From: Niallia sp. Man26
Lineage (GTDB): Bacteria > Bacillota > Bacilli > Bacillales > Cytobacillaceae
Assembly: GCF_022049065.2 (NCBI RefSeq)
Contig: NZ_CP095743.1
Coordinates: 2,743,001 to 2,807,000 of the forward strand
DNA length: 64,000 bases
Direction: 5' to 3'
Under the pieces are notes generated by a model, which saw nothing but the letters and a program-made list of their open reading frames with translations, had not been told where the DNA came from and made no database searches. The translations under genes were made by a program, and so were the position numbers. Position 1 is the first letter of the stretch. The number at the start of each line of letters is the position of its first letter. Positions 1-64,000 of this stretch are shown here, in pieces.

Positions 1-321
1 TCCTCTTGTCATCCGAGCATAATGGACTAGATTATCGTAACCTGACAGGAATTTATACATTTCTGGGTTTTCTACGATTGCACCGACATGCTGCACAGCC
101 TTTTCAAATTCCTTGGTAATGCTTTTTCCGCTTATTAAAATATCACCGGCTGAAATGTTTATTAGGCCAACAATCATTCGAATGGTCGTTGTTTTTCCGG
201 CACCATTTGGGCCAAGAAATCCAAACACTTCACCTGCTTCTACATTAAAGCTTAAATTATCAATGATTTTCCTGCCTTTAATCACCTTTGAAACATTTTT
301 CAGTTCAACAATGCTTCCCAT
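1..321 (-). CDS. yhcH: ABC transporter ATP-binding protein, YhcH-like (3' end outside window)
   Basis: Energises an ABC transporter of unknown substrate at the cytoplasmic face of the membrane. The first 107 residues lie in the window: Walker A GPNGAGKTT at residues 37-45, preceded by the aromatic stacking region; the signature and Walker B lie beyond the edge. The ATG at 319-321 follows a GGGGAG ribosome binding site. It is the last visible gene of an operon in the order membrane protein, GntR repressor, ATPase, ATPase, which matches B. subtilis yhcE-yhcF-yhcG-yhcH. The family is certain; the exact orthologue is inferred from gene order. Confidence 0.85.
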   Translation of the reverse strand, partial: MGSIVELKNVSKVIKGRKIIDNLSFNVEAGEVFGFLGPNGAGKTTTIRMIVGLINISAGDILISGKSITKEFEKAVQHVGAIVENPEMYKFLSGYDNLVHYARMTRG

Positions 322-336
322 TTTATCTCCCCTTTT

Positions 337-1032
337 TTATGAATGTTTGATATTGTTCTTCATCCACTCCACAATAGACAACCCTTGCTCTTCTTTCAGC
401 TGGTCAACATGAAAATGCGCCGCTAAATGTCCCTTATTGATAACAACAACATCATCCAAAATTGGCTCTATTTCAGCAATCTCATGTGTAGCAATAATAA
501 CTGTCTGCTTTTCAAAATCAATATAATGGAGCAACCCCTTAACGATCGAATCTCTTACCATCGGGTCTAGTCCGGAAAACGGCTCATCCAGCAACAGAAC
601 TGGAACCTGCCTGCTTAAAGAAAGAACCAGCTTCAATCTTCCTCTGTTGCCCTTTGACAACTCTTTAATTTTCTTGGCCTTATCAAGCTCCATGAAATGA
701 AGTAGCTCCGTTGCCGTCTCAAGGTTTAAATCCTGAAACTGCGAGGCAGAAAAGCTGATCATGTCAGCAACAGTAAAACCATCGTAGAACATATCTAATT
801 CCGTCAAATACGATACATCTGCTGCTATTTTTCGATTAACCTGTTTGCCATTTACAGTGACAGTTCCAGAGGAAGGCTGAACGAGTCCTGCAATAAGTTT
901 TAAGGTTGTTGATTTTCCGCTGCCATTAGCACCGACTAAGCCGTAGATTTTCCCTGGCAGAAAAGAGAAATCAACATCTTCTAAAGCTGTTTCTTTGCCA
1001 TACTTTTTTGTAACTTTCTCTAATTTAATCAA
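337..1032 (-). CDS. yhcG: ABC transporter ATP-binding protein, YhcG-like
   Basis: Cytoplasmic ATPase subunit, 231 residues, probably acting with the YhcE-like membrane protein or with a permease downstream of the window. Walker A GANGSGKST is at residues 34-42 and Walker B LLLDEPFSGLDP is present, while the signature reads LSKGN rather than LSGGQ, a variant common in drug/lipid-type exporters under YtrA-class regulators. The start is TTG at 1032, supported by an AGGAGG site, and overlaps the end of the GntR gene by 8 bp, so translation is probably coupled. It differs from the YhcH-like ATPase, so the transporter may use two different ATPases. Confidence 0.85.
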   Translation of the reverse strand: MIKLEKVTKKYGKETALEDVDFSFLPGKIYGLVGANGSGKSTTLKLIAGLVQPSSGTVTVNGKQVNRKIAADVSYLTELDMFYDGFTVADMISFSASQFQDLNLETATELLHFMELDKAKKIKELSKGNRGRLKLVLSLSRQVPVLLLDEPFSGLDPMVRDSIVKGLLHYIDFEKQTVIIATHEIAEIEPILDDVVVINKGHLAAHFHVDQLKEEQGLSIVEWMKNNIKHS

Positions 1033-1411
1033 TCTTTTCAGCCTCCTCCCCCTGCTTAAATGCAGCTTTTAGTTCTGCAATCATTTCCTCTTCTGATATT
1101 CCGAGTTCCTTCATACTCTCGACAAACCTGCCAACAAGTTCAAGCTGCAATTTTTTCTTCACTTCCTCTAGCACTTCCTTCTTTTCGGTAATGAATGTCC
1201 CTTGCCCTCTTCTCGTTTCCACGATATTCATCCTCTCCAATTCACTATAGGTTCTTTGAATTGTGTTTGGGTTCACTCCTGAATCAATGGCCATTTCCCG
1301 TACAGAAGGCAGCTTTTGGCCAACCTTTAATTCCTGTCTTGCAATCTGCCGCATAATCCGATCAACAATTTGCATATAAATCGGCCGTGATTGCTTGTAG
1401 TCATCTGCCAT
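1025..1411 (-). CDS. yhcF: GntR-family transcriptional repressor, YtrA subfamily (YhcF-like)
   Basis: DNA-binding repressor of 128 residues. The N-terminal winged helix-turn-helix (about residues 10-78) carries the GntR pattern LPSVREMA...NPNTIQRTY and the wing RRGQGTF. The short C-terminal helical tail, with no large effector-binding domain, is typical of the YtrA subfamily, which usually controls its own ABC transporter operon. It is the second gene of that operon, 5 bp after the membrane-protein gene. The 36-bp perfect palindrome over the operon promoter (2200-2235) is the expected binding site, so autoregulation is inferred. Confidence 0.88.
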   Translation of the reverse strand: MADDYKQSRPIYMQIVDRIMRQIARQELKVGQKLPSVREMAIDSGVNPNTIQRTYSELERMNIVETRRGQGTFITEKKEVLEEVKKKLQLELVGRFVESMKELGISEEEMIAELKAAFKQGEEAEKID

Positions 1412-1416
1412 GCAGC

Positions 1417-2181
1417 TTACACCTCTACTTTCTTATCTAACAGCCAAGACGAAACCCAAAAAATAACAAGAGCTGTCAGACAATAGCCTGCTAGGACAAA
1501 CACGGAAATGTCTGTTGCTTCAAAGGTAGCTTGAAAGGAATTCATACCTGTTTCCATCTGAAAAGCTCTACCTAAATTAAACATCCCTATTTCTTTTAAA
1601 TCTTTAATAAAGCTGATTTTCCCAAACTGTTCTTTTAACAGTTCCCATCCATAGAAAAAGGCAATGAGGATAATCCAGCGAAATTTCTTCAACCATAGGA
1701 TGGCTCCTAAACTGTGGTAGACAGTCCAATAAAAGATGACCCAGATGCTCAAGTAAAAAGAGATTAACCATATTGCCGCAGCCATAAATACAATATCAAA
1801 TGCAGTAAACATTTCTTGAAATTCTGCTATCGGCAAAAGACTTAAAATGGTAATAATGGTTATAAGGACAGCGGAGCATAACGATAATATAGAACAGGCC
1901 GTAAGCTTTGACAGCAATAATTGCACACTGCTTGCTGGATTATGGAGCCACAATTGCGTTTTGCCTTCCAAATTAAGTGATGTCAGCAAAGACCCTGGTA
2001 AATAAATAACATGGGCAATAATTAAAGCAATCGAAATGGTTCCTGCCAGCATGCTAGTGCTGTAATAACCAGAAAGGAACCAGCCAGCCGCATAGGCGAT
2101 TGCCATAAAAATTAATATCGTATAAAAATAGCCGATGGTTATTTTTAAGTCCTTCCTCAACAAGCCTTTAAATGCTTTCAT
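1417..2181 (-). CDS. yhcE: multi-pass membrane protein of ABC transporter operon, YhcE-like
   Basis: Integral membrane protein of 254 residues with about six hydrophobic segments (near residues 15-35, 45-65, 95-115, 130-150, 160-180 and 225-248). It has no recognisable catalytic motif and is probably the permease subunit of the ABC transporter encoded downstream. It is the first gene of the operon; its ATG follows a GGAGGAAG site just downstream of the palindromic operator. The assignment rests on topology, length (B. subtilis YhcE is about the same size) and gene order rather than on motifs. Confidence 0.75.
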   Translation of the reverse strand: MKAFKGLLRKDLKITIGYFYTILIFMAIAYAAGWFLSGYYSTSMLAGTISIALIIAHVIYLPGSLLTSLNLEGKTQLWLHNPASSVQLLLSKLTACSILSLCSAVLITIITILSLLPIAEFQEMFTAFDIVFMAAAIWLISFYLSIWVIFYWTVYHSLGAILWLKKFRWIILIAFFYGWELLKEQFGKISFIKDLKEIGMFNLGRAFQMETGMNSFQATFEATDISVFVLAGYCLTALVIFWVSSWLLDKKVEV

Positions 2182-2199
2182 ATTCTTCCTCCAAAACTT

Positions 2200-2235
2200 T
2201 GTATTAGTGTACTATCTAGATAGTACACTAATACA
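2200..2235. promoter_or_regulatory. 36-bp perfect palindrome, probable YtrA/GntR-type operator
   Basis: Every base pairs across the centre between 2217 and 2218, giving two 18-bp arms. The core AGTGTA-N12-TACACT resembles the AGTGTA...TACACT operator reported for YtrA-type GntR repressors. It overlaps the -10 of the operon that encodes such a repressor. Function as an operator is inferred. Confidence 0.75.
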
Positions 2236-2248
2236 CCAATGCCTGCAA
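2220..2248 (-). promoter_or_regulatory. sigma-A promoter of the yhcEFGH operon
   Basis: On the minus strand the -35 is TTGCAG (2248-2243), followed by a 17-nt spacer and the -10 TACTAT (2225-2220). The -10 lies inside the 36-bp palindrome, so a bound repressor would block RNA polymerase. The transcript would start about 30 nt upstream of the yhcE start codon. Confidence 0.7.
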
Positions 2249-2285
2249 TAGGTTATTTGTAAATTTAAACCAGTATTTTTACTCT

Positions 2286-2320
2286 AAAAAAAGATCCTAG
2301 GCCGATAGCCTAGGATCTTT
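2286..2320 (-). terminator. rho-independent terminator of tcdA
   Basis: A 13-bp stem (2290-2302 with 2308-2320) and a 5-nt loop, followed on the minus strand by a run of T. It lies 9 bp after the tcdA stop codon. Confidence 0.9.
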
Positions 2321-2328
2321 CGTTTATA

Positions 2329-3090
2329 TTAGTCATTTACACGCTTAATTTTAATGTCCCCCAGTAATTCCTTCACCACATGGCTTGCCATAATTAAACC
2401 GGCAACAGATGGAACAAAGGCATTGGAAGAAGGCGGCATTTTTGCCTTGCGAATCGGTGCATCTTCTTTCCCAACCACTTTGCGGACATCTTCTCTGATT
2501 ACGATCGGGCTTTCATCTGAAAAGACTACTTTAATTCCTTTACGGATTCCCTCTTTTCGCAGACGAAGACGAATAACTTTAGCAATTGGATCTGTATGTG
2601 TTTTGCTGATATCAGCAATTTGGAAACGAGTCGGATCCATCTTATTCGCTGCACCCATACTTGAAATAATAGGAATATTTCTTTGTAAACATTCCTTCAT
2701 TAAGTGAATTTTATAGGAAATAGTATCAGATGCATCCACAACATAGTCCAAGCCGTATGCAAAGATTTCCTCATAAGTTTCTTCTGTATAAAACATTTTC
2801 AGTGCGATTACTTCACAATCTGGATTGATATCTGCAATGCGCTCTTTCATGATATCAACTTTCGGACGACCGACAGTTGACAATAATGCAATCACTTGGC
2901 GATTGACGTTGGTAATATCAACATCATCCTTGTCAATCAATATTAATTTTCCGACTCCTGAACGAGCCAGAGCTTCAGCAGAAAAGGAGCCGACCCCGCC
3001 AATTCCTAGCACTGCCACCGTGCTGTTTTTTAACTTTTCTAATCCATCTGTACCGATCGCTAATTCATTTCTTGAAAACTGGTGCAACAT
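2329..3090 (-). CDS. tcdA: tRNA threonylcarbamoyladenosine dehydratase TcdA (YrvM)
   Basis: E1-like ATP-dependent enzyme that cyclises t6A37 of ANN-decoding tRNAs to ct6A; cytoplasmic. The 253-residue protein is a ThiF/MoeB-type adenylyltransferase: GIGGVG nucleotide loop at residues 29-34, ALARSGVGKLILID and the DVTNVNRQ-like stretch, then VVDASDTISYK in the catalytic core. It lacks the C-terminal rhodanese domain of MoeB and follows aspS, as yrvM does in B. subtilis. The aspS terminator lies upstream, so it is probably transcribed on its own. Confidence 0.92.
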   Translation of the reverse strand: MLHQFSRNELAIGTDGLEKLKNSTVAVLGIGGVGSFSAEALARSGVGKLILIDKDDVDITNVNRQVIALLSTVGRPKVDIMKERIADINPDCEVIALKMFYTEETYEEIFAYGLDYVVDASDTISYKIHLMKECLQRNIPIISSMGAANKMDPTRFQIADISKTHTDPIAKVIRLRLRKEGIRKGIKVVFSDESPIVIREDVRKVVGKEDAPIRKAKMPPSSNAFVPSVAGLIMASHVVKELLGDIKIKRVND

Positions 3091-3230
3091 CTATTTCTTC
3101 AACTCCATTATTAGATTTACGTTAATAGGAATTATACATATGTTTTCTAGTATTATACTCTTAAACCCTTTTGTACTATAACATAAATTATTGACAGGTT
3201 CTAGCCCTTGTCCTCAGGACTGTTGACAGG

Positions 3231-3258
3231 AAAAAAAGGCTGTCACTTTTAGACAGCC
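3231..3258 (-). terminator. rho-independent terminator of the hisS-aspS operon
   Basis: Stem GGCTGTC/GACAGCC (3238-3244 with 3252-3258) followed on the minus strand by seven T (3237-3231), directly after the aspS stop. Confidence 0.85.
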
Positions 3259-3266
3259 CTCTTTTA

Positions 3267-5045
3267 TCAGTCATTTTTTTTCGGTGATTTAAGTGCTAGA
3301 TGCAAATCATCAAGCTGGCTTTGAGAAACCTCGCCTGGTGCATCTGTCAACAGACAGCTTGCACTTGCTGTTTTCGGGAATGCGATTGTATCACGCAGGT
3401 TTGTTCTGCCAGACAGAAGCATAATCAGTCTGTCTAAGCCGATTGCAATTCCGCCATGCGGAGGTGTTCCATATTCGAATGCTTCCAGCAGGAAACCAAA
3501 TTGCTCATAAGCTTCTTCTTTAGAGAAACCAAGCAGTCCGAACATTTTTTCCTGAATATCTTTTTCGAAAATACGAAGTGATCCTCCGCCAAGCTCATAA
3601 CCATTCAATACAATATCATACGCTTGTGCTTTAACTGCCTTAGGATTGGAATCAAGCAGTTCGATATCTTCTCGTTTTGGCATTGTGAACGGATGGTGAG
3701 CTGCATAGAAACGGTTCTCTTCTTCATCAAATTCAAACAACGGCCAGTCTGTCACCCATAGGAAGTTGAATTTCTCTGGGTCTATTAAGTTCAACTCTTT
3801 TGCTAATTTAAGGCGAAGTGCACCTAATGAGTCTGCAACAACGCTTGCTTTATCTGCAACAAACAGCAGCAGATCACCTGGTTCAATAGCAAGTGCTGCT
3901 TCAAACGCTTTTTGCTCTTCCTCTGAGATGAATTTTGCTATCGGACCTTTTAATCCATCCTCTTCTGCCTTCAACCATGCTAAGCCTTTCGCGCCATAAA
4001 CTTTCACGAATTCTGTCAAAGCATCAATATCTTTACGAGAATATTTGTCATTTGCTTGCTTCACATTAATTGCTTTTACTTGGCCGCCTGATTCAACAGC
4101 AGCTGCAAACACTTTAAAGCTGGAGTCTTTAACGATTTCAGACAGATCTGTAAGCTCCATTTCAAATCTTGTGTCTGGCTTATCCGATCCGTAGCGTGCC
4201 ATTGCTTCATCATAAGGCATTCTTGGGAATGGTGAAGGAACATCGATTCCTTTCACTTCACGCATAATTGTCACCATCATGTTTTCCATCATTTTCATGA
4301 TGTCTTCCTGACTTAAGAAGCTTGTTTCAATATCAAGCTGTGTAAATTCAGGCTGACGGTCTGCACGCAAGTCTTCATCACGGAAGCAGCGGGCAATTTG
4401 GTAATAGCGCTCAATTCCGCCTACCATCAGCAGCTGTTTGAAAAGCTGCGGAGACTGCGGCAATGCATAAAATTCATTTGGATGAACACGGCTTGGCACA
4501 AGATAATCCCTTGCTCCTTCAGGCGTGCTTTTTGTAAGGATTGGTGTTTCGATATCCAAGAAGCCTTCGCTGTCTAAATAATCTCTCATAATCTTTGTTA
4601 CTTGATGACGCATTTTTAATGTTTCAAACATAACTGGTCTTCTGAAATCTAAATAGCGATATTTTAAGCGAACATCTTCTGCTACGTCTGTTTTATCAGA
4701 GATAGCAAACGGCGGTGTTTTTGCTTCGTTCAGAATGATAATTTCGTCTACAACAATCTCAATTTTACCTGTTTGCAGGTTTTCATTGATTGTTCCTTCC
4801 TGCCTTGCCACAACCGTTCCTTTAATATCTAGAACAAATTCATTTCTTACTTTTTCTGCAATTTCAATTGCTTCTTTATTTATTTCTGGATTAAACACGA
4901 CTTGAACAATGCCAGTACGGTCACGCAAATCGATGAAAATAAGTCCTCCCAAATCACGGCGTTTTTGAACCCAGCCCTTTAAGCTGACTTTTTCGCCAAT
5001 AGCCTTTTCTGTTACTTCACCACAAAAATACGTTCTTCCAAACAT
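3267..5045 (-). CDS. aspS: aspartyl-tRNA synthetase
   Basis: Class II synthetase charging tRNA-Asp; 592 residues, the same length as in B. subtilis. An N-terminal OB-fold anticodon-binding domain (about 1-105) is followed by the catalytic domain with motif 2 ([18 protein letters not shown], about residue 220), the bacterial insertion domain (about 290-415) and motif 3 (GIAIGLDRL, about 530). The ATG follows AAAAGGAGG. It lies 35 bp after hisS and shares the T-box-controlled transcript. Whether it discriminates Asp from Asn tRNA cannot be told by eye. Confidence 0.97.
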
Positions 5046-5080
5046 ATTTCATCCTCCTTTTAGTTCCCTACTATTTATTT

Positions 5081-6355
5081 TTAATAGCTTTGAAAATCTT
5101 GCAGCGCTGCCGCTAATTCTTCCAGCTTCACTTGTTTTTGTTCACCAGTTTCCTGACTCTTCACATTAATCTTGTTTTCCTTCAGCTCATCCTCGCCTAA
5201 AATAGCGACAAATTTAGCTTGAAGGCGATCGGCAGCTTTAAATTGAGCTTTTACTTTTCTGTCCATATAATCTCTTTCAGCAGATAAGCCTGCTCTGCGC
5301 AAATCATTTAAAAGTCCGACCGTATAATCCTTTGCTTCTTCTCCCAATGCAACAAGATAACAATCGATTTTCTTCTCAACAGGCAATTCGATTCCTTCTG
5401 CTGTTAAGGCTGCAAGCAATCTTTCCAAGCTCATCGCAAACCCGATACCAGGTGCTTCCGGTCCGCCAAGCTCTTCTGTAAGCCCATTATAACGACCGCC
5501 TCCGCAAAGTGTCGTAATGGCTCCAAATCCTTCTGCCTCACTCATGATTTCAAATGCAGTGTGATTATAGTAATCCAAGCCTCTTACTAGATTTGAATCG
5601 ACTACGAAAGGAATATTTAAGGCAGTTAAATATGCTTTCACTTTCTCAAAGTATTGTTTAGACTCTTCATTCAAGTAGTCTAGGATCGACGGTGCCGACT
5701 TCATTAACGGGTGATCATGATCTTTCTTACAATCCAAAATTCTCATTGGATTTTTTTCGAGACGGCTTTGGCAGTCACTGCAGAATTCGCCGATGCTTGG
5801 CTTAAAGTGGCCGATTAGTGCATCTCTGTGTGCAAGTCTGCTTTCTTTATCACCAAGACTGTTTACAACGAGCTTCAGCTTTGAAAGCCCAAGTGATTCA
5901 TATACACTATAGGCAAGTGCCATTACTTCCGCATCAATCGCAGGATCCTTGCTGCCGATTGCCTCTACACCAAACTGGACGAATTGGCGAAAACGGCCTG
6001 CTTGTGGACGCTCATAACGGAACATTTGTCCTAAATAGAAAAGCTTAACTGGCTGTGATGGCAACCCGAACATTTTATTTTCTACAAAAGAACGAACGAC
6101 AGAAGCAGTACCCTCTGGTCTGAGTGTCAGGCTTCTTTCTCCTCTGTCTTCAAATGTGTACATTTCCTTTGTGACAATATCTGTTGTATCTCCAACACTG
6201 CGCAAAAACAGCTCTGTATGCTCAAAGATAGGTGTTCTTATTTCGTTATATTGGAATCTGTCGCAAAGCTCTTTAATACGCGTTTCAATATATTGCCATT
6301 TTTCCACTGTGCCTGGCAGAATATCTTGCGTTCCTCTTGGAATATTTATTTGCAT
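5081..6355 (-). CDS. hisS: histidyl-tRNA synthetase
   Basis: Class II synthetase charging tRNA-His; 424 residues, as in B. subtilis. Motif 1/2 region includes [14 protein letters not shown] (about 70-83) and [16 protein letters not shown]; the histidine-specific box reads [12 protein letters not shown] (about 257-268); motif 3 is [12 protein letters not shown]. The C-terminal anticodon-binding domain follows from about residue 330. The ATG is preceded by CAGGAGG. First gene of the hisS-aspS operon behind a T-box leader, so it should be induced when the matching tRNA is uncharged. Confidence 0.97.
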
Positions 6356-6425
6356 ATTATTATCCTCCTGTATTGGCTTATGTATCGGAATTAGGGATGG
6401 GCAATTTTAAAAAATCAAACAAAAA

Positions 6426-6469
6426 AATCCCGCCCCTTGTATATCAAGAAATATACAAGGGACGAGATT
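6426..6469 (-). terminator. T-box terminator hairpin
   Basis: A stem of about 18 bp, 6426-6444 with 6452-6469, closed by a short loop and followed on the minus strand by a T tract. It is the terminator alternative to the T-box antiterminator. Confidence 0.85.
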
Positions 6470-6705
6470 TTGGAATCCCGTGGTGCCACCCTAATTGAAG
6501 AAATGCATCTTCCACTTTGCAGTTAACGCCTGCTAACGTTTCATACCTAGTAATGTTAAAAAACATGTTCAGAAGAAAACCTACGGAGTGTTCGTTCATT
6601 AAGTCATCATGCAGAAATGCTTCCAGCCTTTGGCATTTCCTCTCTTTTCATGTGTATCCTAACTACTTTTCTCCCTCATTGGCTTTTTTAATTTATCCCT
6701 TATTA
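6426..6705 (-). promoter_or_regulatory. T-box riboswitch leader of hisS-aspS
   Basis: The minus-strand leader contains the canonical T-box core AGGGTGGCACCACGG (6492-6478) followed by a long terminator hairpin with a T run (6469-6421). Upstream lies the stem I region. A likely specifier triplet CAC (6590-6588, in the context GAA-CAC-TCC) encodes histidine. T-box leaders read uncharged tRNA and switch from terminator to antiterminator. The leader class is certain; the specifier choice is inferred from position. Confidence 0.93.
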
Positions 6706-6713
6706 TTTTATTA

Positions 6714-6742
6714 ATAATAATAAGAGATGAATTGATTGTCAA
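6714..6742 (-). promoter_or_regulatory. sigma-A promoter of hisS-aspS
   Basis: Perfect -35 TTGACA (6742-6737), a 17-nt spacer and -10 TATTAT (6719-6714) on the minus strand, placing the transcript start just upstream of the T-box leader. Confidence 0.8.
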
Positions 6743-6749
6743 TAGCCCT

Positions 6750-6926
6750 TTAATATCTCCCAACCTGCTTTTTCAGTTTTCTTGCTTCGCCTACAGATAA
6801 CCCAAACTCTGAAGCAAGCTCAACAGCTGTCGAGTTAGCTTCCTTTTCGATAAAATCATGAAAGTCCACACCGAGTAATTTCGAGCTTACATCATGGGTT
6901 TTTATGCTTTTTTCACCAAATCTCAT
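6750..6926 (-). CDS. small helix-turn-helix-like protein, YrzK-like
   Basis: A 58-residue protein; the C-terminal half (STAVELASEFGLSVGEARKLKK) looks like a small helix-turn-helix of the kind found in sigma-70 region 4. The start chosen is ATG at 6926 because AAAGGGTGA sits 6 nt upstream; a GTG three codons earlier falls inside that site. A similar small gene (yrzK) occupies this place between yrvJ and hisS in B. subtilis as I recall. The hisS promoter begins almost at its 3' end. Function unknown. Confidence 0.6.
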   Translation of the reverse strand: MRFGEKSIKTHDVSSKLLGVDFHDFIEKEANSTAVELASEFGLSVGEARKLKKQVGRY

Positions 6927-7122
6927 TGTTTTCACCCTTTTTTCTTGTTAATTTCTATTATTATCCCCATGAGTTAAAAAATTTTTCATCATATGTTATA
7001 TTTATTGTCTAAAATTGAAAAGAAAAAGAGAAAAGTTATCAAAGGAGATTGTATCTTGAAAGAGAAATGTATTAAAATGCAACTAACTATGCTCTTTCAA
7101 GGAAGGGAGGAGAAGCTATCAA

Positions 7123-8658
7123 ATGATAAAGAAACAGCATATATGGATAATTCCCATTATGATGCTAATGCTGATTCCTGCAATCCAAGCTAAAGCGGAA
7201 AGCAGTCTATCTGTGCAATCGACGACAGTCCTTAATATAAGAGAAGGTCCTAGCCTTGATGATTCAATTATTGGGAAAATGGAAATAGGCACAAGCTATA
7301 AAGTGCTGACTGACAATGGGGACTGGCTGGAAATCGATTTAGGAAATGGTCAAGCCGGCTGGGTGGCAGCCTACTTAGTAACAAAGTCTGAAGGTTCGAG
7401 TAATGATGCTCCCAATACGCAAACAGACAGCGTCACAGCTTCAGAAGGAACCATTTCTGAAAATGGATTAAGACTGCGCAAAGGACCTGGAACCGAGTAT
7501 CAGGTTATCACAACACTCAGCAAAGATACTCCTGTCACCATTCTTTCAAATGAAGGAGACTGGGCTGAAATCCAAACAGCGCTCGGAACAGGCTGGGTTA
7601 ACAGCCAATATATTATCGGCGGCGCGCAAAACACTTCAGACACAACGGACGTCTCACAAACAGACGGCCAAACTGCGATTGTAGCTGACGATGATATAAA
7701 CGTTCGTGACACAGCTTCTTTGAATGGAGTAGTCATTGGCAAGCTGGCAAAAGGAACGGTAATACATATAGTAGCAGAGGATGGAGATTGGGCTAAAATC
7801 CAATTTTCAGGCAATACTGGCTGGGTGTCTAAAACCTTGCTGACTGAGGACAGCGAGGTAGAAAACATTTCTGCAAAACCAATTGATGCATCTGTTACTA
7901 TTCTTCATGATGGGACAAACATTCGGAGTGAAGCATCCGTACAAGCCTCAGTCTTAAGTATTGCAAGTGAAGGGGATTCCTTTAAAGCAACAGAAGAGAT
8001 TGGCGACTGGTATAAAATTGAGCTGGCAGACGGTCAAGCCGGCTATGTAGCCAGCTGGATAGTGTCAGAATCTGCTGAAAAGCAAACAGCACCTTCCTCA
8101 CAAGACAGTAACAAAACAGGCGACTTAAAAGGAAAAACAATTGTCATCGATCCTGGTCATGGCGGTAAAGACAGCGGAACGATCGGAGCTGTCGGCACAT
8201 TGGAAAAAACGCTGACAATCCGAACAGCCAACCTTCTTGCTGAAAAACTGCAGGCTGCTGGCAGCAATGTGGTGATGACAAGACAGAATGACTTTTTTAT
8301 CTCGTTGCAGGACCGTGTCAATATGAGCAGCTTCTATAAAGCTGACGCCTTTATCAGCATCCATTATGACAGCATAAAGGACAGCAGCGTCCGAGGGATG
8401 ACAAGCTATTATTACAGCTCTTCCCAAAAGGAGCTTGCCAACAGTCTGCATGAAAACATTATTGAAGCAACCCAATTAAAGGACAGAGGTGTAAGGAAGA
8501 ACGATTATTTTGTTCTTAGAGAAAACACACAACCAGCAACGCTTTTAGAGCTTGGTTATTTAAGCAACCAGCAAGAAGAGGCGCTTGTTTCGTCCCAAAA
8601 ATACCAGGAGACAGTTTCCGCAGCCATTTATGAAGGGCTCGAAAGCTATTTCCAATAA
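7123..8658 (+). CDS. yrvJ: N-acetylmuramoyl-L-alanine amidase with four SH3b domains (YrvJ)
   Basis: Secreted peptidoglycan hydrolase, 511 residues. A signal peptide (about 1-26) is followed by four bacterial SH3 repeats (about 30-90, 110-168, 180-240 and 255-315), each with the N-[IV]R-x-G/E-x-S pattern and a terminal GWV/GYV, and then an Amidase_3 domain (about 335-510). Zinc ligands are visible in DPGHGG, the Glu of LEKTLTIR, SIHYDS, and the catalytic Glu of LLELGYLSN. SH3b repeats usually bind wall peptide. The ATG follows GGGAGGAG. Divergent from the yrzK-like gene and convergent with dtd. Confidence 0.92.
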   Translation: MIKKQHIWIIPIMMLMLIPAIQAKAESSLSVQSTTVLNIREGPSLDDSIIGKMEIGTSYKVLTDNGDWLEIDLGNGQAGWVAAYLVTKSEGSSNDAPNTQTDSVTASEGTISENGLRLRKGPGTEYQVITTLSKDTPVTILSNEGDWAEIQTALGTGWVNSQYIIGGAQNTSDTTDVSQTDGQTAIVADDDINVRDTASLNGVVIGKLAKGTVIHIVAEDGDWAKIQFSGNTGWVSKTLLTEDSEVENISAKPIDASVTILHDGTNIRSEASVQASVLSIASEGDSFKATEEIGDWYKIELADGQAGYVASWIVSESAEKQTAPSSQDSNKTGDLKGKTIVIDPGHGGKDSGTIGAVGTLEKTLTIRTANLLAEKLQAAGSNVVMTRQNDFFISLQDRVNMSSFYKADAFISIHYDSIKDSSVRGMTSYYYSSSQKELANSLHENIIEATQLKDRGVRKNDYFVLRENTQPATLLELGYLSNQQEEALVSSQKYQETVSAAIYEGLESYFQ

Positions 8659-8660
8659 TA

Positions 8661-8692
8661 AAAAGAACCGTTCCAATCGGAACGGTTCTTTT
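8661..8692. terminator. bidirectional terminator between yrvJ and dtd
   Basis: A 14-bp stem (8661-8674 with 8679-8692) with loop AATC and an A-rich and T-rich flank on either side; it serves the two convergent genes and overlaps the last codon of dtd. Confidence 0.9.
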
Positions 8693-9131
8693 ATTTGCTT
8701 TCGAGTATAAGAGTAACAGGGCCATCATTCACCAATGAGACATACATCATGGCACCGAAAACACCTGTCTCCACATGCAAGCCCTTTTCCCTCAGCATAA
8801 GATTAAATTGATCGTATAGATTTACTGCATAATCCGGTTTGGCGGCATTCATAAAGTTCGGCCGTCTCCCTTTTCGCGTATCTCCATACAGAGTAAACTG
8901 GGAAACAGACAAAATAGCGCCTTCAACCTCCATTATGCTGTGATTCATTTTCCCATCCTCATCATCAAAAATTCGCAGATGAGCAATTTTATCTACAAGC
9001 TTGGCTGCATCCTCTGCTGTGTCATCATGTGTGACGCCAACGAGGAGCATATAGCCCTTATCAATTTGTCCAACGGTTTTCCCGTCGACTTCCACTTTTG
9101 CTTCTTTCACTCTTTGCAACACAATACGCAT
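8691..9131 (-). CDS. dtd: D-aminoacyl-tRNA deacylase
   Basis: Hydrolyses the ester bond of D-aminoacyl-tRNAs (and glycyl-tRNA-Ala), keeping D-amino acids out of protein; cytoplasmic dimer. The 146 residues carry both family motifs: [15 protein letters not shown] in the middle and the C-terminal [10 protein letters not shown] that forms the chiral filter in trans. ATG follows GGAGAAACGGT. It sits 6 to 12 bp after relA, the same pairing as in B. subtilis, so both are likely on one transcript. Confidence 0.96.
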
Positions 9132-9142
9132 ACCGTTTCTCC

Positions 9143-11338
9143 TTAGTTCATGATTCTACGTACAGAATAGACATCAGGTATCTGCTTAATCCGCTCCACC
9201 ACTTTATGGAGGTGATTGACATTCAGAATGAGAATAGACATCGTGATGGTTGCCATTTTATTGCGGTCAGATTTGCCTGAAACAGCAGAAATATTCGTTT
9301 GCGATTCGTTAACTGCCTGAAGAACCTCATTTAAAAGGCCTCTTCTGTCATATCCGCTTATCTCAATTTCCACATTATATTCTTTCCGATCATTCAGCGC
9401 TGTTTCCCATTCAACAGGAATCAGTCTTGCTTTTGCATCCTCGGTATCGATATTAGTACAATCTGAGCGGTGAACAGAAACGCCTCGTCCTTTTGTAATG
9501 AAGCCGACAATCTCATCGCCTGGCACTGGGTTACAGCAGCGTGACAGCCTGATTAGCAGGTTGTCAATCCCGGTTACCCGCACTCCAGAAGCACGTTTTT
9601 TCGCACTAGGAAATGACTTTAATTCAGCAACAGCATTAGATATTGTTGCAGACTGCTCCGCATCACGCTTCTTGCGCCATTTCTCTGTAAGGCGGTTGGC
9701 GACTTGAAGGGCTGTTATGCCATTGTAACCGACAGCAGCATACATATCCTCTTCACCAACAAAATTGAACTTCTCAAGCACTGTCTTAATATTATCAGGG
9801 GTAAGAATTTCCTTCAGATCAAACTCCATATTGCGGATTTCTTTCTCGACAAGCTCCTTGCCCTTTTCCACGTTCTCCTCTTTGCGCTGCTTTTTGAAGA
9901 ACTGCCTGATTTTATTTTTTGCTTGTGAGGTTTGTGCAATCTTGATCCAGTCTTGGCTAGGACCATATGAATGCTTGCTTGTATGAATTTCGACGATATC
10001 GCCAGTCTTTAACTTATAATCAAGTGTAACCATCTTGCCGTTAACCTTGGCACCAATTGTTTTATTACCGATTTCCGAGTGAATTCGATAAGCAAAGTCA
10101 ATCGGAACGGAGCCTGAAGGCAACTCAAATACATCGCCTTTTGGGGTAAACACAAATACCATATCGGAAAACAAATCGATTTTCAGACTTTCCATAAACT
10201 CCTCGGCATTAATACTGTCTTCCTGGAAGTCGAGAATTTCTCTAAACCATGACAGCTTCTCTTCAAAGGAGGAGCCTTCATCAACTGTTTTTCCTTCTTT
10301 ATATGCCCAGTGTGCGGCAATCCCGAACTCTGCAATTCGATGCATTTCTGTTGTGCGTATTTGCACTTCCAGCGGGTCACCCTTCGGCCCAATCACTGTT
10401 GTATGCAAGGATTGGTACATATTAGCTTTAGGCATCGCGATATAGTCTTTGAAGCGTCCTGGCATCGGCTTCCAGCGTGTATGAATAATTCCAAGCACGG
10501 CATAGCAGTCTTTGATGCTGTTTACCACAATGCGCACTGCCAAAAGATCATAAATCTCGTTGAACTGCTTGTTTTGCAGCACCATCTTGCGGTAAATGCT
10601 GTATATATGCTTTGGACGTCCCGAAATGTCAGATTGAATTTTTACTTCATCCGTGCCTTCCCGTATTTCGGAAACAACTTCTTCTAAATATTGTTCACGC
10701 TCAGCGCGCTTTTTCTTCATTAAGTTAACAATTCGATAATATTGCTGTGGATTCATATAACGTAGAGCTGTATCTTCAAGCTCCCATTTAATTGTAGATA
10801 TCCCTAGTCTGTGGGCTAATGGAGCGAAAATCTCAAGCGTTTCATTTGAAATGCGGCGCTGCTTCTCTGCAGGAAGATGCTTTAGCGTTCGCATGTTATG
10901 AAGTCTGTCGGCAAGCTTAATCAGTATGACTCGTATATCCTGCGCCATTGCGACAAACATTTTGCGATGGTTCTCTGCTTGTTGTTCTTCATGGGATTTG
11001 TATTTGATTTTCCCTAGTTTCGTAACGCCGTCAACGAGCATGGCCACTTCATTGCTAAAGCTGTCACTAATATCCTCTAATGTGATATCGGTATCTTCAA
11101 CAACATCATGGAGAAAACCTGCAGCAACAGTAGCCGGATCCATCTGCAAATCAGCAAGAATCCCTGCCACTTGAATAGGGTGGATTATATATGGCTCCCC
11201 AGATTTTCTATATTGTTCACGATGAGCATTTTGGGCAAAATCATAGGCTTTTTGTATGAATTTTGTATGCTCTTCGTTTAAATATCCTTTAGTCTTATCG
11301 ATGACTTGTTCGGCGGTTAACACTTGATCATTCGCCAT
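9143..11338 (-). CDS. relA: bifunctional (p)ppGpp synthetase/hydrolase Rel
   Basis: Makes and degrades the alarmone (p)ppGpp during amino acid starvation. The order is: HD hydrolase (about 25-200, FLHDVVEDT), synthetase (about 230-345, with the RFKD stretch typical of bifunctional Rel enzymes and EVQIRT), TGS (about 390-450), helical and Cys/His-rich zinc-finger region (around [23 protein letters not shown]) and a C-terminal ACT domain. I use the ATG at 11338 ([11 protein letters not shown]) because AAAGGTGAT lies just upstream and the family begins there; five extra codons are open before it. Length 731 residues, close to the 734 of B. subtilis. Confidence 0.96.
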
Positions 11339-11424
11339 GTAATCACCTTTCATATTCCGAGTGTATTATTAGAATTTATCATAAGTTCGACTATTTATCT
11401 ATCCCGCTATATGTTTTTCCTTAT

Positions 11425-11439
11425 ATTGCATCATGCAAT
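11425..11439. repeat. 15-bp perfect inverted repeat in the relA leader region
   Basis: ATTGCAT-C-ATGCAAT, two 7-bp arms around one base, lies 87 bp upstream of the relA start in the gap after apt. The rest of 11339-11590 is AT-rich and presumably holds the relA promoter; no clear -35/-10 pair was found. Confidence 0.5.
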
Positions 11440-11592
11440 TTTTAATAGAATTAAAACAATTTTAGAATGATTATTTCTATTATTAAAAAAAAGAGAGAGA
11501 ATGTAAAGAGAATCCATGTAATTTTTTTGCAAAACATTAGAATTTTTGTCGAAAACAGTCGAAAGTTCCCGATGCTTTTTTATTGCAAAAAA

Positions 11593-11615
11593 AAGAGCGC
11601 TATCACAGCGCTCTT
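11593..11615 (-). terminator. terminator of the recJ-apt transcript
   Basis: Stem AAGAGCGCT/AGCGCTCTT (11593-11601 with 11607-11615) followed on the minus strand by a long T tract, 8 bp after the apt stop. Confidence 0.88.
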
Positions 11616-11623
11616 CTTCGTTA

Positions 11624-12136
11624 TTAATATTCCATCAATGTCAAAATATCATAGCCATCAAGGTTTTTGCGTCCTTCTAGGTAAGACAATTCAATCAAGA
11701 AGGCAATCCCAGCTACTACACCGCCCAATTCTTCTACAAGCTTTATTGTAGCCTCAATTGTGCCGCCTGTTGCAAGCAAGTCATCAGTAATTAGGACTCT
11801 TTGGCCAGGCTTAATTGCATCCTTATGGATTGTCAGCACATCCTTGCCGTACTCCAAGCCGTAAGAAACCTTGATTGTTTCTCTTGGCAGCTTTCCTTCT
11901 TTACGAACTGGCGCAAAGCCTACTCCTAATGAATAAGCAACAGGACAGCCGATGATAAAGCCGCGAGCTTCTGGTCCGACAACAATATCGATTTCCTTTT
12001 CTTTAGCGTACTCAACAATTTTATCTGTTGCGTATTTATATGCATCACCATTATCCATAAGTGTGGTAATATCTTTGAAACGAATGCCCGGTTTTGGCCA
12101 ATCTTCCACAATTGTTACATACTGTTTTAAATCCAT
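11624..12136 (-). CDS. apt: adenine phosphoribosyltransferase
   Basis: Converts adenine and PRPP to AMP in purine salvage; cytoplasmic. 170 residues, the usual length. The PRPP-binding loop reads [13 protein letters not shown] (about 119-131), and [11 protein letters not shown] forms the base-binding region. It overlaps the 3' end of recJ by 10 bp, so it is translationally coupled; recJ-apt-relA is the conserved Bacillus order. Confidence 0.97.
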
Positions 12137-14490
12137 TCTTGCACTTCCTCCTCATTCTTAACGGATTTCTGAAGAATAAGATCAAACCAATTCTTTAACT
12201 GCTCATAAGACGAGTATATTAATTCATTTTCGAGCGAAAATTGTGCTTGTTTCTGTTGGAAAGAAGGAGACTCTGTTAAATCTCTTCTATTGCTATTCTT
12301 ATTCAGCGTAATAAACCCATCCTTCATTGTAACAAAATTCAGCTCAAAAAACACCTTTGACATAAAAACAATTGTTTCTTTGCTCCAGCCTTGGCGTTTC
12401 GCAAGCTCTCCGCCATACTTTTTAAGGTCAAAGCCATTTTGCTTTGCAAGAAAAGCGTAGTACCATTTAAAGTGATCCCTTGTCGGCATCGTGCTGAAAA
12501 AGTCGCTGTCCTGCTTAAAAAAGCTTGCATATATTCGTTCAGGGGCAGTACTAGCTAACAATTGTTGAACGATATCTTTGCTATGCGGAAAGTCTGCCAG
12601 TACTAGTATGCGATTTTCGGTTTGGAAGGATGCTGCATCATCAAGATTTTCAATAATTTTATAATCAGAAATAGAATTAAGAGCCTCAGGTGTTGCCGAA
12701 TCCTTGTGAAAGAAAATCCATGTTGCACTGTTCCCTGGTATGGCAGATGCGAGCTTCTCCAAATTTCTAATACCTCGGTAATCGAAAAGCTGCCAATGCT
12801 TTACAGCAATATCCTGAATAAATATTTGCGGCTTTTTTATATTATTCCATTCATTGATAGAAAGCTGTCCTAGTACAGACACCTTTGCACTTGGCGATAT
12901 ATGGTCATAAAGCTCGCCAATCCCAAACCCAATTCCATCAAGGCTTGTGTCTTCCTGCTGAAATTGCACCTTCAAATGATTCTGGTTAGCTCCAATCTTC
13001 CTTATAGTGCTTATCTCAACAGAATCCATCACAATCCGCGGCTTAGCATTATCGACACCAAATGGCGCAAGCAGCTGCATTTCCTCAATGGCTTGTAAAT
13101 GCGCATCTTTAAGGTCAATCTCCATATCAACGGCTGTTAATGGAACTAAATCTTCAGGAACAAGCTTGTCAAAAGCGAGTTGGTTCAAGCGCTGACGAAG
13201 CTGATCCACATCCTCCAATGCAAGTGTCATCCCTGCTGCCATCGGATGTCCGCCGAAATGGGGAAGTATCTCTCTGCATGTAGACAGATTCTGGTATAAA
13301 TCAAATCCGGCAATACTGCGTGCCGACCCCTTTGCAATACCTTTTTCCTGATCAAAGCCGAGAACAATGGTAGGTCTGTAAAATTTCTCGACTAGCCTTG
13401 AAGCCACAATACCGACTACTCCCGGATTCCATCCCTCTTTACCGACGATAATCACCCGGTTTTCGGCCAACGGATACAGCGTCTCAACTTGTTCAATCGC
13501 TTCCTCCGTAATTTGGTTAACGATTGCCTGCCGTTCTTTATTTATCGCTTCCATCTCTTCTGCAAGAGATGCAGCAAGGTCTGGGTCATCTGTTAAGAGC
13601 AGTTCAACGGCAGGGTCAGCACTGTCGAGCCGGCCAACAGCATTTATCCTAGGGGCAATCATAAATCCGATTGTTTCCTCATCTATCCCGCTTGCTTCTG
13701 TCTTCATCTGCTTCAGTAATGCCTGCAAGCCGATGTTAGCAGTCTGCTTCAACTTCTTGATTCCAAGTTTGGCGATAATCCGGTTTTCCCCTGTCAGTGA
13801 TACAAGGTCGGCAATTGTCCCAATTGCAGCAAATTGCAGAAGATGCTCTGGGAGTTCGCCGTATAGCGCATGCGCAACTTTTAAAGCAACACCGACTCCG
13901 GCAAGCTCATGGAAAGGATACTCGCTCCCATCCAATCTTGGATGAATGATTGCTAGCGCATCTGGAAGAACTAATCCAGGCTCATGGTGGTCTGTCACGA
14001 TATAGTCTATCCCTAGCTCTTTCGCCACATCTGCTTCCTTGACAGCAGCTATTCCCGTATCCACTGTAACAATCAGCTTAATGCCGATGCTTGCTGCATA
14101 TCGAAATGCCCCTTCATTCGGTCCATAGCCTTCTGTAAAACGATTGGGTATATAAAATTGAACATCGGCGCCTAGATCCTCCAATGTTTTCATCATAACA
14201 GTGGTGCTTGTTACACCATCTGCGTCATAGTCGCCAAATATAAGGATTGGCTCTTGTTTATCGATGGCATGCTTTATGCGGTTTACTGCTATATCCATGC
14301 CCTTCATTAAAAATGGGTCATGAAACTCATCTATGCTGTATAAAAATGCTTTTGCCTTTTCAAGGCTATCATACCCTCTGTTTACGAGTAAACTTGCTAC
14401 AAGAGGTGTGATTTTTAACTGGTCTGCAAGTATTGCAGCATTATCATTATTTTTCTTTTCTGTAATCCATCTAGATTTAGGATGAAGCAT
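12127..14490 (-). CDS. recJ: single-stranded-DNA-specific exonuclease RecJ
   Basis: 5'-3' ssDNA exonuclease in recombination and mismatch repair. 787 residues, as in B. subtilis. DHH phosphoesterase motifs are visible: [10 protein letters not shown] (motif I), VTVDTGI (motif II), VTDHHEP (DHH, motif III); the DHHA1 domain contains [11 protein letters not shown]. An OB-like region follows, then a C-terminal extension (about 560-787) found in Firmicute RecJ. ATG follows GAGGTGATAAG. A 130-bp gap separates it from yrvD. Confidence 0.96.
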
Positions 14491-14570
14491 CTTATCACCT
14501 CAATCTATCATTATACAAGTATGAGTTAATCCTTTCAATGTTTGATAGTGGAAGAAACAGACTTTGATTA

Positions 14571-14617
14571 CACACAAAAAAGCTTATGCCATTGCTGAGC
14601 ATAAGCTTTTTTGTGTG
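14571..14617 (-). terminator. terminator of yrvD
   Basis: A 19-bp perfect stem (14571-14589 with 14599-14617) with a 9-nt loop; the T-rich arm closes the hairpin on the minus strand. It starts 6 bp after the yrvD stop. Confidence 0.88.
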
Positions 14618-14622
14618 TGAAA

Positions 14623-14946
14623 TTATTTTGTTGGAGCAGCTATTGTCTCTACTGGTTCTGCCTCACCAGCTTGTACTGGTTCAAGCTCTTGCAGCCGCAA
14701 TTGAAGTGACTCGTTTTCCTTAACTGCAGCCTTCCATTTTCTCTGCAACGAATAAATTTTTATCAAGCCAGCAGAGCCTATCATAAGTCCTCCCAGCAAT
14801 ACGGAGATTAGAATTACGAGAATGAGCGGCCATTCTCCTGTTCCAAATAAATAGTTCACTGTAACAGAATCAACATTTATCACAGCAAAAACAGCTACTA
14901 TAAGTGCAAAAACAATGCCAAATAATAAGTTCCATTGGATTTTCAT
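14623..14946 (-). CDS. yrvD: LapA-domain membrane protein YrvD
   Basis: Small inner-membrane protein of 107 residues. Two hydrophobic helices (about 5-25 and 40-62) flank a short loop with the pattern VTVNYLFGTGEWPL, typical of the LapA/YrvD family (DUF1049). A cytoplasmic helical tail ends in a Glu-rich stretch. E. coli LapA acts with LapB in lipopolysaccharide control, but that role does not apply to a Gram-positive, so the function here is unknown. Same length and place as B. subtilis yrvD, upstream of recJ. Confidence 0.85.
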   Translation of the reverse strand: MKIQWNLLFGIVFALIVAVFAVINVDSVTVNYLFGTGEWPLILVILISVLLGGLMIGSAGLIKIYSLQRKWKAAVKENESLQLRLQELEPVQAGEAEPVETIAAPTK

Positions 14947-15010
14947 AAGCTACCTCCAATACTAAGTCCTTCCCTATAACTTTCCCATAATATGCAGGTA
15001 TTAAACTAAA

Positions 15011-15041
15011 AAGACAGGTCCTTCAATCAAGGACCTGTCTT
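15011..15041 (-). terminator. terminator of secDF
   Basis: Stem AAGACAGGTCC/GGACCTGTCTT (15011-15021 with 15031-15041), 9-nt loop, T-rich on the minus strand, 9 bp after the secDF stop. Confidence 0.88.
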
Positions 15042-15050
15042 AAATCAAAC

Positions 15051-17297
15051 TTATACTTGCGGCTCATCTGAACTTACACGTTTTTCTTTAACCGTAATCA
15101 GAACGCCTTTTTTCTTAAGCTCTTTTTTCTTCCATACAAACCATAACTGGGATGCGATAAAGATAGAAGAGTATGCACCGCCAATTAAACCAATCAATAA
15201 AGCTAATGAGAAGTTTCGGATTGACTCGCTTCCAAAAATCAACAAAGCAATTACACAGATAACAACTGTGAGAACTGTATTGAGGGAGCGTGTAAATGTT
15301 TGGCGGATACTTGTATTGATAATATCTTTGATTTCCTTCGCAGTCGTAATTCTTTTCTTTTTCACAAGGTTTTCGCGGATACGGTCGAACGTAACAATCG
15401 TGTCGTTAATAGAATACCCGACAATCGTAAGTACTGCCGCGATAAATGTAATATCAACTTCAAGCCTTGTAAAGCTGAAGATGACAATGATAAAGAATGC
15501 ATCATGAAGCAGGGCGATAATAGCTGCTAATGCCATATATATTTCAAAACGGATTGTTACATAAAGTATTATCCCTAGTGATGCTAAAATGATGGCATAG
15601 AACGCATTTTTGGCCAGCTCTTTTCCGACTGTAGGTGATACGGTGCTGACATTCGGATCGGAGCCGTATTTATCATGCAGAGTCGTTTTAAGTTCTGCGA
15701 CTTTGCTTTGACTCATATCCCCTTTTATGCGGATTGCAGCTCTGTCATTATTTTCACCAGAAATAGTGATATCATCTGCTGTAATGCCAAGAGCATCCAT
15801 ATCTGCTTGAACCGCTTCTGTTGTCAATGGTTTCTCAGAGCTTATTTCCACCCGTGAACCCGCTGCAAAGTCGATGCCAAGGTTAAGTCTAAACACAGCA
15901 ATAACAATGATACCTACAACAACAAGCACGCTTGATATTCCAAAGAATACGTTTTTGTATTTTACAAAGTCAATACGGTCAAATTTCGTCGGCAATGTAA
16001 GTGTATCGTAGTTTTCGCCAATATGCTTAATATCCTTCTTATTGACACCAAACCATGACGGTCTCTTGTTGAATGCTTTGCTGTTAACAATAAGCCCAAG
16101 CAACAATCTTGTCCCATATACTGCCGTGATAAAGCTCACTAGAATACTGACAATCAGCAATGTCGCAAATCCTCTAACAGAGCTTGTACCATATGCAAAT
16201 AAGATAACGGACGCAAGAATCGTTGTAAGGTTAGCATCAATAATGGTGGATATTGAGTTTTTGTTACCAGCTTGGTAAGCCGATTTCAGTGTTTTCCCTA
16301 CTTTAAGTTCATCCTTAATCCGTTCATATGTGATGATATTGGCGTCAACCGCCATACCGACACCAAGTATTAGGGCGGCAATTCCCGGCAGTGTCAGTAC
16401 CCCGTTAATTAAATCAATAACAAGCAGATTTAAGTATACGAATATAGACAGGGTGATGACTGCAATTAAGCCTGGCAAACGGTAGTAGAACAGCATAAAC
16501 AAGAACACAAGTCCAACACCAACAATGCCGGCAAATACTGTTTCTTTAAGAGCCTGGTCACCAAACTGGGCTCCAACGCTTGTTGAATAAACCTCAGTCA
16601 GCTTAACAGGAAGAGCTCCCGCATCCAGAAGCTCAGCCAATGTCTTCGCTTCTTCAATCGTAAAGTTCCCTGTAATCGAAACGGTATCTGTGTTCAATAC
16701 ACTGCTTACCATTGGGTTAGACAGGAATTTAGGATCAGCTTTTGTTGCTTCTTCCGCATAGGAATCGCCTTCTTCATAATCGAGCCAGATGACAAGCGGA
16801 TTTCCAAGCACTTCTGTCGTTACGTCCTTAAATTTCTCAGCACTCTTCAGCTTTAAGGAAACACTAGGTTTACCATATTCATCAAATACCTGTTCAGCTC
16901 CGCCTTGTACTAAGTCAGAACCATCCATCAGCTTTTTATCGTTAACATCACGGAACGACAGGTTCGCTTCTGTCGACAGCAATTCCCGTGCCTTATTCTG
17001 ATCAGTTATGCCTGCTAGCTGTACACGGATGCGGTCCTTTCCTTCGATTTGAATGCTTGGTTCGCTGACACCGAGCACGTTGATTCGCTTATCTAAGGCT
17101 TGAGCCGTACTGTTAAGAATATCCGTATTAATCTTTTTCCCATCTATTGGTTCTACTTTATAAAGAACCTCAAAACCACCTTGGAGATCAAGACCAAGTT
17201 TAATATCCTTTAAAATATTATTTGTTGTTCCTCCCATCAATCCTGCAAAGACAACTACAATTAATAGGAAGGCAACTATTCTGCTCCGCTTTACCAT
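15051..17297 (-). CDS. secDF: protein translocase subunit SecDF (fused)
   Basis: Proton-driven RND-type accessory of the Sec translocon that pulls secreted proteins across the membrane. The 748 residues hold fused SecD and SecF, as in B. subtilis. SecD half: TM1 (8-27), motif LGLDLQGGFEVLYKV, a large P1 domain, then five TMs from about 250 to 410. SecF half: TM at about 455-475, RLNLGIDFAAGSRVEI, a P4 domain, then five TMs. GMAVDANIITYERIKDE and GYSINDTIVTFDRIRE mark the conserved TM4 regions. ATG follows GAGGAAAAATACATA. Confidence 0.96.
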   Translation of the reverse strand: MVKRSRIVAFLLIVVVFAGLMGGTTNNILKDIKLGLDLQGGFEVLYKVEPIDGKKINTDILNSTAQALDKRINVLGVSEPSIQIEGKDRIRVQLAGITDQNKARELLSTEANLSFRDVNDKKLMDGSDLVQGGAEQVFDEYGKPSVSLKLKSAEKFKDVTTEVLGNPLVIWLDYEEGDSYAEEATKADPKFLSNPMVSSVLNTDTVSITGNFTIEEAKTLAELLDAGALPVKLTEVYSTSVGAQFGDQALKETVFAGIVGVGLVFLFMLFYYRLPGLIAVITLSIFVYLNLLVIDLINGVLTLPGIAALILGVGMAVDANIITYERIKDELKVGKTLKSAYQAGNKNSISTIIDANLTTILASVILFAYGTSSVRGFATLLIVSILVSFITAVYGTRLLLGLIVNSKAFNKRPSWFGVNKKDIKHIGENYDTLTLPTKFDRIDFVKYKNVFFGISSVLVVVGIIVIAVFRLNLGIDFAAGSRVEISSEKPLTTEAVQADMDALGITADDITISGENNDRAAIRIKGDMSQSKVAELKTTLHDKYGSDPNVSTVSPTVGKELAKNAFYAIILASLGIILYVTIRFEIYMALAAIIALLHDAFFIIVIFSFTRLEVDITFIAAVLTIVGYSINDTIVTFDRIRENLVKKKRITTAKEIKDIINTSIRQTFTRSLNTVLTVVICVIALLIFGSESIRNFSLALLIGLIGGAYSSIFIASQLWFVWKKKELKKKGVLITVKEKRVSSDEPQV

Positions 17298-17547
17298 TAT
17301 GTATTTTTCCTCCTCGTTCTAAAAAGGCGTACATATGATTACACCTATTGACAAGCTTAAGCCATCCTGACAGCTTGACAGGACGGCAAGCACTATTCAT
17401 TACAGAATTTGTTCATGAATTCTTCGTTAATTAAACATTTTCTTTCTATAATAAAACATTATGAAACAGTTTATGAGTGCTGTCAATTTGTACTAAAAAT
17501 TATCGAACTTCTTCACAAAAAATTCACAAATGCTCTGTATGTAAAGG

Positions 17548-17847
17548 TTATTTTAGCAGCTCCTTTTTTTCCTCCTCTGAAAGCACAGAGAAATAGTCGT
17601 CTGCCTTGTAGGCTTCCACTGTGGCAAAATTCATGAAGTCTAATACTTTAACATTCATTACATCTTGAACAATTTCTGCAATCCTGTAGTCCGTTGAGGT
17701 TTTCTTCCACTTTTTCTTCGTTAAGAAGAACCATAGTTCGTTCTCATCTATAGTGTCATAGCCCAGTAGATGAAATTCCTCCAGCTTGCTCTTCAGCGCT
17801 GGCTTCACTTGATGGCGAAAATGATCATACAAATGCTCAGATGGCAT
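17548..17847 (-). CDS. comN: post-transcriptional regulator ComN
   Basis: 99-residue cytoplasmic protein of the Post_transc_reg family. In B. subtilis ComN (YrzD) is needed for accumulation of comE mRNA and DNA uptake and is localised by DivIVA. The sequence is charged and helical with no membrane segment. It stands alone between spoVB and secDF, as in B. subtilis. ATG follows AAAGGAG. The 248-bp gap to secDF (17299-17547) shows nothing I can name. Confidence 0.82.
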   Translation of the reverse strand: MPSEHLYDHFRHQVKPALKSKLEEFHLLGYDTIDENELWFFLTKKKWKKTSTDYRIAEIVQDVMNVKVLDFMNFATVEAYKADDYFSVLSEEEKKELLK

Positions 17848-18053
17848 CTTTCAAACAGCTCCTTTAACATGATGGTCCTTTTCCTCTTATCATAAACCTC
17901 TTACGTTTTTCATGATGAAAGGCAATAGTTCCTTTTCGATCCAATCTCTGCTTCTTTTCAAATTCCTTTATATACTTGTCATGCTTTGTCCACATGAATG
18001 CATATAGTTAATTGTATAGCATTATTCGTTATTTGAGAAGGCAGGGAAATAGA

Positions 18054-19604
18054 ATGTCTAAGTTTTTGAAAGGCACCATTATACTGCTAGCAGCAGGACT
18101 GATCACTAGAGTTTTAGGTTTTATCAATCGCATCGTTATTGCCCGATTTATAGGGGAAGATGGAGTCGGGCTGTACATGATGGTATATCCCACACTCATT
18201 TTAGTCGTGACCATCACTCAACTTGGACTGCCTGTCGCCATTTCAAAAAACGTGGCAGAAGCATATGCGGAAGGGAATCAGCGCAAAGTCAAATCCATAC
18301 TTGTCGTTTCTTTATCAACGACACTTGGACTTGCATTGGTTTTTACACCGCTTTTATATTTGCTTGCTCCATATTTGGCTGAAACATTATTTAATGACAG
18401 AAGAACACTAGTGCCAATGATGGCCATCGCACCGATTATTCCTGTCATCGCTGTCTCTTCTGTTCTAAGAGGATATTTCCAAGGGAAACAAACGATGAAG
18501 CCGGCAGCTGTTTCACAGGTAATTGAACAAGTTATCCGCATCACGTTAATAGCTGTTCTTACGAAAGCATTCTTGCCTATGGGAATTGAATATGCTGCTA
18601 CAGGAGCGATGCTCGCTGGGGTTATTGGAGAATTGGCTTCTCTTCTTTACTTGCTCGCCTCTTTCAAATGGAAAAAGAGCTTTTCCCTTCGAAACAAATT
18701 CTTGCAGTATATAGTGAAAGGGAAAACCACCTTTAACGAGCTTATGCAAATTGCCCTTCCTACTACAGGAAGCAGAATGATTGGGAGTATTGCATGGTTT
18801 TTAGAGCCTATTGTGGTGGCGCAAAGCTTGGCTATCGCTGGGCTTACTGCCGTCAATGCTACGAAGCAATACGGAGTGTTAACAGGATTTGCACTGCCTC
18901 TTTTGATGCTTCCTTCGTTTTTCACACAATCACTGTCCACATCGCTTGTTCCTGCCATAAGTGAAGCCAATGCTAGCAATCAAAAGCAAACGATAGATTA
19001 TTTGCTGCAGCAAGCGTTAAGGTTCACGTTCATGACAGGCGGACTTGCTGTGATTGTGCTGTATGCATTGGCAGAGCCTTTAATGACCGTCATGTATGGC
19101 AGCACAAAGGGGACAACCTTTATTTTGCTGATGGCACCATTTTTTATCTTGAACTACTATCAAGGACCGCTTCAAGCAGCACTGCAGGCGCTTAACTTGG
19201 CAAGGGCTGCGATGATAAACAGTTTTATCGGAGCAGCTGTGAAAACAGCCGTTATTCTCCTTCTTGCCAGCAGGCCGGAGTTCGGTATTTACGGGGTAGC
19301 CATTGCTTTAATAGTCGGCTTTGTTCTCACAACATTGCTTCATTTCGCTACTATAACTAAATCTATAGGATTTTCTATTTATGTAAAAGATTACGCCAAA
19401 ATGCTTGCTGTCATCTTTATTTCCGGCTATGCTGGAGCATTTCTGGCTAACTTAAGCTGGATAGACAGCCTTGTGTTAATGGTGGCAGCAGATACAATTA
19501 TCATTAGCTTGTTGTACCTGATTTTGCTTTTTGTTTTTAAGCTCATTAAAAAAGAAGATATTAGACGGATTCCGTGGATCGGTCCCATATTGACAGGAAA
19601 ATGA
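18054..19604 (+). CDS. spoVB: stage V sporulation protein B (lipid II flippase-like)
   Basis: MATE/MOP-superfamily membrane protein with about 14 helices, 516 residues; required for spore cortex synthesis, with a proposed role in flipping lipid-linked peptidoglycan precursors. Recognisable family stretches are ITRVLGFINRIVIARFIG at the start, SSVLRGYFQGKQ and LPTTGSRMIGSIAWFLEPIVVA. The start is the ATG at 18054 (MSKFLKGTI), where the family begins; an upstream in-frame ATG would add 14 codons. Monocistronic and divergent from comN; presumably sigma-E controlled, though no promoter was assigned. Confidence 0.95.
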   Translation: MSKFLKGTIILLAAGLITRVLGFINRIVIARFIGEDGVGLYMMVYPTLILVVTITQLGLPVAISKNVAEAYAEGNQRKVKSILVVSLSTTLGLALVFTPLLYLLAPYLAETLFNDRRTLVPMMAIAPIIPVIAVSSVLRGYFQGKQTMKPAAVSQVIEQVIRITLIAVLTKAFLPMGIEYAATGAMLAGVIGELASLLYLLASFKWKKSFSLRNKFLQYIVKGKTTFNELMQIALPTTGSRMIGSIAWFLEPIVVAQSLAIAGLTAVNATKQYGVLTGFALPLLMLPSFFTQSLSTSLVPAISEANASNQKQTIDYLLQQALRFTFMTGGLAVIVLYALAEPLMTVMYGSTKGTTFILLMAPFFILNYYQGPLQAALQALNLARAAMINSFIGAAVKTAVILLLASRPEFGIYGVAIALIVGFVLTTLLHFATITKSIGFSIYVKDYAKMLAVIFISGYAGAFLANLSWIDSLVLMVAADTIIISLLYLILLFVFKLIKKEDIRRIPWIGPILTGK

Positions 19605-19633
19605 GGATAGAGTCTTGACTCTGCCTCATTTTT
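19600..19633. terminator. terminator shared by spoVB and yrbG
   Basis: Interrupted stem AATGAGG..AGAGTC / GACTCT.CCTCATT (19600-19614 with 19617-19630) followed by T on the plus strand; it begins in the spoVB stop and overlaps the 3' end of convergent yrbG. Confidence 0.75.
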
Positions 19634-20270
19634 CGTCAAAATAATCAATATAAAATTTATCATCCTGGAAACTGCAGAAGGATATCTTATCTATCTTTAG
19701 ATGCCCCTGTTTCTTCAGCTCCTGCTGTAACCAGCCATGACTTTTTCCAATTTCTTTAAGACTTGCCTCTTGAATGACCCCATCGATTATTAAAGGAATG
19801 GTAACGCCTGATTTGTTCGGCTCCTTTTCGAAAACAGACAGCTTTCCAGACGTTTCTAATATCGCAAATTCAACATCAGCAACATTACGAACATCCTTCT
19901 CGCGAAGCTGCAGGAGTAAATCGTCCATATTGTAGCGCTGGGAACGCATTGCTTTTTCATCAATTTTCCCTTTATTGATAATGATGGTTGGTTTCCCGTC
20001 AATCAAATCTCTAATTTTTTTACTTTTAAGGGAAAGAGCTGCCAGACCAATCTGAATCAGAAGCAGAATAAATATTGGCAAAATAGTAGGAACAAGCTCT
20101 GTTTTAATATCTTCAATCGCTGCAACAGCAATTTCTGCAATCATAATATATACAACTAAGTCAAGAATGCTTAACTCCCCTATTTCCCGTTTACCCATCA
20201 TGCGGAAAACGAGAACGATGATGGCATAAAGCAATAGAGTCCTCAGCAGAATGACAATATACTCCTCCAT
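19626..20270 (-). CDS. yrbG: YetF/DUF421-family membrane protein YrbG
   Basis: 214 residues. Three N-terminal helices (about 5-25, 33-52 and 58-80) contain the family pattern FRMMGKREIGELSILDLVVY, followed by a cytoplasmic two-lobed domain with GKPTIIINKGKI and the later NMDDLLLQLREK. Close relatives in the YetF group occur in spore membranes or the germination setting in Bacillus; the biochemical role is unknown. The start is the ATG at 20270 because GGGAGGG lies 7 nt upstream; 13 more codons are open before it. Convergent with spoVB. Confidence 0.85.
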   Translation of the reverse strand: MEEYIVILLRTLLLYAIIVLVFRMMGKREIGELSILDLVVYIMIAEIAVAAIEDIKTELVPTILPIFILLLIQIGLAALSLKSKKIRDLIDGKPTIIINKGKIDEKAMRSQRYNMDDLLLQLREKDVRNVADVEFAILETSGKLSVFEKEPNKSGVTIPLIIDGVIQEASLKEIGKSHGWLQQELKKQGHLKIDKISFCSFQDDKFYIDYFDEK

Positions 20271-20458
20271 TATATTCCCTCCCAAAAGTATTTCTTTTCG
20301 AATAAACAACCTTTTTAGTTTCTTCTCGCCGATGATTTTTATGCGAAGTAATCAAATTCATGATTCTATTTAGGACAGTTGGCGAATATGCTTGTACTAG
20401 TATGAAACTCCAAGATTGTCTCATTAAAAAAGAAAATGGTTGAAAGGAGAGGTTCAAG

Positions 20459-20836
20459 ATCGAAGAAAGCAAAAATGTCGGCAGTGCTGTATTATATGGC
20501 CTGATAGCGATCTTTACCCTATTTATTACAAGCAGCATTGTCTTTTCCTTGCTGCTGAGATTCACTTCCCTTCAGGAAGCATCCTTGCAATACATAATCA
20601 CTGCTGTGTCGTTTATTACTTTGTTTGCAGGAGGGTTTATATCTGGTGGGAAAGGTAAGCAAAAGGGCTGGTTTCTCGGGGGGATAACAGGCTTGATTTA
20701 TTTCCTGATAGTGTTCTTGTTCAGCTTTTTAGGCTTGGATCAGCTCTTTACTTTCGAGCAGTTCATTTACCATGTTTGCTATACGCTGATCGCGATGATG
20801 GGCGGCATATTAGGAGTTAATCTTTCGAAATCTTAA
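20459..20836 (+). CDS. TIGR04086-type membrane protein, YrzE-like, apparent ATC start
   Basis: 125-residue membrane protein with four predicted helices (about 12-37, 45-63, 68-92 and 98-122). The family is a small YrzE-type membrane protein of unknown function kept next to yrbG and yajC in Bacillaceae. The frame opens after a TGA at 20441 and contains no ATG, GTG or TTG before residue 31, in the middle of the first helix. A strong AAAGGAGAGG lies 6 nt before an ATC codon (20459-20461) that would give (M)EESKNVGSAVLYG, the expected N-terminus. I therefore place the start at ATC; a base error or true ATG elsewhere in the strain is the alternative. Confidence 0.7.
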   Translation: MEESKNVGSAVLYGLIAIFTLFITSSIVFSLLLRFTSLQEASLQYIITAVSFITLFAGGFISGGKGKQKGWFLGGITGLIYFLIVFLFSFLGLDQLFTFEQFIYHVCYTLIAMMGGILGVNLSKS

Positions 20837-20854
20837 TGGAGAATAACTTTACAT

Positions 20855-20888
20855 TAAAAAAAGCTGGCAGCAAAACTTGCTTCCAGCT
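20855..20888 (-). terminator. terminator of yajC operon
   Basis: Stem AGCTGG/CCAGCT (20862-20867 with 20883-20888), extended inward by AGCAA/TTGCT, and seven T on the minus strand (20861-20855), 8 bp after the yajC stop. It may also end the convergent yrzE-like transcript. Confidence 0.85.
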
Positions 20889-20895
20889 ATTTGTA

Positions 20896-21180
20896 TTATG
20901 CTTTGTCCAGGACAGTGCTGGAAGATTCCAGAACTTCACGAACTGCATTGCGGTCAAAAGTCAGACGGCTTCCGTCTGGAGACTTAAGAACAACAGTGCC
21001 TTCATCGATTGCATCGACTGTGCCATGAAGTCCGCCAATCGTGACAATCTTGTCCCCTTTTTTCAAATCACTCTGCATTTGCCTTACCGCTTTTTGACGC
21101 TTTTGCTGCGGACGGATAAGCAAAAAGTAGAATAGAACAAACATTAAAATAAATGGTAGTAGCCCCATAATGTTTTGCAT
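20896..21180 (-). CDS. yajC: preprotein translocase subunit YajC (YrbF)
   Basis: 94-residue bitopic membrane protein that accompanies SecDF at the translocon. One N-terminal helix (about 5-25) ends in RPQQKRQKAVRQM, then a small soluble domain with LKKGDKIVTIGGLHGTVDAID. ATG follows GAAAGGAGGGG. Downstream of tgt by 28 bp, in the usual queA-tgt-yajC order. Confidence 0.95.
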   Translation of the reverse strand: MQNIMGLLPFILMFVLFYFLLIRPQQKRQKAVRQMQSDLKKGDKIVTIGGLHGTVDAIDEGTVVLKSPDGSRLTFDRNAVREVLESSSTVLDKA

Positions 21181-21208
21181 TCATTTCCCCTCCTTTCAAA
21201 TTCTCTAT

Positions 21209-23432
<2,224 letters not shown>

Positions 23433-23476
23433 TATACTTCACCTTTTCTCTTTTAAAAACTATTGTATTCAAACTG

Positions 23477-23508
23477 GAATCATGGCTATAATGAGCGTGC
23501 CATGATTC
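23477..23508 (-). repeat. inverted repeat between ruvB and queA
   Basis: GAATCATGGC/GCCATGATTC (23477-23486 with 23499-23508) with a 12-nt loop, starting 2 bp after the ruvB stop. It is not followed by a T run on the minus strand, so it may be an mRNA-stabilising hairpin or a weak terminator. Confidence 0.55.
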
Positions 23509-23509
23509 G

Positions 23510-24511
23510 TTATACTTCTTTGGTAATATTTAAATGCTCATAGGCTAAATCGGTAACGACACGGCCTCGAGGTGTCCGCTGCAGAAAACCAATCTGCAGT
23601 AAATACGGTTCATACACATCCTCAATCGTGTGCGCCTCTTCCCCGATCGTCGCTGCAATTGTCTCTAAACCGACAGGACCGCCTCTAAATTTATGAATCA
23701 TACCTATTAATAATTTATGGTCAATATGGTCTAAACCTAAACGGTCGACTTGCAAAAGTTCTAAAGAATCATGGGCAAGTTTTTCCGTAATACTTCCATC
23801 ACCTTTTACTTGAGCAAAGTCTCTGACCCTTCTCAGCAATCGGTTTGCAATCCTCGGTGTTCCTCTCGACCTTCGCGCGATTTCCCATGCAGCCCCGTCA
23901 TGTATATCTACTTGGAGCACTTGTGCCGTACGAACGACAATACTTTTCAGCTGTTCCTCTTGATAATACTCAAGCCTGCTCAAGACGCCGAAACGGTCTC
24001 GCAGCGGCGCAGATACGGAGCCAGCTCTTGTCGTTGCACCAACTAGTGTAAACGGCGGCAGATCAAGGCGCACAGATCTTGCACTAGGCCCTTTTCCAAT
24101 CACAATATCGAGGCAGTAATCTTCCATGGCTGGATAAAGTACCTCTTCGATAGCTCGGGGAAGCCGATGTATTTCATCAATAAAAAGAACATCTCCAGGC
24201 TCAAGGGCGGTGAGGATGGCGGCCAAATCACCCGGCCTTTCAATTGCCGGTCCGGCAGTCGTCCTGATATTAACGCCCATTTCATTAGCGATAATTGTTG
24301 CCAATGTTGTTTTTCCTAAGCCTGGCGGTCCATATAAAAGGACATGGTCAAGGGCTTCTTCCCTAAATTTAGCAGCTTTAATAAACACTTCCAAATTATC
24401 TTTGACTTTATCCTGACCGATATACTCTTTTAATTGAAGGGGACGCAAACTTTGTTCAAAGGAAACTTCTAATGAATCGGCTTCTCCAGATACGATGCGA
24501 TCATCCAACAT
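23510..24511 (-). CDS. ruvB: Holliday junction branch migration ATPase RuvB
   Basis: Hexameric AAA+ motor that drives branch migration with RuvA. 333 residues. Walker [10 protein letters not shown] (about 63-71), Walker B DEIHRL, sensor 1 LVGATTRAG and arginine-finger region DRFG; a C-terminal winged helix ends in [21 protein letters not shown] follows GGAGAGGAG. It sits 32 bp after ruvA. Confidence 0.97.
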
Positions 24512-24543
24512 ATTCCACTCCTCTCCTTAAAAGATATCTCCGA

Positions 24544-25152
24544 TTACTTAAGCAGCAGCTTTAACGCCAGTTTGATATATTCGTCTGTTGTAAGCTGTTC
24601 TTTTTTCAATTGTGGTATAACTCTTTTAACCTCTCTGTCCGTGTATCCGAGCGCAGACAATGCAAGCAGTGCTTCATCAAGAAGAGACTCGCCAGCTTTT
24701 TTCTGTTCCACTTCTTCCACATTGAACAAGTCTGGAAAGAAATCCGGCATGATATCTGACAGCTTCCCTTTTAAGTCAAGAATCATTTGTCTTGCTGTCT
24801 TTTTGCCGACACCAGGAAACTTCACAAGAAATGCCTCATCCTCATTTTCAATAGCAGAAATTACTTGATCCGGCTGTCCTGAAGCCAGAATAGCAAGAGC
24901 GCCCTTTGGTCCGATACCAGAAACATTAAGCAGCTTTATAAATAATGTCTTTTCATCCTTTGACCGGAAACCATATAAGCTTATAATATCTTCTCTTACA
25001 TAATGATACGTATAAACAGTGATTTTCTGGTTTGATAAGGAAGAAAAAGAGAATGGGTTCGGAGTCTTAATTTGATAACCGATTTCATTATTTTCAACCA
25101 CTATGTATTCAGGTCCAATATACTCTATTTTCCCTTTAATATATTCGTACAA
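24544..25152 (-). CDS. ruvA: Holliday junction DNA helicase subunit RuvA
   Basis: Tetrameric junction-binding partner of RuvB. 202 residues: OB fold (1-63), two helix-hairpin-helix motifs ([16 protein letters not shown] and [16 protein letters not shown]) and a flexible linker before the C-terminal RuvB-binding domain (about 155-202). The start is TTG at 25152, which gives the family N-terminus; no ATG is near. Confidence 0.96.
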
Positions 25153-25265
25153 ATCCTTTTCGCTCCCTTATTAAAGCTATAAAGACTATTTTAGCATACA
25201 ATAAAGAAAAACTACCATATAAGATATTTTCGTAAAATTCCAAAAAAATAGCTTTTATAAAACAC

Positions 25266-25299
25266 AAAAAAACCACTTTTAAAAATAATGGTTTTAAAG
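25266..25299 (-). terminator. probable terminator downstream of bofC
   Basis: Stem AAAACCA(TT)/(AA)GTGGTTTT around 25270-25295 followed by a T tract on the minus strand. It lies about 75 bp after the bofC stop and before ruvA. Confidence 0.55.
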
Positions 25300-25318
25300 G
25301 CTCCTAATAAGACTTTTT

Positions 25319-25355
25319 AGGCAATCGAAAGTTTCCCCATTCTTTCGATTAGCCT
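25319..25355 (-). repeat. inverted repeat just downstream of bofC
   Basis: AGGCAATCGAAAG pairs with CTTTCGATTAGCCT (25319-25331 with 25342-25355, one bulge). It begins 16 bp after the bofC stop; no T run follows on the minus strand, so it is probably a stabilising hairpin ahead of the terminator at 25266-25299. Confidence 0.5.
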
Positions 25356-25371
25356 GTTTGACTATCCATTG

Positions 25372-25878
25372 TTAATTTGCTTGATTGTTTGTATCAAGAT
25401 TTTTAAATGTCTCAAGCACTTCCACATAGCGGTTTTTATTCTTAATCGGAATCCCATTTTGCAGATTTTTTTGCTGCTTTGATTCCAGCTTCTCCAAATC
25501 TATTTGGAAGAAGGATTGAATAATATTCGACTTATTCGGCTTACCATTATAAACGCCTAAAACGCCTTCTGCTGATACTCCGAAATAGCCATTCGCTTTA
25601 AGCAATGGAGAAATATCGTCCATTTCCTGTCTAAAGACAAATTGGTGACTATCCATATTCACCAGCTGCCAATTCTCATATTTAGACCAGAAATCTTCCA
25701 TCGACCATATTGTTTCCTCTACACACTCTTCACTAACTTCCCCGTCCAAATATACTCTCTGCAACATAACAGAAAACTTCTTCGGAGACTGTGCATGAGC
25801 TCCATTTCCCCACCCGGGAGATGCAGATAATAGAATGATAAGAAGAATAGAGAACAATAAAAGGAATCTGGTTTTCAT
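25372..25878 (-). CDS. bofC: forespore regulator BofC
   Basis: Exported intermembrane-space protein made in the forespore that restrains SpoIVB signalling to the pro-sigma-K checkpoint. 168 residues: signal peptide (about 1-29, ending AHA), then the BofC N- and C-terminal domains, with MLQRVYLDGEVSEE, MEDFWSKYENWQLV, QEMDDISPLLKANGYFGVS and IQSFFQIDLEKLES matching the family. ATG follows AGAGGTGG. Directly upstream of ruvA as in B. subtilis. Confidence 0.93.
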   Translation of the reverse strand: MKTRFLLLFSILLIILLSASPGWGNGAHAQSPKKFSVMLQRVYLDGEVSEECVEETIWSMEDFWSKYENWQLVNMDSHQFVFRQEMDDISPLLKANGYFGVSAEGVLGVYNGKPNKSNIIQSFFQIDLEKLESKQQKNLQNGIPIKNKNRYVEVLETFKNLDTNNQAN

Positions 25879-25981
25879 TATGAACCACCTCTTTAACTTA
25901 CTAGAACAAACTTAAATTCCCTATTAGTCTCACCATATTATCTAAAAACATGCGAATAAATTTTTTACAAAATAACAAACT

Positions 25982-26887
25982 TTAAAAATGCTTTCTTACC
26001 TCGGTTTTCTCTAAGGTTTTTTGCAGCCCCTCCCACAGCGGGATTTTTGCTTCCCAGCCTAATAGTTCTTTTGCTTTATGAGTCGATACAGGGCAAGTGG
26101 AAACTAATGTCTCCTCTTCTCTATCATAAACCGGCTCTAACTTTCCAACCGTCTCACTTACACAAACCGCCGCTTCTTCCAAACTGTGCATAGAGTCTGC
26201 TGCAATATTTATGACCTGATTATCTCCATTAGTTAAAGCAGCTAAAATAGCATCGACAGCATCATCGATATAAAGAAAGTTTCGCAGTTCTTGTCCTGTT
26301 CCATTGATAAGGGGTGCATGTCCATCTATTGCTCTCTCGATATTTTCTGCTATATATCCGCCATTATCTATTCCATATATATCAGCGAACCTTAAAATAG
26401 AAAAGTCCAAGCCGTAAAGCTTGTGATAATGCATGACATATTTCTCTTCCACTTTTTTCGAAAGGCCTTCAAAAAGAATAGGGTCTAAAAATGAATCTTC
26501 CACAGCCACATCTGATTGATTGCCATAAACAGAGATCGTACTAGGAAAAATCACCTTTTTCACTTTAGCTTCCGCACAAGCTTCGAGTACATGCATCGTT
26601 GTGTGAATATTCTCTTCCGACTGGTCGAAGGAGTCTTTTATTTTATTTGATGTGATAGGTTCACTTTTGAAATGTAGTGCAACTTCTACCTTTTCCTTTT
26701 GTAAAATAGGTGTTAAAAGCTCCTTATCAAGCGCTGTATGATAATAAGTAATATTACTGTGGAACGGAGATGTGAACTTCCATTCACAGTTATCGGCAAT
26801 TACTACATCTATCCCCTTTTTTATAAGCTTCATGATCACTTCAAATGCCATGCTATTGCTGGCTCCCCCAGTCACAAGTACCTTCAC
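25982..26887 (-). CDS. extended SDR (NAD-epimerase-like) protein with degenerate active site
   Basis: 301 residues with the extended short-chain dehydrogenase fold of sugar-nucleotide epimerases: Rossmann start MKVLVTGGAS, then VIFPSTISVYG, LRFADIYG, a C-terminal half with GTGQELRNFLYIDDAVDAI and the ELLGWEAKIPLWEGLQ ending. The nucleotide loop reads TGGASNSM instead of TGGxGFIG, and the catalytic YxxxK has become EGLSK. It is therefore probably not an active epimerase. The start is GTG at 26887 because GGAGGG precedes it. It fills the place held by csbX in B. subtilis. Function unknown. Confidence 0.75.
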   Translation of the reverse strand: MKVLVTGGASNSMAFEVIMKLIKKGIDVVIADNCEWKFTSPFHSNITYYHTALDKELLTPILQKEKVEVALHFKSEPITSNKIKDSFDQSEENIHTTMHVLEACAEAKVKKVIFPSTISVYGNQSDVAVEDSFLDPILFEGLSKKVEEKYVMHYHKLYGLDFSILRFADIYGIDNGGYIAENIERAIDGHAPLINGTGQELRNFLYIDDAVDAILAALTNGDNQVINIAADSMHSLEEAAVCVSETVGKLEPVYDREEETLVSTCPVSTHKAKELLGWEAKIPLWEGLQKTLEKTEVRKHF

Positions 26888-27083
26888 GATTTGTCCCTCC
26901 ACCTTACGTTCTTCAATTGTTCTCTATAACGAATGTTTCTTTCATTATAAAGCAAACATTTCATTATGGAAAGGAAAATCTTTGTATTTTTTCATTATAT
27001 CGAACAATTATAAGATTCAATTGCCTCTTTTGCCTGTAAAATGTTATTAATTAAGAACATTTATTAATAAATCTCACTTTCAC

Positions 27084-27130
27084 AAAAAAAGCTGACTTTA
27101 AAAGAAACTTCTTTTAAAATCAGCTTTTTA
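27084..27130 (-). terminator. terminator of the coxA-like gene
   Basis: Long stem AAAAAGCTGA..TTTAAAAG / CTTTTAAAA.TCAGCTTTTT spanning 27086-27130, directly after the stop, with a T run on the minus strand. Confidence 0.85.
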
Positions 27131-27131
27131 T

Positions 27132-27752
27132 TTATAAATTGCTTGTTGGATCTGCTTTTTTAATAATATTACGTTTATTCCTGTCTATCGTTTTTTCAGG
27201 AAGACGTTTGCGAATTCCTTTATTAATACTATCTATATTAAGAAAAATCCCTTTATCTGTTACAATGGATGTTTCTTTTCCCTTTATATAACTGCCTATA
27301 TTTTTTCTGACATCTGCTTTAGTAGTAGTGATTGTTTTTCTGTTATTTACTTCTAATGCCACTAACACATTATCATTATAAACAACAGTTCGAACATCTT
27401 TTACATTTTTTACTTTTAAGGCAGCATTGTTAATCTTGTCTGCAAGTTCTGTATTGTAGCTTTCCTCGTTATTGCCAAGCGATGTTTGATCATTTATATT
27501 GCTCGCATTAGCACGGTTTTGCTGCCCTTCTAATCCAAAGGTGTGGTCCATTGCCTCTGTCAAAGGTCCGTCATTATCTTGATTGCCTAACACCCTTGCA
27601 TTCCCTGTACTCTCCTGTTCATGTCTTTCGTTTGAGTAATAGCCTAGGGGTATATCATTTTCACTATTATTTAAATCCTGGTCCGTATTGGCGCACCCTG
27701 TCAACAGCATGAGAGACAGCGTAAATGGAGCTGCCGCTTTCATCCACTTCAT
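27132..27752 (-). CDS. coxA: YhcN/YlaJ-family sporulation lipoprotein, CoxA-like
   Basis: 206-residue lipoprotein: signal peptide with lipobox LLTGC, an Asn/Asp-rich linker, then the YhcN/YlaJ domain (about 95-185), with the pattern AALKVKNVKDVRTVVYNDNVLVALEVN. Family members sit on the forespore or spore membranes; CoxA (YrbB) is a cortex-associated protein in B. subtilis and its gene follows safA there. Start ATG at 27752 is 10 nt after AAAGGGAG; an in-frame GTG at 27773 and ATG at 27761 are alternatives. Here a kinase-fold gene stands between it and safA. Confidence 0.8.
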   Translation of the reverse strand: MKWMKAAAPFTLSLMLLTGCANTDQDLNNSENDIPLGYYSNERHEQESTGNARVLGNQDNDGPLTEAMDHTFGLEGQQNRANASNINDQTSLGNNEESYNTELADKINNAALKVKNVKDVRTVVYNDNVLVALEVNNRKTITTTKADVRKNIGSYIKGKETSIVTDKGIFLNIDSINKGIRKRLPEKTIDRNKRNIIKKADPTSNL

Positions 27753-27779
27753 CCTTCGCATACTCCCTTTCACAATTCA

Positions 27780-27802
27780 TTTTGAGCAAATAAAGCTCAA
27801 AA
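27780..27802 (-). repeat. inverted repeat upstream of the coxA-like gene
   Basis: TTTTGAGC/GCTCAAAA (27780-27787 with 27795-27802) with a 7-nt loop, between the CotS-like and coxA-like genes. There is no T run on the minus strand, so a terminator role is doubtful. Confidence 0.4.
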
Positions 27803-27874
27803 TTATTTTCTGCGAATCAGGAACCTTTCATGCTGTTAAGTATAGGCATTTTCGTTTAATCAAGATAGGGAAAG

Positions 27875-28855
27875 CTATTGAAAGCGGTCTGCTAACTTCA
27901 TCATTTTTTGCACAAATTTTCTTCTTTTGGAGAATTGCTGCTCTGTAAGCTCTACTACATGGTTTCTGGCCAGCTCATTATTAAGCTTGTTTTGTCTAAT
28001 AATCCTGTTCCATTCCCGCAGTACATCTGTAGGAAAAGCAAGCCCAATTAAAAAGGATCTTTCATTTAAAAATGGCTGAAGCAAGCTTATTTTTTGAAGC
28101 TGATGATGTGACCACCCAATTAGCGGCAAAATCCGATTGGCATATTGTAAATAATCCATGCTTTTAGGTCCAATACTAATAAGGTCAAAGTCAATTAAAT
28201 ACAGCTCTCCATTAAGGCCGCGGTGAAAGTTATGATGTGCAACATCTCCATGCAAAATCACTTTTTTTTGGTTTTTAATATTGTCTCTTTCTCTTTCCAA
28301 ATGATATAGAGACCAATCTATCCAACCATTTAATTCTTGGAGAATGTCTCCTTTTAAAAATTGGGCGGCAACAGGCAAGTTTAGCTTAAACTGGTTACCT
28401 CTTTCTGACCACTTTTCAAAAATATCAAAGTCAGGCAAAATATATCGATAAGTATCGACTAGCCTTTCTGTGCAATTATAATAATGGCCCATTAACGATA
28501 AAGCCTCGTTTCTGCTGTCTTTATCCATATAGGAGAAAGGCTTAAGGCTTCCAGGTATGTATTCAATGCAGCCATATATTCGGTTATCAATAATAATAGG
28601 ATCTTGTTCAAAAGAGAAGAAGCGATAGGTTGCATGAAATCCTTCATAGTGAAGCGAGTTTGTGAATGCCTCTTGGATTTTTAGTTTTTTATAGCTTGGG
28701 AACTCTTTAAGGATTAGCCAAGCATAATCTGTCACTACCAAATATACTTGTTTGCGGATGCGTTTCAAATCCTTTACTGGATAAGGCAGCTTATTTTGTA
28801 ATAAAGCGAGGAGACGATAGACTGAATCATCGTCTCCTCTACTATTAATTTTCAT
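27875..28855 (-). CDS. CotS/YutH-type kinase-fold protein (probable spore coat protein)
   Basis: 326 residues of the aminoglycoside-phosphotransferase fold: N-lobe with a Lys in WLILKEFPSYKK, linker YIPGS, catalytic loop HGDVAHHNF and metal motif LIDFDLIS. The motifs are intact enough for phosphotransfer. In Bacillus the relatives CotS, CotI, YsxE and YutH are spore coat proteins made in the mother cell. The start overlaps the safA stop by 11 bp with only a weak ribosome site, which implies translational coupling to safA and sporulation expression. Substrate unknown. Confidence 0.75.
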   Translation of the reverse strand: MKINSRGDDDSVYRLLALLQNKLPYPVKDLKRIRKQVYLVVTDYAWLILKEFPSYKKLKIQEAFTNSLHYEGFHATYRFFSFEQDPIIIDNRIYGCIEYIPGSLKPFSYMDKDSRNEALSLMGHYYNCTERLVDTYRYILPDFDIFEKWSERGNQFKLNLPVAAQFLKGDILQELNGWIDWSLYHLERERDNIKNQKKVILHGDVAHHNFHRGLNGELYLIDFDLISIGPKSMDYLQYANRILPLIGWSHHQLQKISLLQPFLNERSFLIGLAFPTDVLREWNRIIRQNKLNNELARNHVVELTEQQFSKRRKFVQKMMKLADRFQ

Positions 28856-30743
28856 AATCGCTGCTTTCGTCTAAATAACGAGGCATGCCAAATGGAGTTA
28901 CCTCATTAATTCCATACGGATGAACTAATGGGGGCTGACCATTTCCTTGAAATGGAGGTGCAAAGATTGGCGCATTGCCGCCTGGTCCAAATATAGGAGA
29001 TCCCATTACATCACGAGCTCCTGCAGTTCCGCTTGGCATTCCTTGCATCCCAGGCATTCCAGTGCCCATCTCACCCATAGTGTTTTGCATTGGCACGTTT
29101 CCTAGCGCACCTTGGGGGTATGGTGGTTCTTGCATAAAGCCACCAGGCATTGTACCTCCAAATGGATAACCTGGACCTCCTGTCATTGGTAAGCCGCCCA
29201 TTTCTGGGTTGAAGCCTTGCTGCATTCCTGGCATTCCTCCGAATTGGTCTCCACCCGGCATTCCCGAAAATGGTGGCTGGCCTCCCATCATTCCTGGGTT
29301 AAAGCCTTGCTGCCCTCCTGGCATTCCTCCGAATTGGTCTCCGCCAGGCATTCCCGAAAATGGCGGCTGGCCTCCCATCATTCCTGGGTTGAAGCCTTGC
29401 TGCCCTCCTGGCATTCCTCCGAATTGGTCTCCGCCCGGCATTCCCGAAAATGGCGGCTGGCCTCCCATCATTCCTGGGTTAAAGCCTTGCTGCCCTCCTG
29501 GCATTCCTCCGAATTGGTCTCCGCCCGGCATTCCTCCAAATGGCGGCTGGCCTCCCATCATTCCTGGGTTAAAGCCTTGCTGCATTCCTGGCATTTCAGC
29601 GAATTGATCTCCGCCCGGCATTCCTCCAAATGGCGGCTGGCCTCCCATCATTCCTGGATCGAAGCCTTGTTGCATTCCTGGCATTCCTCCGAATGCCATT
29701 TCGCCACCCATTCCCATTCCTGGATTAAAGCCTTGCTGCATTCCTGCTGTACCAGGAGCGAATTGGTCACTGCCATAAACTTGACCTGGGTATGGCACAG
29801 CAGGCCCGCCACAGCCGCAATCCTCCTGATATGGAAGCTGAACCGGTGCTTGGTATGATGCTGGAGCAACATTTGCATAATCAGAAGACGATTCATGCAT
29901 ATCATAAGAAGAGTGCATGTGATTATGGTGCATTGGCTGAAGTCCATGTTGAAACGGCTGCTGGACTGGCATCTCTTTATGACCAGCTACTGGATTTGTG
30001 CCAATATTTGCATGTTGAAACGGTTGTGCTGCTGGTGTGAATGGCGACGCATAAGAAGATGAAGATTCTTCCCATTTATGTTTGATTCCCTGCATCGGCA
30101 TCGCCCCTGGCATGCTAGCATGTTGGACAGGATAATAATCCATCGGAACTCCTTCTGGAATGCATACACCTGGCGGGAAGCCTGAACCTGGCATCATTGG
30201 CGATATTTCATAACAATATGGCTGATATGGAATAATCGGCGGACAGACCTCTGCCTTTGGTTCTTCCTTTACAGGTACAATATTTACAGGCTTTGGCGGG
30301 ACAGGTTTTTCTTCAATATCCACTTCTACATCAATATTTGTCATATTCATGGAATAATAATTGTGAATATCAATTTCTGGAATAATTGGTGTAGGCATTT
30401 TTGGAGTATACGGCTTTTCCTTCGGTTTTTCTTTTTTCGGCATTTCTTTTTTAGGCTGTTCTTTTATGATTGGCTGTTCTTTTATGATTGGCTGCTCTTT
30501 CACTATCGGTTGTTCCTTTATGATTGGCTGTTCCTTTATGATTGGCTGCTCCTTCTTCATACCTGCTATTGGCGCTTCTTTTTTTATACTGCCGCCAGCA
30601 GTCGGAACTTTAACTTTCATACCGGGCATAATCATATCTGGATTACTTAGCTGGGAATTTAACATTTTCAACTCTTCAAAGTTAACGCCATACTTCTTGG
30701 CGATTTCCCAAAGAGTATCCCCCTTTTGTACGATATGGATCTT
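28845..30743 (-). CDS. safA: spore coat assembly morphogen SafA, with long PGM-rich tandem repeats
   Basis: Inner-coat morphogenetic protein. An N-terminal LysM domain (residues 1-50, ending LSNPDMIMPGMKVKVPT) anchors SafA at the cortex/coat interface. It is followed by a KEQPII hexapeptide repeat (about 62-97), a Pro/Lys-rich stretch, a His/Tyr/Met-rich region with CYEISPMMPGSG and DCGCGG, and a 30-residue repeat (about 338-517). The start is GTG at 30743 because GGGAGG precedes it and the family begins MKIHIVQKGD. At 632 residues it is much longer than the 387 of B. subtilis, owing mainly to the repeats. A short form from an internal start, as in B. subtilis, is possible. Confidence 0.92.
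   Translation of the reverse strand, partial: KIHIVQKGDTLWEIAKKYGVNFEELKMLNSQLSNPDMIMPGMKVKVPTAGGSIKKEAPIAGMKKEQPIIKEQPIIKEQPIVKEQPIIKEQPIIKEQPKKEMPKKEKPKEKPYTPKMPTPIIPEIDIHNYYSMNMTNIDVEVDIEEKPVPPKPVNIVPVKEEPKAEVCPPIIPYQPYCYEISPMMPGSGFPPGVCIPEGVPMDYYPVQHASMPGAMPMQGIKHKWEESSSSYASPFTPAAQPFQHANIGTNPVAGHKEMPVQQPFQHGLQPMHHNHMHSSYDMHESSSDYANVAPASYQAPVQLPYQEDCGCGGPAVPYPGQVYGSDQFAPGTAGMQQGFNPGMGMGGEMAFGGMPGMQQGFDPGMMGGQPPFGGMPGGDQFAEMPGMQQGFNPGMMGGQPPFGGMPGGDQFGGMPGGQQGFNPGMMGGQPPFSGMPGGDQFGGMPGGQQGFNPGMMGGQPPFSGMPGGDQFGGMPGGQQGFNPGMMGGQPPFSGMPGGDQFGGMPGMQQGFNPEMGGLPMTGGPGYPFGGTMPGGFMQEPPYPQGALGNVPMQNTMGEMGTGMPGMQGMPSGTAGARDVMGSPIFGPGGNAPIFAPPFQGNGQPPLVHPYGINEVTPFGMPRYLDESSDYEN
29191..29730 (-). repeat. 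90-bp tandem repeat in safA, six copies
   Basis: Units begin at 29191, 29281, 29371, 29461, 29551 and 29641. The four from 29281 to 29640 are nearly identical, and the outer two are degenerate. Each encodes 30 residues rich in Gly, Met, Pro and Phe (GFNPGMMGGQPPF, GMPGGDQFGGMPG). Whole-codon length keeps the frame on copy-number change. Confidence 0.95.
30451..30560 (-). repeat. 18-bp tandem repeat in safA (KEQPII units)
   Basis: About six head-to-tail copies of an 18-bp unit coding for KEQPI[IV], forming a Lys/Glu/Gln spacer between the LysM domain and the rest of SafA. Confidence 0.9.
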
Positions 30744-31044
30744 CACTATAGATTCCCTCCTATGCATATGTCCATATAGTCTATGTTGTCGCGGAAAAAG
30801 TGTTATTGTTCTTCAGAAAAATTTATGCGCTTTTCTCAGTAATTATGTGCTGTCTTTAGAAATGTTCTTTGACAGTATATTGCCGCATTATCAGTGTTTA
30901 TAAGGAAAAATTGATATTGATGGCGGTCACAGCAAATAGTTTGGTAAAATAGGACAAGATACCTGAAAATATCATTTAAAATGCCTTAAAACGATATATA
31001 GCAAGCTTATATCCATTTAAGAAAGATTATGAAGGAGGAATTAC
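30744..31044. other. divergent intergenic region between safA and nadR
   Basis: 301 bp with no plausible gene. It should hold the sporulation promoter of safA: a CATAGACT element at about 30779-30786 on the minus strand resembles a sigma-E -10, with a poor -35. It should also hold the nadR promoter and operator, but I could not place them with confidence. Confidence 0.4.
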
Positions 31045-31578
31045 ATGGAAAAAATGCTTGGAGAGGAAAGAAGAAGCTTTATACTATCCTTGCTTAAAGA
31101 AAATAACCGTCCTTTTACAGGCAGCGAGCTGTCACGGCTGACAAGTGTCAGCAGACAGATTATTGTCGGAGATATTACCTTGCTGAAGGCAAAAAATGAA
31201 CCGATTATCGCCACTAGTCAAGGATATTTGTATTTGCAGCAATCTAAACCAGAGCTGCATGAAAAAATCATTGCCTGCAACCACCCTCCCGAAAAAACAG
31301 AGGAAGAGTTAAATATCATAGTGGATTTTGGAGTAACAGTAAAAGATGTTAAAATCGAACATCCTGTTTACGGTGATTTAACTGCCTCCATCCTTGTGTC
31401 AAACCGGAAGGAAGTACAGCAATTTATGAAAAAGATTAAAAGCACAAATGCTGTCTATCTATCACAGCTGACGTCCGGCATTCATTTACACACATTAACA
31501 GCTCCTTCTAAAGAGGCGCTTATTGATGCCGAAACTGCATTGCGAAATGCCGGCTTCTTAATTGGACTAGAAGACTAA
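31045..31578 (+). CDS. nadR: NAD biosynthesis transcriptional repressor NadR/NiaR (YrxA)
   Basis: Nicotinic-acid-responsive repressor of NAD synthesis or niacin uptake genes. 177 residues: N-terminal HTH_11 winged helix (about 8-58, RPFTGSELSRLTSVSRQIIV), then the 3H domain (about 72-170) with its conserved histidines in HEKI, IEHPVYGDL and GIHLHTL, which bind metal and ligand. ATG follows GAAGGAGG. In B. subtilis it is paired with nifS and the nadBCA genes; here none is adjacent. Confidence 0.93.
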   Translation: MEKMLGEERRSFILSLLKENNRPFTGSELSRLTSVSRQIIVGDITLLKAKNEPIIATSQGYLYLQQSKPELHEKIIACNHPPEKTEEELNIIVDFGVTVKDVKIEHPVYGDLTASILVSNRKEVQQFMKKIKSTNAVYLSQLTSGIHLHTLTAPSKEALIDAETALRNAGFLIGLED

Positions 31579-31587
31579 TTTATTTAA

Positions 31588-31616
31588 AAAGGGAGCCCAA
31601 CAATTTTGGGCTCCTT
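31588..31616. terminator. bidirectional terminator between nadR and pheA
   Basis: Stem GGAGCCCAA/TTTGGGCTCC around 31591-31614 with A-rich and T-rich flanks; serves the convergent nadR and pheA genes. Confidence 0.82.
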
Positions 31617-32472
31617 AACTTTTTGCTCCTGCATAAAACGGGTATGATCCGAGCAGCTTTACATCACAGCCAATCGCTTCTAGTTCGGACATTGCACCAG
31701 GGATGAGGACATCATCAAGCTCCCGATCAATGTCAATAATAAAGAAGTAATTGCCAAGACCAGTCTTAGTAGGTCTTGATTCAATCTTAACTAAGTTCAG
31801 CTTGCGCCATGCGAATGCAGACAAGACTTGATGCAGAGCACCAGACTCATCGGCAGGAAGGGAGACCATTAAGCTAGTTTTATAGCCAAGATGAATGCAG
31901 TCAACCGGTTGAAAGGCAGTATCCTTTTTGGAAATAATGATAAAGCGTGTATGGTTATTATCAAAATCATGGATATTCCGTTTGACTATTTCAAGTCCAT
32001 ATTCAACTGCAGTCAATTCATTGCCGATTGATGCAGCAGCGAGGTTGGGATTTTCCTTTATGTATTGAGCTGCGGCTGCTGTTGATGTTGTATTTTCACA
32101 TCTGATTCCATTCCATTCAGCATGCAAAAACCGGTGACATTGGGCAATCGCATGGGAGTGACTGAATACAACCTCTGCATCTTTCCAACGGTCTTTAAAG
32201 TTTGGATGCACCATTAAATGCTGTTTAATTGGAACAGTAATTTCTCCTTTAATCGGAATGTCCACCTCATGAATTAAATAATCCAGCGTGATATTAACAG
32301 AGCCTTCTAATGTGTTCTCAACAGGCACAAGAGCAGCCTCTACTTCGCCTTTCATTACAGCATCCATACAATTCGGGATTGTCATATACGGAAGCTTCTC
32401 TGCATTTGGAAACATTTTATTTACTGCTATATTCGTAAATGTTGCTTTCGGTCCTAGATACCCTACTTTCAA
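31615..32472 (-). CDS. pheA: prephenate dehydratase
   Basis: Converts prephenate to phenylpyruvate in phenylalanine synthesis. 285 residues, as in B. subtilis. The catalytic domain (1-185) ends in the motif NHTRFIIISKK; the C-terminal ACT domain contains GALHQVLSAFAWRKLNLVKIESRP, the GALV and ESRP motifs for Phe feedback inhibition. The start is TTG at 32472 with GGAGGAG 7 nt upstream; a start nine codons earlier would run through that site. A hairpin lies between it and pheB. Confidence 0.95.
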   Translation of the reverse strand: MKVGYLGPKATFTNIAVNKMFPNAEKLPYMTIPNCMDAVMKGEVEAALVPVENTLEGSVNITLDYLIHEVDIPIKGEITVPIKQHLMVHPNFKDRWKDAEVVFSHSHAIAQCHRFLHAEWNGIRCENTTSTAAAAQYIKENPNLAAASIGNELTAVEYGLEIVKRNIHDFDNNHTRFIIISKKDTAFQPVDCIHLGYKTSLMVSLPADESGALHQVLSAFAWRKLNLVKIESRPTKTGLGNYFFIIDIDRELDDVLIPGAMSELEAIGCDVKLLGSYPFYAGAKS

Positions 32473-32550
32473 TTTCCTTCTCCTCCAACTTAAAAGCACT
32501 ATTTATGTATAATTCTGAATTCTCATTGTATAAATGCATCTTTTTTCAAA

Positions 32551-32577
32551 AAAGAAAAAGGGAGCAGATTATGCTCC
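32551..32577 (-). terminator. terminator-like hairpin between pheB and pheA
   Basis: Stem GGAGCA/TGCTCC (32561-32566 with 32572-32577) followed on the minus strand by CTTTTTCTTTTTT. It overlaps the pheB stop and lies about 80 bp before pheA. Confidence 0.7.
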
Positions 32578-33024
32578 TGAGCTTAAAACTTCCACTTTCT
32601 CGACAAACTCAAGCATTCGCAGTCTTTCGAGTAATGCATCAATGGATATTTCCATTTCAGCTGTATTTAAGGAAAGGGTCACATTTGCCCGTCCCTGCAG
32701 CGGTATAGTCTGATGGATTGTCAATACATTGCATCCTCCTGATGCAACAACATTCAACAGTTTAGAAAGCGTACCTGAACGATCCTCAATATAAAAGAAT
32801 AACGTAATCAGACGTTCCTTCACGACTGTATGAAAGGGGAAAATTGTATCTCTGTACTTATAAAAGGCACTTCTGCTTAAATCGACTTTTTGAACTGCAT
32901 CAAAAACAGATTCTGCCTTGCCCCGTTCCAGCAATTCCTTTGCTTCCAATGTTTTCTTCATCGCCTCTGAAAGAACATCCTCACGGACAAGAAAAAAACG
33001 CTGGTCCAACTTATTCTGTTTCAT
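32569..33024 (-). CDS. pheB: ACT domain-containing protein PheB
   Basis: 151 residues: N-terminal helical half with a resolvase-like turn ([20 protein letters not shown]) and a C-terminal ACT domain (about 75-148, [23 protein letters not shown]). PheB is conserved with pheA and obg; it is often labelled a chorismate-mutase-like or regulatory protein, but its role is not settled. I use ATG at 33024 ([18 protein letters not shown]), where the family begins; 17 upstream codons are open but lack a binding site. Confidence 0.88.
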
Positions 33025-33055
33025 TCGCTCAACCTCTCTTAAGCTAAAGGGAAAC

Positions 33056-33079
33056 CTCCATGGGAAGATTCCCATGGAG
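33056..33079 (-). repeat. 24-bp inverted repeat between obg and pheB
   Basis: Two 11-bp arms (33056-33066 with 33069-33079) around 2 nt, after the obg stop. On the minus strand it is followed by a mildly T-rich stretch GTTTCCCTTT, so it may be a weak terminator; it also runs into the region just upstream of pheB. Confidence 0.6.
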
Positions 33080-33118
33080 TCAGCAAATTTAGTTTATTAC
33101 ATAATCTTAAAGGAAAAA

Positions 33119-34426
<1,308 letters not shown>

Positions 34427-34472
34427 TTAGGCAGTATGCCTATGAATCGAAATACAAGTAATGTAGGGAATT

Positions 34473-35015
34473 TTATGGATGCTGCTTTATTAGCAGCTCT
34501 ATCGTTAATTCCTCATCTGAAATTTCACTGTTTTGCACGTAAAAACCATCTTGCAGCTCTTCCTGTAAAAAATGGATAAGCTGCTGTTTCTCTTCTATTA
34601 TTCCGCTAAAATCAAAAAACAATCGGGTTTCCGCCAATTGGGGCTCAATTGACACAGAAAGGTGATTATCGTGATATTTTTTAATGCTGCCATCCAAAAT
34701 GGAAAAAAATCGGCTTGTCCAGCCAGTCAATGCCAAGTCTTCTATGTATCGACACTTTTCATCATTCAGCACTTCGTATTCCAGACGGAATGAATAGTTT
34801 TCCCAATTGGAAGTCAGTATTTTTGTCGCAAAAGCAGGGATATCCAAATTGGACAATTTTGCTTCCTGCTGCGCTTCCAAAATAATATCATCAATAATCT
34901 CTTCCACGCGGTCTTTTTTGTTTAATGCCATATTTCCTTTAATCAATTGGATTTTATTCAGCCAATCATGGCGTACATGTCTCAAAAATTCGATTCTTTC
35001 CCAGTCTTTGTTCAT
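34473..35015 (-). CDS. spo0B: sporulation initiation phosphotransferase Spo0B
   Basis: Phosphorelay protein passing phosphate from Spo0F to Spo0A. 180 residues: a helical hairpin dimerisation domain with the phosphorylated histidine at His16 (RHDWLNKIQLIKGN), then a degenerate kinase-like C-terminal domain (about 70-175) without ATP-binding motifs. It is shorter at the N-terminus than B. subtilis Spo0B (His30). First gene of spo0B-obg-pheB-pheA. Confidence 0.92.
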   Translation of the reverse strand: MNKDWERIEFLRHVRHDWLNKIQLIKGNMALNKKDRVEEIIDDIILEAQQEAKLSNLDIPAFATKILTSNWENYSFRLEYEVLNDEKCRYIEDLALTGWTSRFFSILDGSIKKYHDNHLSVSIEPQLAETRLFFDFSGIIEEKQQLIHFLQEELQDGFYVQNSEISDEELTIELLIKQHP

Positions 35016-35065
35016 TATCGTACTCCTACACGGTTATTTAGTGTCAGAAGACTTTCTCGTATGTA

Positions 35066-35074
35066 AGTATAACA
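35066..35074 (-). promoter_or_regulatory. candidate extended -10 promoter of spo0B
   Basis: Minus-strand TGTTATACT (35074-35066) fits an extended -10 (TGnTATACT), about 50 bp before the spo0B start. The -35 (TTACGT at 17 nt) is poor. Confidence 0.45.
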
Positions 35075-35123
35075 AAAAATGAAACGACACGTAAAAATAT
35101 AGCAAAAAAATGCAAATCTTTTC

Positions 35124-35173
35124 TTTCAGCACTTAGACAGAGAGCATAAATGCTGTCTGTCTAAGTGCTGAAA
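35124..35173. repeat. 50-bp inverted repeat with 17-bp perfect arms between rpmA and spo0B
   Basis: Arms 35124-35140 and 35157-35173 pair perfectly. The loop holds a second stem, AGCAT/ATGCT (35043 offset: 35143-35147 with 35150-35154). It lies after the rpmA terminator and upstream of the spo0B promoter region, with no T run directly after it. Confidence 0.85.
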
Positions 35174-35180
35174 TAGAATG

Positions 35181-35217
35181 AAAAAATAAAAGACTGACTC
35201 CAAAAGAGCCAGCCTTT
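35181..35217 (-). terminator. terminator of the rplU-prp-rpmA operon
   Basis: Stem AGGCTGGCTC/GAGTCAGTCT (35191-35200 with 35206-35215, one G-T pair) followed by a T-rich tail on the minus strand. Confidence 0.85.
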
Positions 35218-35228
35218 TCATAAGAAAC

Positions 35229-35531
<303 letters not shown>

Positions 35532-35535
35532 CTAT

Positions 35536-35868
35536 TTAATTATATTTGATAGCAACATGCTTGCCATAATCACGTTCAATCGTTTCTAAGGAAACAACCA
35601 TACCCTCTAAAAGAAGCTGAATTCTTTCTCGGGTATCTTCCGCGATATGTGCAGGTATGCTGCAGCTCAAAAATCCGCCATCTTTGCCTTGCTCAATATC
35701 AGGTGTAATGCCTGTAATGGAGATTACAGCATTAATCGCTCCAATGGAGACAGCTGAGACTCCAGCGCAGACAATATCATTCCCGTGATTAGCAAACAAG
35801 GCATGACCGCTTATCGTAAATGATTCAATCAAGCCTGAATCTGTTTTGTTAATCGTAATATCGATCAT
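35536..35868 (-). CDS. prp: ribosomal processing cysteine protease Prp (YsxB)
   Basis: Cysteine protease that cuts the N-terminal extension from L27. 110 residues; the catalytic pair is visible as His22 (SGHALF) and Cys34 (DIVCAGVSAV). It lies between rplU and rpmA, the conserved position, with short gaps on both sides, so enzyme and substrate are made from one mRNA. Confidence 0.95.
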   Translation of the reverse strand: MIDITINKTDSGLIESFTISGHALFANHGNDIVCAGVSAVSIGAINAVISITGITPDIEQGKDGGFLSCSIPAHIAEDTRERIQLLLEGMVVSLETIERDYGKHVAIKYN

Positions 35869-35877
35869 ACAAACACC

Positions 35878-36186
35878 TTACGCGTTGATTTTTTCGATAA
35901 CAACTTTAGTGTACGGTTGACGATGACCTTGCTTTTTATGATAGTTTTTCTTCGCTTTGTATTTGAAAACGATGATTTTCTTTTGACGGCCTTGTTTTTC
36001 AACTTTAGCTGTAACAGTAGCTCCTTCAACAACTGGGCTTCCTACTTTTACATTTTCTCCGCCAACGAAAAGAACACGGTCGAAAGTAACTGTCTCACCA
36101 GCTTCACTGTTTAATTTCTCAATGTAGATAGCTTGACCTTCTTCAACTTTGATTTGCTTTCCGCCTGTTTCAATAATTGCGTACAT
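35878..36186 (-). CDS. rplU: 50S ribosomal protein L21
   Basis: Ribosomal large-subunit protein binding 23S rRNA. 102 residues, the standard length, starting [18 protein letters not shown] and ending in the basic [22 protein letters not shown]. The start is ATG at 36186 behind AAGGAGGTG; the longer open frame upstream is leader. First gene of rplU-prp-rpmA. Confidence 0.97.
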
Positions 36187-36306
36187 TAAACTGCACCTCC
36201 TTGTTAGACTAAGACTCGCCAATCACAGGCGCTTTGTATGAACAAAGTCTTATGTATACCTGTTCCGAGCGGTTGTAGCGTAGCGGGTGCTACAAACAAC
36301 ATTAAA
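36187..36306 (-). promoter_or_regulatory. rplU 5' leader (L21 leader type)
   Basis: The 120-nt untranslated leader contains a strong hairpin on the minus strand, TGTAGC-rich arms around 36264-36290 (GTAGCACCCGCTACGCTAC), and a second pairing region near 36212-36246. This is the position and general shape of the L21 leader that autoregulates rplU operons in Bacillus. Assignment is by position and partial pairing only. Confidence 0.6.
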
Positions 36307-36335
36307 ATACTATCATGATTTTTGGATACTGTCAA
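36307..36335 (-). promoter_or_regulatory. sigma-A promoter of rplU-prp-rpmA
   Basis: -35 TTGACA (36335-36330), 17-nt spacer, -10 TAGTAT (36312-36307) on the minus strand. Confidence 0.8.
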
Positions 36336-36359
36336 TCAATCGTTTTTGTTTCTAGCTCT

Positions 36360-37805
36360 CTATTTTTTGGGACCGATATACTTAATATGATAATGAGGAA
36401 GAGCGAAGGCTTCTTCGACCAAGTGTATATGAAGGCCGATTGCTTCTTCCAAACGCTTTAAATGGACATTGTTCTCTCCTGCAAACACGTTGATAACCTC
36501 GGCTCCTGCTTGAATCTCAACCATTTCATGGTCACTTCTTTGATATTCCCATAATTCACGCTCAAGCTTAAATGCCACACTTTCTGCACTCATGACAGAG
36601 CCTGTACCATCACAGACTGGACATTTAGTCTTAACTGCTTCCGCTAATGGAATGATTGTTTTTTTGCGGGTGATTTGTAGTATGCCAAGCTCTGTAAAGC
36701 CGACCACACGCGTTTGTCTGCTATCCTTCTGCAGCTCATTTTTGATGATTTCTTCAATTTTCTTTTGGTTTTCCTTTGGCATATCAATAAAATCTATTAA
36801 GATAATCCCTGAAAGATCCCTGATTTTCAGCTGTCTTGCCGCTTCTATTGCAGCAAAACGGTTTGCCTCAAAAGCCGTCTGCTCTAAATCATGCTTACCT
36901 TCAAATTTACCTGTATTGACATCTATAACTGTCGCTGCCTCTGTTTCATCAATAATAAGATAGGCACCTTTATCAAGCCATACAACTCTCTTCAGGGCAT
37001 CTTGAATATCTTTGTCCACGTGAAAGGCAGAAAATAAACTTTCTTTATCAGCATGATAGTGGAACTTTAAGTGGGGAAATGCAGTGCTCCATGCTTTTGC
37101 TTCTTCTGGAACATCTACAAACACCTCTCCAGATTCCATCTGCTCAAAAATCCGAAACAGCTCTTTTGTAAAATCATCCTTTTCTAACAGCAATGCCGGC
37201 CTTTTTGTGCTGGCAGCTTTCTGCATTAAGCGGAGATGCTCCTGTCGTAGACTATCAACTTCTGCTGCAAGCTGGTCTTCTAGCATATCAGCAGCACTTG
37301 TTCGGAAAATGAGACCTTCTGGTGCTGATGTCAGTTTTTTGCCAATTGCCCGCATTTGCTTTTGCTTTTTGGGGTCAGCGATTTTTTTTGAAACAGCTAT
37401 GTAACGTCCTTGCGGCATATAAACAAGGTTTTCCTTCTGCAGTTCAATGATGCCTGTCAGCTTCGGCCCCTTCGTACCAGTCGCATCTTTGACAACTTGA
37501 ACGAGCAGCTTTTCACCCTGTTTCACATATGCGGAGATGCTCCTGCCTTTTTTATCTTCTAATGCCCTATCGTCCGCAGAATAGGAGCTGAGCTTATCCT
37601 TTTGCAAATAGCAATTTTTTTCTTCTCCAATATCGACAAATGCAGCATTCATGCCAGGTATAACCTTTGTTACGAAGCCCGCATAAATATTGCCAACAGC
37701 TGACTTTTGCTGGGGCTGCTGAATATACAATCTTTCTAGTCTAGTATCAAGGAGATAAGCAAATCGCTTTTCCCTCGTTTTCATATTCACTAACACCTTT
37801 TTCAA
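36360..37805 (-). CDS. rng: ribonuclease G/E family endoribonuclease
   Basis: Single-strand endoribonuclease for rRNA or mRNA processing; 481 residues. An S1 domain (about 38-110) with GNIYAGFVTKVIPGMNAAFVDIG is followed by the catalytic region. The two metal-binding aspartates sit in VIDVNTGKF and LIDFIDMP, and the zinc-link cysteines in CPVCDGTG. Start TTG at 37805 gives MKKVLVNMKTREKRF, the family N-terminus, with AAAGGATGA upstream. B. subtilis 168 lacks this enzyme; many other Bacillaceae carry it here, between spoIVFB and rplU. Confidence 0.93.
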   Translation of the reverse strand: MKKVLVNMKTREKRFAYLLDTRLERLYIQQPQQKSAVGNIYAGFVTKVIPGMNAAFVDIGEEKNCYLQKDKLSSYSADDRALEDKKGRSISAYVKQGEKLLVQVVKDATGTKGPKLTGIIELQKENLVYMPQGRYIAVSKKIADPKKQKQMRAIGKKLTSAPEGLIFRTSAADMLEDQLAAEVDSLRQEHLRLMQKAASTKRPALLLEKDDFTKELFRIFEQMESGEVFVDVPEEAKAWSTAFPHLKFHYHADKESLFSAFHVDKDIQDALKRVVWLDKGAYLIIDETEAATVIDVNTGKFEGKHDLEQTAFEANRFAAIEAARQLKIRDLSGIILIDFIDMPKENQKKIEEIIKNELQKDSRQTRVVGFTELGILQITRKKTIIPLAEAVKTKCPVCDGTGSVMSAESVAFKLERELWEYQRSDHEMVEIQAGAEVINVFAGENNVHLKRLEEAIGLHIHLVEEAFALPHYHIKYIGPKK

Positions 37806-37871
37806 TACATTCATCCTTTTTTCCCATGATTCTTCTATTGTACCTGAAATAGCTAGATGAAAGGAAGCAGC

Positions 37872-37909
37872 ATAAAGAGATGTCTGGATTGTACCAGACA
37901 TCTCTTTAT
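37872..37909 (-). terminator. terminator of spoIVFAB
   Basis: A 16-bp stem (37872-37887 with 37894-37909) and 6-nt loop, touching the spoIVFB stop codon; moderately T-rich on the minus strand. Confidence 0.8.
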
Positions 37910-38770
37910 TTACCGGTAGAGCAAATCCCCGATTTTTGCCGTAACTAGCTTTTCTGCAAAATAAGCATGAAGCACTTCATTCTCATCTAAGGAGTGACTC
38001 ACCTTGCCTTTTTTCAGAATAATCGGATGCTTGCAGCCGCGATGGAACCGTTCTAGCACATGAAATACTAGCTCCTCTTCCTTCACCTCTATCGGCATTA
38101 GCTTTCTAAGTTCATTTGTCTTGCCATAATATCTCTCCAGCAGAAACCGCAAGAATATATAGCGTCTTTGCTTCCATTCATAAAAAATAGAAAACCACAG
38201 AAACAAAAGGATGATCCAGGCATTAAGATTGACGGGCATAAATAAAAGGACGCAAACTAAAAACAGCATAGTGCCTGTAAGAGATAAAAGCAGCGTCCAT
38301 TTATGAGCAGCAGGAAATGACTTCTTTAAAGATAAGAACAAAAACAGGATTTTCCCTCCGTCCAAAGGCCAGATCGGCAGCAAATTAAAACAGAAAATCA
38401 TCAAGTTAAATTCTAGAAAGCTGTCAAAAAGATATTCAGACATTAAGCCTTGTTCATGAAGCAAATAACCTAAACCTACCATCCATATATGCTGGATTGG
38501 ACCTGCTGCTGTAACGATTGCTTCCTCCTTCAACGGTCTGTTTCCATGCTCATCCATTTCTGCCACACCGCCAAAGGGGAGCAGGGCAATCCGTTTAATT
38601 CTCCAAGAGAAGGATGCAGCCGCCATTGCGTGTCCTAGTTCATGAACTAAAATGATGAACAGCAGCAAACATAATTCATAAAAATGGGCAGTTATGACGC
38701 CTATGCCAATAACAGCCCATAAGAATGGATGTATATAAATGGATTGAAATACTCGGAGGTACTTATTCAA
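37910..38770 (-). CDS. spoIVFB: stage IV sporulation protein FB, intramembrane pro-sigma-K protease
   Basis: Site-2-type metalloprotease that cleaves pro-sigma-K in the outer forespore membrane. 286 residues, about six helices. The zinc motif HELGH is at residues 43-47, and the third ligand is the Asp of NLLPIWPLDGGK; a CBS-like C-terminal domain follows (about 215-286). The start is TTG at 38770 (MNKYLRVFQ), because it places HELGH exactly where B. subtilis has it and GGTGA lies upstream. It overlaps spoIVFA by 8 bp. Confidence 0.95.
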   Translation of the reverse strand: MNKYLRVFQSIYIHPFLWAVIGIGVITAHFYELCLLLFIILVHELGHAMAAASFSWRIKRIALLPFGGVAEMDEHGNRPLKEEAIVTAAGPIQHIWMVGLGYLLHEQGLMSEYLFDSFLEFNLMIFCFNLLPIWPLDGGKILFLFLSLKKSFPAAHKWTLLLSLTGTMLFLVCVLLFMPVNLNAWIILLFLWFSIFYEWKQRRYIFLRFLLERYYGKTNELRKLMPIEVKEEELVFHVLERFHRGCKHPIILKKGKVSHSLDENEVLHAYFAEKLVTAKIGDLLYR

Positions 38771-39539
38771 ACTCAATCACCTGAATAGGATCGATAAAAT
38801 CATTGTCTTTTTTAATCGCAAAGTAGAACAAGCCTAATGTCTCATTTGTTCCATACCCGGAAGCTAACCCAACCTTGCTCCCCTTTTTGACAGATTGATA
38901 AATATTCACATCAACTTCTTCTAAGTTTCCATACCATGACTCACTTTTGTCACTATGCTGTATAACCACGGTGTTTCCGAACCCCTCTTTCTCGCCGATA
39001 AAAGTAACTGTTCCTTCATTCAAAGCCTGAACGCTTGTGTCAATGCCTGTTTCAATTGCCACTCTCTGCCCTGTGTCAGCAAAGTCCTCTAGGATTTTCC
39101 CAGACGCCGACAAGGCATACTGCTGTAATTGTTCTTCTCCAGTTGAGTCATCCTCTGCAGTTGACGGTAAAAAAGCAAGCGGCTTTCCAAACTGATCCTC
39201 ATACCAATTAGAAACAAACGCAAAATTAAACTCCTGATTCATTGCTTGTCTTATTGATGTTTCAGCTTTTTGAAAGGCAGGAGATTGATTCCTCACGACA
39301 ATTGCCACTATTAAAAACAGGACAGCAGCACCGAGGATTTTTAATAAAAATAAGTCCTTCCGAAACAGCGGATGAAAATCATCCTCTTTTTTATCGTTTT
39401 CAAAATAGAAAGTATTGTGGTCGCCAGATTCCTCCTCATCATTCCAAAGAACCCTTCTCTCCACATTTTTCTGCATTCTCTCTCGTTCTTTCTTTCTCTT
39501 TTCGATTCTTCTTCGGATTTCATCTGCCCGTGAACTCAC
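38763..39539 (-). CDS. spoIVFA: stage IV sporulation protein FA
   Basis: Scaffold and inhibitor of SpoIVFB in the outer forespore membrane. 258 residues: basic charged cytoplasmic N-terminus (1-70), one membrane helix (about 75-95), then a LytM/M23-like domain (about 160-255) with LNEGTVTFIGEKEGFGNTVVIQH; the zinc histidines of active M23 enzymes are not evident. GTG start at 39539 behind GGGAGGAAAG. Upstream, 39540-39781 shows only the divergent dedA promoter region. Confidence 0.92.
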   Translation of the reverse strand: MSSRADEIRRRIEKRKKERERMQKNVERRVLWNDEEESGDHNTFYFENDKKEDDFHPLFRKDLFLLKILGAAVLFLIVAIVVRNQSPAFQKAETSIRQAMNQEFNFAFVSNWYEDQFGKPLAFLPSTAEDDSTGEEQLQQYALSASGKILEDFADTGQRVAIETGIDTSVQALNEGTVTFIGEKEGFGNTVVIQHSDKSESWYGNLEEVDVNIYQSVKKGSKVGLASGYGTNETLGLFYFAIKKDNDFIDPIQVIEFE

Positions 39540-39781
39540 AAATCTTTCCTCCCTAACACTTGTCCTAATACTCCCATTCTATGAAAAGGCTGAACAGAGT
39601 ATGACAGGACAATCATAATTTTCTTTAGCTAAAATCATGAAGTTATCTGTTAATGTTGGCATTATCACAAGCAATTTTGTTATTATTAATGTAACTGTTT
39701 ATGGAATTCAATGGCTAAGGCAAGCGATTCGTAAGTGTCTTACGTCAATTTACATAATCGTTAATTAGAAGGAGGTCTTTC

Positions 39782-40393
39782 ATGGACAATTGGATTACAC
39801 ACACAATGGAGGAATTTGGTTACATCGGGATACTATTACTAATAACTTTGGAAAATATCTTTCCTCCAATTCCGTCCGAAATTATTCTGACATTCGGTGG
39901 TTTCATGACAACCTATACAGATATGACAGTATTAGGAGTTGTTGCAGTCTCCACAATCGGTTCCGTGCTTGGTGCTGTTATTCTTTATTGGGTTGGAACA
40001 CTATTAAACATGGAAAAGATAGAGAGTATAGTAGATAAATGGGGACATATTATAAGACTGACAAAAGAAGACGTACATAAAGCAAACGGCTGGTTTGAAA
40101 AATACGGGTATTGGACTGTCTTTTTCTGCCGTTTTATCCCGCTGATTAGAAGCTTGATTTCTTTGCCGGCAGGAATGGCAAAAATGAACTTCGCCATCTT
40201 CCTTGTGTTGACTTCCCTCGGTACACTGATATGGAACTTTGTGCTGATTCGAATCGGAGCTGCTGTAGGTGATTCATGGGAAACAATTGTCGGCTATATG
40301 GACATTTACTCGAACATCATTTATGCCATTATTGCGATTGCCATCATTGCTTTCCTATTCTTGTATATTCGCAAACGCCTTGTAAAATCATAA
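39782..40393 (+). CDS. DedA/VTT-family membrane protein
   Basis: 203-residue polytopic membrane protein with the DedA (SNARE-associated/VTT) signature: ENIFPPIPSEIILTFGGF near the start and FFCRFIPLIRSLISLPAGMAKM in the middle, then two C-terminal helices. Family members act in lipid flipping (undecaprenyl phosphate or phosphatidylethanolamine) and membrane homeostasis. It resembles the B. subtilis YngC/YkoX group in size. ATG follows AGAAGGAGG. A G+C-rich hairpin (40404-40427) follows the stop. Confidence 0.88.
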   Translation: MDNWITHTMEEFGYIGILLLITLENIFPPIPSEIILTFGGFMTTYTDMTVLGVVAVSTIGSVLGAVILYWVGTLLNMEKIESIVDKWGHIIRLTKEDVHKANGWFEKYGYWTVFFCRFIPLIRSLISLPAGMAKMNFAIFLVLTSLGTLIWNFVLIRIGAAVGDSWETIVGYMDIYSNIIYAIIAIAIIAFLFLYIRKRLVKS

Positions 40394-40403
40394 GAAAGCA
40401 ACA

Positions 40404-40427
40404 GCCCCCTAAGTAATAATAGGGGGC
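40404..40427 (+). terminator. hairpin after the DedA-family gene
   Basis: Stem GCCCCCTA/TAGGGGGC (40404-40411 with 40420-40427). No T run follows, so termination is uncertain. Confidence 0.5.
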
Positions 40428-40469
40428 AAGATTCATCCATTTAATTACATACTTTAGAGGAGGAATAGC

Positions 40470-40841
40470 ATGGAGGTTTTCGCCGAATATTTAGCAAATA
40501 TTGATAACCCGCAGCATCGGGAGCGCACAGAAGAAGTATTAAATTGGGTAGGAGAAAAATATCCAAATTTAGTGCCCAAAGTAGCATGGAAGCAGCCGAT
40601 GTTTACGGATCATGAAACATTTATAATCGGCTTCAGCATTGCAAAGCATCATATGGCGGTAGCTCCTGAAAAGGTTGTTATCGAGCGGTTTACAAACGAC
40701 ATTAAAGAGTCTGGCTATGATCACACAAACCAATTAATACGCATGAAGTGGGATAGTCCAGTTGATTACTCATTGCTTGAAAAACTAATTGAATTTAATA
40801 TTGCTGATAAAGCGGACTGCACAACTTTTTGGCGGAAATAA
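40470..40841 (+). CDS. fra: frataxin-like iron chaperone Fra (YdhG, DUF1801)
   Basis: 123-residue cytoplasmic protein closely resembling B. subtilis YdhG/Fra, which binds iron and supplies it to Fe-S cluster and haem assembly. Recognisable stretches: [44 protein letters not shown] and the ending [12 protein letters not shown] follows AGAGGAGG. Single gene between the DedA-family and DUF3892 genes. Confidence 0.88.
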
Positions 40842-40942
40842 TGAAACAGCTTTGAGTAAAGCTGTTTTTATTTTGCTCTTATTCGGATTCATAAAACGAT
40901 AGCTTGAAGGTCATAATAATAGAATGTTTTGGAGGTGGGTTA

Positions 40943-41257
40943 ATGGATAAAAAAGACTTTCAACAAATTTATAAAGAATATAAACACCAAGGAGAAGAAC
41001 AAGCCCAATTAGAAGTTGTTGAAGAGATTAATGCGGGAGTAGAACAAATAGTAGCTGTTCGGAAGAATGACGATGATGATATTATCGCTTTTAAAACAAG
41101 CAGCGGAAGAGAATTAGATTACCTTACTGCTCTGGGTGAAGCAAAAGCAGGAAAGTTAGCTCACGTCGACGTGTTTCATAAGTATGGCAGGGATATTATA
41201 CGCAGTGAACCTGATGGTATTAAGGAAAATAATTTAGATCAATTACCTTCCTTTTAA
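40943..41257 (+). CDS. DUF3892 domain-containing protein
   Basis: 104-residue hydrophilic protein. The C-terminal half is the DUF3892 domain: IVAVRKNDDDDIIAFKTSSGRELDY, then AKAGKLAHVDVFHKYGRDIIRSEPDGI. Function unknown. I use the ATG at 40943 because GGAGGTGGG precedes it; an upstream in-frame start would read through that site. Convergent with minD. Confidence 0.82.
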   Translation: MDKKDFQQIYKEYKHQGEEQAQLEVVEEINAGVEQIVAVRKNDDDDIIAFKTSSGRELDYLTALGEAKAGKLAHVDVFHKYGRDIIRSEPDGIKENNLDQLPSF

Positions 41258-41290
41258 CAGCTGATGATTGTAAGTTGCTATTGTCTAAAT

Positions 41291-41323
41291 AAAAAAACTG
41301 CCGACAAACTAAGTTTGTCGGCA
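41291..41323. terminator. terminator between the DUF3892 gene and minD
   Basis: Stem TGCCGACAAAC/GTTTGTCGGCA (41299-41309 with 41313-41323) with seven T on the minus strand, for minCD; it can also stop the convergent transcript. Confidence 0.88.
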
Positions 41324-41329
41324 AGCTTA

Positions 41330-42133
41330 TTATTTTGCGCCAAAGAACATTTTAATGCGGGCAAATACACCTTTTGATTCTTCTTCTAAGTGCTGAAGCG
41401 GTACAGTTTCCCCTAAAATTCTTCTTGCGATACTGCGGTATGCAAGGGATGATTTGCTGTTCGGATTAAGTGCGATTGGCTCGCCGCTGTTTGAAGCTTT
41501 AATGACTTCATCATCATCTGCTACTATTCCAAGCAAATCAATGGAAAGATGTGAAGTTACTTCATCGATGTCAAGCATGTCACCGCTTTTCATCATATGA
41601 TTTCTAATACGGTTAATAACAAGCATCGGTCTTTCAATATGATCTTCTTTTTCTAAAAGGCCAATAACCCTGTCAGCGTCACGGACAGACGATACTTCCG
41701 GTGTTGTAACAACGATCGCTTTATCCGCACCTGCAACGGCATTTTTATAGCCTTGTTCAATCCCTGCCGGACAATCGATGATTATATAATCATAATCCTG
41801 CTTTAATTTAAGGACAAGCTCCTTCATTTGCTTTGGCTGAACTGCTGTTTTATCACTTGTTTGCGCAGCAGGAAGCAAATAAAGCAAATCATCAAATCTT
41901 TTATCTTTAACCAGCGCTTGATGAATTTTGCATCTTTCCTCCACAACATCCACCAAGTCATAAATAATTCTATTTTCCAATCCCATTACAACATCAAGAT
42001 TGCGAAGACCTATATCTGTATCGATTAAACACACTCTTTTTCCTTGCAATGCAAGAGCAGTTCCTATATTAGCTGATGTGGTGGTTTTTCCGACTCCACC
42101 CTTTCCAGACGTTACAACGATAGCTTCACCCAT
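41330..42133 (-). CDS. minD: septum site-determining protein MinD
   Basis: Membrane-associated ParA/MinD ATPase that recruits MinC to block polar division. 267 residues: deviant Walker A GKGGVGKTTTSANIG (about 10-24), DTDIGLRNLD, and a C-terminal amphipathic helix KGVFARIKMFFGAK that binds membrane. Overlaps minC by 8 bp. Confidence 0.97.
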   Translation of the reverse strand: MGEAIVVTSGKGGVGKTTTSANIGTALALQGKRVCLIDTDIGLRNLDVVMGLENRIIYDLVDVVEERCKIHQALVKDKRFDDLLYLLPAAQTSDKTAVQPKQMKELVLKLKQDYDYIIIDCPAGIEQGYKNAVAGADKAIVVTTPEVSSVRDADRVIGLLEKEDHIERPMLVINRIRNHMMKSGDMLDIDEVTSHLSIDLLGIVADDDEVIKASNSGEPIALNPNSKSSLAYRSIARRILGETVPLQHLEEESKGVFARIKMFFGAK

Positions 42134-42812
42134 TATTTTGTCCCCCTTCCAATTTTGTCAAATTCGGCCTTAGGTGTGTCAACACTTGTAATCTATCAAT
42201 CATTATTTCACTGTTATCGACATAAGCGCATTCCATATCCCGCTTTTCACCAGCAGGATACTCATCAGGAGCACGGGTAATTAAGTTATGAATTCGCAGC
42301 TGTGTGGGCCTCATGACAGATGCTGCGACAATCGCTTTCTCATTACCATTGACACCTGCATGTGCCACACCTTTCAAGCTTCCCATAATATAAATATTGC
42401 CTCCTGCTACTACTTTCCCGCCAGGATTGACATCACCTATCAGCAGTAAATCACCTGGAACCTCCAAAACTTGCCCCGACCGGACAATGCTGGCAACGGA
42501 TACAATGTCCGACTCTTCAACCATTTTTTCCGCTTCCGATTTTGTGATAATATTGCTGTTTATATCTTGGACAGAGAGATTTTTCTTCGATTGAATCGCC
42601 TCAATCAGCTCTTCTTTCTGATCCTCTGTTATGTATCTATTGCCAAGCTCTACATTAACCGTAATGTTCTGCTTTTCCCCGTGCATGTTTGAGCTTTCAC
42701 GAAGCTTGCCATCAAGCTCCCTCATCATGTCTTCATAGGAACAGTTATCATGGAGATGAAGGCTTAAGCCATTTTTTGTCCCCTTAATGGTTACTAACTG
42801 CTTTCTTTTCAT
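42126..42812 (-). CDS. minC: septum site-determining protein MinC
   Basis: Inhibitor of FtsZ assembly. 228 residues: N-terminal FtsZ-inhibiting domain (about 1-100), a linker, and the C-terminal beta-helix (about 120-220; SGQVLEVPGDLLLIGDVNPGGKVVAGGN) that dimerises and binds MinD. The operon lies downstream of mreBCD, but a strong hairpin (42978-43018) separates it from mreD here. Confidence 0.95.
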   Translation of the reverse strand: MKRKQLVTIKGTKNGLSLHLHDNCSYEDMMRELDGKLRESSNMHGEKQNITVNVELGNRYITEDQKEELIEAIQSKKNLSVQDINSNIITKSEAEKMVEESDIVSVASIVRSGQVLEVPGDLLLIGDVNPGGKVVAGGNIYIMGSLKGVAHAGVNGNEKAIVAASVMRPTQLRIHNLITRAPDEYPAGEKRDMECAYVDNSEIMIDRLQVLTHLRPNLTKLEGGQNNG

Positions 42813-42977
42813 TTCAAGATGTTCACCTCTGCTAGAAAAAGGAATGATCCTTATTAAGTCTATCTAAAAAAATTAGTCTTGTTCCTGCTATATATTCGAC
42901 AAAACATTATAAAAATCCTCTTTTATGGTGAGGAAGAATTGAAAAATAGGCATTAAATGATGGCAATACTAGAAAAA

Positions 42978-43018
42978 TCCCTTCCCATAAAGCAAAAAAA
43001 CGCTTTATGAAAAAGGGT
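42978..43018 (-). terminator. terminator between mreD and minC
   Basis: Stem CATAAAGC/GCTTTATG (42986-42993 with 43002-43009), extended by CCCTT/AAGGG outer pairing, then ATTTTTC on the minus strand. It lies about 27 bp after the mreD stop. Confidence 0.75.
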
Positions 43019-43044
43019 TATTTCCGTACCATTAACATGCAATA

Positions 43045-43557
43045 TTAATCATTGCTTTCCCCAGCATACTTTTCAAAAATACGCTTATATGGGTATGCTG
43101 CAATCACAAGAAAAATCGCGTTTAATAATAACGTTGGGACAAGGCGTAATTTAAGAAAGTCAGCAAATTCCATGCTTGTCAAATGAATAAGAAAGTTCAT
43201 TTCATATACAATCAGTTCTAATATGCTGATACCCAATAAAGATATCACGGAAACCACTAGCAAATTGGCATGCAGCACCTTCATTATTTTGCTGAGCAAA
43301 TAGATGGTGAATGGAAATACAAAAAAATAGATTCCAAGTACTTCCGTATACACAACATCTACTAGCAACCCAAAAACAAATGCATAGATGATGGCCAAGT
43401 TGCGGTTTGCATAAATGGAGAAAAAGAAAATAGTAATAATTAAAAAGTGCGGCACTAAAATTTTATTTGATAAAATTTCCCCAGGCAGCAGCTCGACAAA
43501 GATGCTCTCGAGGATGAACATTAACGCAATTAGACATCCGATCCGAAACTTCCTCAT
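43045..43557 (-). CDS. mreD: rod shape-determining protein MreD
   Basis: 170-residue membrane protein with five or six helices, part of the elongasome with MreB, MreC and RodA/PBP2. Family stretch FGLLVDVVYTEVLGIYFFVFP is present. Overlaps mreC by 4 bp. Confidence 0.94.
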   Translation of the reverse strand: MRKFRIGCLIALMFILESIFVELLPGEILSNKILVPHFLIITIFFFSIYANRNLAIIYAFVFGLLVDVVYTEVLGIYFFVFPFTIYLLSKIMKVLHANLLVVSVISLLGISILELIVYEMNFLIHLTSMEFADFLKLRLVPTLLLNAIFLVIAAYPYKRIFEKYAGESND

Positions 43558-44432
43558 TTGTCTTCCTCGCCGCTCTCCCGTTTTACGACAAGAACATGTT
43601 CAATATCATAAAAATCTGCTGACGGCTCAATATAAGCCTTTTTCGCTAACCCGTATTCGTCCGATTCAACCTTGACTACTTTCCCGATTGCTAAATCAGG
43701 TGGGAATACTCCGCCAAGACCTGATGTGGAGACGATTTGTCCCTTTTTCACTTTCAGACCGTCGGGAACTTCCTCCCATGTCATAATAAGGTTTTTCGAT
43801 TCTTTATCATAATCTTCAATTAATCCAAATACAGATGTTTTTTTATTTTTATCTTTTGTGTTCTCATCCTTTTGTATATAGGCAGAGATTCTGTTTGAAG
43901 GGTCTTCCGAACTTAACAGCTGGACAGTGGCTGTATTAGCACTGACAGATTTCACCTTTCCGATTAAACCTGCAGATGTGATGACAGCCATATCGGCTTC
44001 CACGCCATCGTTTTTACCTCTGTTAATCGTAATCAGTTCATTCCATTGGTAAGGGTCTCTGCTGACGATTGTTGCCTTTAGGTAACCACTGTCATTTAAA
44101 GAAGGATATTCGTCGACAATCTTCTGCAATTCTTCATTATCCTTTTGCAAACCCTGCACCTGTGCTTTTAAAACTCCATACTCTTCTATCTTTGCTTTTA
44201 ATTCTTTGTTTTCTTGATATGTATCTTGCAAGTCTTTTACATTATCAATGACACCTGCCACATAGTGGACAGGCCTTGAAACTAGGGTTTGCACCCAGCC
44301 GGTCGTGTCTTTAATAAACTGTTCCGGCCAGGTAAGCTTTGAACGGCTCAAAGAAAACCCTATCAATGCCACGAGAATAATAATGCTAACAAGCAAAATA
44401 ATCAATCGTTTATTCATAAAAAACTGTGGCAT
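43554..44432 (-). CDS. mreC: rod shape-determining protein MreC
   Basis: Bitopic elongasome protein of 292 residues: membrane helix (about 9-28), coiled coil (about 65-105) and an extracellular beta-rich domain with LITINRGKNDGVEADMAVI and GLIGKVKSVSANTATVQLL. ATG at 44432 has GAGGTG 8 nt upstream; a second ATG five codons on is an alternative. Confidence 0.95.
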   Translation of the reverse strand: MPQFFMNKRLIILLVSIIILVALIGFSLSRSKLTWPEQFIKDTTGWVQTLVSRPVHYVAGVIDNVKDLQDTYQENKELKAKIEEYGVLKAQVQGLQKDNEELQKIVDEYPSLNDSGYLKATIVSRDPYQWNELITINRGKNDGVEADMAVITSAGLIGKVKSVSANTATVQLLSSEDPSNRISAYIQKDENTKDKNKKTSVFGLIEDYDKESKNLIMTWEEVPDGLKVKKGQIVSTSGLGGVFPPDLAIGKVVKVESDEYGLAKKAYIEPSADFYDIEHVLVVKRESGEEDK

Positions 44433-44453
44433 GACAAAACACCTCTAAAGGAA

Positions 44454-45476
44454 TTATCGTGAATCTTTTGCTTTGTTTTTGAACAGATGGATGTGATCAA
44501 GGGCTTTTCCAGTTCCGGTTGCCACACAATCTAGTGGATCCTCTGCAATAACGACAGGCATTTTTGTCTCTTCACTGATAATCTTATCCAAGTTGCGAAG
44601 AAGCGCACCGCCTCCAGTAAGGACGATACCTCTGTCCATAATATCAGCTGCAAGTTCTGGAGGAGTTTTCTCCAATGTTACCTTCACTGCGTCCACAATT
44701 GCTGCAACTGTGTCTTTTAAGGCAATCGCAATTTCTTCTGCCGTGATTTTGATTGTTTTTGGAAGACCTGTCAGCAAGTCTCGGCCGCGGATATCCATGT
44801 TTTCCATTTCTCCCGGGCTGCCTGCACTGCCGATTTCCACTTTGATGCTTTCTGATGTTCTTTCACCGATCATCAAGTTATATGTTTTGCGGATATAATT
44901 TACAATAGCATCGTCCATTTCATCACCGGCGATACGGATTGATTGGCTTGTTACGATACCACCCAATGAAATGATTGCCACTTCGGTTGTACCTCCACCA
45001 ATGTCAACAACCATGCTACCTGTCGGCTCCCATACAGGAAGGTTAGCTCCAATCGCTGCTGCAAACGGCTCTTCGATTGTATATGCATCTCGGGCTCCCG
45101 CTTGGCGTGTCGCGTCGATAACAGCCCTTTCTTCTACTGCTGTGATGCCTGAAGGCACACAAACCATCACATAAGGTTTTCCAGAGAAATACCCTTTGTT
45201 TTTTGTAGCTTGTTTAATATAGTACTTCATCATTGTAGCTGTTGTTTCGTAATCAGCAATAACTCCATCTTTCATTGGTCGAAGTGCAACCACATTTCCA
45301 GGTGTTCTTCCGATCATGTTCTTTGCATCATTTCCGACTGCAACGATGCTTTTCGTATCTGTTTGCAGTGCGACAACAGATGGCTCTCTTACAACAATCC
45401 CCTTCCCTTTTACATAAACTAATGTGTTCGCTGTTCCTAAATCAATTCCAAGGTCTCTTGTTCCAATTCCAAACAT
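44454..45476 (-). CDS. mreB: cell shape-determining actin MreB
   Basis: Actin-like ATPase filament that positions cell-wall synthesis. 340 residues: phosphate 1 loop [10 protein letters not shown] (about 11-20), phosphate 2 [18 protein letters not shown], adenosine motif [14 protein letters not shown] follows GGGAGATACAAT. It leads mreB-mreC-mreD; a TATAAT at 45604-45599 on the minus strand is a candidate -10 with a poor -35. Confidence 0.97.
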
Positions 45477-45630
45477 ATTGTATCTCCCTTTCTGAAACTA
45501 AATGCTATTTTTTAAGCAGGTAGATTTTCTCCTTGTTATCATAATCATATATTTTTTGTCATATTCAGACATATTTAGGCAAAAAAATCATAAACAATAT
45601 TATATCTTAAATATGGATAAAAGAACAGTC

Positions 45631-46314
45631 TCATATATATCCTTTTTCCTTTAGACTAACAAATTTATTTTCCCCAATAATGATATGATCGAGCAAATCT
45701 ATCCCGATGATTTTTCCGCTTTCCGCCAGTCTCCTTGTTACCTCCACATCCTCCCTGCTTGGAGAAGGATCACCGGATGGGTGGTTATGCAGGCAAATGA
45801 CCGAAGCTGCTGAACGCTTAATTGCCTCCTTATATACCTCTCTAGGATGAACGATGCTCGCATTCAAGCTGCCAATAAAAATTGTCTGCTTATGCATGAC
45901 AATGTTTTTCGTATTGAGGTACAAGCAGATAAAATGCTCCTGTGACAGGAATCTCATTTCATCCATCATGTATTTGGCGGCATCCTCAGGAGAGCGTATT
46001 GTATATCTCCCATTAAAGGCAAGCTTTGAAACACGCCCGCCCAGCTCCAAAGCCGCCAAAAGCTGCAACCCTTTGGCCGTTCCGATGCCCTTAATCGCCT
46101 TTAGCTCGTCCAATGTCGCATCCTTCAAGGTTCTTAAACCATTGAAGTGATGGAGCAGTCTGTTGGCAACATCCAAAGCTGATTCTTCCTTTGAACCAGT
46201 CTGAATAAGGATGGCAATCAGTTCATTATTGGACAGGCTTTCAGCCCCTTTAAGCATAAAACGTTCCCTGGGCCGCTCCTCTTCCGGATAGTCTTTCATT
46301 AATATAGAGTCCAT
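45631..46314 (-). CDS. radC: RadC/YsxA-family JAB1/MPN protein
   Basis: 227 residues: N-terminal helix-hairpin-helix (LKAIKGIGTAKGLQLLA, about 68-84) and a C-terminal JAB1/MPN domain with the metalloprotease-type motif HNHPSGDPSPSREDVE. Despite the name, a DNA-repair role is not supported by genetics; the biochemical activity is unknown. Conserved radC-mreBCD order. Confidence 0.95.
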   Translation of the reverse strand: MDSILMKDYPEEERPRERFMLKGAESLSNNELIAILIQTGSKEESALDVANRLLHHFNGLRTLKDATLDELKAIKGIGTAKGLQLLAALELGGRVSKLAFNGRYTIRSPEDAAKYMMDEMRFLSQEHFICLYLNTKNIVMHKQTIFIGSLNASIVHPREVYKEAIKRSAASVICLHNHPSGDPSPSREDVEVTRRLAESGKIIGIDLLDHIIIGENKFVSLKEKGYI

Positions 46315-46376
46315 GCTTATATTATCCTCCTATCACCTATTCTATGAAGAGAACAGAGATGGGGGTGTTAACCTTT

Positions 46377-46955
46377 TTAATGAGGCATGTCAAATCCAAG
46401 GGCCCGCAGCTCGCGGATGGTCCTGGATATCGGCAGTCCAACTACCGTAAAATAATCTCCTTTGATTTCTTTCACTAAAAGTCTGCCTACTCCTTGAATG
46501 CCATAGGCACCAGCCTTATCAAACGGTTCCCCGGTGTCGAGATATGCGTTTATTTCTGCATCTGTCAATTCCCAAAACAGAACATTTGTTTTTTCAAAAA
46601 AAGCAGTATGCTTTCCATTCACCGCGATGGATACACCTGTATATACGGCGTGCTCCGCCCCGGACAATGCCTTTAAGGTCTGATACGCATCTTGTCTGGA
46701 AGCAGGTTTACCGAGAACATTCCCATTATGGTATACAATCGTATCCGCACCTAAACAATAGCTGTCTGGATTCGCCTTTGAGATAGCGTCCGCCTTTCTT
46801 CTGGCCAATTCCATCACTATTTCTCCAGGTGCAAGGGAGTTGTCAAAGCTTTCATCTGCGTCACTGCTGGAAACTTCAAAAGATATATGAAGATCTTCAA
46901 GGAGCGCTTTTCGTCGAGGAGAAGATGAGGCTAATATGAGGGTTTTCTTAATCAT
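46377..46955 (-). CDS. maf: Maf nucleoside triphosphate pyrophosphatase
   Basis: House-cleaning nucleotide pyrophosphatase, linked to septum formation in B. subtilis when overproduced. 192 residues: SSSPRRKALL (about 10-19), DADESFD, and catalytic LGADTIVYHNGNVLGKP with the base Asp. The dTTP/UTP or m7GTP preference cannot be told reliably by eye. ATG follows GGTGGAATC. Confidence 0.95.
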   Translation of the reverse strand: MIKKTLILASSSPRRKALLEDLHISFEVSSSDADESFDNSLAPGEIVMELARRKADAISKANPDSYCLGADTIVYHNGNVLGKPASRQDAYQTLKALSGAEHAVYTGVSIAVNGKHTAFFEKTNVLFWELTDAEINAYLDTGEPFDKAGAYGIQGVGRLLVKEIKGDYFTVVGLPISRTIRELRALGFDMPH

Positions 46956-47229
46956 GATTCCACCAACCTAACATTTCATAATGGGAGATACAAACCTATC
47001 CTATCAAAGAATACATACAGATACAATTTTCAACGAGAATTTTTTAACAAATAGTAAATGAAATGTAACATGACGTAATATGTAGAAATATATCGAAAAT
47101 TCCCTTTAGCTTCTCTTCCTAAATATGACGTAAACATCATGCAATTAGTTTCAGGAGAGTTGCAAATTTCGCCAAGAAAAATAAAGGAAGCATTTTGCTC
47201 CCTTTATTATTTCCCAGGTAATATAAAGT
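46956..47229. other. intergenic region between spoIIB and maf
   Basis: 274 bp, AT-rich, with the spoIIB terminator at its left end and presumably the maf-radC promoter. No gene or further structure was recognised. Confidence 0.4.
47177..47207 (-). terminator. terminator of spoIIB
   Basis: Stem ATAAAGGAAGC/GCTCCCTTTAT (47181-47191 with 47197-47207, one mismatch) followed by TTTTC on the minus strand. Confidence 0.8.
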
Positions 47230-48324
47230 TTATGAACCAATTTCGACATAGTTTGCCAAAAAAGCTAAAAGTGACTTTTGAACAGCTTCTTGATTGGCTG
47301 CGCTGCTGTCCTGTCCGAGGGCAGCTGCACCTTTTACTCCTGATGCAAGACCTTCGGCTGCTTTCTTGATGGAAGCTTCCTTAAATTCACTTATTTTCAT
47401 CTCATCAAGAATCTTTTGCTGATCACTTAGTTTTTTCGCTGTATCTTCCTGGATTGTGCCGCCAGCATATGCAGCTGTTAAAGCGTCGCTTGCAGCACCG
47501 TATATTTCTGGTGCAGCATCAAGGAACTGCTTTTCTGTTGAAGTCACCTTACCTGCTTCGCCTCCCGGAAACACCATTTCCTTGGCAAATGCAGATGCTC
47601 CGTCTGCTTCTTTTTCTGTTTTCATGCTTTTCGCATTGTCTATATCAGCAGCTATGCCTAGGTAAATCGCAAACTTCCCATCTATCGGCACCTTTTGGGC
47701 AACAATGCCTTTCTCTGTAAGTCGGTCCACCTCTTTATCTGCTCCACCCTCTGCTGTGTAAATGTTATTCTGTACAACAAAGGTGCTGATTTCTGCTTTT
47801 GTTGCCGCAACTGTGCCTGCTGCAGCTTCACCGGTATTATCCGTGCCTGCTGATTGTGCAGGTGCACTTGCATTATTGCCTGCGATTGCTGCCTTATCTG
47901 TATCGACCATTTTCAGCAGCACGAAACCAAACCCCGTCCCTAGCACAATCGCAAAGAACACAGCAAAAAAAATCGATGCAACCATTCCTTTTGATAGATT
48001 TCTTTTGCTGCCTTTTTGCTTCATCTTTGCAAGCATATTGCCCTTGCTTTTCTGGTCAGTCTGCAATTGAAATTCCTTTATGTCGTCGGATTCCTCTTCA
48101 TCAGCAGCATTAGGAAGAATCCAGTCAAAGCTCTCATCTTCCAGTGCCTCGCTGCCTGCCGCCACTTCCTCTGCAGAATTTTTCGGCAGAATAGAATCCT
48201 TGTTATTTACAAAAGCATCCTGCTGTTCATCTGATTTCATTTCATTTTCTTTGTTTTGGAACGGACGGTCTTTTCCGTTGATTTTGATAGTGATCGTTTT
48301 GCGGTTCTCCGGCTTTTCTGTCAC
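47230..48324 (-). CDS. spoIIB: stage II sporulation protein B
   Basis: Bitopic membrane protein that helps septal peptidoglycan thinning at the start of engulfment. 364 residues: long charged cytoplasmic N-terminus (1-115), one helix (about 116-138, VASIFFAVFFAIVLGTGFGFVLL), an Ala/Thr-rich linker and a SPOR-like domain (about 178-250) with TFVVQNNIYTAEGGADKEVDRL. The start is GTG at 48324, 8 nt after GGAGGTAGG. Same position, between maf and the comC gene cluster, as in B. subtilis. Confidence 0.88.
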   Translation of the reverse strand: MTEKPENRKTITIKINGKDRPFQNKENEMKSDEQQDAFVNNKDSILPKNSAEEVAAGSEALEDESFDWILPNAADEEESDDIKEFQLQTDQKSKGNMLAKMKQKGSKRNLSKGMVASIFFAVFFAIVLGTGFGFVLLKMVDTDKAAIAGNNASAPAQSAGTDNTGEAAAGTVAATKAEISTFVVQNNIYTAEGGADKEVDRLTEKGIVAQKVPIDGKFAIYLGIAADIDNAKSMKTEKEADGASAFAKEMVFPGGEAGKVTSTEKQFLDAAPEIYGAASDALTAAYAGGTIQEDTAKKLSDQQKILDEMKISEFKEASIKKAAEGLASGVKGAAALGQDSSAANQEAVQKSLLAFLANYVEIGS

Positions 48325-48370
48325 TCGTCCTACCTCCATTTACTAGTTTTGTTCATCCTATCATACTAGC

Positions 48371-48404
48371 AAAAAAAAATAACAAGACTTTTGTCGTCTT
48401 GTTA
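48371..48404 (-). terminator. terminator of the pil operon
   Basis: Stem TAACAAGAC/GTCTTGTTA (48380-48388 with 48396-48404), then nine T on the minus strand. It follows the last pilin gene by 20 bp and precedes spoIIB. Confidence 0.92.
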
Positions 48405-48423
48405 TAGAATGATTTCGTCAAAT

Positions 48424-48894
48424 TCAGTTTTTATTAGACATAATCAGACTCACTTTTAAGTCCTTATATTGAATCGGCTGTTCCTCGCCTTCACTTGTGC
48501 AAAGATTTCGTTTTTCCCCTTTAATGCACACCGCAATCGTTTCATTATTATTTATCGTCACATAGCTGTCGGCAGAGAGCGGGAGGGGATCATCCGTATC
48601 TGGATCATTAAATGCACTCATATAACCGTTCTCAACAAGCTCTTCGTACGTAATCCGATCATTTGCACCATGACCGCTTGTGGTAGCTTCCTTGATATAG
48701 AAGTCTGCTGCTTCCTTCATATTCCATGCATTAGCAACAAATGACTTGTCTCTCATATCATGGATTACCTTTATGACAGATGGGACTGCAATTGCCGCAA
48801 GGATACCTATAATGACAATTACTGCAAGAAGCTCTACAAGGGTCAATCCTCGTTCATTGAGTCTAGTATATAGCAATCTATTCGTTTTACTCAT
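48424..48894 (-). CDS. type IV minor pilin-like protein
   Basis: 156-residue prepilin: short basic leader ending at Gly16, then LTLVELLAVIVIIGILAAIAVPS, the N-methylation/hydrophobic helix with Glu5. The soluble domain carries a Cys pair (AVCIKGEKRNLC) that could form a disulfide. The ATG at 48894 overlaps the pilO stop (ATGAGTAA), which supports coupling. It is the last gene of the minus pil operon. Role in the fibre (minor pilin or alternative major pilin) unknown. Confidence 0.85.
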   Translation of the reverse strand: MSKTNRLLYTRLNERGLTLVELLAVIVIIGILAAIAVPSVIKVIHDMRDKSFVANAWNMKEAADFYIKEATTSGHGANDRITYEELVENGYMSAFNDPDTDDPLPLSADSYVTINNNETIAVCIKGEKRNLCTSEGEEQPIQYKDLKVSLIMSNKN

Positions 48895-49645
48895 CTTCCT
48901 CTGTAGACACCCCAGCAAATGGGTTCTTCCTGTCTGCTGAAGCAGGGCTTTCCATTGACGGCAAGTCATTGATCAAGTCTTCCAGCTCTGGATAGTAGTA
49001 AATGGATACAGTCATTTCAAATTCGATTTTCTGGTCATTGTCTTCCACTTCCATTACTTCCTTCGTTCCAGTAATTTTTAAGGAATCAATATCCATAATC
49101 CGTTTTGAGGACTGCAGCTCTTCCAGCAATTTCTCCAGGTCGAAATAGGTGTTAGCCTCTCCTAATATATTAATGGCTGTTTTCTTAATGCCATTTGGCA
49201 ACGTTGTTTCAGAGGCTGCAGCATCATTTTCTGATTCGTCACCTGCCTGTTTATTGGCATCATCAATAGCTTTATCAGCTGTTGTTAAATCTTCCTCTGT
49301 CACCGTTTCGTCTGAATCTGTACCATTCAGCTTTATTTCAATAAGATTCGTGTCGGAAATAATTTCTGCTTTTTCTATTTCCAGGAGTGCCTGTTCAAGC
49401 AGTCTTTTAACAGGAACCTGCTGCTGTAGCTGAACAGTGCTTGTTTTAGTGCTTTCTTTAGCTGCTTTAATTTTCGAATCAAGAATCGTGACCTGCTGCT
49501 CCACAAGCTGAAGCTCTGTCTCTTTTGTGTCCACCTGGTTAGATAGCGGCTGTAAGTATGCAAAATAAACATAAGCACCAGCACCTAAAATAAGCAAAGC
49601 AGAAAGCAGGAACAAAAACAGCGATCTGTTTTCACCTAATCTCAT
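48887..49645 (-). CDS. pilO: type IV pilus alignment protein PilO-like
   Basis: 252-residue bitopic protein: one N-terminal helix (about 10-30), a coiled coil (about 38-70), and a ferredoxin-like C-terminal region (about 165-235). In type IVa pili PilO pairs with PilN and links to PilM. It shows little sequence conservation, so the call rests on topology and its place after pilM-pilN. Overlaps pilN by 4 bp. Confidence 0.78.
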   Translation of the reverse strand: MRLGENRSLFLFLLSALLILGAGAYVYFAYLQPLSNQVDTKETELQLVEQQVTILDSKIKAAKESTKTSTVQLQQQVPVKRLLEQALLEIEKAEIISDTNLIEIKLNGTDSDETVTEEDLTTADKAIDDANKQAGDESENDAAASETTLPNGIKKTAINILGEANTYFDLEKLLEELQSSKRIMDIDSLKITGTKEVMEVEDNDQKIEFEMTVSIYYYPELEDLINDLPSMESPASADRKNPFAGVSTEEDE

Positions 49646-50277
49646 GGGGACTCCTCCCCTTCTTCATTCTTTGCTGCTGCCGTTAAACCAGCAGTTGTAA
49701 ACAATATTTCATAGGAAGCATAATATCTTGGTTCAATATCGCCTTCCTTCAGTGTTTCAATAGCCTCGTCTATCTCTTCACTCACTTTGCCTTCTAATAT
49801 ATCCGTAGATTTGCTGTCTACCAATATCGCTTCATCGACCCAGCTGTATTGCAGAATCGAATTCAAATAATACGCAGCATCACTTTTTGTATCGAACTGT
49901 ACTTTAAGCGTAACTTTTTGCTTTTCACTCACTTCCAGTTCTTGAATAAATCCTCTATTAGGCAGAATAGCTGTGAGCTGTTTCAAAAGGAAAACATTGT
50001 CCACTTTTTGTTCATTCGCCCAAGTGATGGCATTCTTCAAGTCCTTTGCAGAATCTGATTCTTGATAGTTTTTCAAGCTGGCCTCTGAAGACTTTACAAT
50101 ATTATTGGAAAGTACAAGGCTATCCTCAACCGAATTCAGCTTTTTCTTGTCATTGGTGTACTGCCAAAAGAACAAGCCTGCAAGCAGGGCAGCAAGAGCT
50201 GCTGCTGCAAGAACCCAAACAAGCATGGCTGTTTTCTTAGGCTCTTTTTTAGGAAGGAGGTTAATTTCTACAAGCAT
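49642..50277 (-). CDS. pilN: type IV pilus alignment protein PilN-like
   Basis: 211 residues: the conserved cytoplasmic N-terminal motif VEINLLPK (residues 3-10), which binds PilM, then one helix (about 20-40), a coiled coil and a ferredoxin-like domain. The gene starts 3 bp after pilM. The INLLP motif makes the assignment firm. Confidence 0.88.
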   Translation of the reverse strand: MLVEINLLPKKEPKKTAMLVWVLAAAALAALLAGLFFWQYTNDKKKLNSVEDSLVLSNNIVKSSEASLKNYQESDSAKDLKNAITWANEQKVDNVFLLKQLTAILPNRGFIQELEVSEKQKVTLKVQFDTKSDAAYYLNSILQYSWVDEAILVDSKSTDILEGKVSEEIDEAIETLKEGDIEPRYYASYEILFTTAGLTAAAKNEEGEESP

Positions 50278-50280
50278 GAC

Positions 50281-51261
50281 CTACACCTCTTTTAATCCTA
50301 AACCAATGTTGACATGTACGCTCGTTGGTATAGGCTCATCATTCAAACTCGGGCCAAAACCCTTCATCTGTTCTGCATTATCAAATCTTTCCTTAATTTG
50401 CTCAACAATTGCAGGCAGCCAAGGATGGTCTCCGGTAATCACTATTTTTTTTACTTGTCTATCTCCCTTGTTGAGAGTATAACGGTAAAAGCTCATTACT
50501 TTTTCTATTTCTTTATAGATATCGTCAAGGCCGTTCCAAACTTCCGCTTTATCTCCCGTAAATGTAAGTCCTTCTGATGCATTTTTCTGCACCCACTGCT
50601 CATTGTCTACTTCAATAATCAAATGGCGCATAAAAAGCGGATGATGATTTTCAAAAATGCTCACATTTACTGTCTTTAAATCCACTTCAATAATCATCAC
50701 CCCGTCATTGGACGGCGAGTTGCTTGTATGGTGATAATAACGATAAAGGGCAAGTGCGGAAATATCAGCAGCTGCTGGTTTCAGCTTCACTTCATCAAGA
50801 ATCTCGGACAGCTCTGCAATATTGTCTTCTGGTGCTGCAAACAGAATGATTTGTTGCTTATTTTTATCTTTTTCTGCTAACAGATGATAATCAAAAACAG
50901 GGTTTTCAAACGGCAAATGGATAGACGTCCCCAATTCCATGTATAAGTATCCTTTAATTTCATCAGGGGTTACATCTTCCGGAATGGAAATTTTTCGGAT
51001 AACCACAGATGAATCAGGAACAAGGAAGCGGACTTGTTTTTTGGCAATTTTCCATTCTTGAATACACTCTTCCAATATCATGGAGAAGGTTTGCAAATCC
51101 TGGATTGCACCATCTTGAATCAAGCCTGCCGGCAAGAAACGCTCACCCCAGCTTTGGACAGATGTATCATGGCCGTGCTTTATTTCCACATAGCGGATAC
51201 AATGGTCTTTCACTGTTAAGTTGACATATTTGCTTTTTCCTAAATTAAATCGTATAGCCAT
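50281..51261 (-). CDS. pilM: type IV pilus assembly protein PilM-like
   Basis: Actin-like cytoplasmic protein of 326 residues that binds the PilN N-terminus and helps dock the ATPases. FtsA/PilM fold traits: IPEDVTPDEIKGYLYMELG, a central phosphate-loop-like region VMIIEVDLKTVNVSIF, and KIVITGDHPWLP. ATG at 51261 follows AAGGAGCAGAGGT; twelve upstream codons are open but lack a site. It lies 11 bp after the prepilin peptidase gene. Confidence 0.86.
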   Translation of the reverse strand: MAIRFNLGKSKYVNLTVKDHCIRYVEIKHGHDTSVQSWGERFLPAGLIQDGAIQDLQTFSMILEECIQEWKIAKKQVRFLVPDSSVVIRKISIPEDVTPDEIKGYLYMELGTSIHLPFENPVFDYHLLAEKDKNKQQIILFAAPEDNIAELSEILDEVKLKPAAADISALALYRYYHHTSNSPSNDGVMIIEVDLKTVNVSIFENHHPLFMRHLIIEVDNEQWVQKNASEGLTFTGDKAEVWNGLDDIYKEIEKVMSFYRYTLNKGDRQVKKIVITGDHPWLPAIVEQIKERFDNAEQMKGFGPSLNDEPIPTSVHVNIGLGLKEV

Positions 51262-51272
51262 ACCTCTGCTCC

Positions 51273-52019
51273 TTAAAGAAATACATTTAAATACCAATTG
51301 ATTAAGTCATTGCCATAAAAATAACTCACAAGCGCACCAATCACGATAAACGGACCGAACGGAATCGGCTTGTTTTTTTTCACTTTACCTGCAGCCATGC
51401 CAATAAGGCCGCCTGCAGTTCCAAATATGGTGGAAAGGAAGAAGGTCAAAAGGACGAGCTTCATACCAAGCACCAATCCAATAACGGCAAACAGCTTTAT
51501 ATCTCCGCCTCCCATGCCGCCTTTTGAGACCACTGCAATCACATACAAAAGCACAAAACCGACAACTGCCCCAAGCAAGCTGTCCCACCAGGGATCCAAC
51601 TGAATAAAAATTCGTTCTCCTAACAGCAAGATGCCAAAAAACAGCAGCACCTTATCTGGAATAATCATATATTCTATATCAGAAACAGTGATGATCATCA
51701 ATAATGAGATGAACGTCCACGCTACAAACAGCTCTGCTTCCCAGCCAAGAATAACAGGGCATAAAACAAAAAGAACACCTGTCAAAAGCTCAAATATAGG
51801 ATATAAGGGGGAAATCGATGCTTTGCAGCACCTGCATTTCCCCCTTACGAACATATAGCTTAAAACAGGTATTAATTCTAGCGGTGTTAAAGTATGCCCG
51901 CAATTCGTACAATGTGATCTTGGCCTAACAATCGATTTCTGCAATGGAACCCTGAGCCCGACAACGTTATAAAAGGAGCCTAGTGTTATTCCGTATAGGA
52001 AGATTAGTAGGTAGATCAT
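51273..52019 (-). CDS. comC: prepilin peptidase (A24 family), ComC/PilD
   Basis: Membrane aspartyl peptidase that removes pilin leaders and N-methylates them. 248 residues, as in B. subtilis ComC. The N-terminal domain has the CxxC...CxxC zinc pairs (HCTNC and KCRCC, about 37-67). The catalytic Asp residues lie in TVSDIEYMIIPD and GGGDIKL. B. subtilis has comC alone after spoIIB; here it is inside a pilus operon and may serve both pilus and competence pseudopilins. Confidence 0.94.
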   Translation of the reverse strand: MIYLLIFLYGITLGSFYNVVGLRVPLQKSIVRPRSHCTNCGHTLTPLELIPVLSYMFVRGKCRCCKASISPLYPIFELLTGVLFVLCPVILGWEAELFVAWTFISLLMIITVSDIEYMIIPDKVLLFFGILLLGERIFIQLDPWWDSLLGAVVGFVLLYVIAVVSKGGMGGGDIKLFAVIGLVLGMKLVLLTFFLSTIFGTAGGLIGMAAGKVKKNKPIPFGPFIVIGALVSYFYGNDLINWYLNVFL

Positions 52020-52030
52020 ATTCTATATCC

Positions 52031-52477
52031 TTAACTAGCTGGAATAGCTGTGCTATTACCGCTAGTCGCTTTTTTAGCATCATTAATTTGTTTTAGAGTA
52101 GCATTCGTTATTGTAACAGTTACATTCCCTTTATTTCCTGTACCAGTGAACGTTAATGCACCATTTGCGCCAACAGTTACACTATATGCACCTGTTCCAG
52201 TTGTTTTAAATGTATCAACATTTTGAACATATGTTCCTAATTGCTCATTTGTTAAAGTTCCTGTTTGATAATCATTTGCAGAGATATAAGTCTGTGCACT
52301 ATTCAAAATCTGTACAGCATCTGCTTTAACAGCATCAAAACGAGATTTCTCAATAATATTCGCAATGCTAGGAATAGCAATCGCAGCAATAATACCTAAA
52401 ATAACGATAACAGCCAAAAGCTCAATTAGCGTAAGACCCTTTTCGTTTTTAATATGTTTTTTTAATAATTGACCCAT
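52031..52477 (-). CDS. pilA: type IV major pilin-like protein
   Basis: 148-residue prepilin: leader MGQLLKKHIKNEKG, cleavage after Gly14, mature N-terminus LTLIELLAVIVILGIIAAIAIPS with Glu5, then a helix and a Thr/Gly/Ala-rich beta domain without cysteines. Its placement between pilC and comC, a strong AGAGGAGC site and a separate promoter (about 52515-52541) suggest the major subunit. Confidence 0.88.
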   Translation of the reverse strand: MGQLLKKHIKNEKGLTLIELLAVIVILGIIAAIAIPSIANIIEKSRFDAVKADAVQILNSAQTYISANDYQTGTLTNEQLGTYVQNVDTFKTTGTGAYSVTVGANGALTFTGTGNKGNVTVTITNATLKQINDAKKATSGNSTAIPAS

Positions 52478-52514
52478 TTTTAGTTGCTCCTCTTTTAAAA
52501 AAGTTATTTATTTT

Positions 52515-52541
52515 GGTTGTGTACAACCTATTACTATTATA
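52515..52541 (-). promoter_or_regulatory. candidate promoter and small palindrome upstream of the major pilin gene
   Basis: On the minus strand a consensus -10 TATAAT (52541-52536) with no good -35, followed 7 bp downstream by GGTTGTGTACAACC (52515-52528), 6-bp arms around GT. The palindrome would lie near the transcript start, where it could act as an operator or 5' mRNA hairpin. Confidence 0.5.
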
Positions 52542-52595
52542 CTAGATAAATAGACTCATTCATACAGTTATTTTAAGGAAAATGTCCTATATTTT

Positions 52596-53801
52596 TTATT
52601 GAACGTGGTTGAATATTTCAAACATCGGCACCATGATGGATGTGACGATTGTGCCGACAATTCCGGCAAGGAGCACGATCATAATCGGTTCGATTAAGGA
52701 CTTCAGTCTGTCTGTGGCACTTTCGACTTCTCTTTCGTAAAAGTCAGCAACTTTTGAAAGCATCGCATCGAGTGAGCCTGTCTCTTCACCGATGGCAATC
52801 ATTTGGGTCACAAGGGGCGGGAACACCCAGTGTGCTTTCATCGGTGTTGTTAATGATTGACCTTGTTCTAGTGCGCTTCTTGATTTTATAAGCACCTTTG
52901 ACATCACTTCATTTTCAATGACGGTTTCGACAATCGCGATCGCCTGCAGAATCGGCACGGAACTGGAAAACAGCGAGCTTAATGTTCTTGTCATTCTTGC
53001 TAATGCTGCTTTTTGCAAAATTTTACCGAAAACAGGCAGCCGAAGCAGAAAATAATCTAAATAGTATTTTGAAGCTTTATTATTTCGTATCACAAGAATG
53101 CTGACAACAAATGCAATCATCAACAGTACAATCAGCCACCAGTATACTTGCATGAATTCACTAGCATTCAGTACAAATTGGGTGATTGCAGGCAATTCAC
53201 CGCCGAAATCCTTGAACATATCAACAAATGTCGGGACGATGCTTACGAGCAAAAAGATAACGACTATAATGGCAATAATAGCAATCGCGATTGGATAAGT
53301 AAGTGCCGAAATAATCTTTTGTTTCGTGAAATGCTGCTTCTCATAATGCACTGCCAGTCTTTCCAATGTCTCGTCCATGCTGCCGCTTGCTTCACCAGCA
53401 CGTATCATGTTGACAAACATGCTGGAGAACACTTTGCGATGCTTGCTGGCTGCTTGCGAGAGCGGATTTCCGTCACGCAAATCTTGTTCGACAGACAGCA
53501 ATGCTTTACGAAGGCCTTTGCTTTCTGTCTGCTGTGCAAGAATAGCTGTTGCTTCCACAACAGAAATACCTGCTTTCAGCAATGTGGCAAATTGACGTAA
53601 ATAAATAACAAAATCCTGCAGCTTAACCGGACTGCCTAGTGTGATTTCCTTTGTAAGCAGTGTTTCGGGAATCTCATTGATTTCCATGACTCTGATTCCT
53701 TTTTCCTTCAGCTGCAGCATGGCATCTCTTTTTGACTGTGCTGTAACAATGCCTGTTTTTTTACCTCTGCGGTCTCTTCCTTCATATTTATAACGAGCCA
53801 T
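52596..53801 (-). CDS. pilC: type IV pilus inner-membrane platform protein PilC
   Basis: 401-residue platform protein with two T2SSF domains (about 65-190 and 270-392) and three membrane helices (about 165-190, 215-238 and 370-395). MFVNMIRAGEASGSMDETLERLA and the matching IAIGEETGSLDAMLSKVADFYE are the paired family motifs. Begins inside the pilT stop region (14-bp overlap). Confidence 0.95.
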   Translation of the reverse strand: MARYKYEGRDRRGKKTGIVTAQSKRDAMLQLKEKGIRVMEINEIPETLLTKEITLGSPVKLQDFVIYLRQFATLLKAGISVVEATAILAQQTESKGLRKALLSVEQDLRDGNPLSQAASKHRKVFSSMFVNMIRAGEASGSMDETLERLAVHYEKQHFTKQKIISALTYPIAIAIIAIIVVIFLLVSIVPTFVDMFKDFGGELPAITQFVLNASEFMQVYWWLIVLLMIAFVVSILVIRNNKASKYYLDYFLLRLPVFGKILQKAALARMTRTLSSLFSSSVPILQAIAIVETVIENEVMSKVLIKSRSALEQGQSLTTPMKAHWVFPPLVTQMIAIGEETGSLDAMLSKVADFYEREVESATDRLKSLIEPIMIVLLAGIVGTIVTSIMVPMFEIFNHVQ

Positions 53802-54843
53802 TGCTTTGCTCCTTCTCTTGTAAATATGGAAGTGCAGCTTCTCTTAATACAGCTCCAGCCTGGACGAGCTCCTTCACATTGCTTTCTAATGTATGCATCC
53901 CAGCTGCTCTTGATGTCTGCATGATATTTTGAATTTGATGGATCTTTTCGTTGCGGATTAAATTCGCAACAGCTGCATTATTAATTAAGATTTCTGTTGC
54001 AGACACCCTGCCCGTCTTGTCTGGTGTTGGAAACAGCCTTTGGGACACGATGCTCACAAGCACAGATGCCAGCTGAATGCGGATTTGATCCTGCTGGGAC
54101 GGCGGAAACACATCAATAATCCGGTTGATTGTCGCCGGCGCACTAGACGTATGAAGCGTTCCGAGCACAAGATGGCCTGTTTCTGCTGCTGTAATTGCGG
54201 TTTGAATTGTTTCTAAATCACGCATCTCGCCGACTAGAATAACATCCGGGTCCTGTCTTAACGAAGCCCGCAGCCCATTGGCGAAATTCTTCGTATCAAA
54301 GCCGACCTCTCGCTGATCAATAATGCATTTACCATGCTTATGCAAGTATTCAATCGGATCTTCCAATGTGATAATATGCTTTCTCATCGTCTCGTTCATA
54401 TAGGAAATCATCGCAGCAAGTGTTGTTGATTTACCGCTTCCTGTCGGTCCTGTAACGAGTATTAATCCTTGCGGCTTTTCACTGATTTTTTTTAAGATTG
54501 GCGGCAGCTTCAAATCATCCAAATTGGGTATAGATGTTGGCACCACCCTGATTGCAAGAGCAACACACGCTCTTTGCTTATATGTGTTAACACGAAATCT
54601 GGAAACACCTTTTAGACTGTAGGAAAAGTCCAGCTCTCCTTTTTCCGTGAACACATCCCATAACTCCTTAGGAATCATCGCTTTTGCCATCGTTTCTGTA
54701 TCTGCAGGGGTTAAGCTTTCCTTGCCGTATCGTCTCAGCTCTCCGTTTATACGCATGACAGGAGGCACTCCGACTGTCAAATGGATGTCAGAAGCTTTAA
54801 GCTCAAAGCCGACCCGCAGCAAATGGTCGATATTGTTGTACAT
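53788..54843 (-). CDS. pilT: type IV pilus retraction ATPase PilT
   Basis: Hexameric secretion-type ATPase that retracts pili. 351 residues: PAS-like N-terminus with SDIHLTVGVPPVMRINGEL, Walker A GPTGSGKSTT (about 130-139), Asp box, Walker B ILVGEMRD, His box, and the PilT-specific NLIRNEKIHQI near the end. Its presence beside pilB implies fibres that retract, as in twitching or DNA uptake. Confidence 0.96.
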   Translation of the reverse strand: MYNNIDHLLRVGFELKASDIHLTVGVPPVMRINGELRRYGKESLTPADTETMAKAMIPKELWDVFTEKGELDFSYSLKGVSRFRVNTYKQRACVALAIRVVPTSIPNLDDLKLPPILKKISEKPQGLILVTGPTGSGKSTTLAAMISYMNETMRKHIITLEDPIEYLHKHGKCIIDQREVGFDTKNFANGLRASLRQDPDVILVGEMRDLETIQTAITAAETGHLVLGTLHTSSAPATINRIIDVFPPSQQDQIRIQLASVLVSIVSQRLFPTPDKTGRVSATEILINNAAVANLIRNEKIHQIQNIMQTSRAAGMHTLESNVKELVQAGAVLREAALPYLQEKEQSNGSL

Positions 54844-54854
54844 ATTAGCCCCTC

Positions 54855-56516
54855 CTAGTCAGGGATAGCTACACGAAGCACTTCTTCTGTTGTAGTAATT
54901 CCTTGTTTAACTTTCAAAAGACCGTCATCAATTAAGAAGATTGTTTTAGCTTTAATAGCAAGCTCCCGCAGCTTCGTGAAGGACTCGCCATTCATGATGA
55001 CACTTTTCATCTCATCATTGATAACTAACACCTCATGGATAGCAACACGGCCTTTATAGCCTGTCATGTTGCAGGAAGCACAGCCCTTCCCTCTTGCCAC
55101 CTTCTCGATGGACAACCCTCTTTTTGCGAAAATTTCTTTCTCTCGCGCCGAAGCAGGATGAACCTCTCCACAGTCTCTGCACACTTTTCTCACAAGCCGT
55201 TGTGCGACAATTCCGCTTAAGGAGGAAGCAACTAAAAATGGCTCCACTCCCATATCAAGCAATCGTGTAATAGAGCCCAAAGAATCATTCGTATGAAGAG
55301 TGCTAAGAACAAGATGTCCTGTCAACGACGCTCTGACAGCAACCTCGGCTGTTTTCTTATCTCGTATCTCCCCGACCATGATGACATTCGGGTCTTGTCT
55401 CAGGATAGCGCGCAATCCTGCTGCAAATGTCATGCCGACATTTCCGTTTACTTGAATTTGGTTAATGCCCTCTAATTGATACTCAACAGGGTCCTCGACC
55501 GTAATGATATTAACCTCTTCACTGTTTAAGCGATTAAGTGCAGCATATAAAGTGGAAGATTTACCTGAACCAGTCGGGCCTGTTATTAAAATAATCCCTG
55601 TCGGTTTTTCAATCATGTCAACGAAGCGGCCAAGATTAACTTTATTAAAGCCAAGCTTATTAAGGTCATTTAAGGTACTCCCTAAATCAAGAAGACGCAT
55701 TACAACCTTTTCACCATATACTGTCGGCAATGTTGATACACGCAAATCAATCGGATGGAAATCCAGATTAATCTTAATTCTCCCATCCTGGGGAATGCGA
55801 TGCTCTGTTATATCTAAATTGGCCATGATTTTCAGCCTGGCAATCAATACACTTTGCATATGCTTTGGCAGGACCCGTTCGACACGAAGTACGCCATCAA
55901 TACGGTAGCGGATAACCACCTTCGTTTCCTGCGGGTCAATATGAATATCACTTGCTTTTAATGTTGCTGCATTCGTCAATATTTGGTTAACAAGTCTTAC
56001 GATTGGAGAATCTTGCTCAATCATCCCATCGCTCTGGCTTTCACCAATCTCATTCGGATCTGACAGCAATTCTTCAAAGCCTTCGTCCATATCATAATAT
56101 TTATTGATTGCCCGCAGGATATCATCTTTAGAAGCAATAGCTGTTTCTATTTGAAAGCCAGTAGCCAAGCGCAAATCATCAATTGTATAGAAGTCCATTG
56201 GATCAGCCATTGCGACATACAGTTTTTCTCCATCTTTCTTGAGCGGAATAATCAACTGTCTTTTCGCTGTTTCCTTGGAAACAATCGTAAATAATTTAGG
56301 GTCAAAAGGATAGCGGTACAAGCTTACATGGGGAATGCCTAACTGCAATTCCAATACTTCAATAAGCTGCTGCTCTGTAATAAATCCCTTTTGAAGCAAA
56401 CTGTCGCCAAGCCTTTGATCCGGATGCTTATCTTGCAGCGCCTGCTGCAGCTGTTCTTCTGTCAGCAAACCAGCTTCCACCAACAAATCACCAAGTCGTT
56501 TTCGAATTTGTTTCAT
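54855..56516 (-). CDS. pilB: type IV pilus extension ATPase PilB with MshEN-type N-terminus
   Basis: Assembly ATPase of 553 residues. The N-terminus (1-150) is a T2SSE_N/MshEN domain with two repeats of the RLGxxLxxxGxxxxxQLxxxL pattern (starting at Arg7 and Arg35), known to bind c-di-GMP in MshE-type ATPases. Then Walker A GPTGSGKSS, Walker B IMVGEIRD, and the tetracysteine zinc site (CRDC...CASC, about 460-500). ATG is preceded by AAGGGAGG. Starts 21 bp after the VanW-like gene. Confidence 0.95.
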   Translation of the reverse strand: MKQIRKRLGDLLVEAGLLTEEQLQQALQDKHPDQRLGDSLLQKGFITEQQLIEVLELQLGIPHVSLYRYPFDPKLFTIVSKETAKRQLIIPLKKDGEKLYVAMADPMDFYTIDDLRLATGFQIETAIASKDDILRAINKYYDMDEGFEELLSDPNEIGESQSDGMIEQDSPIVRLVNQILTNAATLKASDIHIDPQETKVVIRYRIDGVLRVERVLPKHMQSVLIARLKIMANLDITEHRIPQDGRIKINLDFHPIDLRVSTLPTVYGEKVVMRLLDLGSTLNDLNKLGFNKVNLGRFVDMIEKPTGIILITGPTGSGKSSTLYAALNRLNSEEVNIITVEDPVEYQLEGINQIQVNGNVGMTFAAGLRAILRQDPNVIMVGEIRDKKTAEVAVRASLTGHLVLSTLHTNDSLGSITRLLDMGVEPFLVASSLSGIVAQRLVRKVCRDCGEVHPASAREKEIFAKRGLSIEKVARGKGCASCNMTGYKGRVAIHEVLVINDEMKSVIMNGESFTKLRELAIKAKTIFLIDDGLLKVKQGITTTEEVLRVAIPD

Positions 56517-56536
56517 CCTTGATCCCTCCCTTAAAA

Positions 56537-57904
56537 TTATTTAGTGCTTTCCGCTGTTTCTTCCGTACTTGCAGCAGTCTTGTCCGCTTCTGTGCTGTCA
56601 TTTGTTTTGCTATCCGTTTCCGTTGTTTCCGTATCTTTTGTATTGCTTGAGTCGTCTTCAGAAGCTTCTGTATCTGTCTTTGCTTCACTATTATCGCTAT
56701 CTGTGTCTTCTGCAGCACTGTTATCAGCGTCGATTGTAACATCCTCTTCAACAAGCAGGCTGTGTGCAATGACTTTATTCACTGGTGGATAAAAGTCTTC
56801 ACTGATTAGTTCTTTTTTTACAACTTCCCCGTTCTCATCCTTCGACTCTCTGTATACCTTGATCAACTGTCCGGCGGAGCCTTCTTCTACAATTCTCGTT
56901 TCATTTAAGCTCAGACTTGGATCAAACTGAAGAACTGTTTTTGGTGAAAATGTTTCTTTATCAGACAAAATCACTTTATAGTCATATAGCAAACTAGCTC
57001 CATTTAAACTTACATACAGTTTGTTATTAACCATTTGGAAGGACATAGTAAAGGTTTGTTCATTAGGATTATTGAACCGGTAATCCATTTTTTGATTCTT
57101 ATTTATTCTTGCTTCATAGCCGATATCAGCAAAGTCTGGCAACGTATTGCTTGTATACCTTTCTGAAACAGTGAAGTTCGTTGGCAGGATTGCTGAATGA
57201 ACAGCAGTAGCCACAATGCTTAGCACCTTATCTGAGTAAGCTTCCCCATTATTTTCGTTCATCCATTCAAGCAAAGAAATGGTTGCTTGCGGTTTAATCG
57301 TTAAAGTCGGGAATTGCTTTACCCATTTTTTCACACTGTTTTTCTGGTCGTCCGTATCCACTGTCGCCTCTGCTAATTTAGCGTTCTCTTCTTTTTTGCT
57401 TATTTTGTATTCATTCAAGTCGATTAATTGATTGCCAGATTGTAAGCTTGCTGCCATTCCTACTAAACTATCATTCAACTTAGACAAATAAAAAGCATTA
57501 TCTGTCGTCAGCTCGGCTGATACAGATGTCAGGAAGCTTTCCATTTCCTGCAAGTCAAGGGACACAAGAACATTATTGTTCTCCCCTTGTTTAATGGAAG
57601 CAACAGAGTCCTTCAATTGAAATGCAAACTGGCTTAGATCAAAACTCACTGTCTTTTCTTTGAATTTCAATTGAATATTTGTGTTCTTCTCCCATTCTGT
57701 ATGCTTTTCGCTTACTGCGCTTAAGGCCTCCTGTTGATTCATCCCAGAAACATCGATGCCGGCAATTGTTGTATGCTCCTCATATCCGTCATTACTCTGA
57801 AAAAAATTACTGTATGCCTTCGCCCCAAATTGAGAAAAGCTAAAAATAAAGGAAGTCGCGAACAAAATTGCGGCAAATAGCTTTGCAGCTTGGATGTTTT
57901 TCAT
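56537..57904 (-). CDS. VanW/G5-like extracytoplasmic protein of the pilus operon
   Basis: 455 residues: N-terminal helix or signal (about 8-30), a PG-binding_4-like region (AGIDVSGMNQQEALSAVSEK), then a VanW-like segment whose late part (YEARINKNQKMDYRFNN, KLYVSLNG) fits the family, while the usual GGG-[IV]-CQ core is absent. A G5-like stretch (about 325-385) and a 70-residue Ser/Thr/Asp/Glu tail follow. Extracellular, membrane-anchored or wall-associated. Placed between the PRC-barrel gene and pilB, so a role in passing or anchoring the pilus in the wall is inferred. Confidence 0.7.
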   Translation of the reverse strand: MKNIQAAKLFAAILFATSFIFSFSQFGAKAYSNFFQSNDGYEEHTTIAGIDVSGMNQQEALSAVSEKHTEWEKNTNIQLKFKEKTVSFDLSQFAFQLKDSVASIKQGENNNVLVSLDLQEMESFLTSVSAELTTDNAFYLSKLNDSLVGMAASLQSGNQLIDLNEYKISKKEENAKLAEATVDTDDQKNSVKKWVKQFPTLTIKPQATISLLEWMNENNGEAYSDKVLSIVATAVHSAILPTNFTVSERYTSNTLPDFADIGYEARINKNQKMDYRFNNPNEQTFTMSFQMVNNKLYVSLNGASLLYDYKVILSDKETFSPKTVLQFDPSLSLNETRIVEEGSAGQLIKVYRESKDENGEVVKKELISEDFYPPVNKVIAHSLLVEEDVTIDADNSAAEDTDSDNSEAKTDTEASEDDSSNTKDTETTETDSKTNDSTEADKTAASTEETAESTK

Positions 57905-57925
57905 GCAGTGTTTGCTCCTTTGTTA

Positions 57926-58702
57926 TTAAGCTTCCACATTCATTGAAAGGTCAATTACTACACTTGGTCCTGCTAGCTGGGCATTTTCAATATCCGCTAA
58001 TGTCAGAACAGTTCCTTTTGTTAGCAGTAGTTGACCTTCATTTGTGTATATATCATTAACTACTTTTTTATTCAGCAATAATTCTACTTGCTTTTCTTTT
58101 AATGCTTGCAGGCGTTCTGCTTCCTCTGCGTGATTAATGGCAGGAGCAGACAGCTCTTCTAATAATTCTTCCGTCTCCTCAGCTGTATCTAGTGCTGAAG
58201 CTTCTTCTTTTGCACCAAGCTCTCTAAGGCTGGCAGCTGTTTCTTCTTTAACAACAATGATGTCTTTTCCGTAAGTCAACACAAATTCGGCATCAATCAG
58301 CACTTCTTTGTTTTTCACATTAGCTTGAAGTGCCGTGATTGCACCGCCATTTTCGTCATCAACGACAAATTCGGAAACTTTGCCGATAAGTTCCCCTTTT
58401 CTAGTAATAACATTTGCATCGATAAGACCGATTTTTTTATTTACTAATTCACTGGCAATCGGAATTTCGTTCAAATCCATGATGGCATGGGCATTTTCAA
58501 TCGTTACTGCATACTCGCCGACACCGACCACTTTTTTAAACGGAATAGCAAAATTGTTGTCCTGCCATTCTTCTTGTTCGATCGTCAAGAAATCTACCGT
58601 ACCCTTTTCTGGGTTAATAATAAGTGATTGAACCTTTCCTTCCTGCTGTCCGTTTGAAATGCTAATGATTGGCAATCCTTTAATTTGTGTACTGTTTTTC
58701 AT
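57926..58702 (-). CDS. PRC-barrel domain protein of the pilus operon
   Basis: 258 residues, no signal or membrane helix. Two PRC-barrel domains (about 6-85 and 90-160, with GKVQSLIINPEKGTVDFLTI and GKVSEFVVDDENGGAITALQ), a Glu-rich helical linker (165-205) and a C-terminal beta domain (KVVNDIYTNEGQLLLTKGTVLT). PRC-barrels mediate protein contacts in ribosome maturation, photosynthetic centres and sporulation (YlmC/YrrD). A link to pili is by operon position only. Confidence 0.75.
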   Translation of the reverse strand: MKNSTQIKGLPIISISNGQQEGKVQSLIINPEKGTVDFLTIEQEEWQDNNFAIPFKKVVGVGEYAVTIENAHAIMDLNEIPIASELVNKKIGLIDANVITRKGELIGKVSEFVVDDENGGAITALQANVKNKEVLIDAEFVLTYGKDIIVVKEETAASLRELGAKEEASALDTAEETEELLEELSAPAINHAEEAERLQALKEKQVELLLNKKVVNDIYTNEGQLLLTKGTVLTLADIENAQLAGPSVVIDLSMNVEA

Positions 58703-58728
58703 AAAATATCCTCACCTTATTCACATAT

Positions 58729-60030
58729 TTAATTATTTAAGTAATTCTTCTCCATGAAGCTAAGCTGTTCTAAGATGATTGGTTCAAGTTGGTATTTAGT
58801 TTGCAATTGAACAAACAATGACCGCAGCTTGGAACTTTCGTTATGCTGAACATAATGCTCGATCAGTAAATTAGACAGAGCAAAGTATTCATGTAATGGC
58901 AATGTCTCTGTTAGGCATTTCAGCAGGATTGCTTCATATTCCTCTCTGCTGAGGCTGTTCTTCATCAGGTCAAGCTGCATTAACGTATTATTGATAACCT
59001 GATGCGCCACTCTGTTGTCTTTAACTGTCACTTCGTCTTCTATGACGTCGACTTCTTCCATACTTTCTTCTTTAATATTTTCTTCTTCGCTGATTTTTTC
59101 TGTGCTTAGTTCTAATAACGGTTCTTTATGGGCTAGAATGTCTGGCAGCAAATCTTCTGCTGCAGTGTCGATTTCTTCTCGTTCCAACAAGTCAGGGTTT
59201 ATAACAAAATCATCCACTTCTTGTTCTTTTAAGCTCTCATCATTAGCAGCCGGTGTTACGGCATCTTGGTCATCCTCTACACTTGCCGCTGCTTGATCTG
59301 CATCTTCTAGTAAAGACATATCAAAATCAGCAAACTCGGCTGCTGTTTTGCTCTGCTTATTTTCTTGCTGTGTTTCATTTTCATCAGAGTTCATCAGCAT
59401 TTCCAGCTCCTCCATATAAGAAAAGCTTTCTGCTGAATGTTCTGCTACCGCATTTTCAGTTGGCGATGTGAGAACTTCCATTGCTGGAATTTCCTCTGCA
59501 TCCTCTAATTCCCCTATGATTATTTCGTCCGCAACAGCTGAATTGTTAACATCTTCTTTCGCAGAAAAATCACTTTTCATAAATTCTTCCTCGACAGAAA
59601 CTGCCGGAATAATAATATCTTCCTCATCATTTGCTTTTTCAGCTGTTAAAACTGGCTCGACTTCTTTAACTTCAGCTGCTGCAGGCAGCTTTTCGCTTTT
59701 GATATCCCATGTGCTATTTCGCTGTGTCACCTGCTGAGCTGTAGCCATTTCCCAGTCATAATCTTCTTCATCCATTTCTTCCTCTGCTTCAAACATCATT
59801 TCTGGGGATTTTTTAATGAAGATATAAGTAAATATAATTAAAAATAAAAGCATTAAAAGCACTGTTTGCCACCATGCAAACAATCGCTGTGTCAATAACC
59901 CGCATACAGATGTGAGCAGTGCAGCACCAATAATCCACCATTTGCCCTTTTTCGTAAACCCTAATGGGAGAAAATACACAATTGGCACAATCAAAATTAG
60001 GGAGAAAAGAGCTAGAACATACGATATCAT
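58729..60030 (-). CDS. acidic membrane protein heading the pilus operon, unknown family
   Basis: 433 residues. Three N-terminal helices (about 3-23, 30-48 and 52-72) are followed by a very acidic, low-complexity cytoplasmic region (80-335) and a helical C-terminal domain (about 340-433: NTLMQLDLMKNSLSREEYEAILLK...). I do not recognise the family. ATG at 60030 has a consensus AAGGAGGTG; 25 upstream codons are open but unsupported. First gene of the minus pil operon, 26 bp before the PRC-barrel gene. It could be a scaffold for the cytoplasmic ATPases. Confidence 0.7.
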   Translation of the reverse strand: MISYVLALFSLILIVPIVYFLPLGFTKKGKWWIIGAALLTSVCGLLTQRLFAWWQTVLLMLLFLIIFTYIFIKKSPEMMFEAEEEMDEEDYDWEMATAQQVTQRNSTWDIKSEKLPAAAEVKEVEPVLTAEKANDEEDIIIPAVSVEEEFMKSDFSAKEDVNNSAVADEIIIGELEDAEEIPAMEVLTSPTENAVAEHSAESFSYMEELEMLMNSDENETQQENKQSKTAAEFADFDMSLLEDADQAAASVEDDQDAVTPAANDESLKEQEVDDFVINPDLLEREEIDTAAEDLLPDILAHKEPLLELSTEKISEEENIKEESMEEVDVIEDEVTVKDNRVAHQVINNTLMQLDLMKNSLSREEYEAILLKCLTETLPLHEYFALSNLLIEHYVQHNESSKLRSLFVQLQTKYQLEPIILEQLSFMEKNYLNN

Positions 60031-60120
60031 GGCACACCTCCTTATAACGATATCTAATTCCCTAAAAAAACGACATTTTTTTCTATTTTTCCAATACTTT
60101 AGCACTCTTTTTCGACTTTT

Positions 60121-60154
60121 TTAGTCAATTTACGACTAATAAATATTGTATAAT
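60121..60154 (+). promoter_or_regulatory. candidate promoter of the minor pilin operon with inverted repeat
   Basis: Consensus -10 TATAAT at 60149-60154, 32 bp before the first minor pilin start. An inverted repeat TTAGTC-N7-GACTAA (60121-60139) covers the -35 position, where no good hexamer exists; it could bind an activator or repressor. The divergent operon starts at 60030. Confidence 0.45.
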
Positions 60155-60185
60155 AAGATTAGTAATTTTGAAAGCAGGGGAATAT

Positions 60186-60677
60186 ATGAAATTTTTTAAA
60201 GTTCTATCTAGTAATAAAGGCTTAACTTTGATTGAGGTTCTCGTTTCCCTTACTATACTCAGTCTAATTTTATTAGGTATAATGAACTTTTTTAATCAAG
60301 CTTATTCTTTTACAAACTCGAACCAAAAAAAGACTGCTGCCATTAATGTTGCTAGAAACGCTTTAACGTATATGGAACAGTCTTCAGGCAATAACTCGTT
60401 TATTGCGCTAAGAGACAGGCTGAAAAAAAATCCGGCCACAGAAGGTACATTAAGAATTTGTGATAATTCCTATCAAGTATTTTGGAATGATGAGATACAG
60501 GGCTGTGAGCCAATCACCATAAATAATGTAGCCTACAATGTTACTATTGTTCCTTCGCTGGATGAAAACAATACAGCTTATTTCATTCCCTTAACTGTTG
60601 AAGTGGCTTGGACGGTGAAGCAGCATGACTACACAACTTCAATGGAAGGGGCAATTAAAAGTGAAGATCTTAGATGA
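60186..60677 (+). CDS. type IV minor pilin-like protein (PilV-like)
   Basis: 163-residue prepilin: leader MKFFKVLSSNKG, cleavage after Gly12, mature LTLIEVLVSLTILSLILLGI with Glu5. The soluble domain has a Cys pair (RICDNS and GCEPI). ATG at 60186 follows AGGGG. First of three plus-strand pilin-like genes, divergent from the assembly operon; this resembles clostridial pilV-pilU-pilK sets. Confidence 0.85.
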   Translation: MKFFKVLSSNKGLTLIEVLVSLTILSLILLGIMNFFNQAYSFTNSNQKKTAAINVARNALTYMEQSSGNNSFIALRDRLKKNPATEGTLRICDNSYQVFWNDEIQGCEPITINNVAYNVTIVPSLDENNTAYFIPLTVEVAWTVKQHDYTTSMEGAIKSEDLR

Positions 60678-61239
60678 AAAAGGACTGACCTTGGTTGAGG
60701 TTCTTGCAGTGCTTGCGATAACAGCTATCGTGCTGCCTGTTATATATGGTGTCTTTCATACAGGTATTAATCTGTACAATAAGATACAAGTAGAAGGGCA
60801 GCTCCGTGATGATGCTGATTATGCGGTGTCTGTGATGATGAATTCCTTTAACAGCATTCCGTTTGATTATGTCACACAAGATGGCGACAAAATCGTCCTT
60901 GTTAATTCAGAGCAGACAGCTATTAACGAAAATGAAAAAGAGAATTCAACCTTTTACTCCTACAGTAAAGAAGAAATTGATGAAGAGAACACAGAAACAC
61001 GATCGATTGAATTTGTAGAAAAAACAGTAGGTGGCAAAGAAATTCAGTCTGTTTCCATTGATGGAAATACACTGGAAGGAAACGGCGATTACAGTGCATC
61101 CACTATTAATTTAATGTGCAGTGATACCGATAGAAATGATAACAACAAATGTTTACACGGCATTATTGCAGTGGATTTCACCATTCAAAATGCCAGAATA
61201 GAACGGCCACTAACATTAGAAAGTCGATTTGGCTTTTAA
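60661..61239 (+). CDS. type IV minor pilin-like protein (PilW/PilU-like)
   Basis: 192-residue prepilin: leader MKILDEKG, cleavage after Gly8, mature LTLVEVLAVLAITAIVLPVI with Glu5. A Cys pair is in LMCSDTDRNDNNKCLHG. Start is GTG at 60661, 9 nt after GGAAGGGG, and overlaps the previous gene by 17 bp; a longer frame from 60625 would put extra residues before a normal-length leader. Probably part of the tip complex. Confidence 0.82.
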   Translation: MKILDEKGLTLVEVLAVLAITAIVLPVIYGVFHTGINLYNKIQVEGQLRDDADYAVSVMMNSFNSIPFDYVTQDGDKIVLVNSEQTAINENEKENSTFYSYSKEEIDEENTETRSIEFVEKTVGGKEIQSVSIDGNTLEGNGDYSASTINLMCSDTDRNDNNKCLHGIIAVDFTIQNARIERPLTLESRFGF

Positions 61240-61249
61240 GGAGTATTAT

Positions 61250-63298
61250 ATGAAGAAACTGAATGAACAAGGAAATGCCCTCCTTACAGTCCTTTTAGTG
61301 TCGATTGTATTCACGACGATTGGTCTTGCCATTGTGGCATCTTCCATCAGTGGAGCAAAACGAGTGGAAACAAGGGAATCGGACATCACCGTAACGTTTG
61401 AGAGCAAAAAGGTGCTCGAGGAAATTACATCTGAAATTGCGGCAAGGCTGAATACATTAAATTTAGATATGGTGAAAAGAACAGATGGCACTTACCGAGT
61501 AAATGCATCATTTGAAGGAAATCTGCAAAATAGAGTGCTCGTTCCCAGTCTTGACCATATCCTTGAAAATACCAATTACGATGACTCTATTAAATGTTTA
61601 AGCATACAAGACTTAAGCAATACCAACGACATTCTACCTATCCAGCCTACTTCGGCACAAAACCAATGTGAGGCTGCAACGTTGGAAAATACAAGCTCTT
61701 ATTCCATTAACAGAGATGATGATTACACAAGAGTGCTGGAGATTGTGCTTGTAACGAACAACCCGAATGAAAATGAGGGAGATGTCACGCGTACGTTGAA
61801 GAAAAAGATCATTCTGTCCCCACTTCCAAGCTTCCTTAAGTATGCTGCAGGGTCAGCTTCAGAAGATGATAAAGGCGGACTTTTCTTGAATGGTTCTTCT
61901 AATATTAACGGAAATGCCTTTGCTAATTATCTGACGATATCAGATGATGCAAAATATCAAGACCGGCAAGGAGGCGCAAGAACAATACATTCTCTCCCGC
62001 CATCAGTTAATGGTGACTTCTACAGCACAGGAGCGCATATACTTCCGCTACTGAAGGAAAGCAATTTCTATCAGGAAGATGTACCTGATCTTAAGCATGA
62101 TAGTCAATTTATCAATATTGAGTTTGATAAAACACTCAGAGACCGAATTAACACAATCCTTGGAAATAACAACTTAACAGCAACTGTTTCAACAACAGAG
62201 GATATAAAGTATCTTCCAAGTGTATTAAAGCAGGAAATAAGCTCTAAGGTGACTACAAATGTTACCGAAAGTGAGATTGCAAAGACAGAAACACAGCAAG
62301 TCCCTCAATCTGTGCTAGGAGACTCCCTTGAGGAGCTGGAGGGCGGTTTCACGATTGACAGTAAAACTGGTCCAATTCAATTTAATAATACAGTACAAGT
62401 TAATGGAGATGTTGTTATAAACAGCAGCAACTATCCAATTACATTTAACAAAGATCTTATCGTTAATGGTGATTTATATGTTGTCAGCAATAAGGATATA
62501 TCCCTTCAAGCTGTCAAGACAGCGGGCAATCTTCATCTTATTAACTTTGACGGCAATGTCACAGTTGCGCAAGACATGGTGGCTGCCGGAAAAATCGTAA
62601 TAGAGTCCAGCGCTGACAAAACGGTTAACACAGCAAACGGAGTGAAGCTGAATGGCGATATCTTCTCAGGAACAACACTCAGCATTCGCCCCCTTAATAC
62701 AGAAATGGATTTAAACAGTAATATTATCAGTCTTGGTTCTTTTACAGTCAAGGGCGATGAAACAGGGGAATCTGAACAAGAAAATGACATTGTGCGCTTT
62801 AATTCTGTTGTTTATTCGAATGCAGACAGCTTTATCTCCAACGTTAATATTATTGGCCTGCCATACACAAATAATTTAGGTAACGCAACGGAAGGGCAGC
62901 TGATACTGCTTTCAAAAGACAGGCTTACGATTACAAGGATGAATGAATTTAACAATTATGCTGACATGAATGAGCCGAGCTATCCGTACTTGCCAATCGA
63001 GGAAATGAATATCAAGCCATTACAAGCATTTTTCTATACAGAAAGGGATGCAGAATTATATGGAGTAGGTTCGTTGTTTTATATTAAAGGAGGCATATTT
63101 GCCAGAGGTTCTCTTGAAATCAATGCGATCAGAGCGAACCGCTCATTTAAAGCAATCGAAAATGTTCCTGGGTCAACAGAAGGTTACATGTCCAGATTCA
63201 TTGTTGATTATGACCAAGACGTATTATTGCAAGGAATAGATGCATTGCCGATAGTTGACCGCTTGCAGATTATTCCTGATGATTTTGTTATTCAATAA
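61250..63298 (+). CDS. large pilin-like tip protein (GspK/PilK/PilX-like) lacking Glu5
   Basis: 682 residues. Leader MKKLNEQG, then NALLTVLLVSIVFTTIGLAIVASS: a prepilin-type helix with Thr at position +5 in place of Glu, as in GspK-type tip pseudopilins. A helical region, a Cys pair (KCLSIQ...NQCEA), then from about 385 to 600 a repetitive beta-strand pattern (VNGDVVINSS, VNGDLYVVSN, AGNLHLINFDG) like a beta-helix or bactofilin fold. It ends in IVDRLQIIPDDF. AAGGAG precedes the ATG. Likely sits at the pilus tip; adhesin function is inferred. Confidence 0.8.
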   Translation: MKKLNEQGNALLTVLLVSIVFTTIGLAIVASSISGAKRVETRESDITVTFESKKVLEEITSEIAARLNTLNLDMVKRTDGTYRVNASFEGNLQNRVLVPSLDHILENTNYDDSIKCLSIQDLSNTNDILPIQPTSAQNQCEAATLENTSSYSINRDDDYTRVLEIVLVTNNPNENEGDVTRTLKKKIILSPLPSFLKYAAGSASEDDKGGLFLNGSSNINGNAFANYLTISDDAKYQDRQGGARTIHSLPPSVNGDFYSTGAHILPLLKESNFYQEDVPDLKHDSQFINIEFDKTLRDRINTILGNNNLTATVSTTEDIKYLPSVLKQEISSKVTTNVTESEIAKTETQQVPQSVLGDSLEELEGGFTIDSKTGPIQFNNTVQVNGDVVINSSNYPITFNKDLIVNGDLYVVSNKDISLQAVKTAGNLHLINFDGNVTVAQDMVAAGKIVIESSADKTVNTANGVKLNGDIFSGTTLSIRPLNTEMDLNSNIISLGSFTVKGDETGESEQENDIVRFNSVVYSNADSFISNVNIIGLPYTNNLGNATEGQLILLSKDRLTITRMNEFNNYADMNEPSYPYLPIEEMNIKPLQAFFYTERDAELYGVGSLFYIKGGIFARGSLEINAIRANRSFKAIENVPGSTEGYMSRFIVDYDQDVLLQGIDALPIVDRLQIIPDDFVIQ

Positions 63299-63304
63299 CC
63301 ATTC

Positions 63305-63332
63305 AAGGGTGCCCTATCTGGCACCCTTTTTA
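63305..63332 (+). terminator. terminator of the minor pilin operon
   Basis: Stem AAGGGTGCC/GGCACCCTT (63305-63313 with 63320-63328), 6-nt loop, followed by T on the plus strand. Confidence 0.9.
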
Positions 63333-63338
63333 ATTCTA

Positions 63339-63371
63339 CAAAAAAAGGGATGCTTACATTTAGCATCCCTT
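63339..63371 (-). terminator. terminator of the Ig-like repeat gene
   Basis: Stem AAGGGATGCT/AGCATCCCTT (63345-63354 with 63362-63371), 7-nt loop, then a T run on the minus strand (63346-63340). Confidence 0.88.
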
Positions 63372-63376
63372 CCTTA

Positions 63377-64000
63377 TTACCATTTACCGTCCGTGCTGTT
63401 TCCAGAACCGCCGTTATCACCATCGTCTGTACTAGTATCCTCCACAACTTCAATCAAGGTGGATGCACTTGGACTTGTGCTATCTCTTTGTTCTTCTGCA
63501 GTTGCTGTCACATTTGAATAACCGACTTCTTTCCCTTTCAAGTAGTATTCGCCATCTTTATGAATGACTTCTACTTTATCTGGCTGATCTGCTACAACAC
63601 TAATAATATCTTTGTCTGTTGCGTTGCTTGGGTTGAAGATTAAGTTATCTGTTACTGGCAGCTCTTCCCCAACCTCCACTTGGTAGGCTGGTTTCGTGAA
63701 TTTAATTTCATCAAGGGCAATATACGGGTCCGTAACTGTCACCGGAATTCTTACCTCAAGATTAGAACCGTCTTTTGTCTTCACAATCAGCTCTGTTTCC
63801 CCTGCCTTATTTCCATAAATGCTGTACTTTCCATCAAGGATACTAGCTATTGATGTGTCAGCAAGTTTAATATCCAAGTCTTTGTTTGTGGCATTTTCCG
63901 GGTTAAAGGTAACAGTGAAGTCAGTCGTGCTTCCTACGATAATATTTATAGGGTTAGGCGTAACCGAAATAGATTGTACTTTATCTTGTATTGTAATTGT
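63377..64000 (-). CDS. bacterial Ig-like (Big_2) repeat protein, 5' end outside window
   Basis: 207 C-terminal residues; the frame is open to the window edge. Two Ig-like units: one starting VQSISVTPNPINIIVGST with FNPENATNKD, the next with IKFTKPAYQVEVGEELPV and FNPSNATDKD, each ending in a strand rich in Val/Thr. The C-terminus is acidic and Gly/Ser-rich (DDGDNGGSGN, ending GKW) with no LPXTG sortase motif. Such repeats occur in secreted adhesins and wall proteins. It is convergent with the tip pilin gene; partnership with the pilus is only positional. Confidence 0.75.
   Translation of the reverse strand, partial: TITIQDKVQSISVTPNPINIIVGSTTDFTVTFNPENATNKDLDIKLADTSIASILDGKYSIYGNKAGETELIVKTKDGSNLEVRIPVTVTDPYIALDEIKFTKPAYQVEVGEELPVTDNLIFNPSNATDKDIISVVADQPDKVEVIHKDGEYYLKGKEVGYSNVTATAEEQRDSTSPSASTLIEVVEDTSTDDGDNGGSGNSTDGKW

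Follow-up and report, generated by a model that had tools for sequence, protein, structure and literature searches.

A predicted retractile type IVa pilus locus of Niallia, and comC as the probable survivor of its repeated loss in Bacillales

Operons of pil genes have been reported earlier in Bacillus sp. NRRL B-14911, two Geobacillus and an Exiguobacterium (PMC3244431, consulted in part), and the type IV pilus (T4P) genes of an endospore-former have been deleted and tested (PMC9765702, consulted in part). The first of these strains, Bacillus infantis (Imam et al. 2011), carries the same kind of pil operon as the locus described here, and a B. infantis strain among our related loci (L016) has the same gene order; the position between folC and spoIIB, the tip operon and the repeated loss are not described in the consulted portions of that account. 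The T4P island of Paenibacillus thiaminolyticus Mbale also belongs to an endospore-former and encodes PilB with MshEN, PilT, PilC and PilM/N/O; however, according to the consulted portions of that paper, it is a predicted mobile element of 12-14 kb that does not occupy the folC-spoIIB slot (PMC9765702). The Com pilus of B. subtilis depends on ComC, a peptidase of the same family as PilD, in an organism without PilT; as a named control in our family and order scans, B. subtilis yielded the peptidase and no PilT. Its comC stands alone in the slot between folC and spoIIB.

The locus analyzed here occupies positions 48424-63298 of the window, i.e., the whole analyzed stretch of 64,000 nucleotides from Niallia sp. 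Man26 (a host close to N. taxi). Gene calls were supported by Pfam, NCBIfam, motif checks and BLAST against 74 related loci. A preliminary description of this DNA had claimed a complete two-operon pilus set, and we found every named gene open, with order and strands as claimed. An extension ATPase, a platform protein, a prepilin peptidase and class III pilins lie in one locus, together with a dedicated retraction ATPase (PilT) and a PilM/N/O alignment complex, of which PilM is recognized by Pfam and PilN and PilO more weakly. The locus motor scored 271.2 against the ComGA cut-off of 300, so that no ComGA-type motor over the cut-off is present in the locus. By its gene content, the locus is predicted to encode a complete monoderm type IVa pilus in two divergent operons. 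The Walker motifs of both ATPases, said to be intact, proved to be so in the motif check (Walker A, Walker B and His-box), and the placement at the comC position is confirmed by synteny, the pilus operon being followed by spoIIB-maf-radC-mreB and folC being situated outside the window. The portrayal of an apparently intact retractile T4aP with divergent operons in a little-studied group also holds, as a prediction from genes. A frameshift artefact in the window was rejected, as all locus genes are open; a type II secretion system was rejected because PilT is present and no secretin family matched among the locus proteins scanned by Pfam; and a mobile-element origin of the Niallia locus was rejected because the slot is conserved across families.

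The assembly operon lies on the minus strand; its named genes stand as listed before, and three unnamed ones (encoding a VanW-G5 protein, a PRC-barrel protein and the membrane protein OrfX) had to be added. The first gene, orfX (58729..60030), has its likelier start at ATG 60030, preceded by AGGAGG in our reading of the sequence; the product has N-terminal membrane segments, an acidic middle and a conserved C-terminus, shows no Pfam family at E 0.1, and matches 50 of the 74 related loci, mainly at its N- and C-terminal ends. Next are the genes for the PRC-barrel protein (57926..58702; Pfam PRC E 3.4e-16; 46/74 loci) and the VanW-G5 protein with a hydrophobic N-terminal segment (56537..57904; G5 E 1.5e-10, VanW E 9.5e-07; 67/74), a candidate factor for cell-wall passage or anchoring; our searches, mostly of non-subscription papers, found no literature linking VanW and G5 domains with type IV pili. 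The extension ATPase gene pilB (54855..56516; T2SSE E 6.6e-137) encodes two MshEN c-di-GMP motifs (MshEN E 2.9e-22; NF053729 59.7 bits vs. cut-off 38) and scores under the type IV equivalog cut-off (618.8 vs. 675.65), while pilT (53788..54843), with intact Walker A and B, is well recognized as encoding a retraction ATPase (TIGR01420 486 bits vs. cut-off 319.1). The platform gene pilC (52596..53801; Pfam T2SSF E 8e-62) precedes pilA (52031..52477; leader KG/LTLIE; Pfam N_methyl E 1.1e-07), the likely major pilin gene. The prepilin peptidase gene pilD/comC (51273..52019; Pfam A24_N_bact and Peptidase_A24) accounts for the single A24_N match of the genome; both A24 domains and two CxxC pairs are present, and the stretch with the first catalytic Asp reads SDIEYMIIPD by eye, the typed Asp pattern having given no match. 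The true start of pilM (50281..51297; PilM_2 E 1.4e-22; TIGR01175 89.6 bits, under the cut-off of 133; 71/74) is probably further in. The pilN assignment (49642..50277; 71/74) was made because of position and conservation, the Pfam PilN match being weak (E 0.015, below cut-off), and the pilO-like product (48887..49645; 68/74) matches the Pfam models T2SSM (E 3.9e-05) and PilN (E 6.6e-05), not PilO. The last gene (48424..48894) encodes a second prepilin (leader RG/LTLVE; N_methyl E 4.8e-07; TIGR02532 over cut-off) with BLAST matches in 36/74 loci. A terminator-like hairpin with a T run (48379..48405, minus strand, a consensus match only) lies at the operon end; such hairpins number 26 over the region vs. 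13.8 in shuffles, so that single ones are weak evidence.

The first gene of the plus-strand operon probably starts at ATG 60186 in our reading of the sequence and, with the corrected starts, the gap between the divergent operons is 155 bp. Upstream of the tip operon, the TATAAT read at 60149..60154 (plus strand) belongs to a conserved block, TATTGTATAAT, that was found with at most one mismatch in 49 of the 59 regions lying upstream of pilV genes in minus orientation, compared to a mean of 1.4 in letter shuffles. A clear -35 is not present in this block, suggesting the need for an activator. A general sigma-70 promoter scan was uninformative (39 found vs. 40.4 expected). Of the 50 divergent promoter regions compared, only those of the window and L003 contain the palindrome TTAGTC-N7-GACTAA. 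At Rfam gathering thresholds no riboswitch was found at the pilus locus; the only hits in the window were a T-box and an L21 leader, both elsewhere. A dedicated local c-di-GMP circuit via the folC-side diguanylate cyclase (GAF-GGDEF) was not supported: this protein accompanies 12 of 20 full loci and 12 of 28 loci after loss.

The tip operon, on the plus strand, consists of genes for pilV-like (60186..60677; Pfam N_methyl E 7.8e-07) and pilW-like (60625..61239; E 4.8e-05) minor prepilins, with putative GspI-like and GspJ-like roles, respectively, and for the tip protein (61250..63298), followed by a terminator-like hairpin (63305..63328, plus strand, by consensus match only). The tip protein has a prepilin-like N-terminus without Glu5 and is predicted to combine a pilin-like head with a beta-solenoid in a ComZ/tapirin-like fold. 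Its +5 residue is T, and Glu is absent at +5 in all 50 ungapped rows of the tip alignment, for which 51 rows were chosen from 64 tip hits. At the residue level this agrees with the rule that a minor-pilin tip complex is capped by a Glu5-less subunit (PMC10191384, consulted in part), and such a complex may form here. The tip model (residues 43-682) aligns with Thermus thermophilus ComZ (6qvi_B) at 325 residues over head and solenoid; the rmsd is 9.9, implying that the domains are set differently in the tip protein, and other beta-helices score as high as or higher than ComZ. The likeness to the Caldicellulosiruptor tapirins (4wa0, 6n2b, 6n2c) is confined to the C-terminal domain, and the profile search of the tip alignment against the PDB gave no match, either to ComZ, a protein of a diderm host, or to the tapirins. 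In its model the tip protein resembles Thermus ComZ and the tapirins, as a cap pilin that lacks Glu5 and bears a beta-solenoid. Abutting the tip operon is the gene of a secreted vWA-Big_2 protein (63377..64000, minus strand, the 3' part of 946 aa), which runs off the window and is continued beyond it (L002:4378-7218). Only vWA and Big_2 were found in this protein (Pfam, E 0.01, above cut-off). PilY1 is defined by a vWA domain plus a C-terminal beta-propeller; by Pfam no beta-propeller family is present and the protein falls outside this definition, although a diverged propeller could escape Pfam. Compared to PilY1/PilC1 and the Streptococcus sanguinis PilB/PilC tip proteins, the Niallia protein has, by eye, a Sec-type signal rather than a prepilin leader. 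The Foldseek matches include SpaC, PitA, Mfa5, GBS104 and RrgA, and also nuclear-pore, cadherin, S-layer and complement proteins (the vWA alignment comprised 41 rows chosen from 61 hits). The modeled resemblance to pilus-tip adhesins makes this protein a candidate tip adhesin.

We propose that PilB would extend the pilus upon c-di-GMP binding to its MshEN domains and PilT would retract it, with PilM/N/O and PilC forming the base and the VanW-G5 protein helping the pilus through the cell wall. The second operon would make the tip, in which two minor pilins are capped by the Glu5-less beta-solenoid pilin; this cap may contact a surface polymer or DNA, and the neighboring vWA protein would be a likely accessory adhesin. 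PilD would also serve the Com pilus, the motor gene of which lies elsewhere in the genome: ComGA exceeds its cut-off at G000:C1:2611443, outside the pilus locus. ComGA was found at E <= 1e-60 in 31 of the 31 genomes asked, i.e., the genome of the window and 30 of the 32 genomes with a lost locus. In three of the 31 (G035, G047, G225) it is partial and below the cut-off, suggesting that the Com pilus may be failing there.

The retractile pilus locus is not rare in the family or the order: PilT is present in 153 of 183 family genomes and in 83 of 120 genomes drawn from the order. With PilT in most family genomes and pil operons on record (in the consulted portions of PMC3244431), the locus is not special to this genome. 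The A24_N domain of the prepilin peptidase, which is scored here as a domain and not as an intact gene, was detected in 182/183 family and 119/120 order genomes, nearly always once; G015 and G234 lack PilT as well as any A24_N match. Of the 83 PilT-bearing order genomes, 82 have PilT no more than 10 kb from PilD; in G219 the two are on different contigs. For the 30 PilT-negative family genomes, 19 loci were examined, of which 18 are lost and one (L137 of G156) is frameshifted.

We define a lost locus by HMM coverage below 0.3 for pilB and pilT and below 0.7 for pilC, which gave 32 pilD-centered loci. It should be noted that, because the regions were fetched around pilD, its retention within them is true by construction, and only the genome-wide counts escape this. 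In 28 of the 32, folC is upstream and spoIIB or maf/radC downstream of pilD. Counted from locus maps, 17/32 keep other pil genes, in pieces or whole; for three of these the evidence is a prepilin match with a coverage of only 26-36%, and a pilB piece away from the slot in L216 was excluded from the count. The other 15/32 have no recognized remnant, and loss is inferred there from position alone. Decay is graded: L154 and L203 retain pilM/N/O whole (only 2/33 do so); L108, L135 and L226 retain them in part; in L109, pilT and pilC are reduced to stubs; L073 has pieces of pilC, pilA, pilM and pilO; L129 has a pilA match plus pilD; and L143 has pilD alone. An orphan prepilin, sought by motif in L129 and L224, gave no match, so that we do not claim an intact one there. 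Among the full loci, pilD lies between pilC and pilM in 119/126 and elsewhere in 7/126; spoIIB, maf and radC are all absent downstream in 7/126, two of which are cut short (L207) or still have mreB near. In L142 (G086) an otherwise whole locus has a pilD broken in two; in L137, pilD, pilT and mreB are all split, and for this locus read errors are likely.

On a tree of MreB, RadC and Maf (86 rows), the lost state changes 17 times, at least 14 of them forced by supported branches. This species-proxy tree was quick (SH-aLRT only; 86 of 107 selected rows had two or three markers), with long end branches at L069, L200 and two lost loci, L208 and L210; the joins at these four, as well as at L209 and L214-L211, are doubtful. 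Four loci did not enter this analysis: L133 and L137, in which both mreB and pil genes are split, L142, where pilD alone is split, and L149, which comes from the same genome as L073. Gains and losses are not distinguishable by parsimony, and both outgroups were taken from a scan selecting for PilC; the direction is suggested by shared downstream neighbors, with spoIIB-maf-radC-mreB after the locus in Aneurinibacillus (L066) and maf-radC-mreB after that in Brevibacillus (L069). On the PilD tree, L109 groups with L110 at 100, L073 falls in a seven-row set at 99 and L108 in a four-row set at 98; L129 has no supported neighbor set, and three queried rows are not displayed. Three lost/full pairs gave a pilD dN/dS of 0.10-0.15, similar to that of maf (0.14-0.19), that of mreB being lower (0.004-0.029). 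The comC-only loci share the slot, carry operon remnants and are distributed as expected under loss, with the exceptions listed, and look derived by repeated loss of the pilus locus. The earlier comparison with B. subtilis was right about the shared comC position; its direction is reversed. The whole locus would be old at this slot and lost many times, pilD being kept for the Com pilus, presumably because the latter has no other peptidase; the lone comC, as in B. subtilis, would be that survivor. We found no account of comC as a pilus relict, or of comC with folC/spoIIB and pili, in the literature searched, mostly non-subscription papers.

The converse history, in which comC was there first and several later insertions placed T4P operons around it, finds room in the parsimony counts, which alone cannot separate gain from loss, and a precedent in the T4P cluster on a mobile element of P. 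thiaminolyticus (in the consulted portions of PMC9765702). We nevertheless regard it as very improbable, since it must account for the other pil genes in 17/32 motorless loci, the pilC-pilM placement of pilD in nearly all full loci, the neighbors common to Aneurinibacillus and Brevibacillus, and the grouping of PilD from the decayed L109, L073 and L108, but not L129, with T4P-bearing neighbors. Hardly more probable is a cryptic locus, with intact genes that are silent or used only in a narrow condition: the missing -35 points to an activator and the locus is often lost, whereas all genes are open, the promoter block is kept in 49/59 regions and PilT in 153/183 genomes.

A role mainly in DNA uptake, with the solenoid cap acting as a ComZ-like DNA receptor beside or instead of the Com pilus, is less remote, but still unlikely. 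The modeled overlap with ComZ in head and solenoid and the peptidase shared with Com would fit it, as would the reported DNA binding of ComZ and the argument that it sits at the tip (PMC6561018, consulted in part). However, the genome has a separate ComGA, the adjoining vWA protein resembles pilus adhesins, and the solenoid also matches tapirins, one entry being titled a possible adhesin. Tapirins bind cellulose.

Overall, a retractile T4aP locus that is old at its slot and repeatedly lost, with comC as survivor, is in our judgment the highly probable explanation, and the best reading of comC in Bacillales is that it survives from an ancestral pilus locus. We lean only slightly toward the fuller statement that comC is the last gene of a T4aP locus dismantled in parallel, probably at least 14 times in our sample, with the Com pilus forcing its survival, and that intact versions would carry an undescribed monoderm tip, i.e., a ComZ/tapirin-like solenoid cap and a secreted vWA adhesin in the part of PilY1. 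It becomes possible to test both candidate tip proteins in harmless bacteria for adhesion or DNA binding, and the natural decay series shows which part of a machine survives when another machine depends on it. If true, this reading would account for the separation of comC from comG, and would mean that most close relatives of B. subtilis in the order carry a retractile pilus, the model organism being the exception that lost it.

The pilus locus of the window lies within positions 48424-63298 and consists of two divergent runs: an assembly run on the minus strand (orfX, PRC-barrel, VanW-G5, pilB, pilT, pilC, pilA, pilD, pilM, pilN, pilO and prepilin 2) and a tip run on the plus strand (pilV-like, pilW-like and tip protein genes), with terminator-like hairpins at the 3' ends of both. 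Every gene of both runs has an open frame, and the core pilus genes were recognised by Pfam and NCBIfam models, in agreement with the preliminary description of a complete locus in two divergent operons. PilT scores above the curated NCBIfam cut-off, PilB and PilM score below their own cut-offs, and PilN is a weak match when taken alone. The Walker motifs of both ATPases had been described as intact, and a motif check confirmed this, finding Walker A, Walker B and His-box motifs intact in PilB and PilT. PilB also carries two MshEN repeats, and the MshEN motif model NF053729 passes its cut-off on this protein. The host genome (5.71 Mb, six contigs) appears from sequence to be that of a Niallia near Niallia taxi, the closest named relative by PilC (97%); the wording "near" is used because several other locus proteins are merely 57-84% alike. 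Two RNA leaders lie elsewhere in the window, both on the minus strand: a T-box leader (6455-6688) and an L21 ribosomal leader (36202-36284).

A conserved block, TATTGTATAAT, with TTTTGAAA following it at near-fixed spacing, precedes the tip operon in the window (60138-60175). Of 59 minus-oriented pilV genes, 49 have the block on their 5' side when a single mismatch is allowed (letter-shuffle mean, 1.4). We saw no clear -35 element for this block, and it was absent from the co-directional tip operons checked (at most five cases). The tip operon runs in the same direction as the assembly operon in five loci (L027, L031, L033, L037 and L054), and its genes went undetected in a few others, e.g., L050 and L051. 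In ten loci (L017, L024, L044, L047, L048, L049, L053, L072, L074 and L076), an ankyrin-repeat gene convergent to the tip operon occupies the place that the gene for the linked secreted vWA-Big_2 protein has in other loci. The tip deserves structural study.

Full loci, i.e., loci with pilB, pilT, pilC and pilD, numbered 126 in the genomes covered. PilT was detected at E <= 1e-100 in 153/183 genomes of the window's family and at E <= 1e-90 in 83/120 genomes drawn from the order; in 82 of these 83, PilT and PilD are no more than 10 kb apart. Querying named genomes with PilC, an approach that by design selects for PilC, gave 74 loci; 69 contained all four genes, with spoIIB downstream in 63 and maf or radC downstream in 64. 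Among the 126 full loci, seven have none of spoIIB, maf and radC downstream (L034, L056, L058, L062, L144, L206 and L207; the L207 region is cut short, and mreB is present), and seven, mostly from Jeotgalibacillus, have pilD outside the pilC-pilM interval. The window locus is real and intact, and of a kind that is ordinary within the family.

The peptidase is distributed more widely than PilT. The A24_N domain was found in 182/183 family and 119/120 order genomes, in single copy except for G231, which has two; B. subtilis, the named control, has the peptidase and no PilT. We examined pilD-centred regions, none longer than 20 kb, in 40 mixed-state family genomes, 13 PilT-negative family genomes and 40 order genomes, assigning locus states by HMMs on open frames; a locus with pilD, without pilB and pilT and without an intact pilC, was called lost. 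The mixed set contained 32 full, five lost and three partial loci, all 13 PilT-negative loci were lost, and the order set contained 25 full, 14 lost and one partial. In two partial loci, L133 and L137, the mreB frames are split as well, and both look like read errors; with 19 of the 30 PilT-negative family genomes covered, 18 loci were lost and the remaining one, in G156, is the frameshifted L137. In L142 (G086), an otherwise whole pilus locus has only pilD split, in two pieces, which may reflect either faulty reads or genuine loss of the sole peptidase. The slot is shared: folC lies upstream, and spoIIB or maf/radC lies downstream, in 28 of the 32 lost loci. In L202 and L216, pilD lies off this slot, with a pilB-like piece near pilD in L216. 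Another genome, G219, has a lone PilD at the slot (L210), and PilT with a PilB-like match on a different contig, perhaps a second T4P locus or one that has moved. A GAF-GGDEF diguanylate cyclase gene (7441-9165 of L002, the region reaching beyond the window), placed between folC and the pilus locus, is found in 12/20 full and 12/28 lost loci.

Remnant or whole copies of other pil genes were mapped in 17 of the 32 lost loci (4/5 mixed, 9/13 PilT-negative and 4/14 order), three of which (L151, L156 and L157) were counted on a short prepilin match. The lost loci can be arranged in stages: pilB and pilT gone with pilM/N/O whole (L154, L203) or partly broken (L108, L135, L226); stubs (L109, L150, L158, L073/L149); a pilA match and pilD (L129, L224); and no pil gene except pilD (L143, L148, L152, L212 and others). 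In L160 (G167), from the same genus as the window, pilD persists, and pilM, pilO and the vWA gene are reduced to scraps. The absence of pilB and pilT from loci where pilM/N/O are whole or partly broken suggests that the motor block was lost first in some lineages. In L129 and L224, the prepilin-like match persists between folC and pilD; in L129 (1754-4785), radC matches fall into three pieces with large, insertion-like gaps.

State changes on a tree can be gains or losses. A quick tree of MreB, RadC and Maf (86 rows, 59 full and 27 lost), some of whose joins are uncertain owing to several long branches, has 17 state changes, at least 14 of them forced by branches at 95 or above; shuffled labels gave a mean of 23.2, and one of 500 shuffles was as low as 17. 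The PilD tree of the same selection has 20 changes, and an earlier PilD tree (110 rows, six lost) has six, the level of shuffled labels. As to outgroups, maf-radC-mreB also lies downstream of the pilus locus in Aneurinibacillus (L066) and Brevibacillus (L069), both outside Bacillaceae and drawn from the PilC scan. Taken together, the remnants, the outgroups and the slot make repeated loss of the pilus locus the simpler reading.

With regard to earlier work, Imam et al. 2011 (PMC3244431) lists pil operons for Bacillus sp. NRRL B-14911, two Geobacillus and one Exiguobacterium, and reports one com operon in all Bacillales examined, with pilD/comC not necessarily inside it. The system models of Denise et al. 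2019 (PMC6668835) permit shared peptidases, and a T4P of Paenibacillus thiaminolyticus is reported to lie in a predicted mobile element (PMC9765702). The reading of comC as a pilus relict was not found in print in searches of a library with few subscription papers.

ComGA was present in 31/31 genomes queried, below the cut-off in three. For three lost/full pairs, pilD has a dN/dS of 0.10-0.15, averaged pairwise across the two lineages, which is similar to that of maf and well over that of mreB. We infer that the peptidase was retained because the Com pilus requires PilD. Despite L142, the slot exceptions and the weak prepilin matches, it is still simpler, and well supported, to view the lone comC as the survivor of an ancestral T4P locus, presumably kept for the Com pilus.
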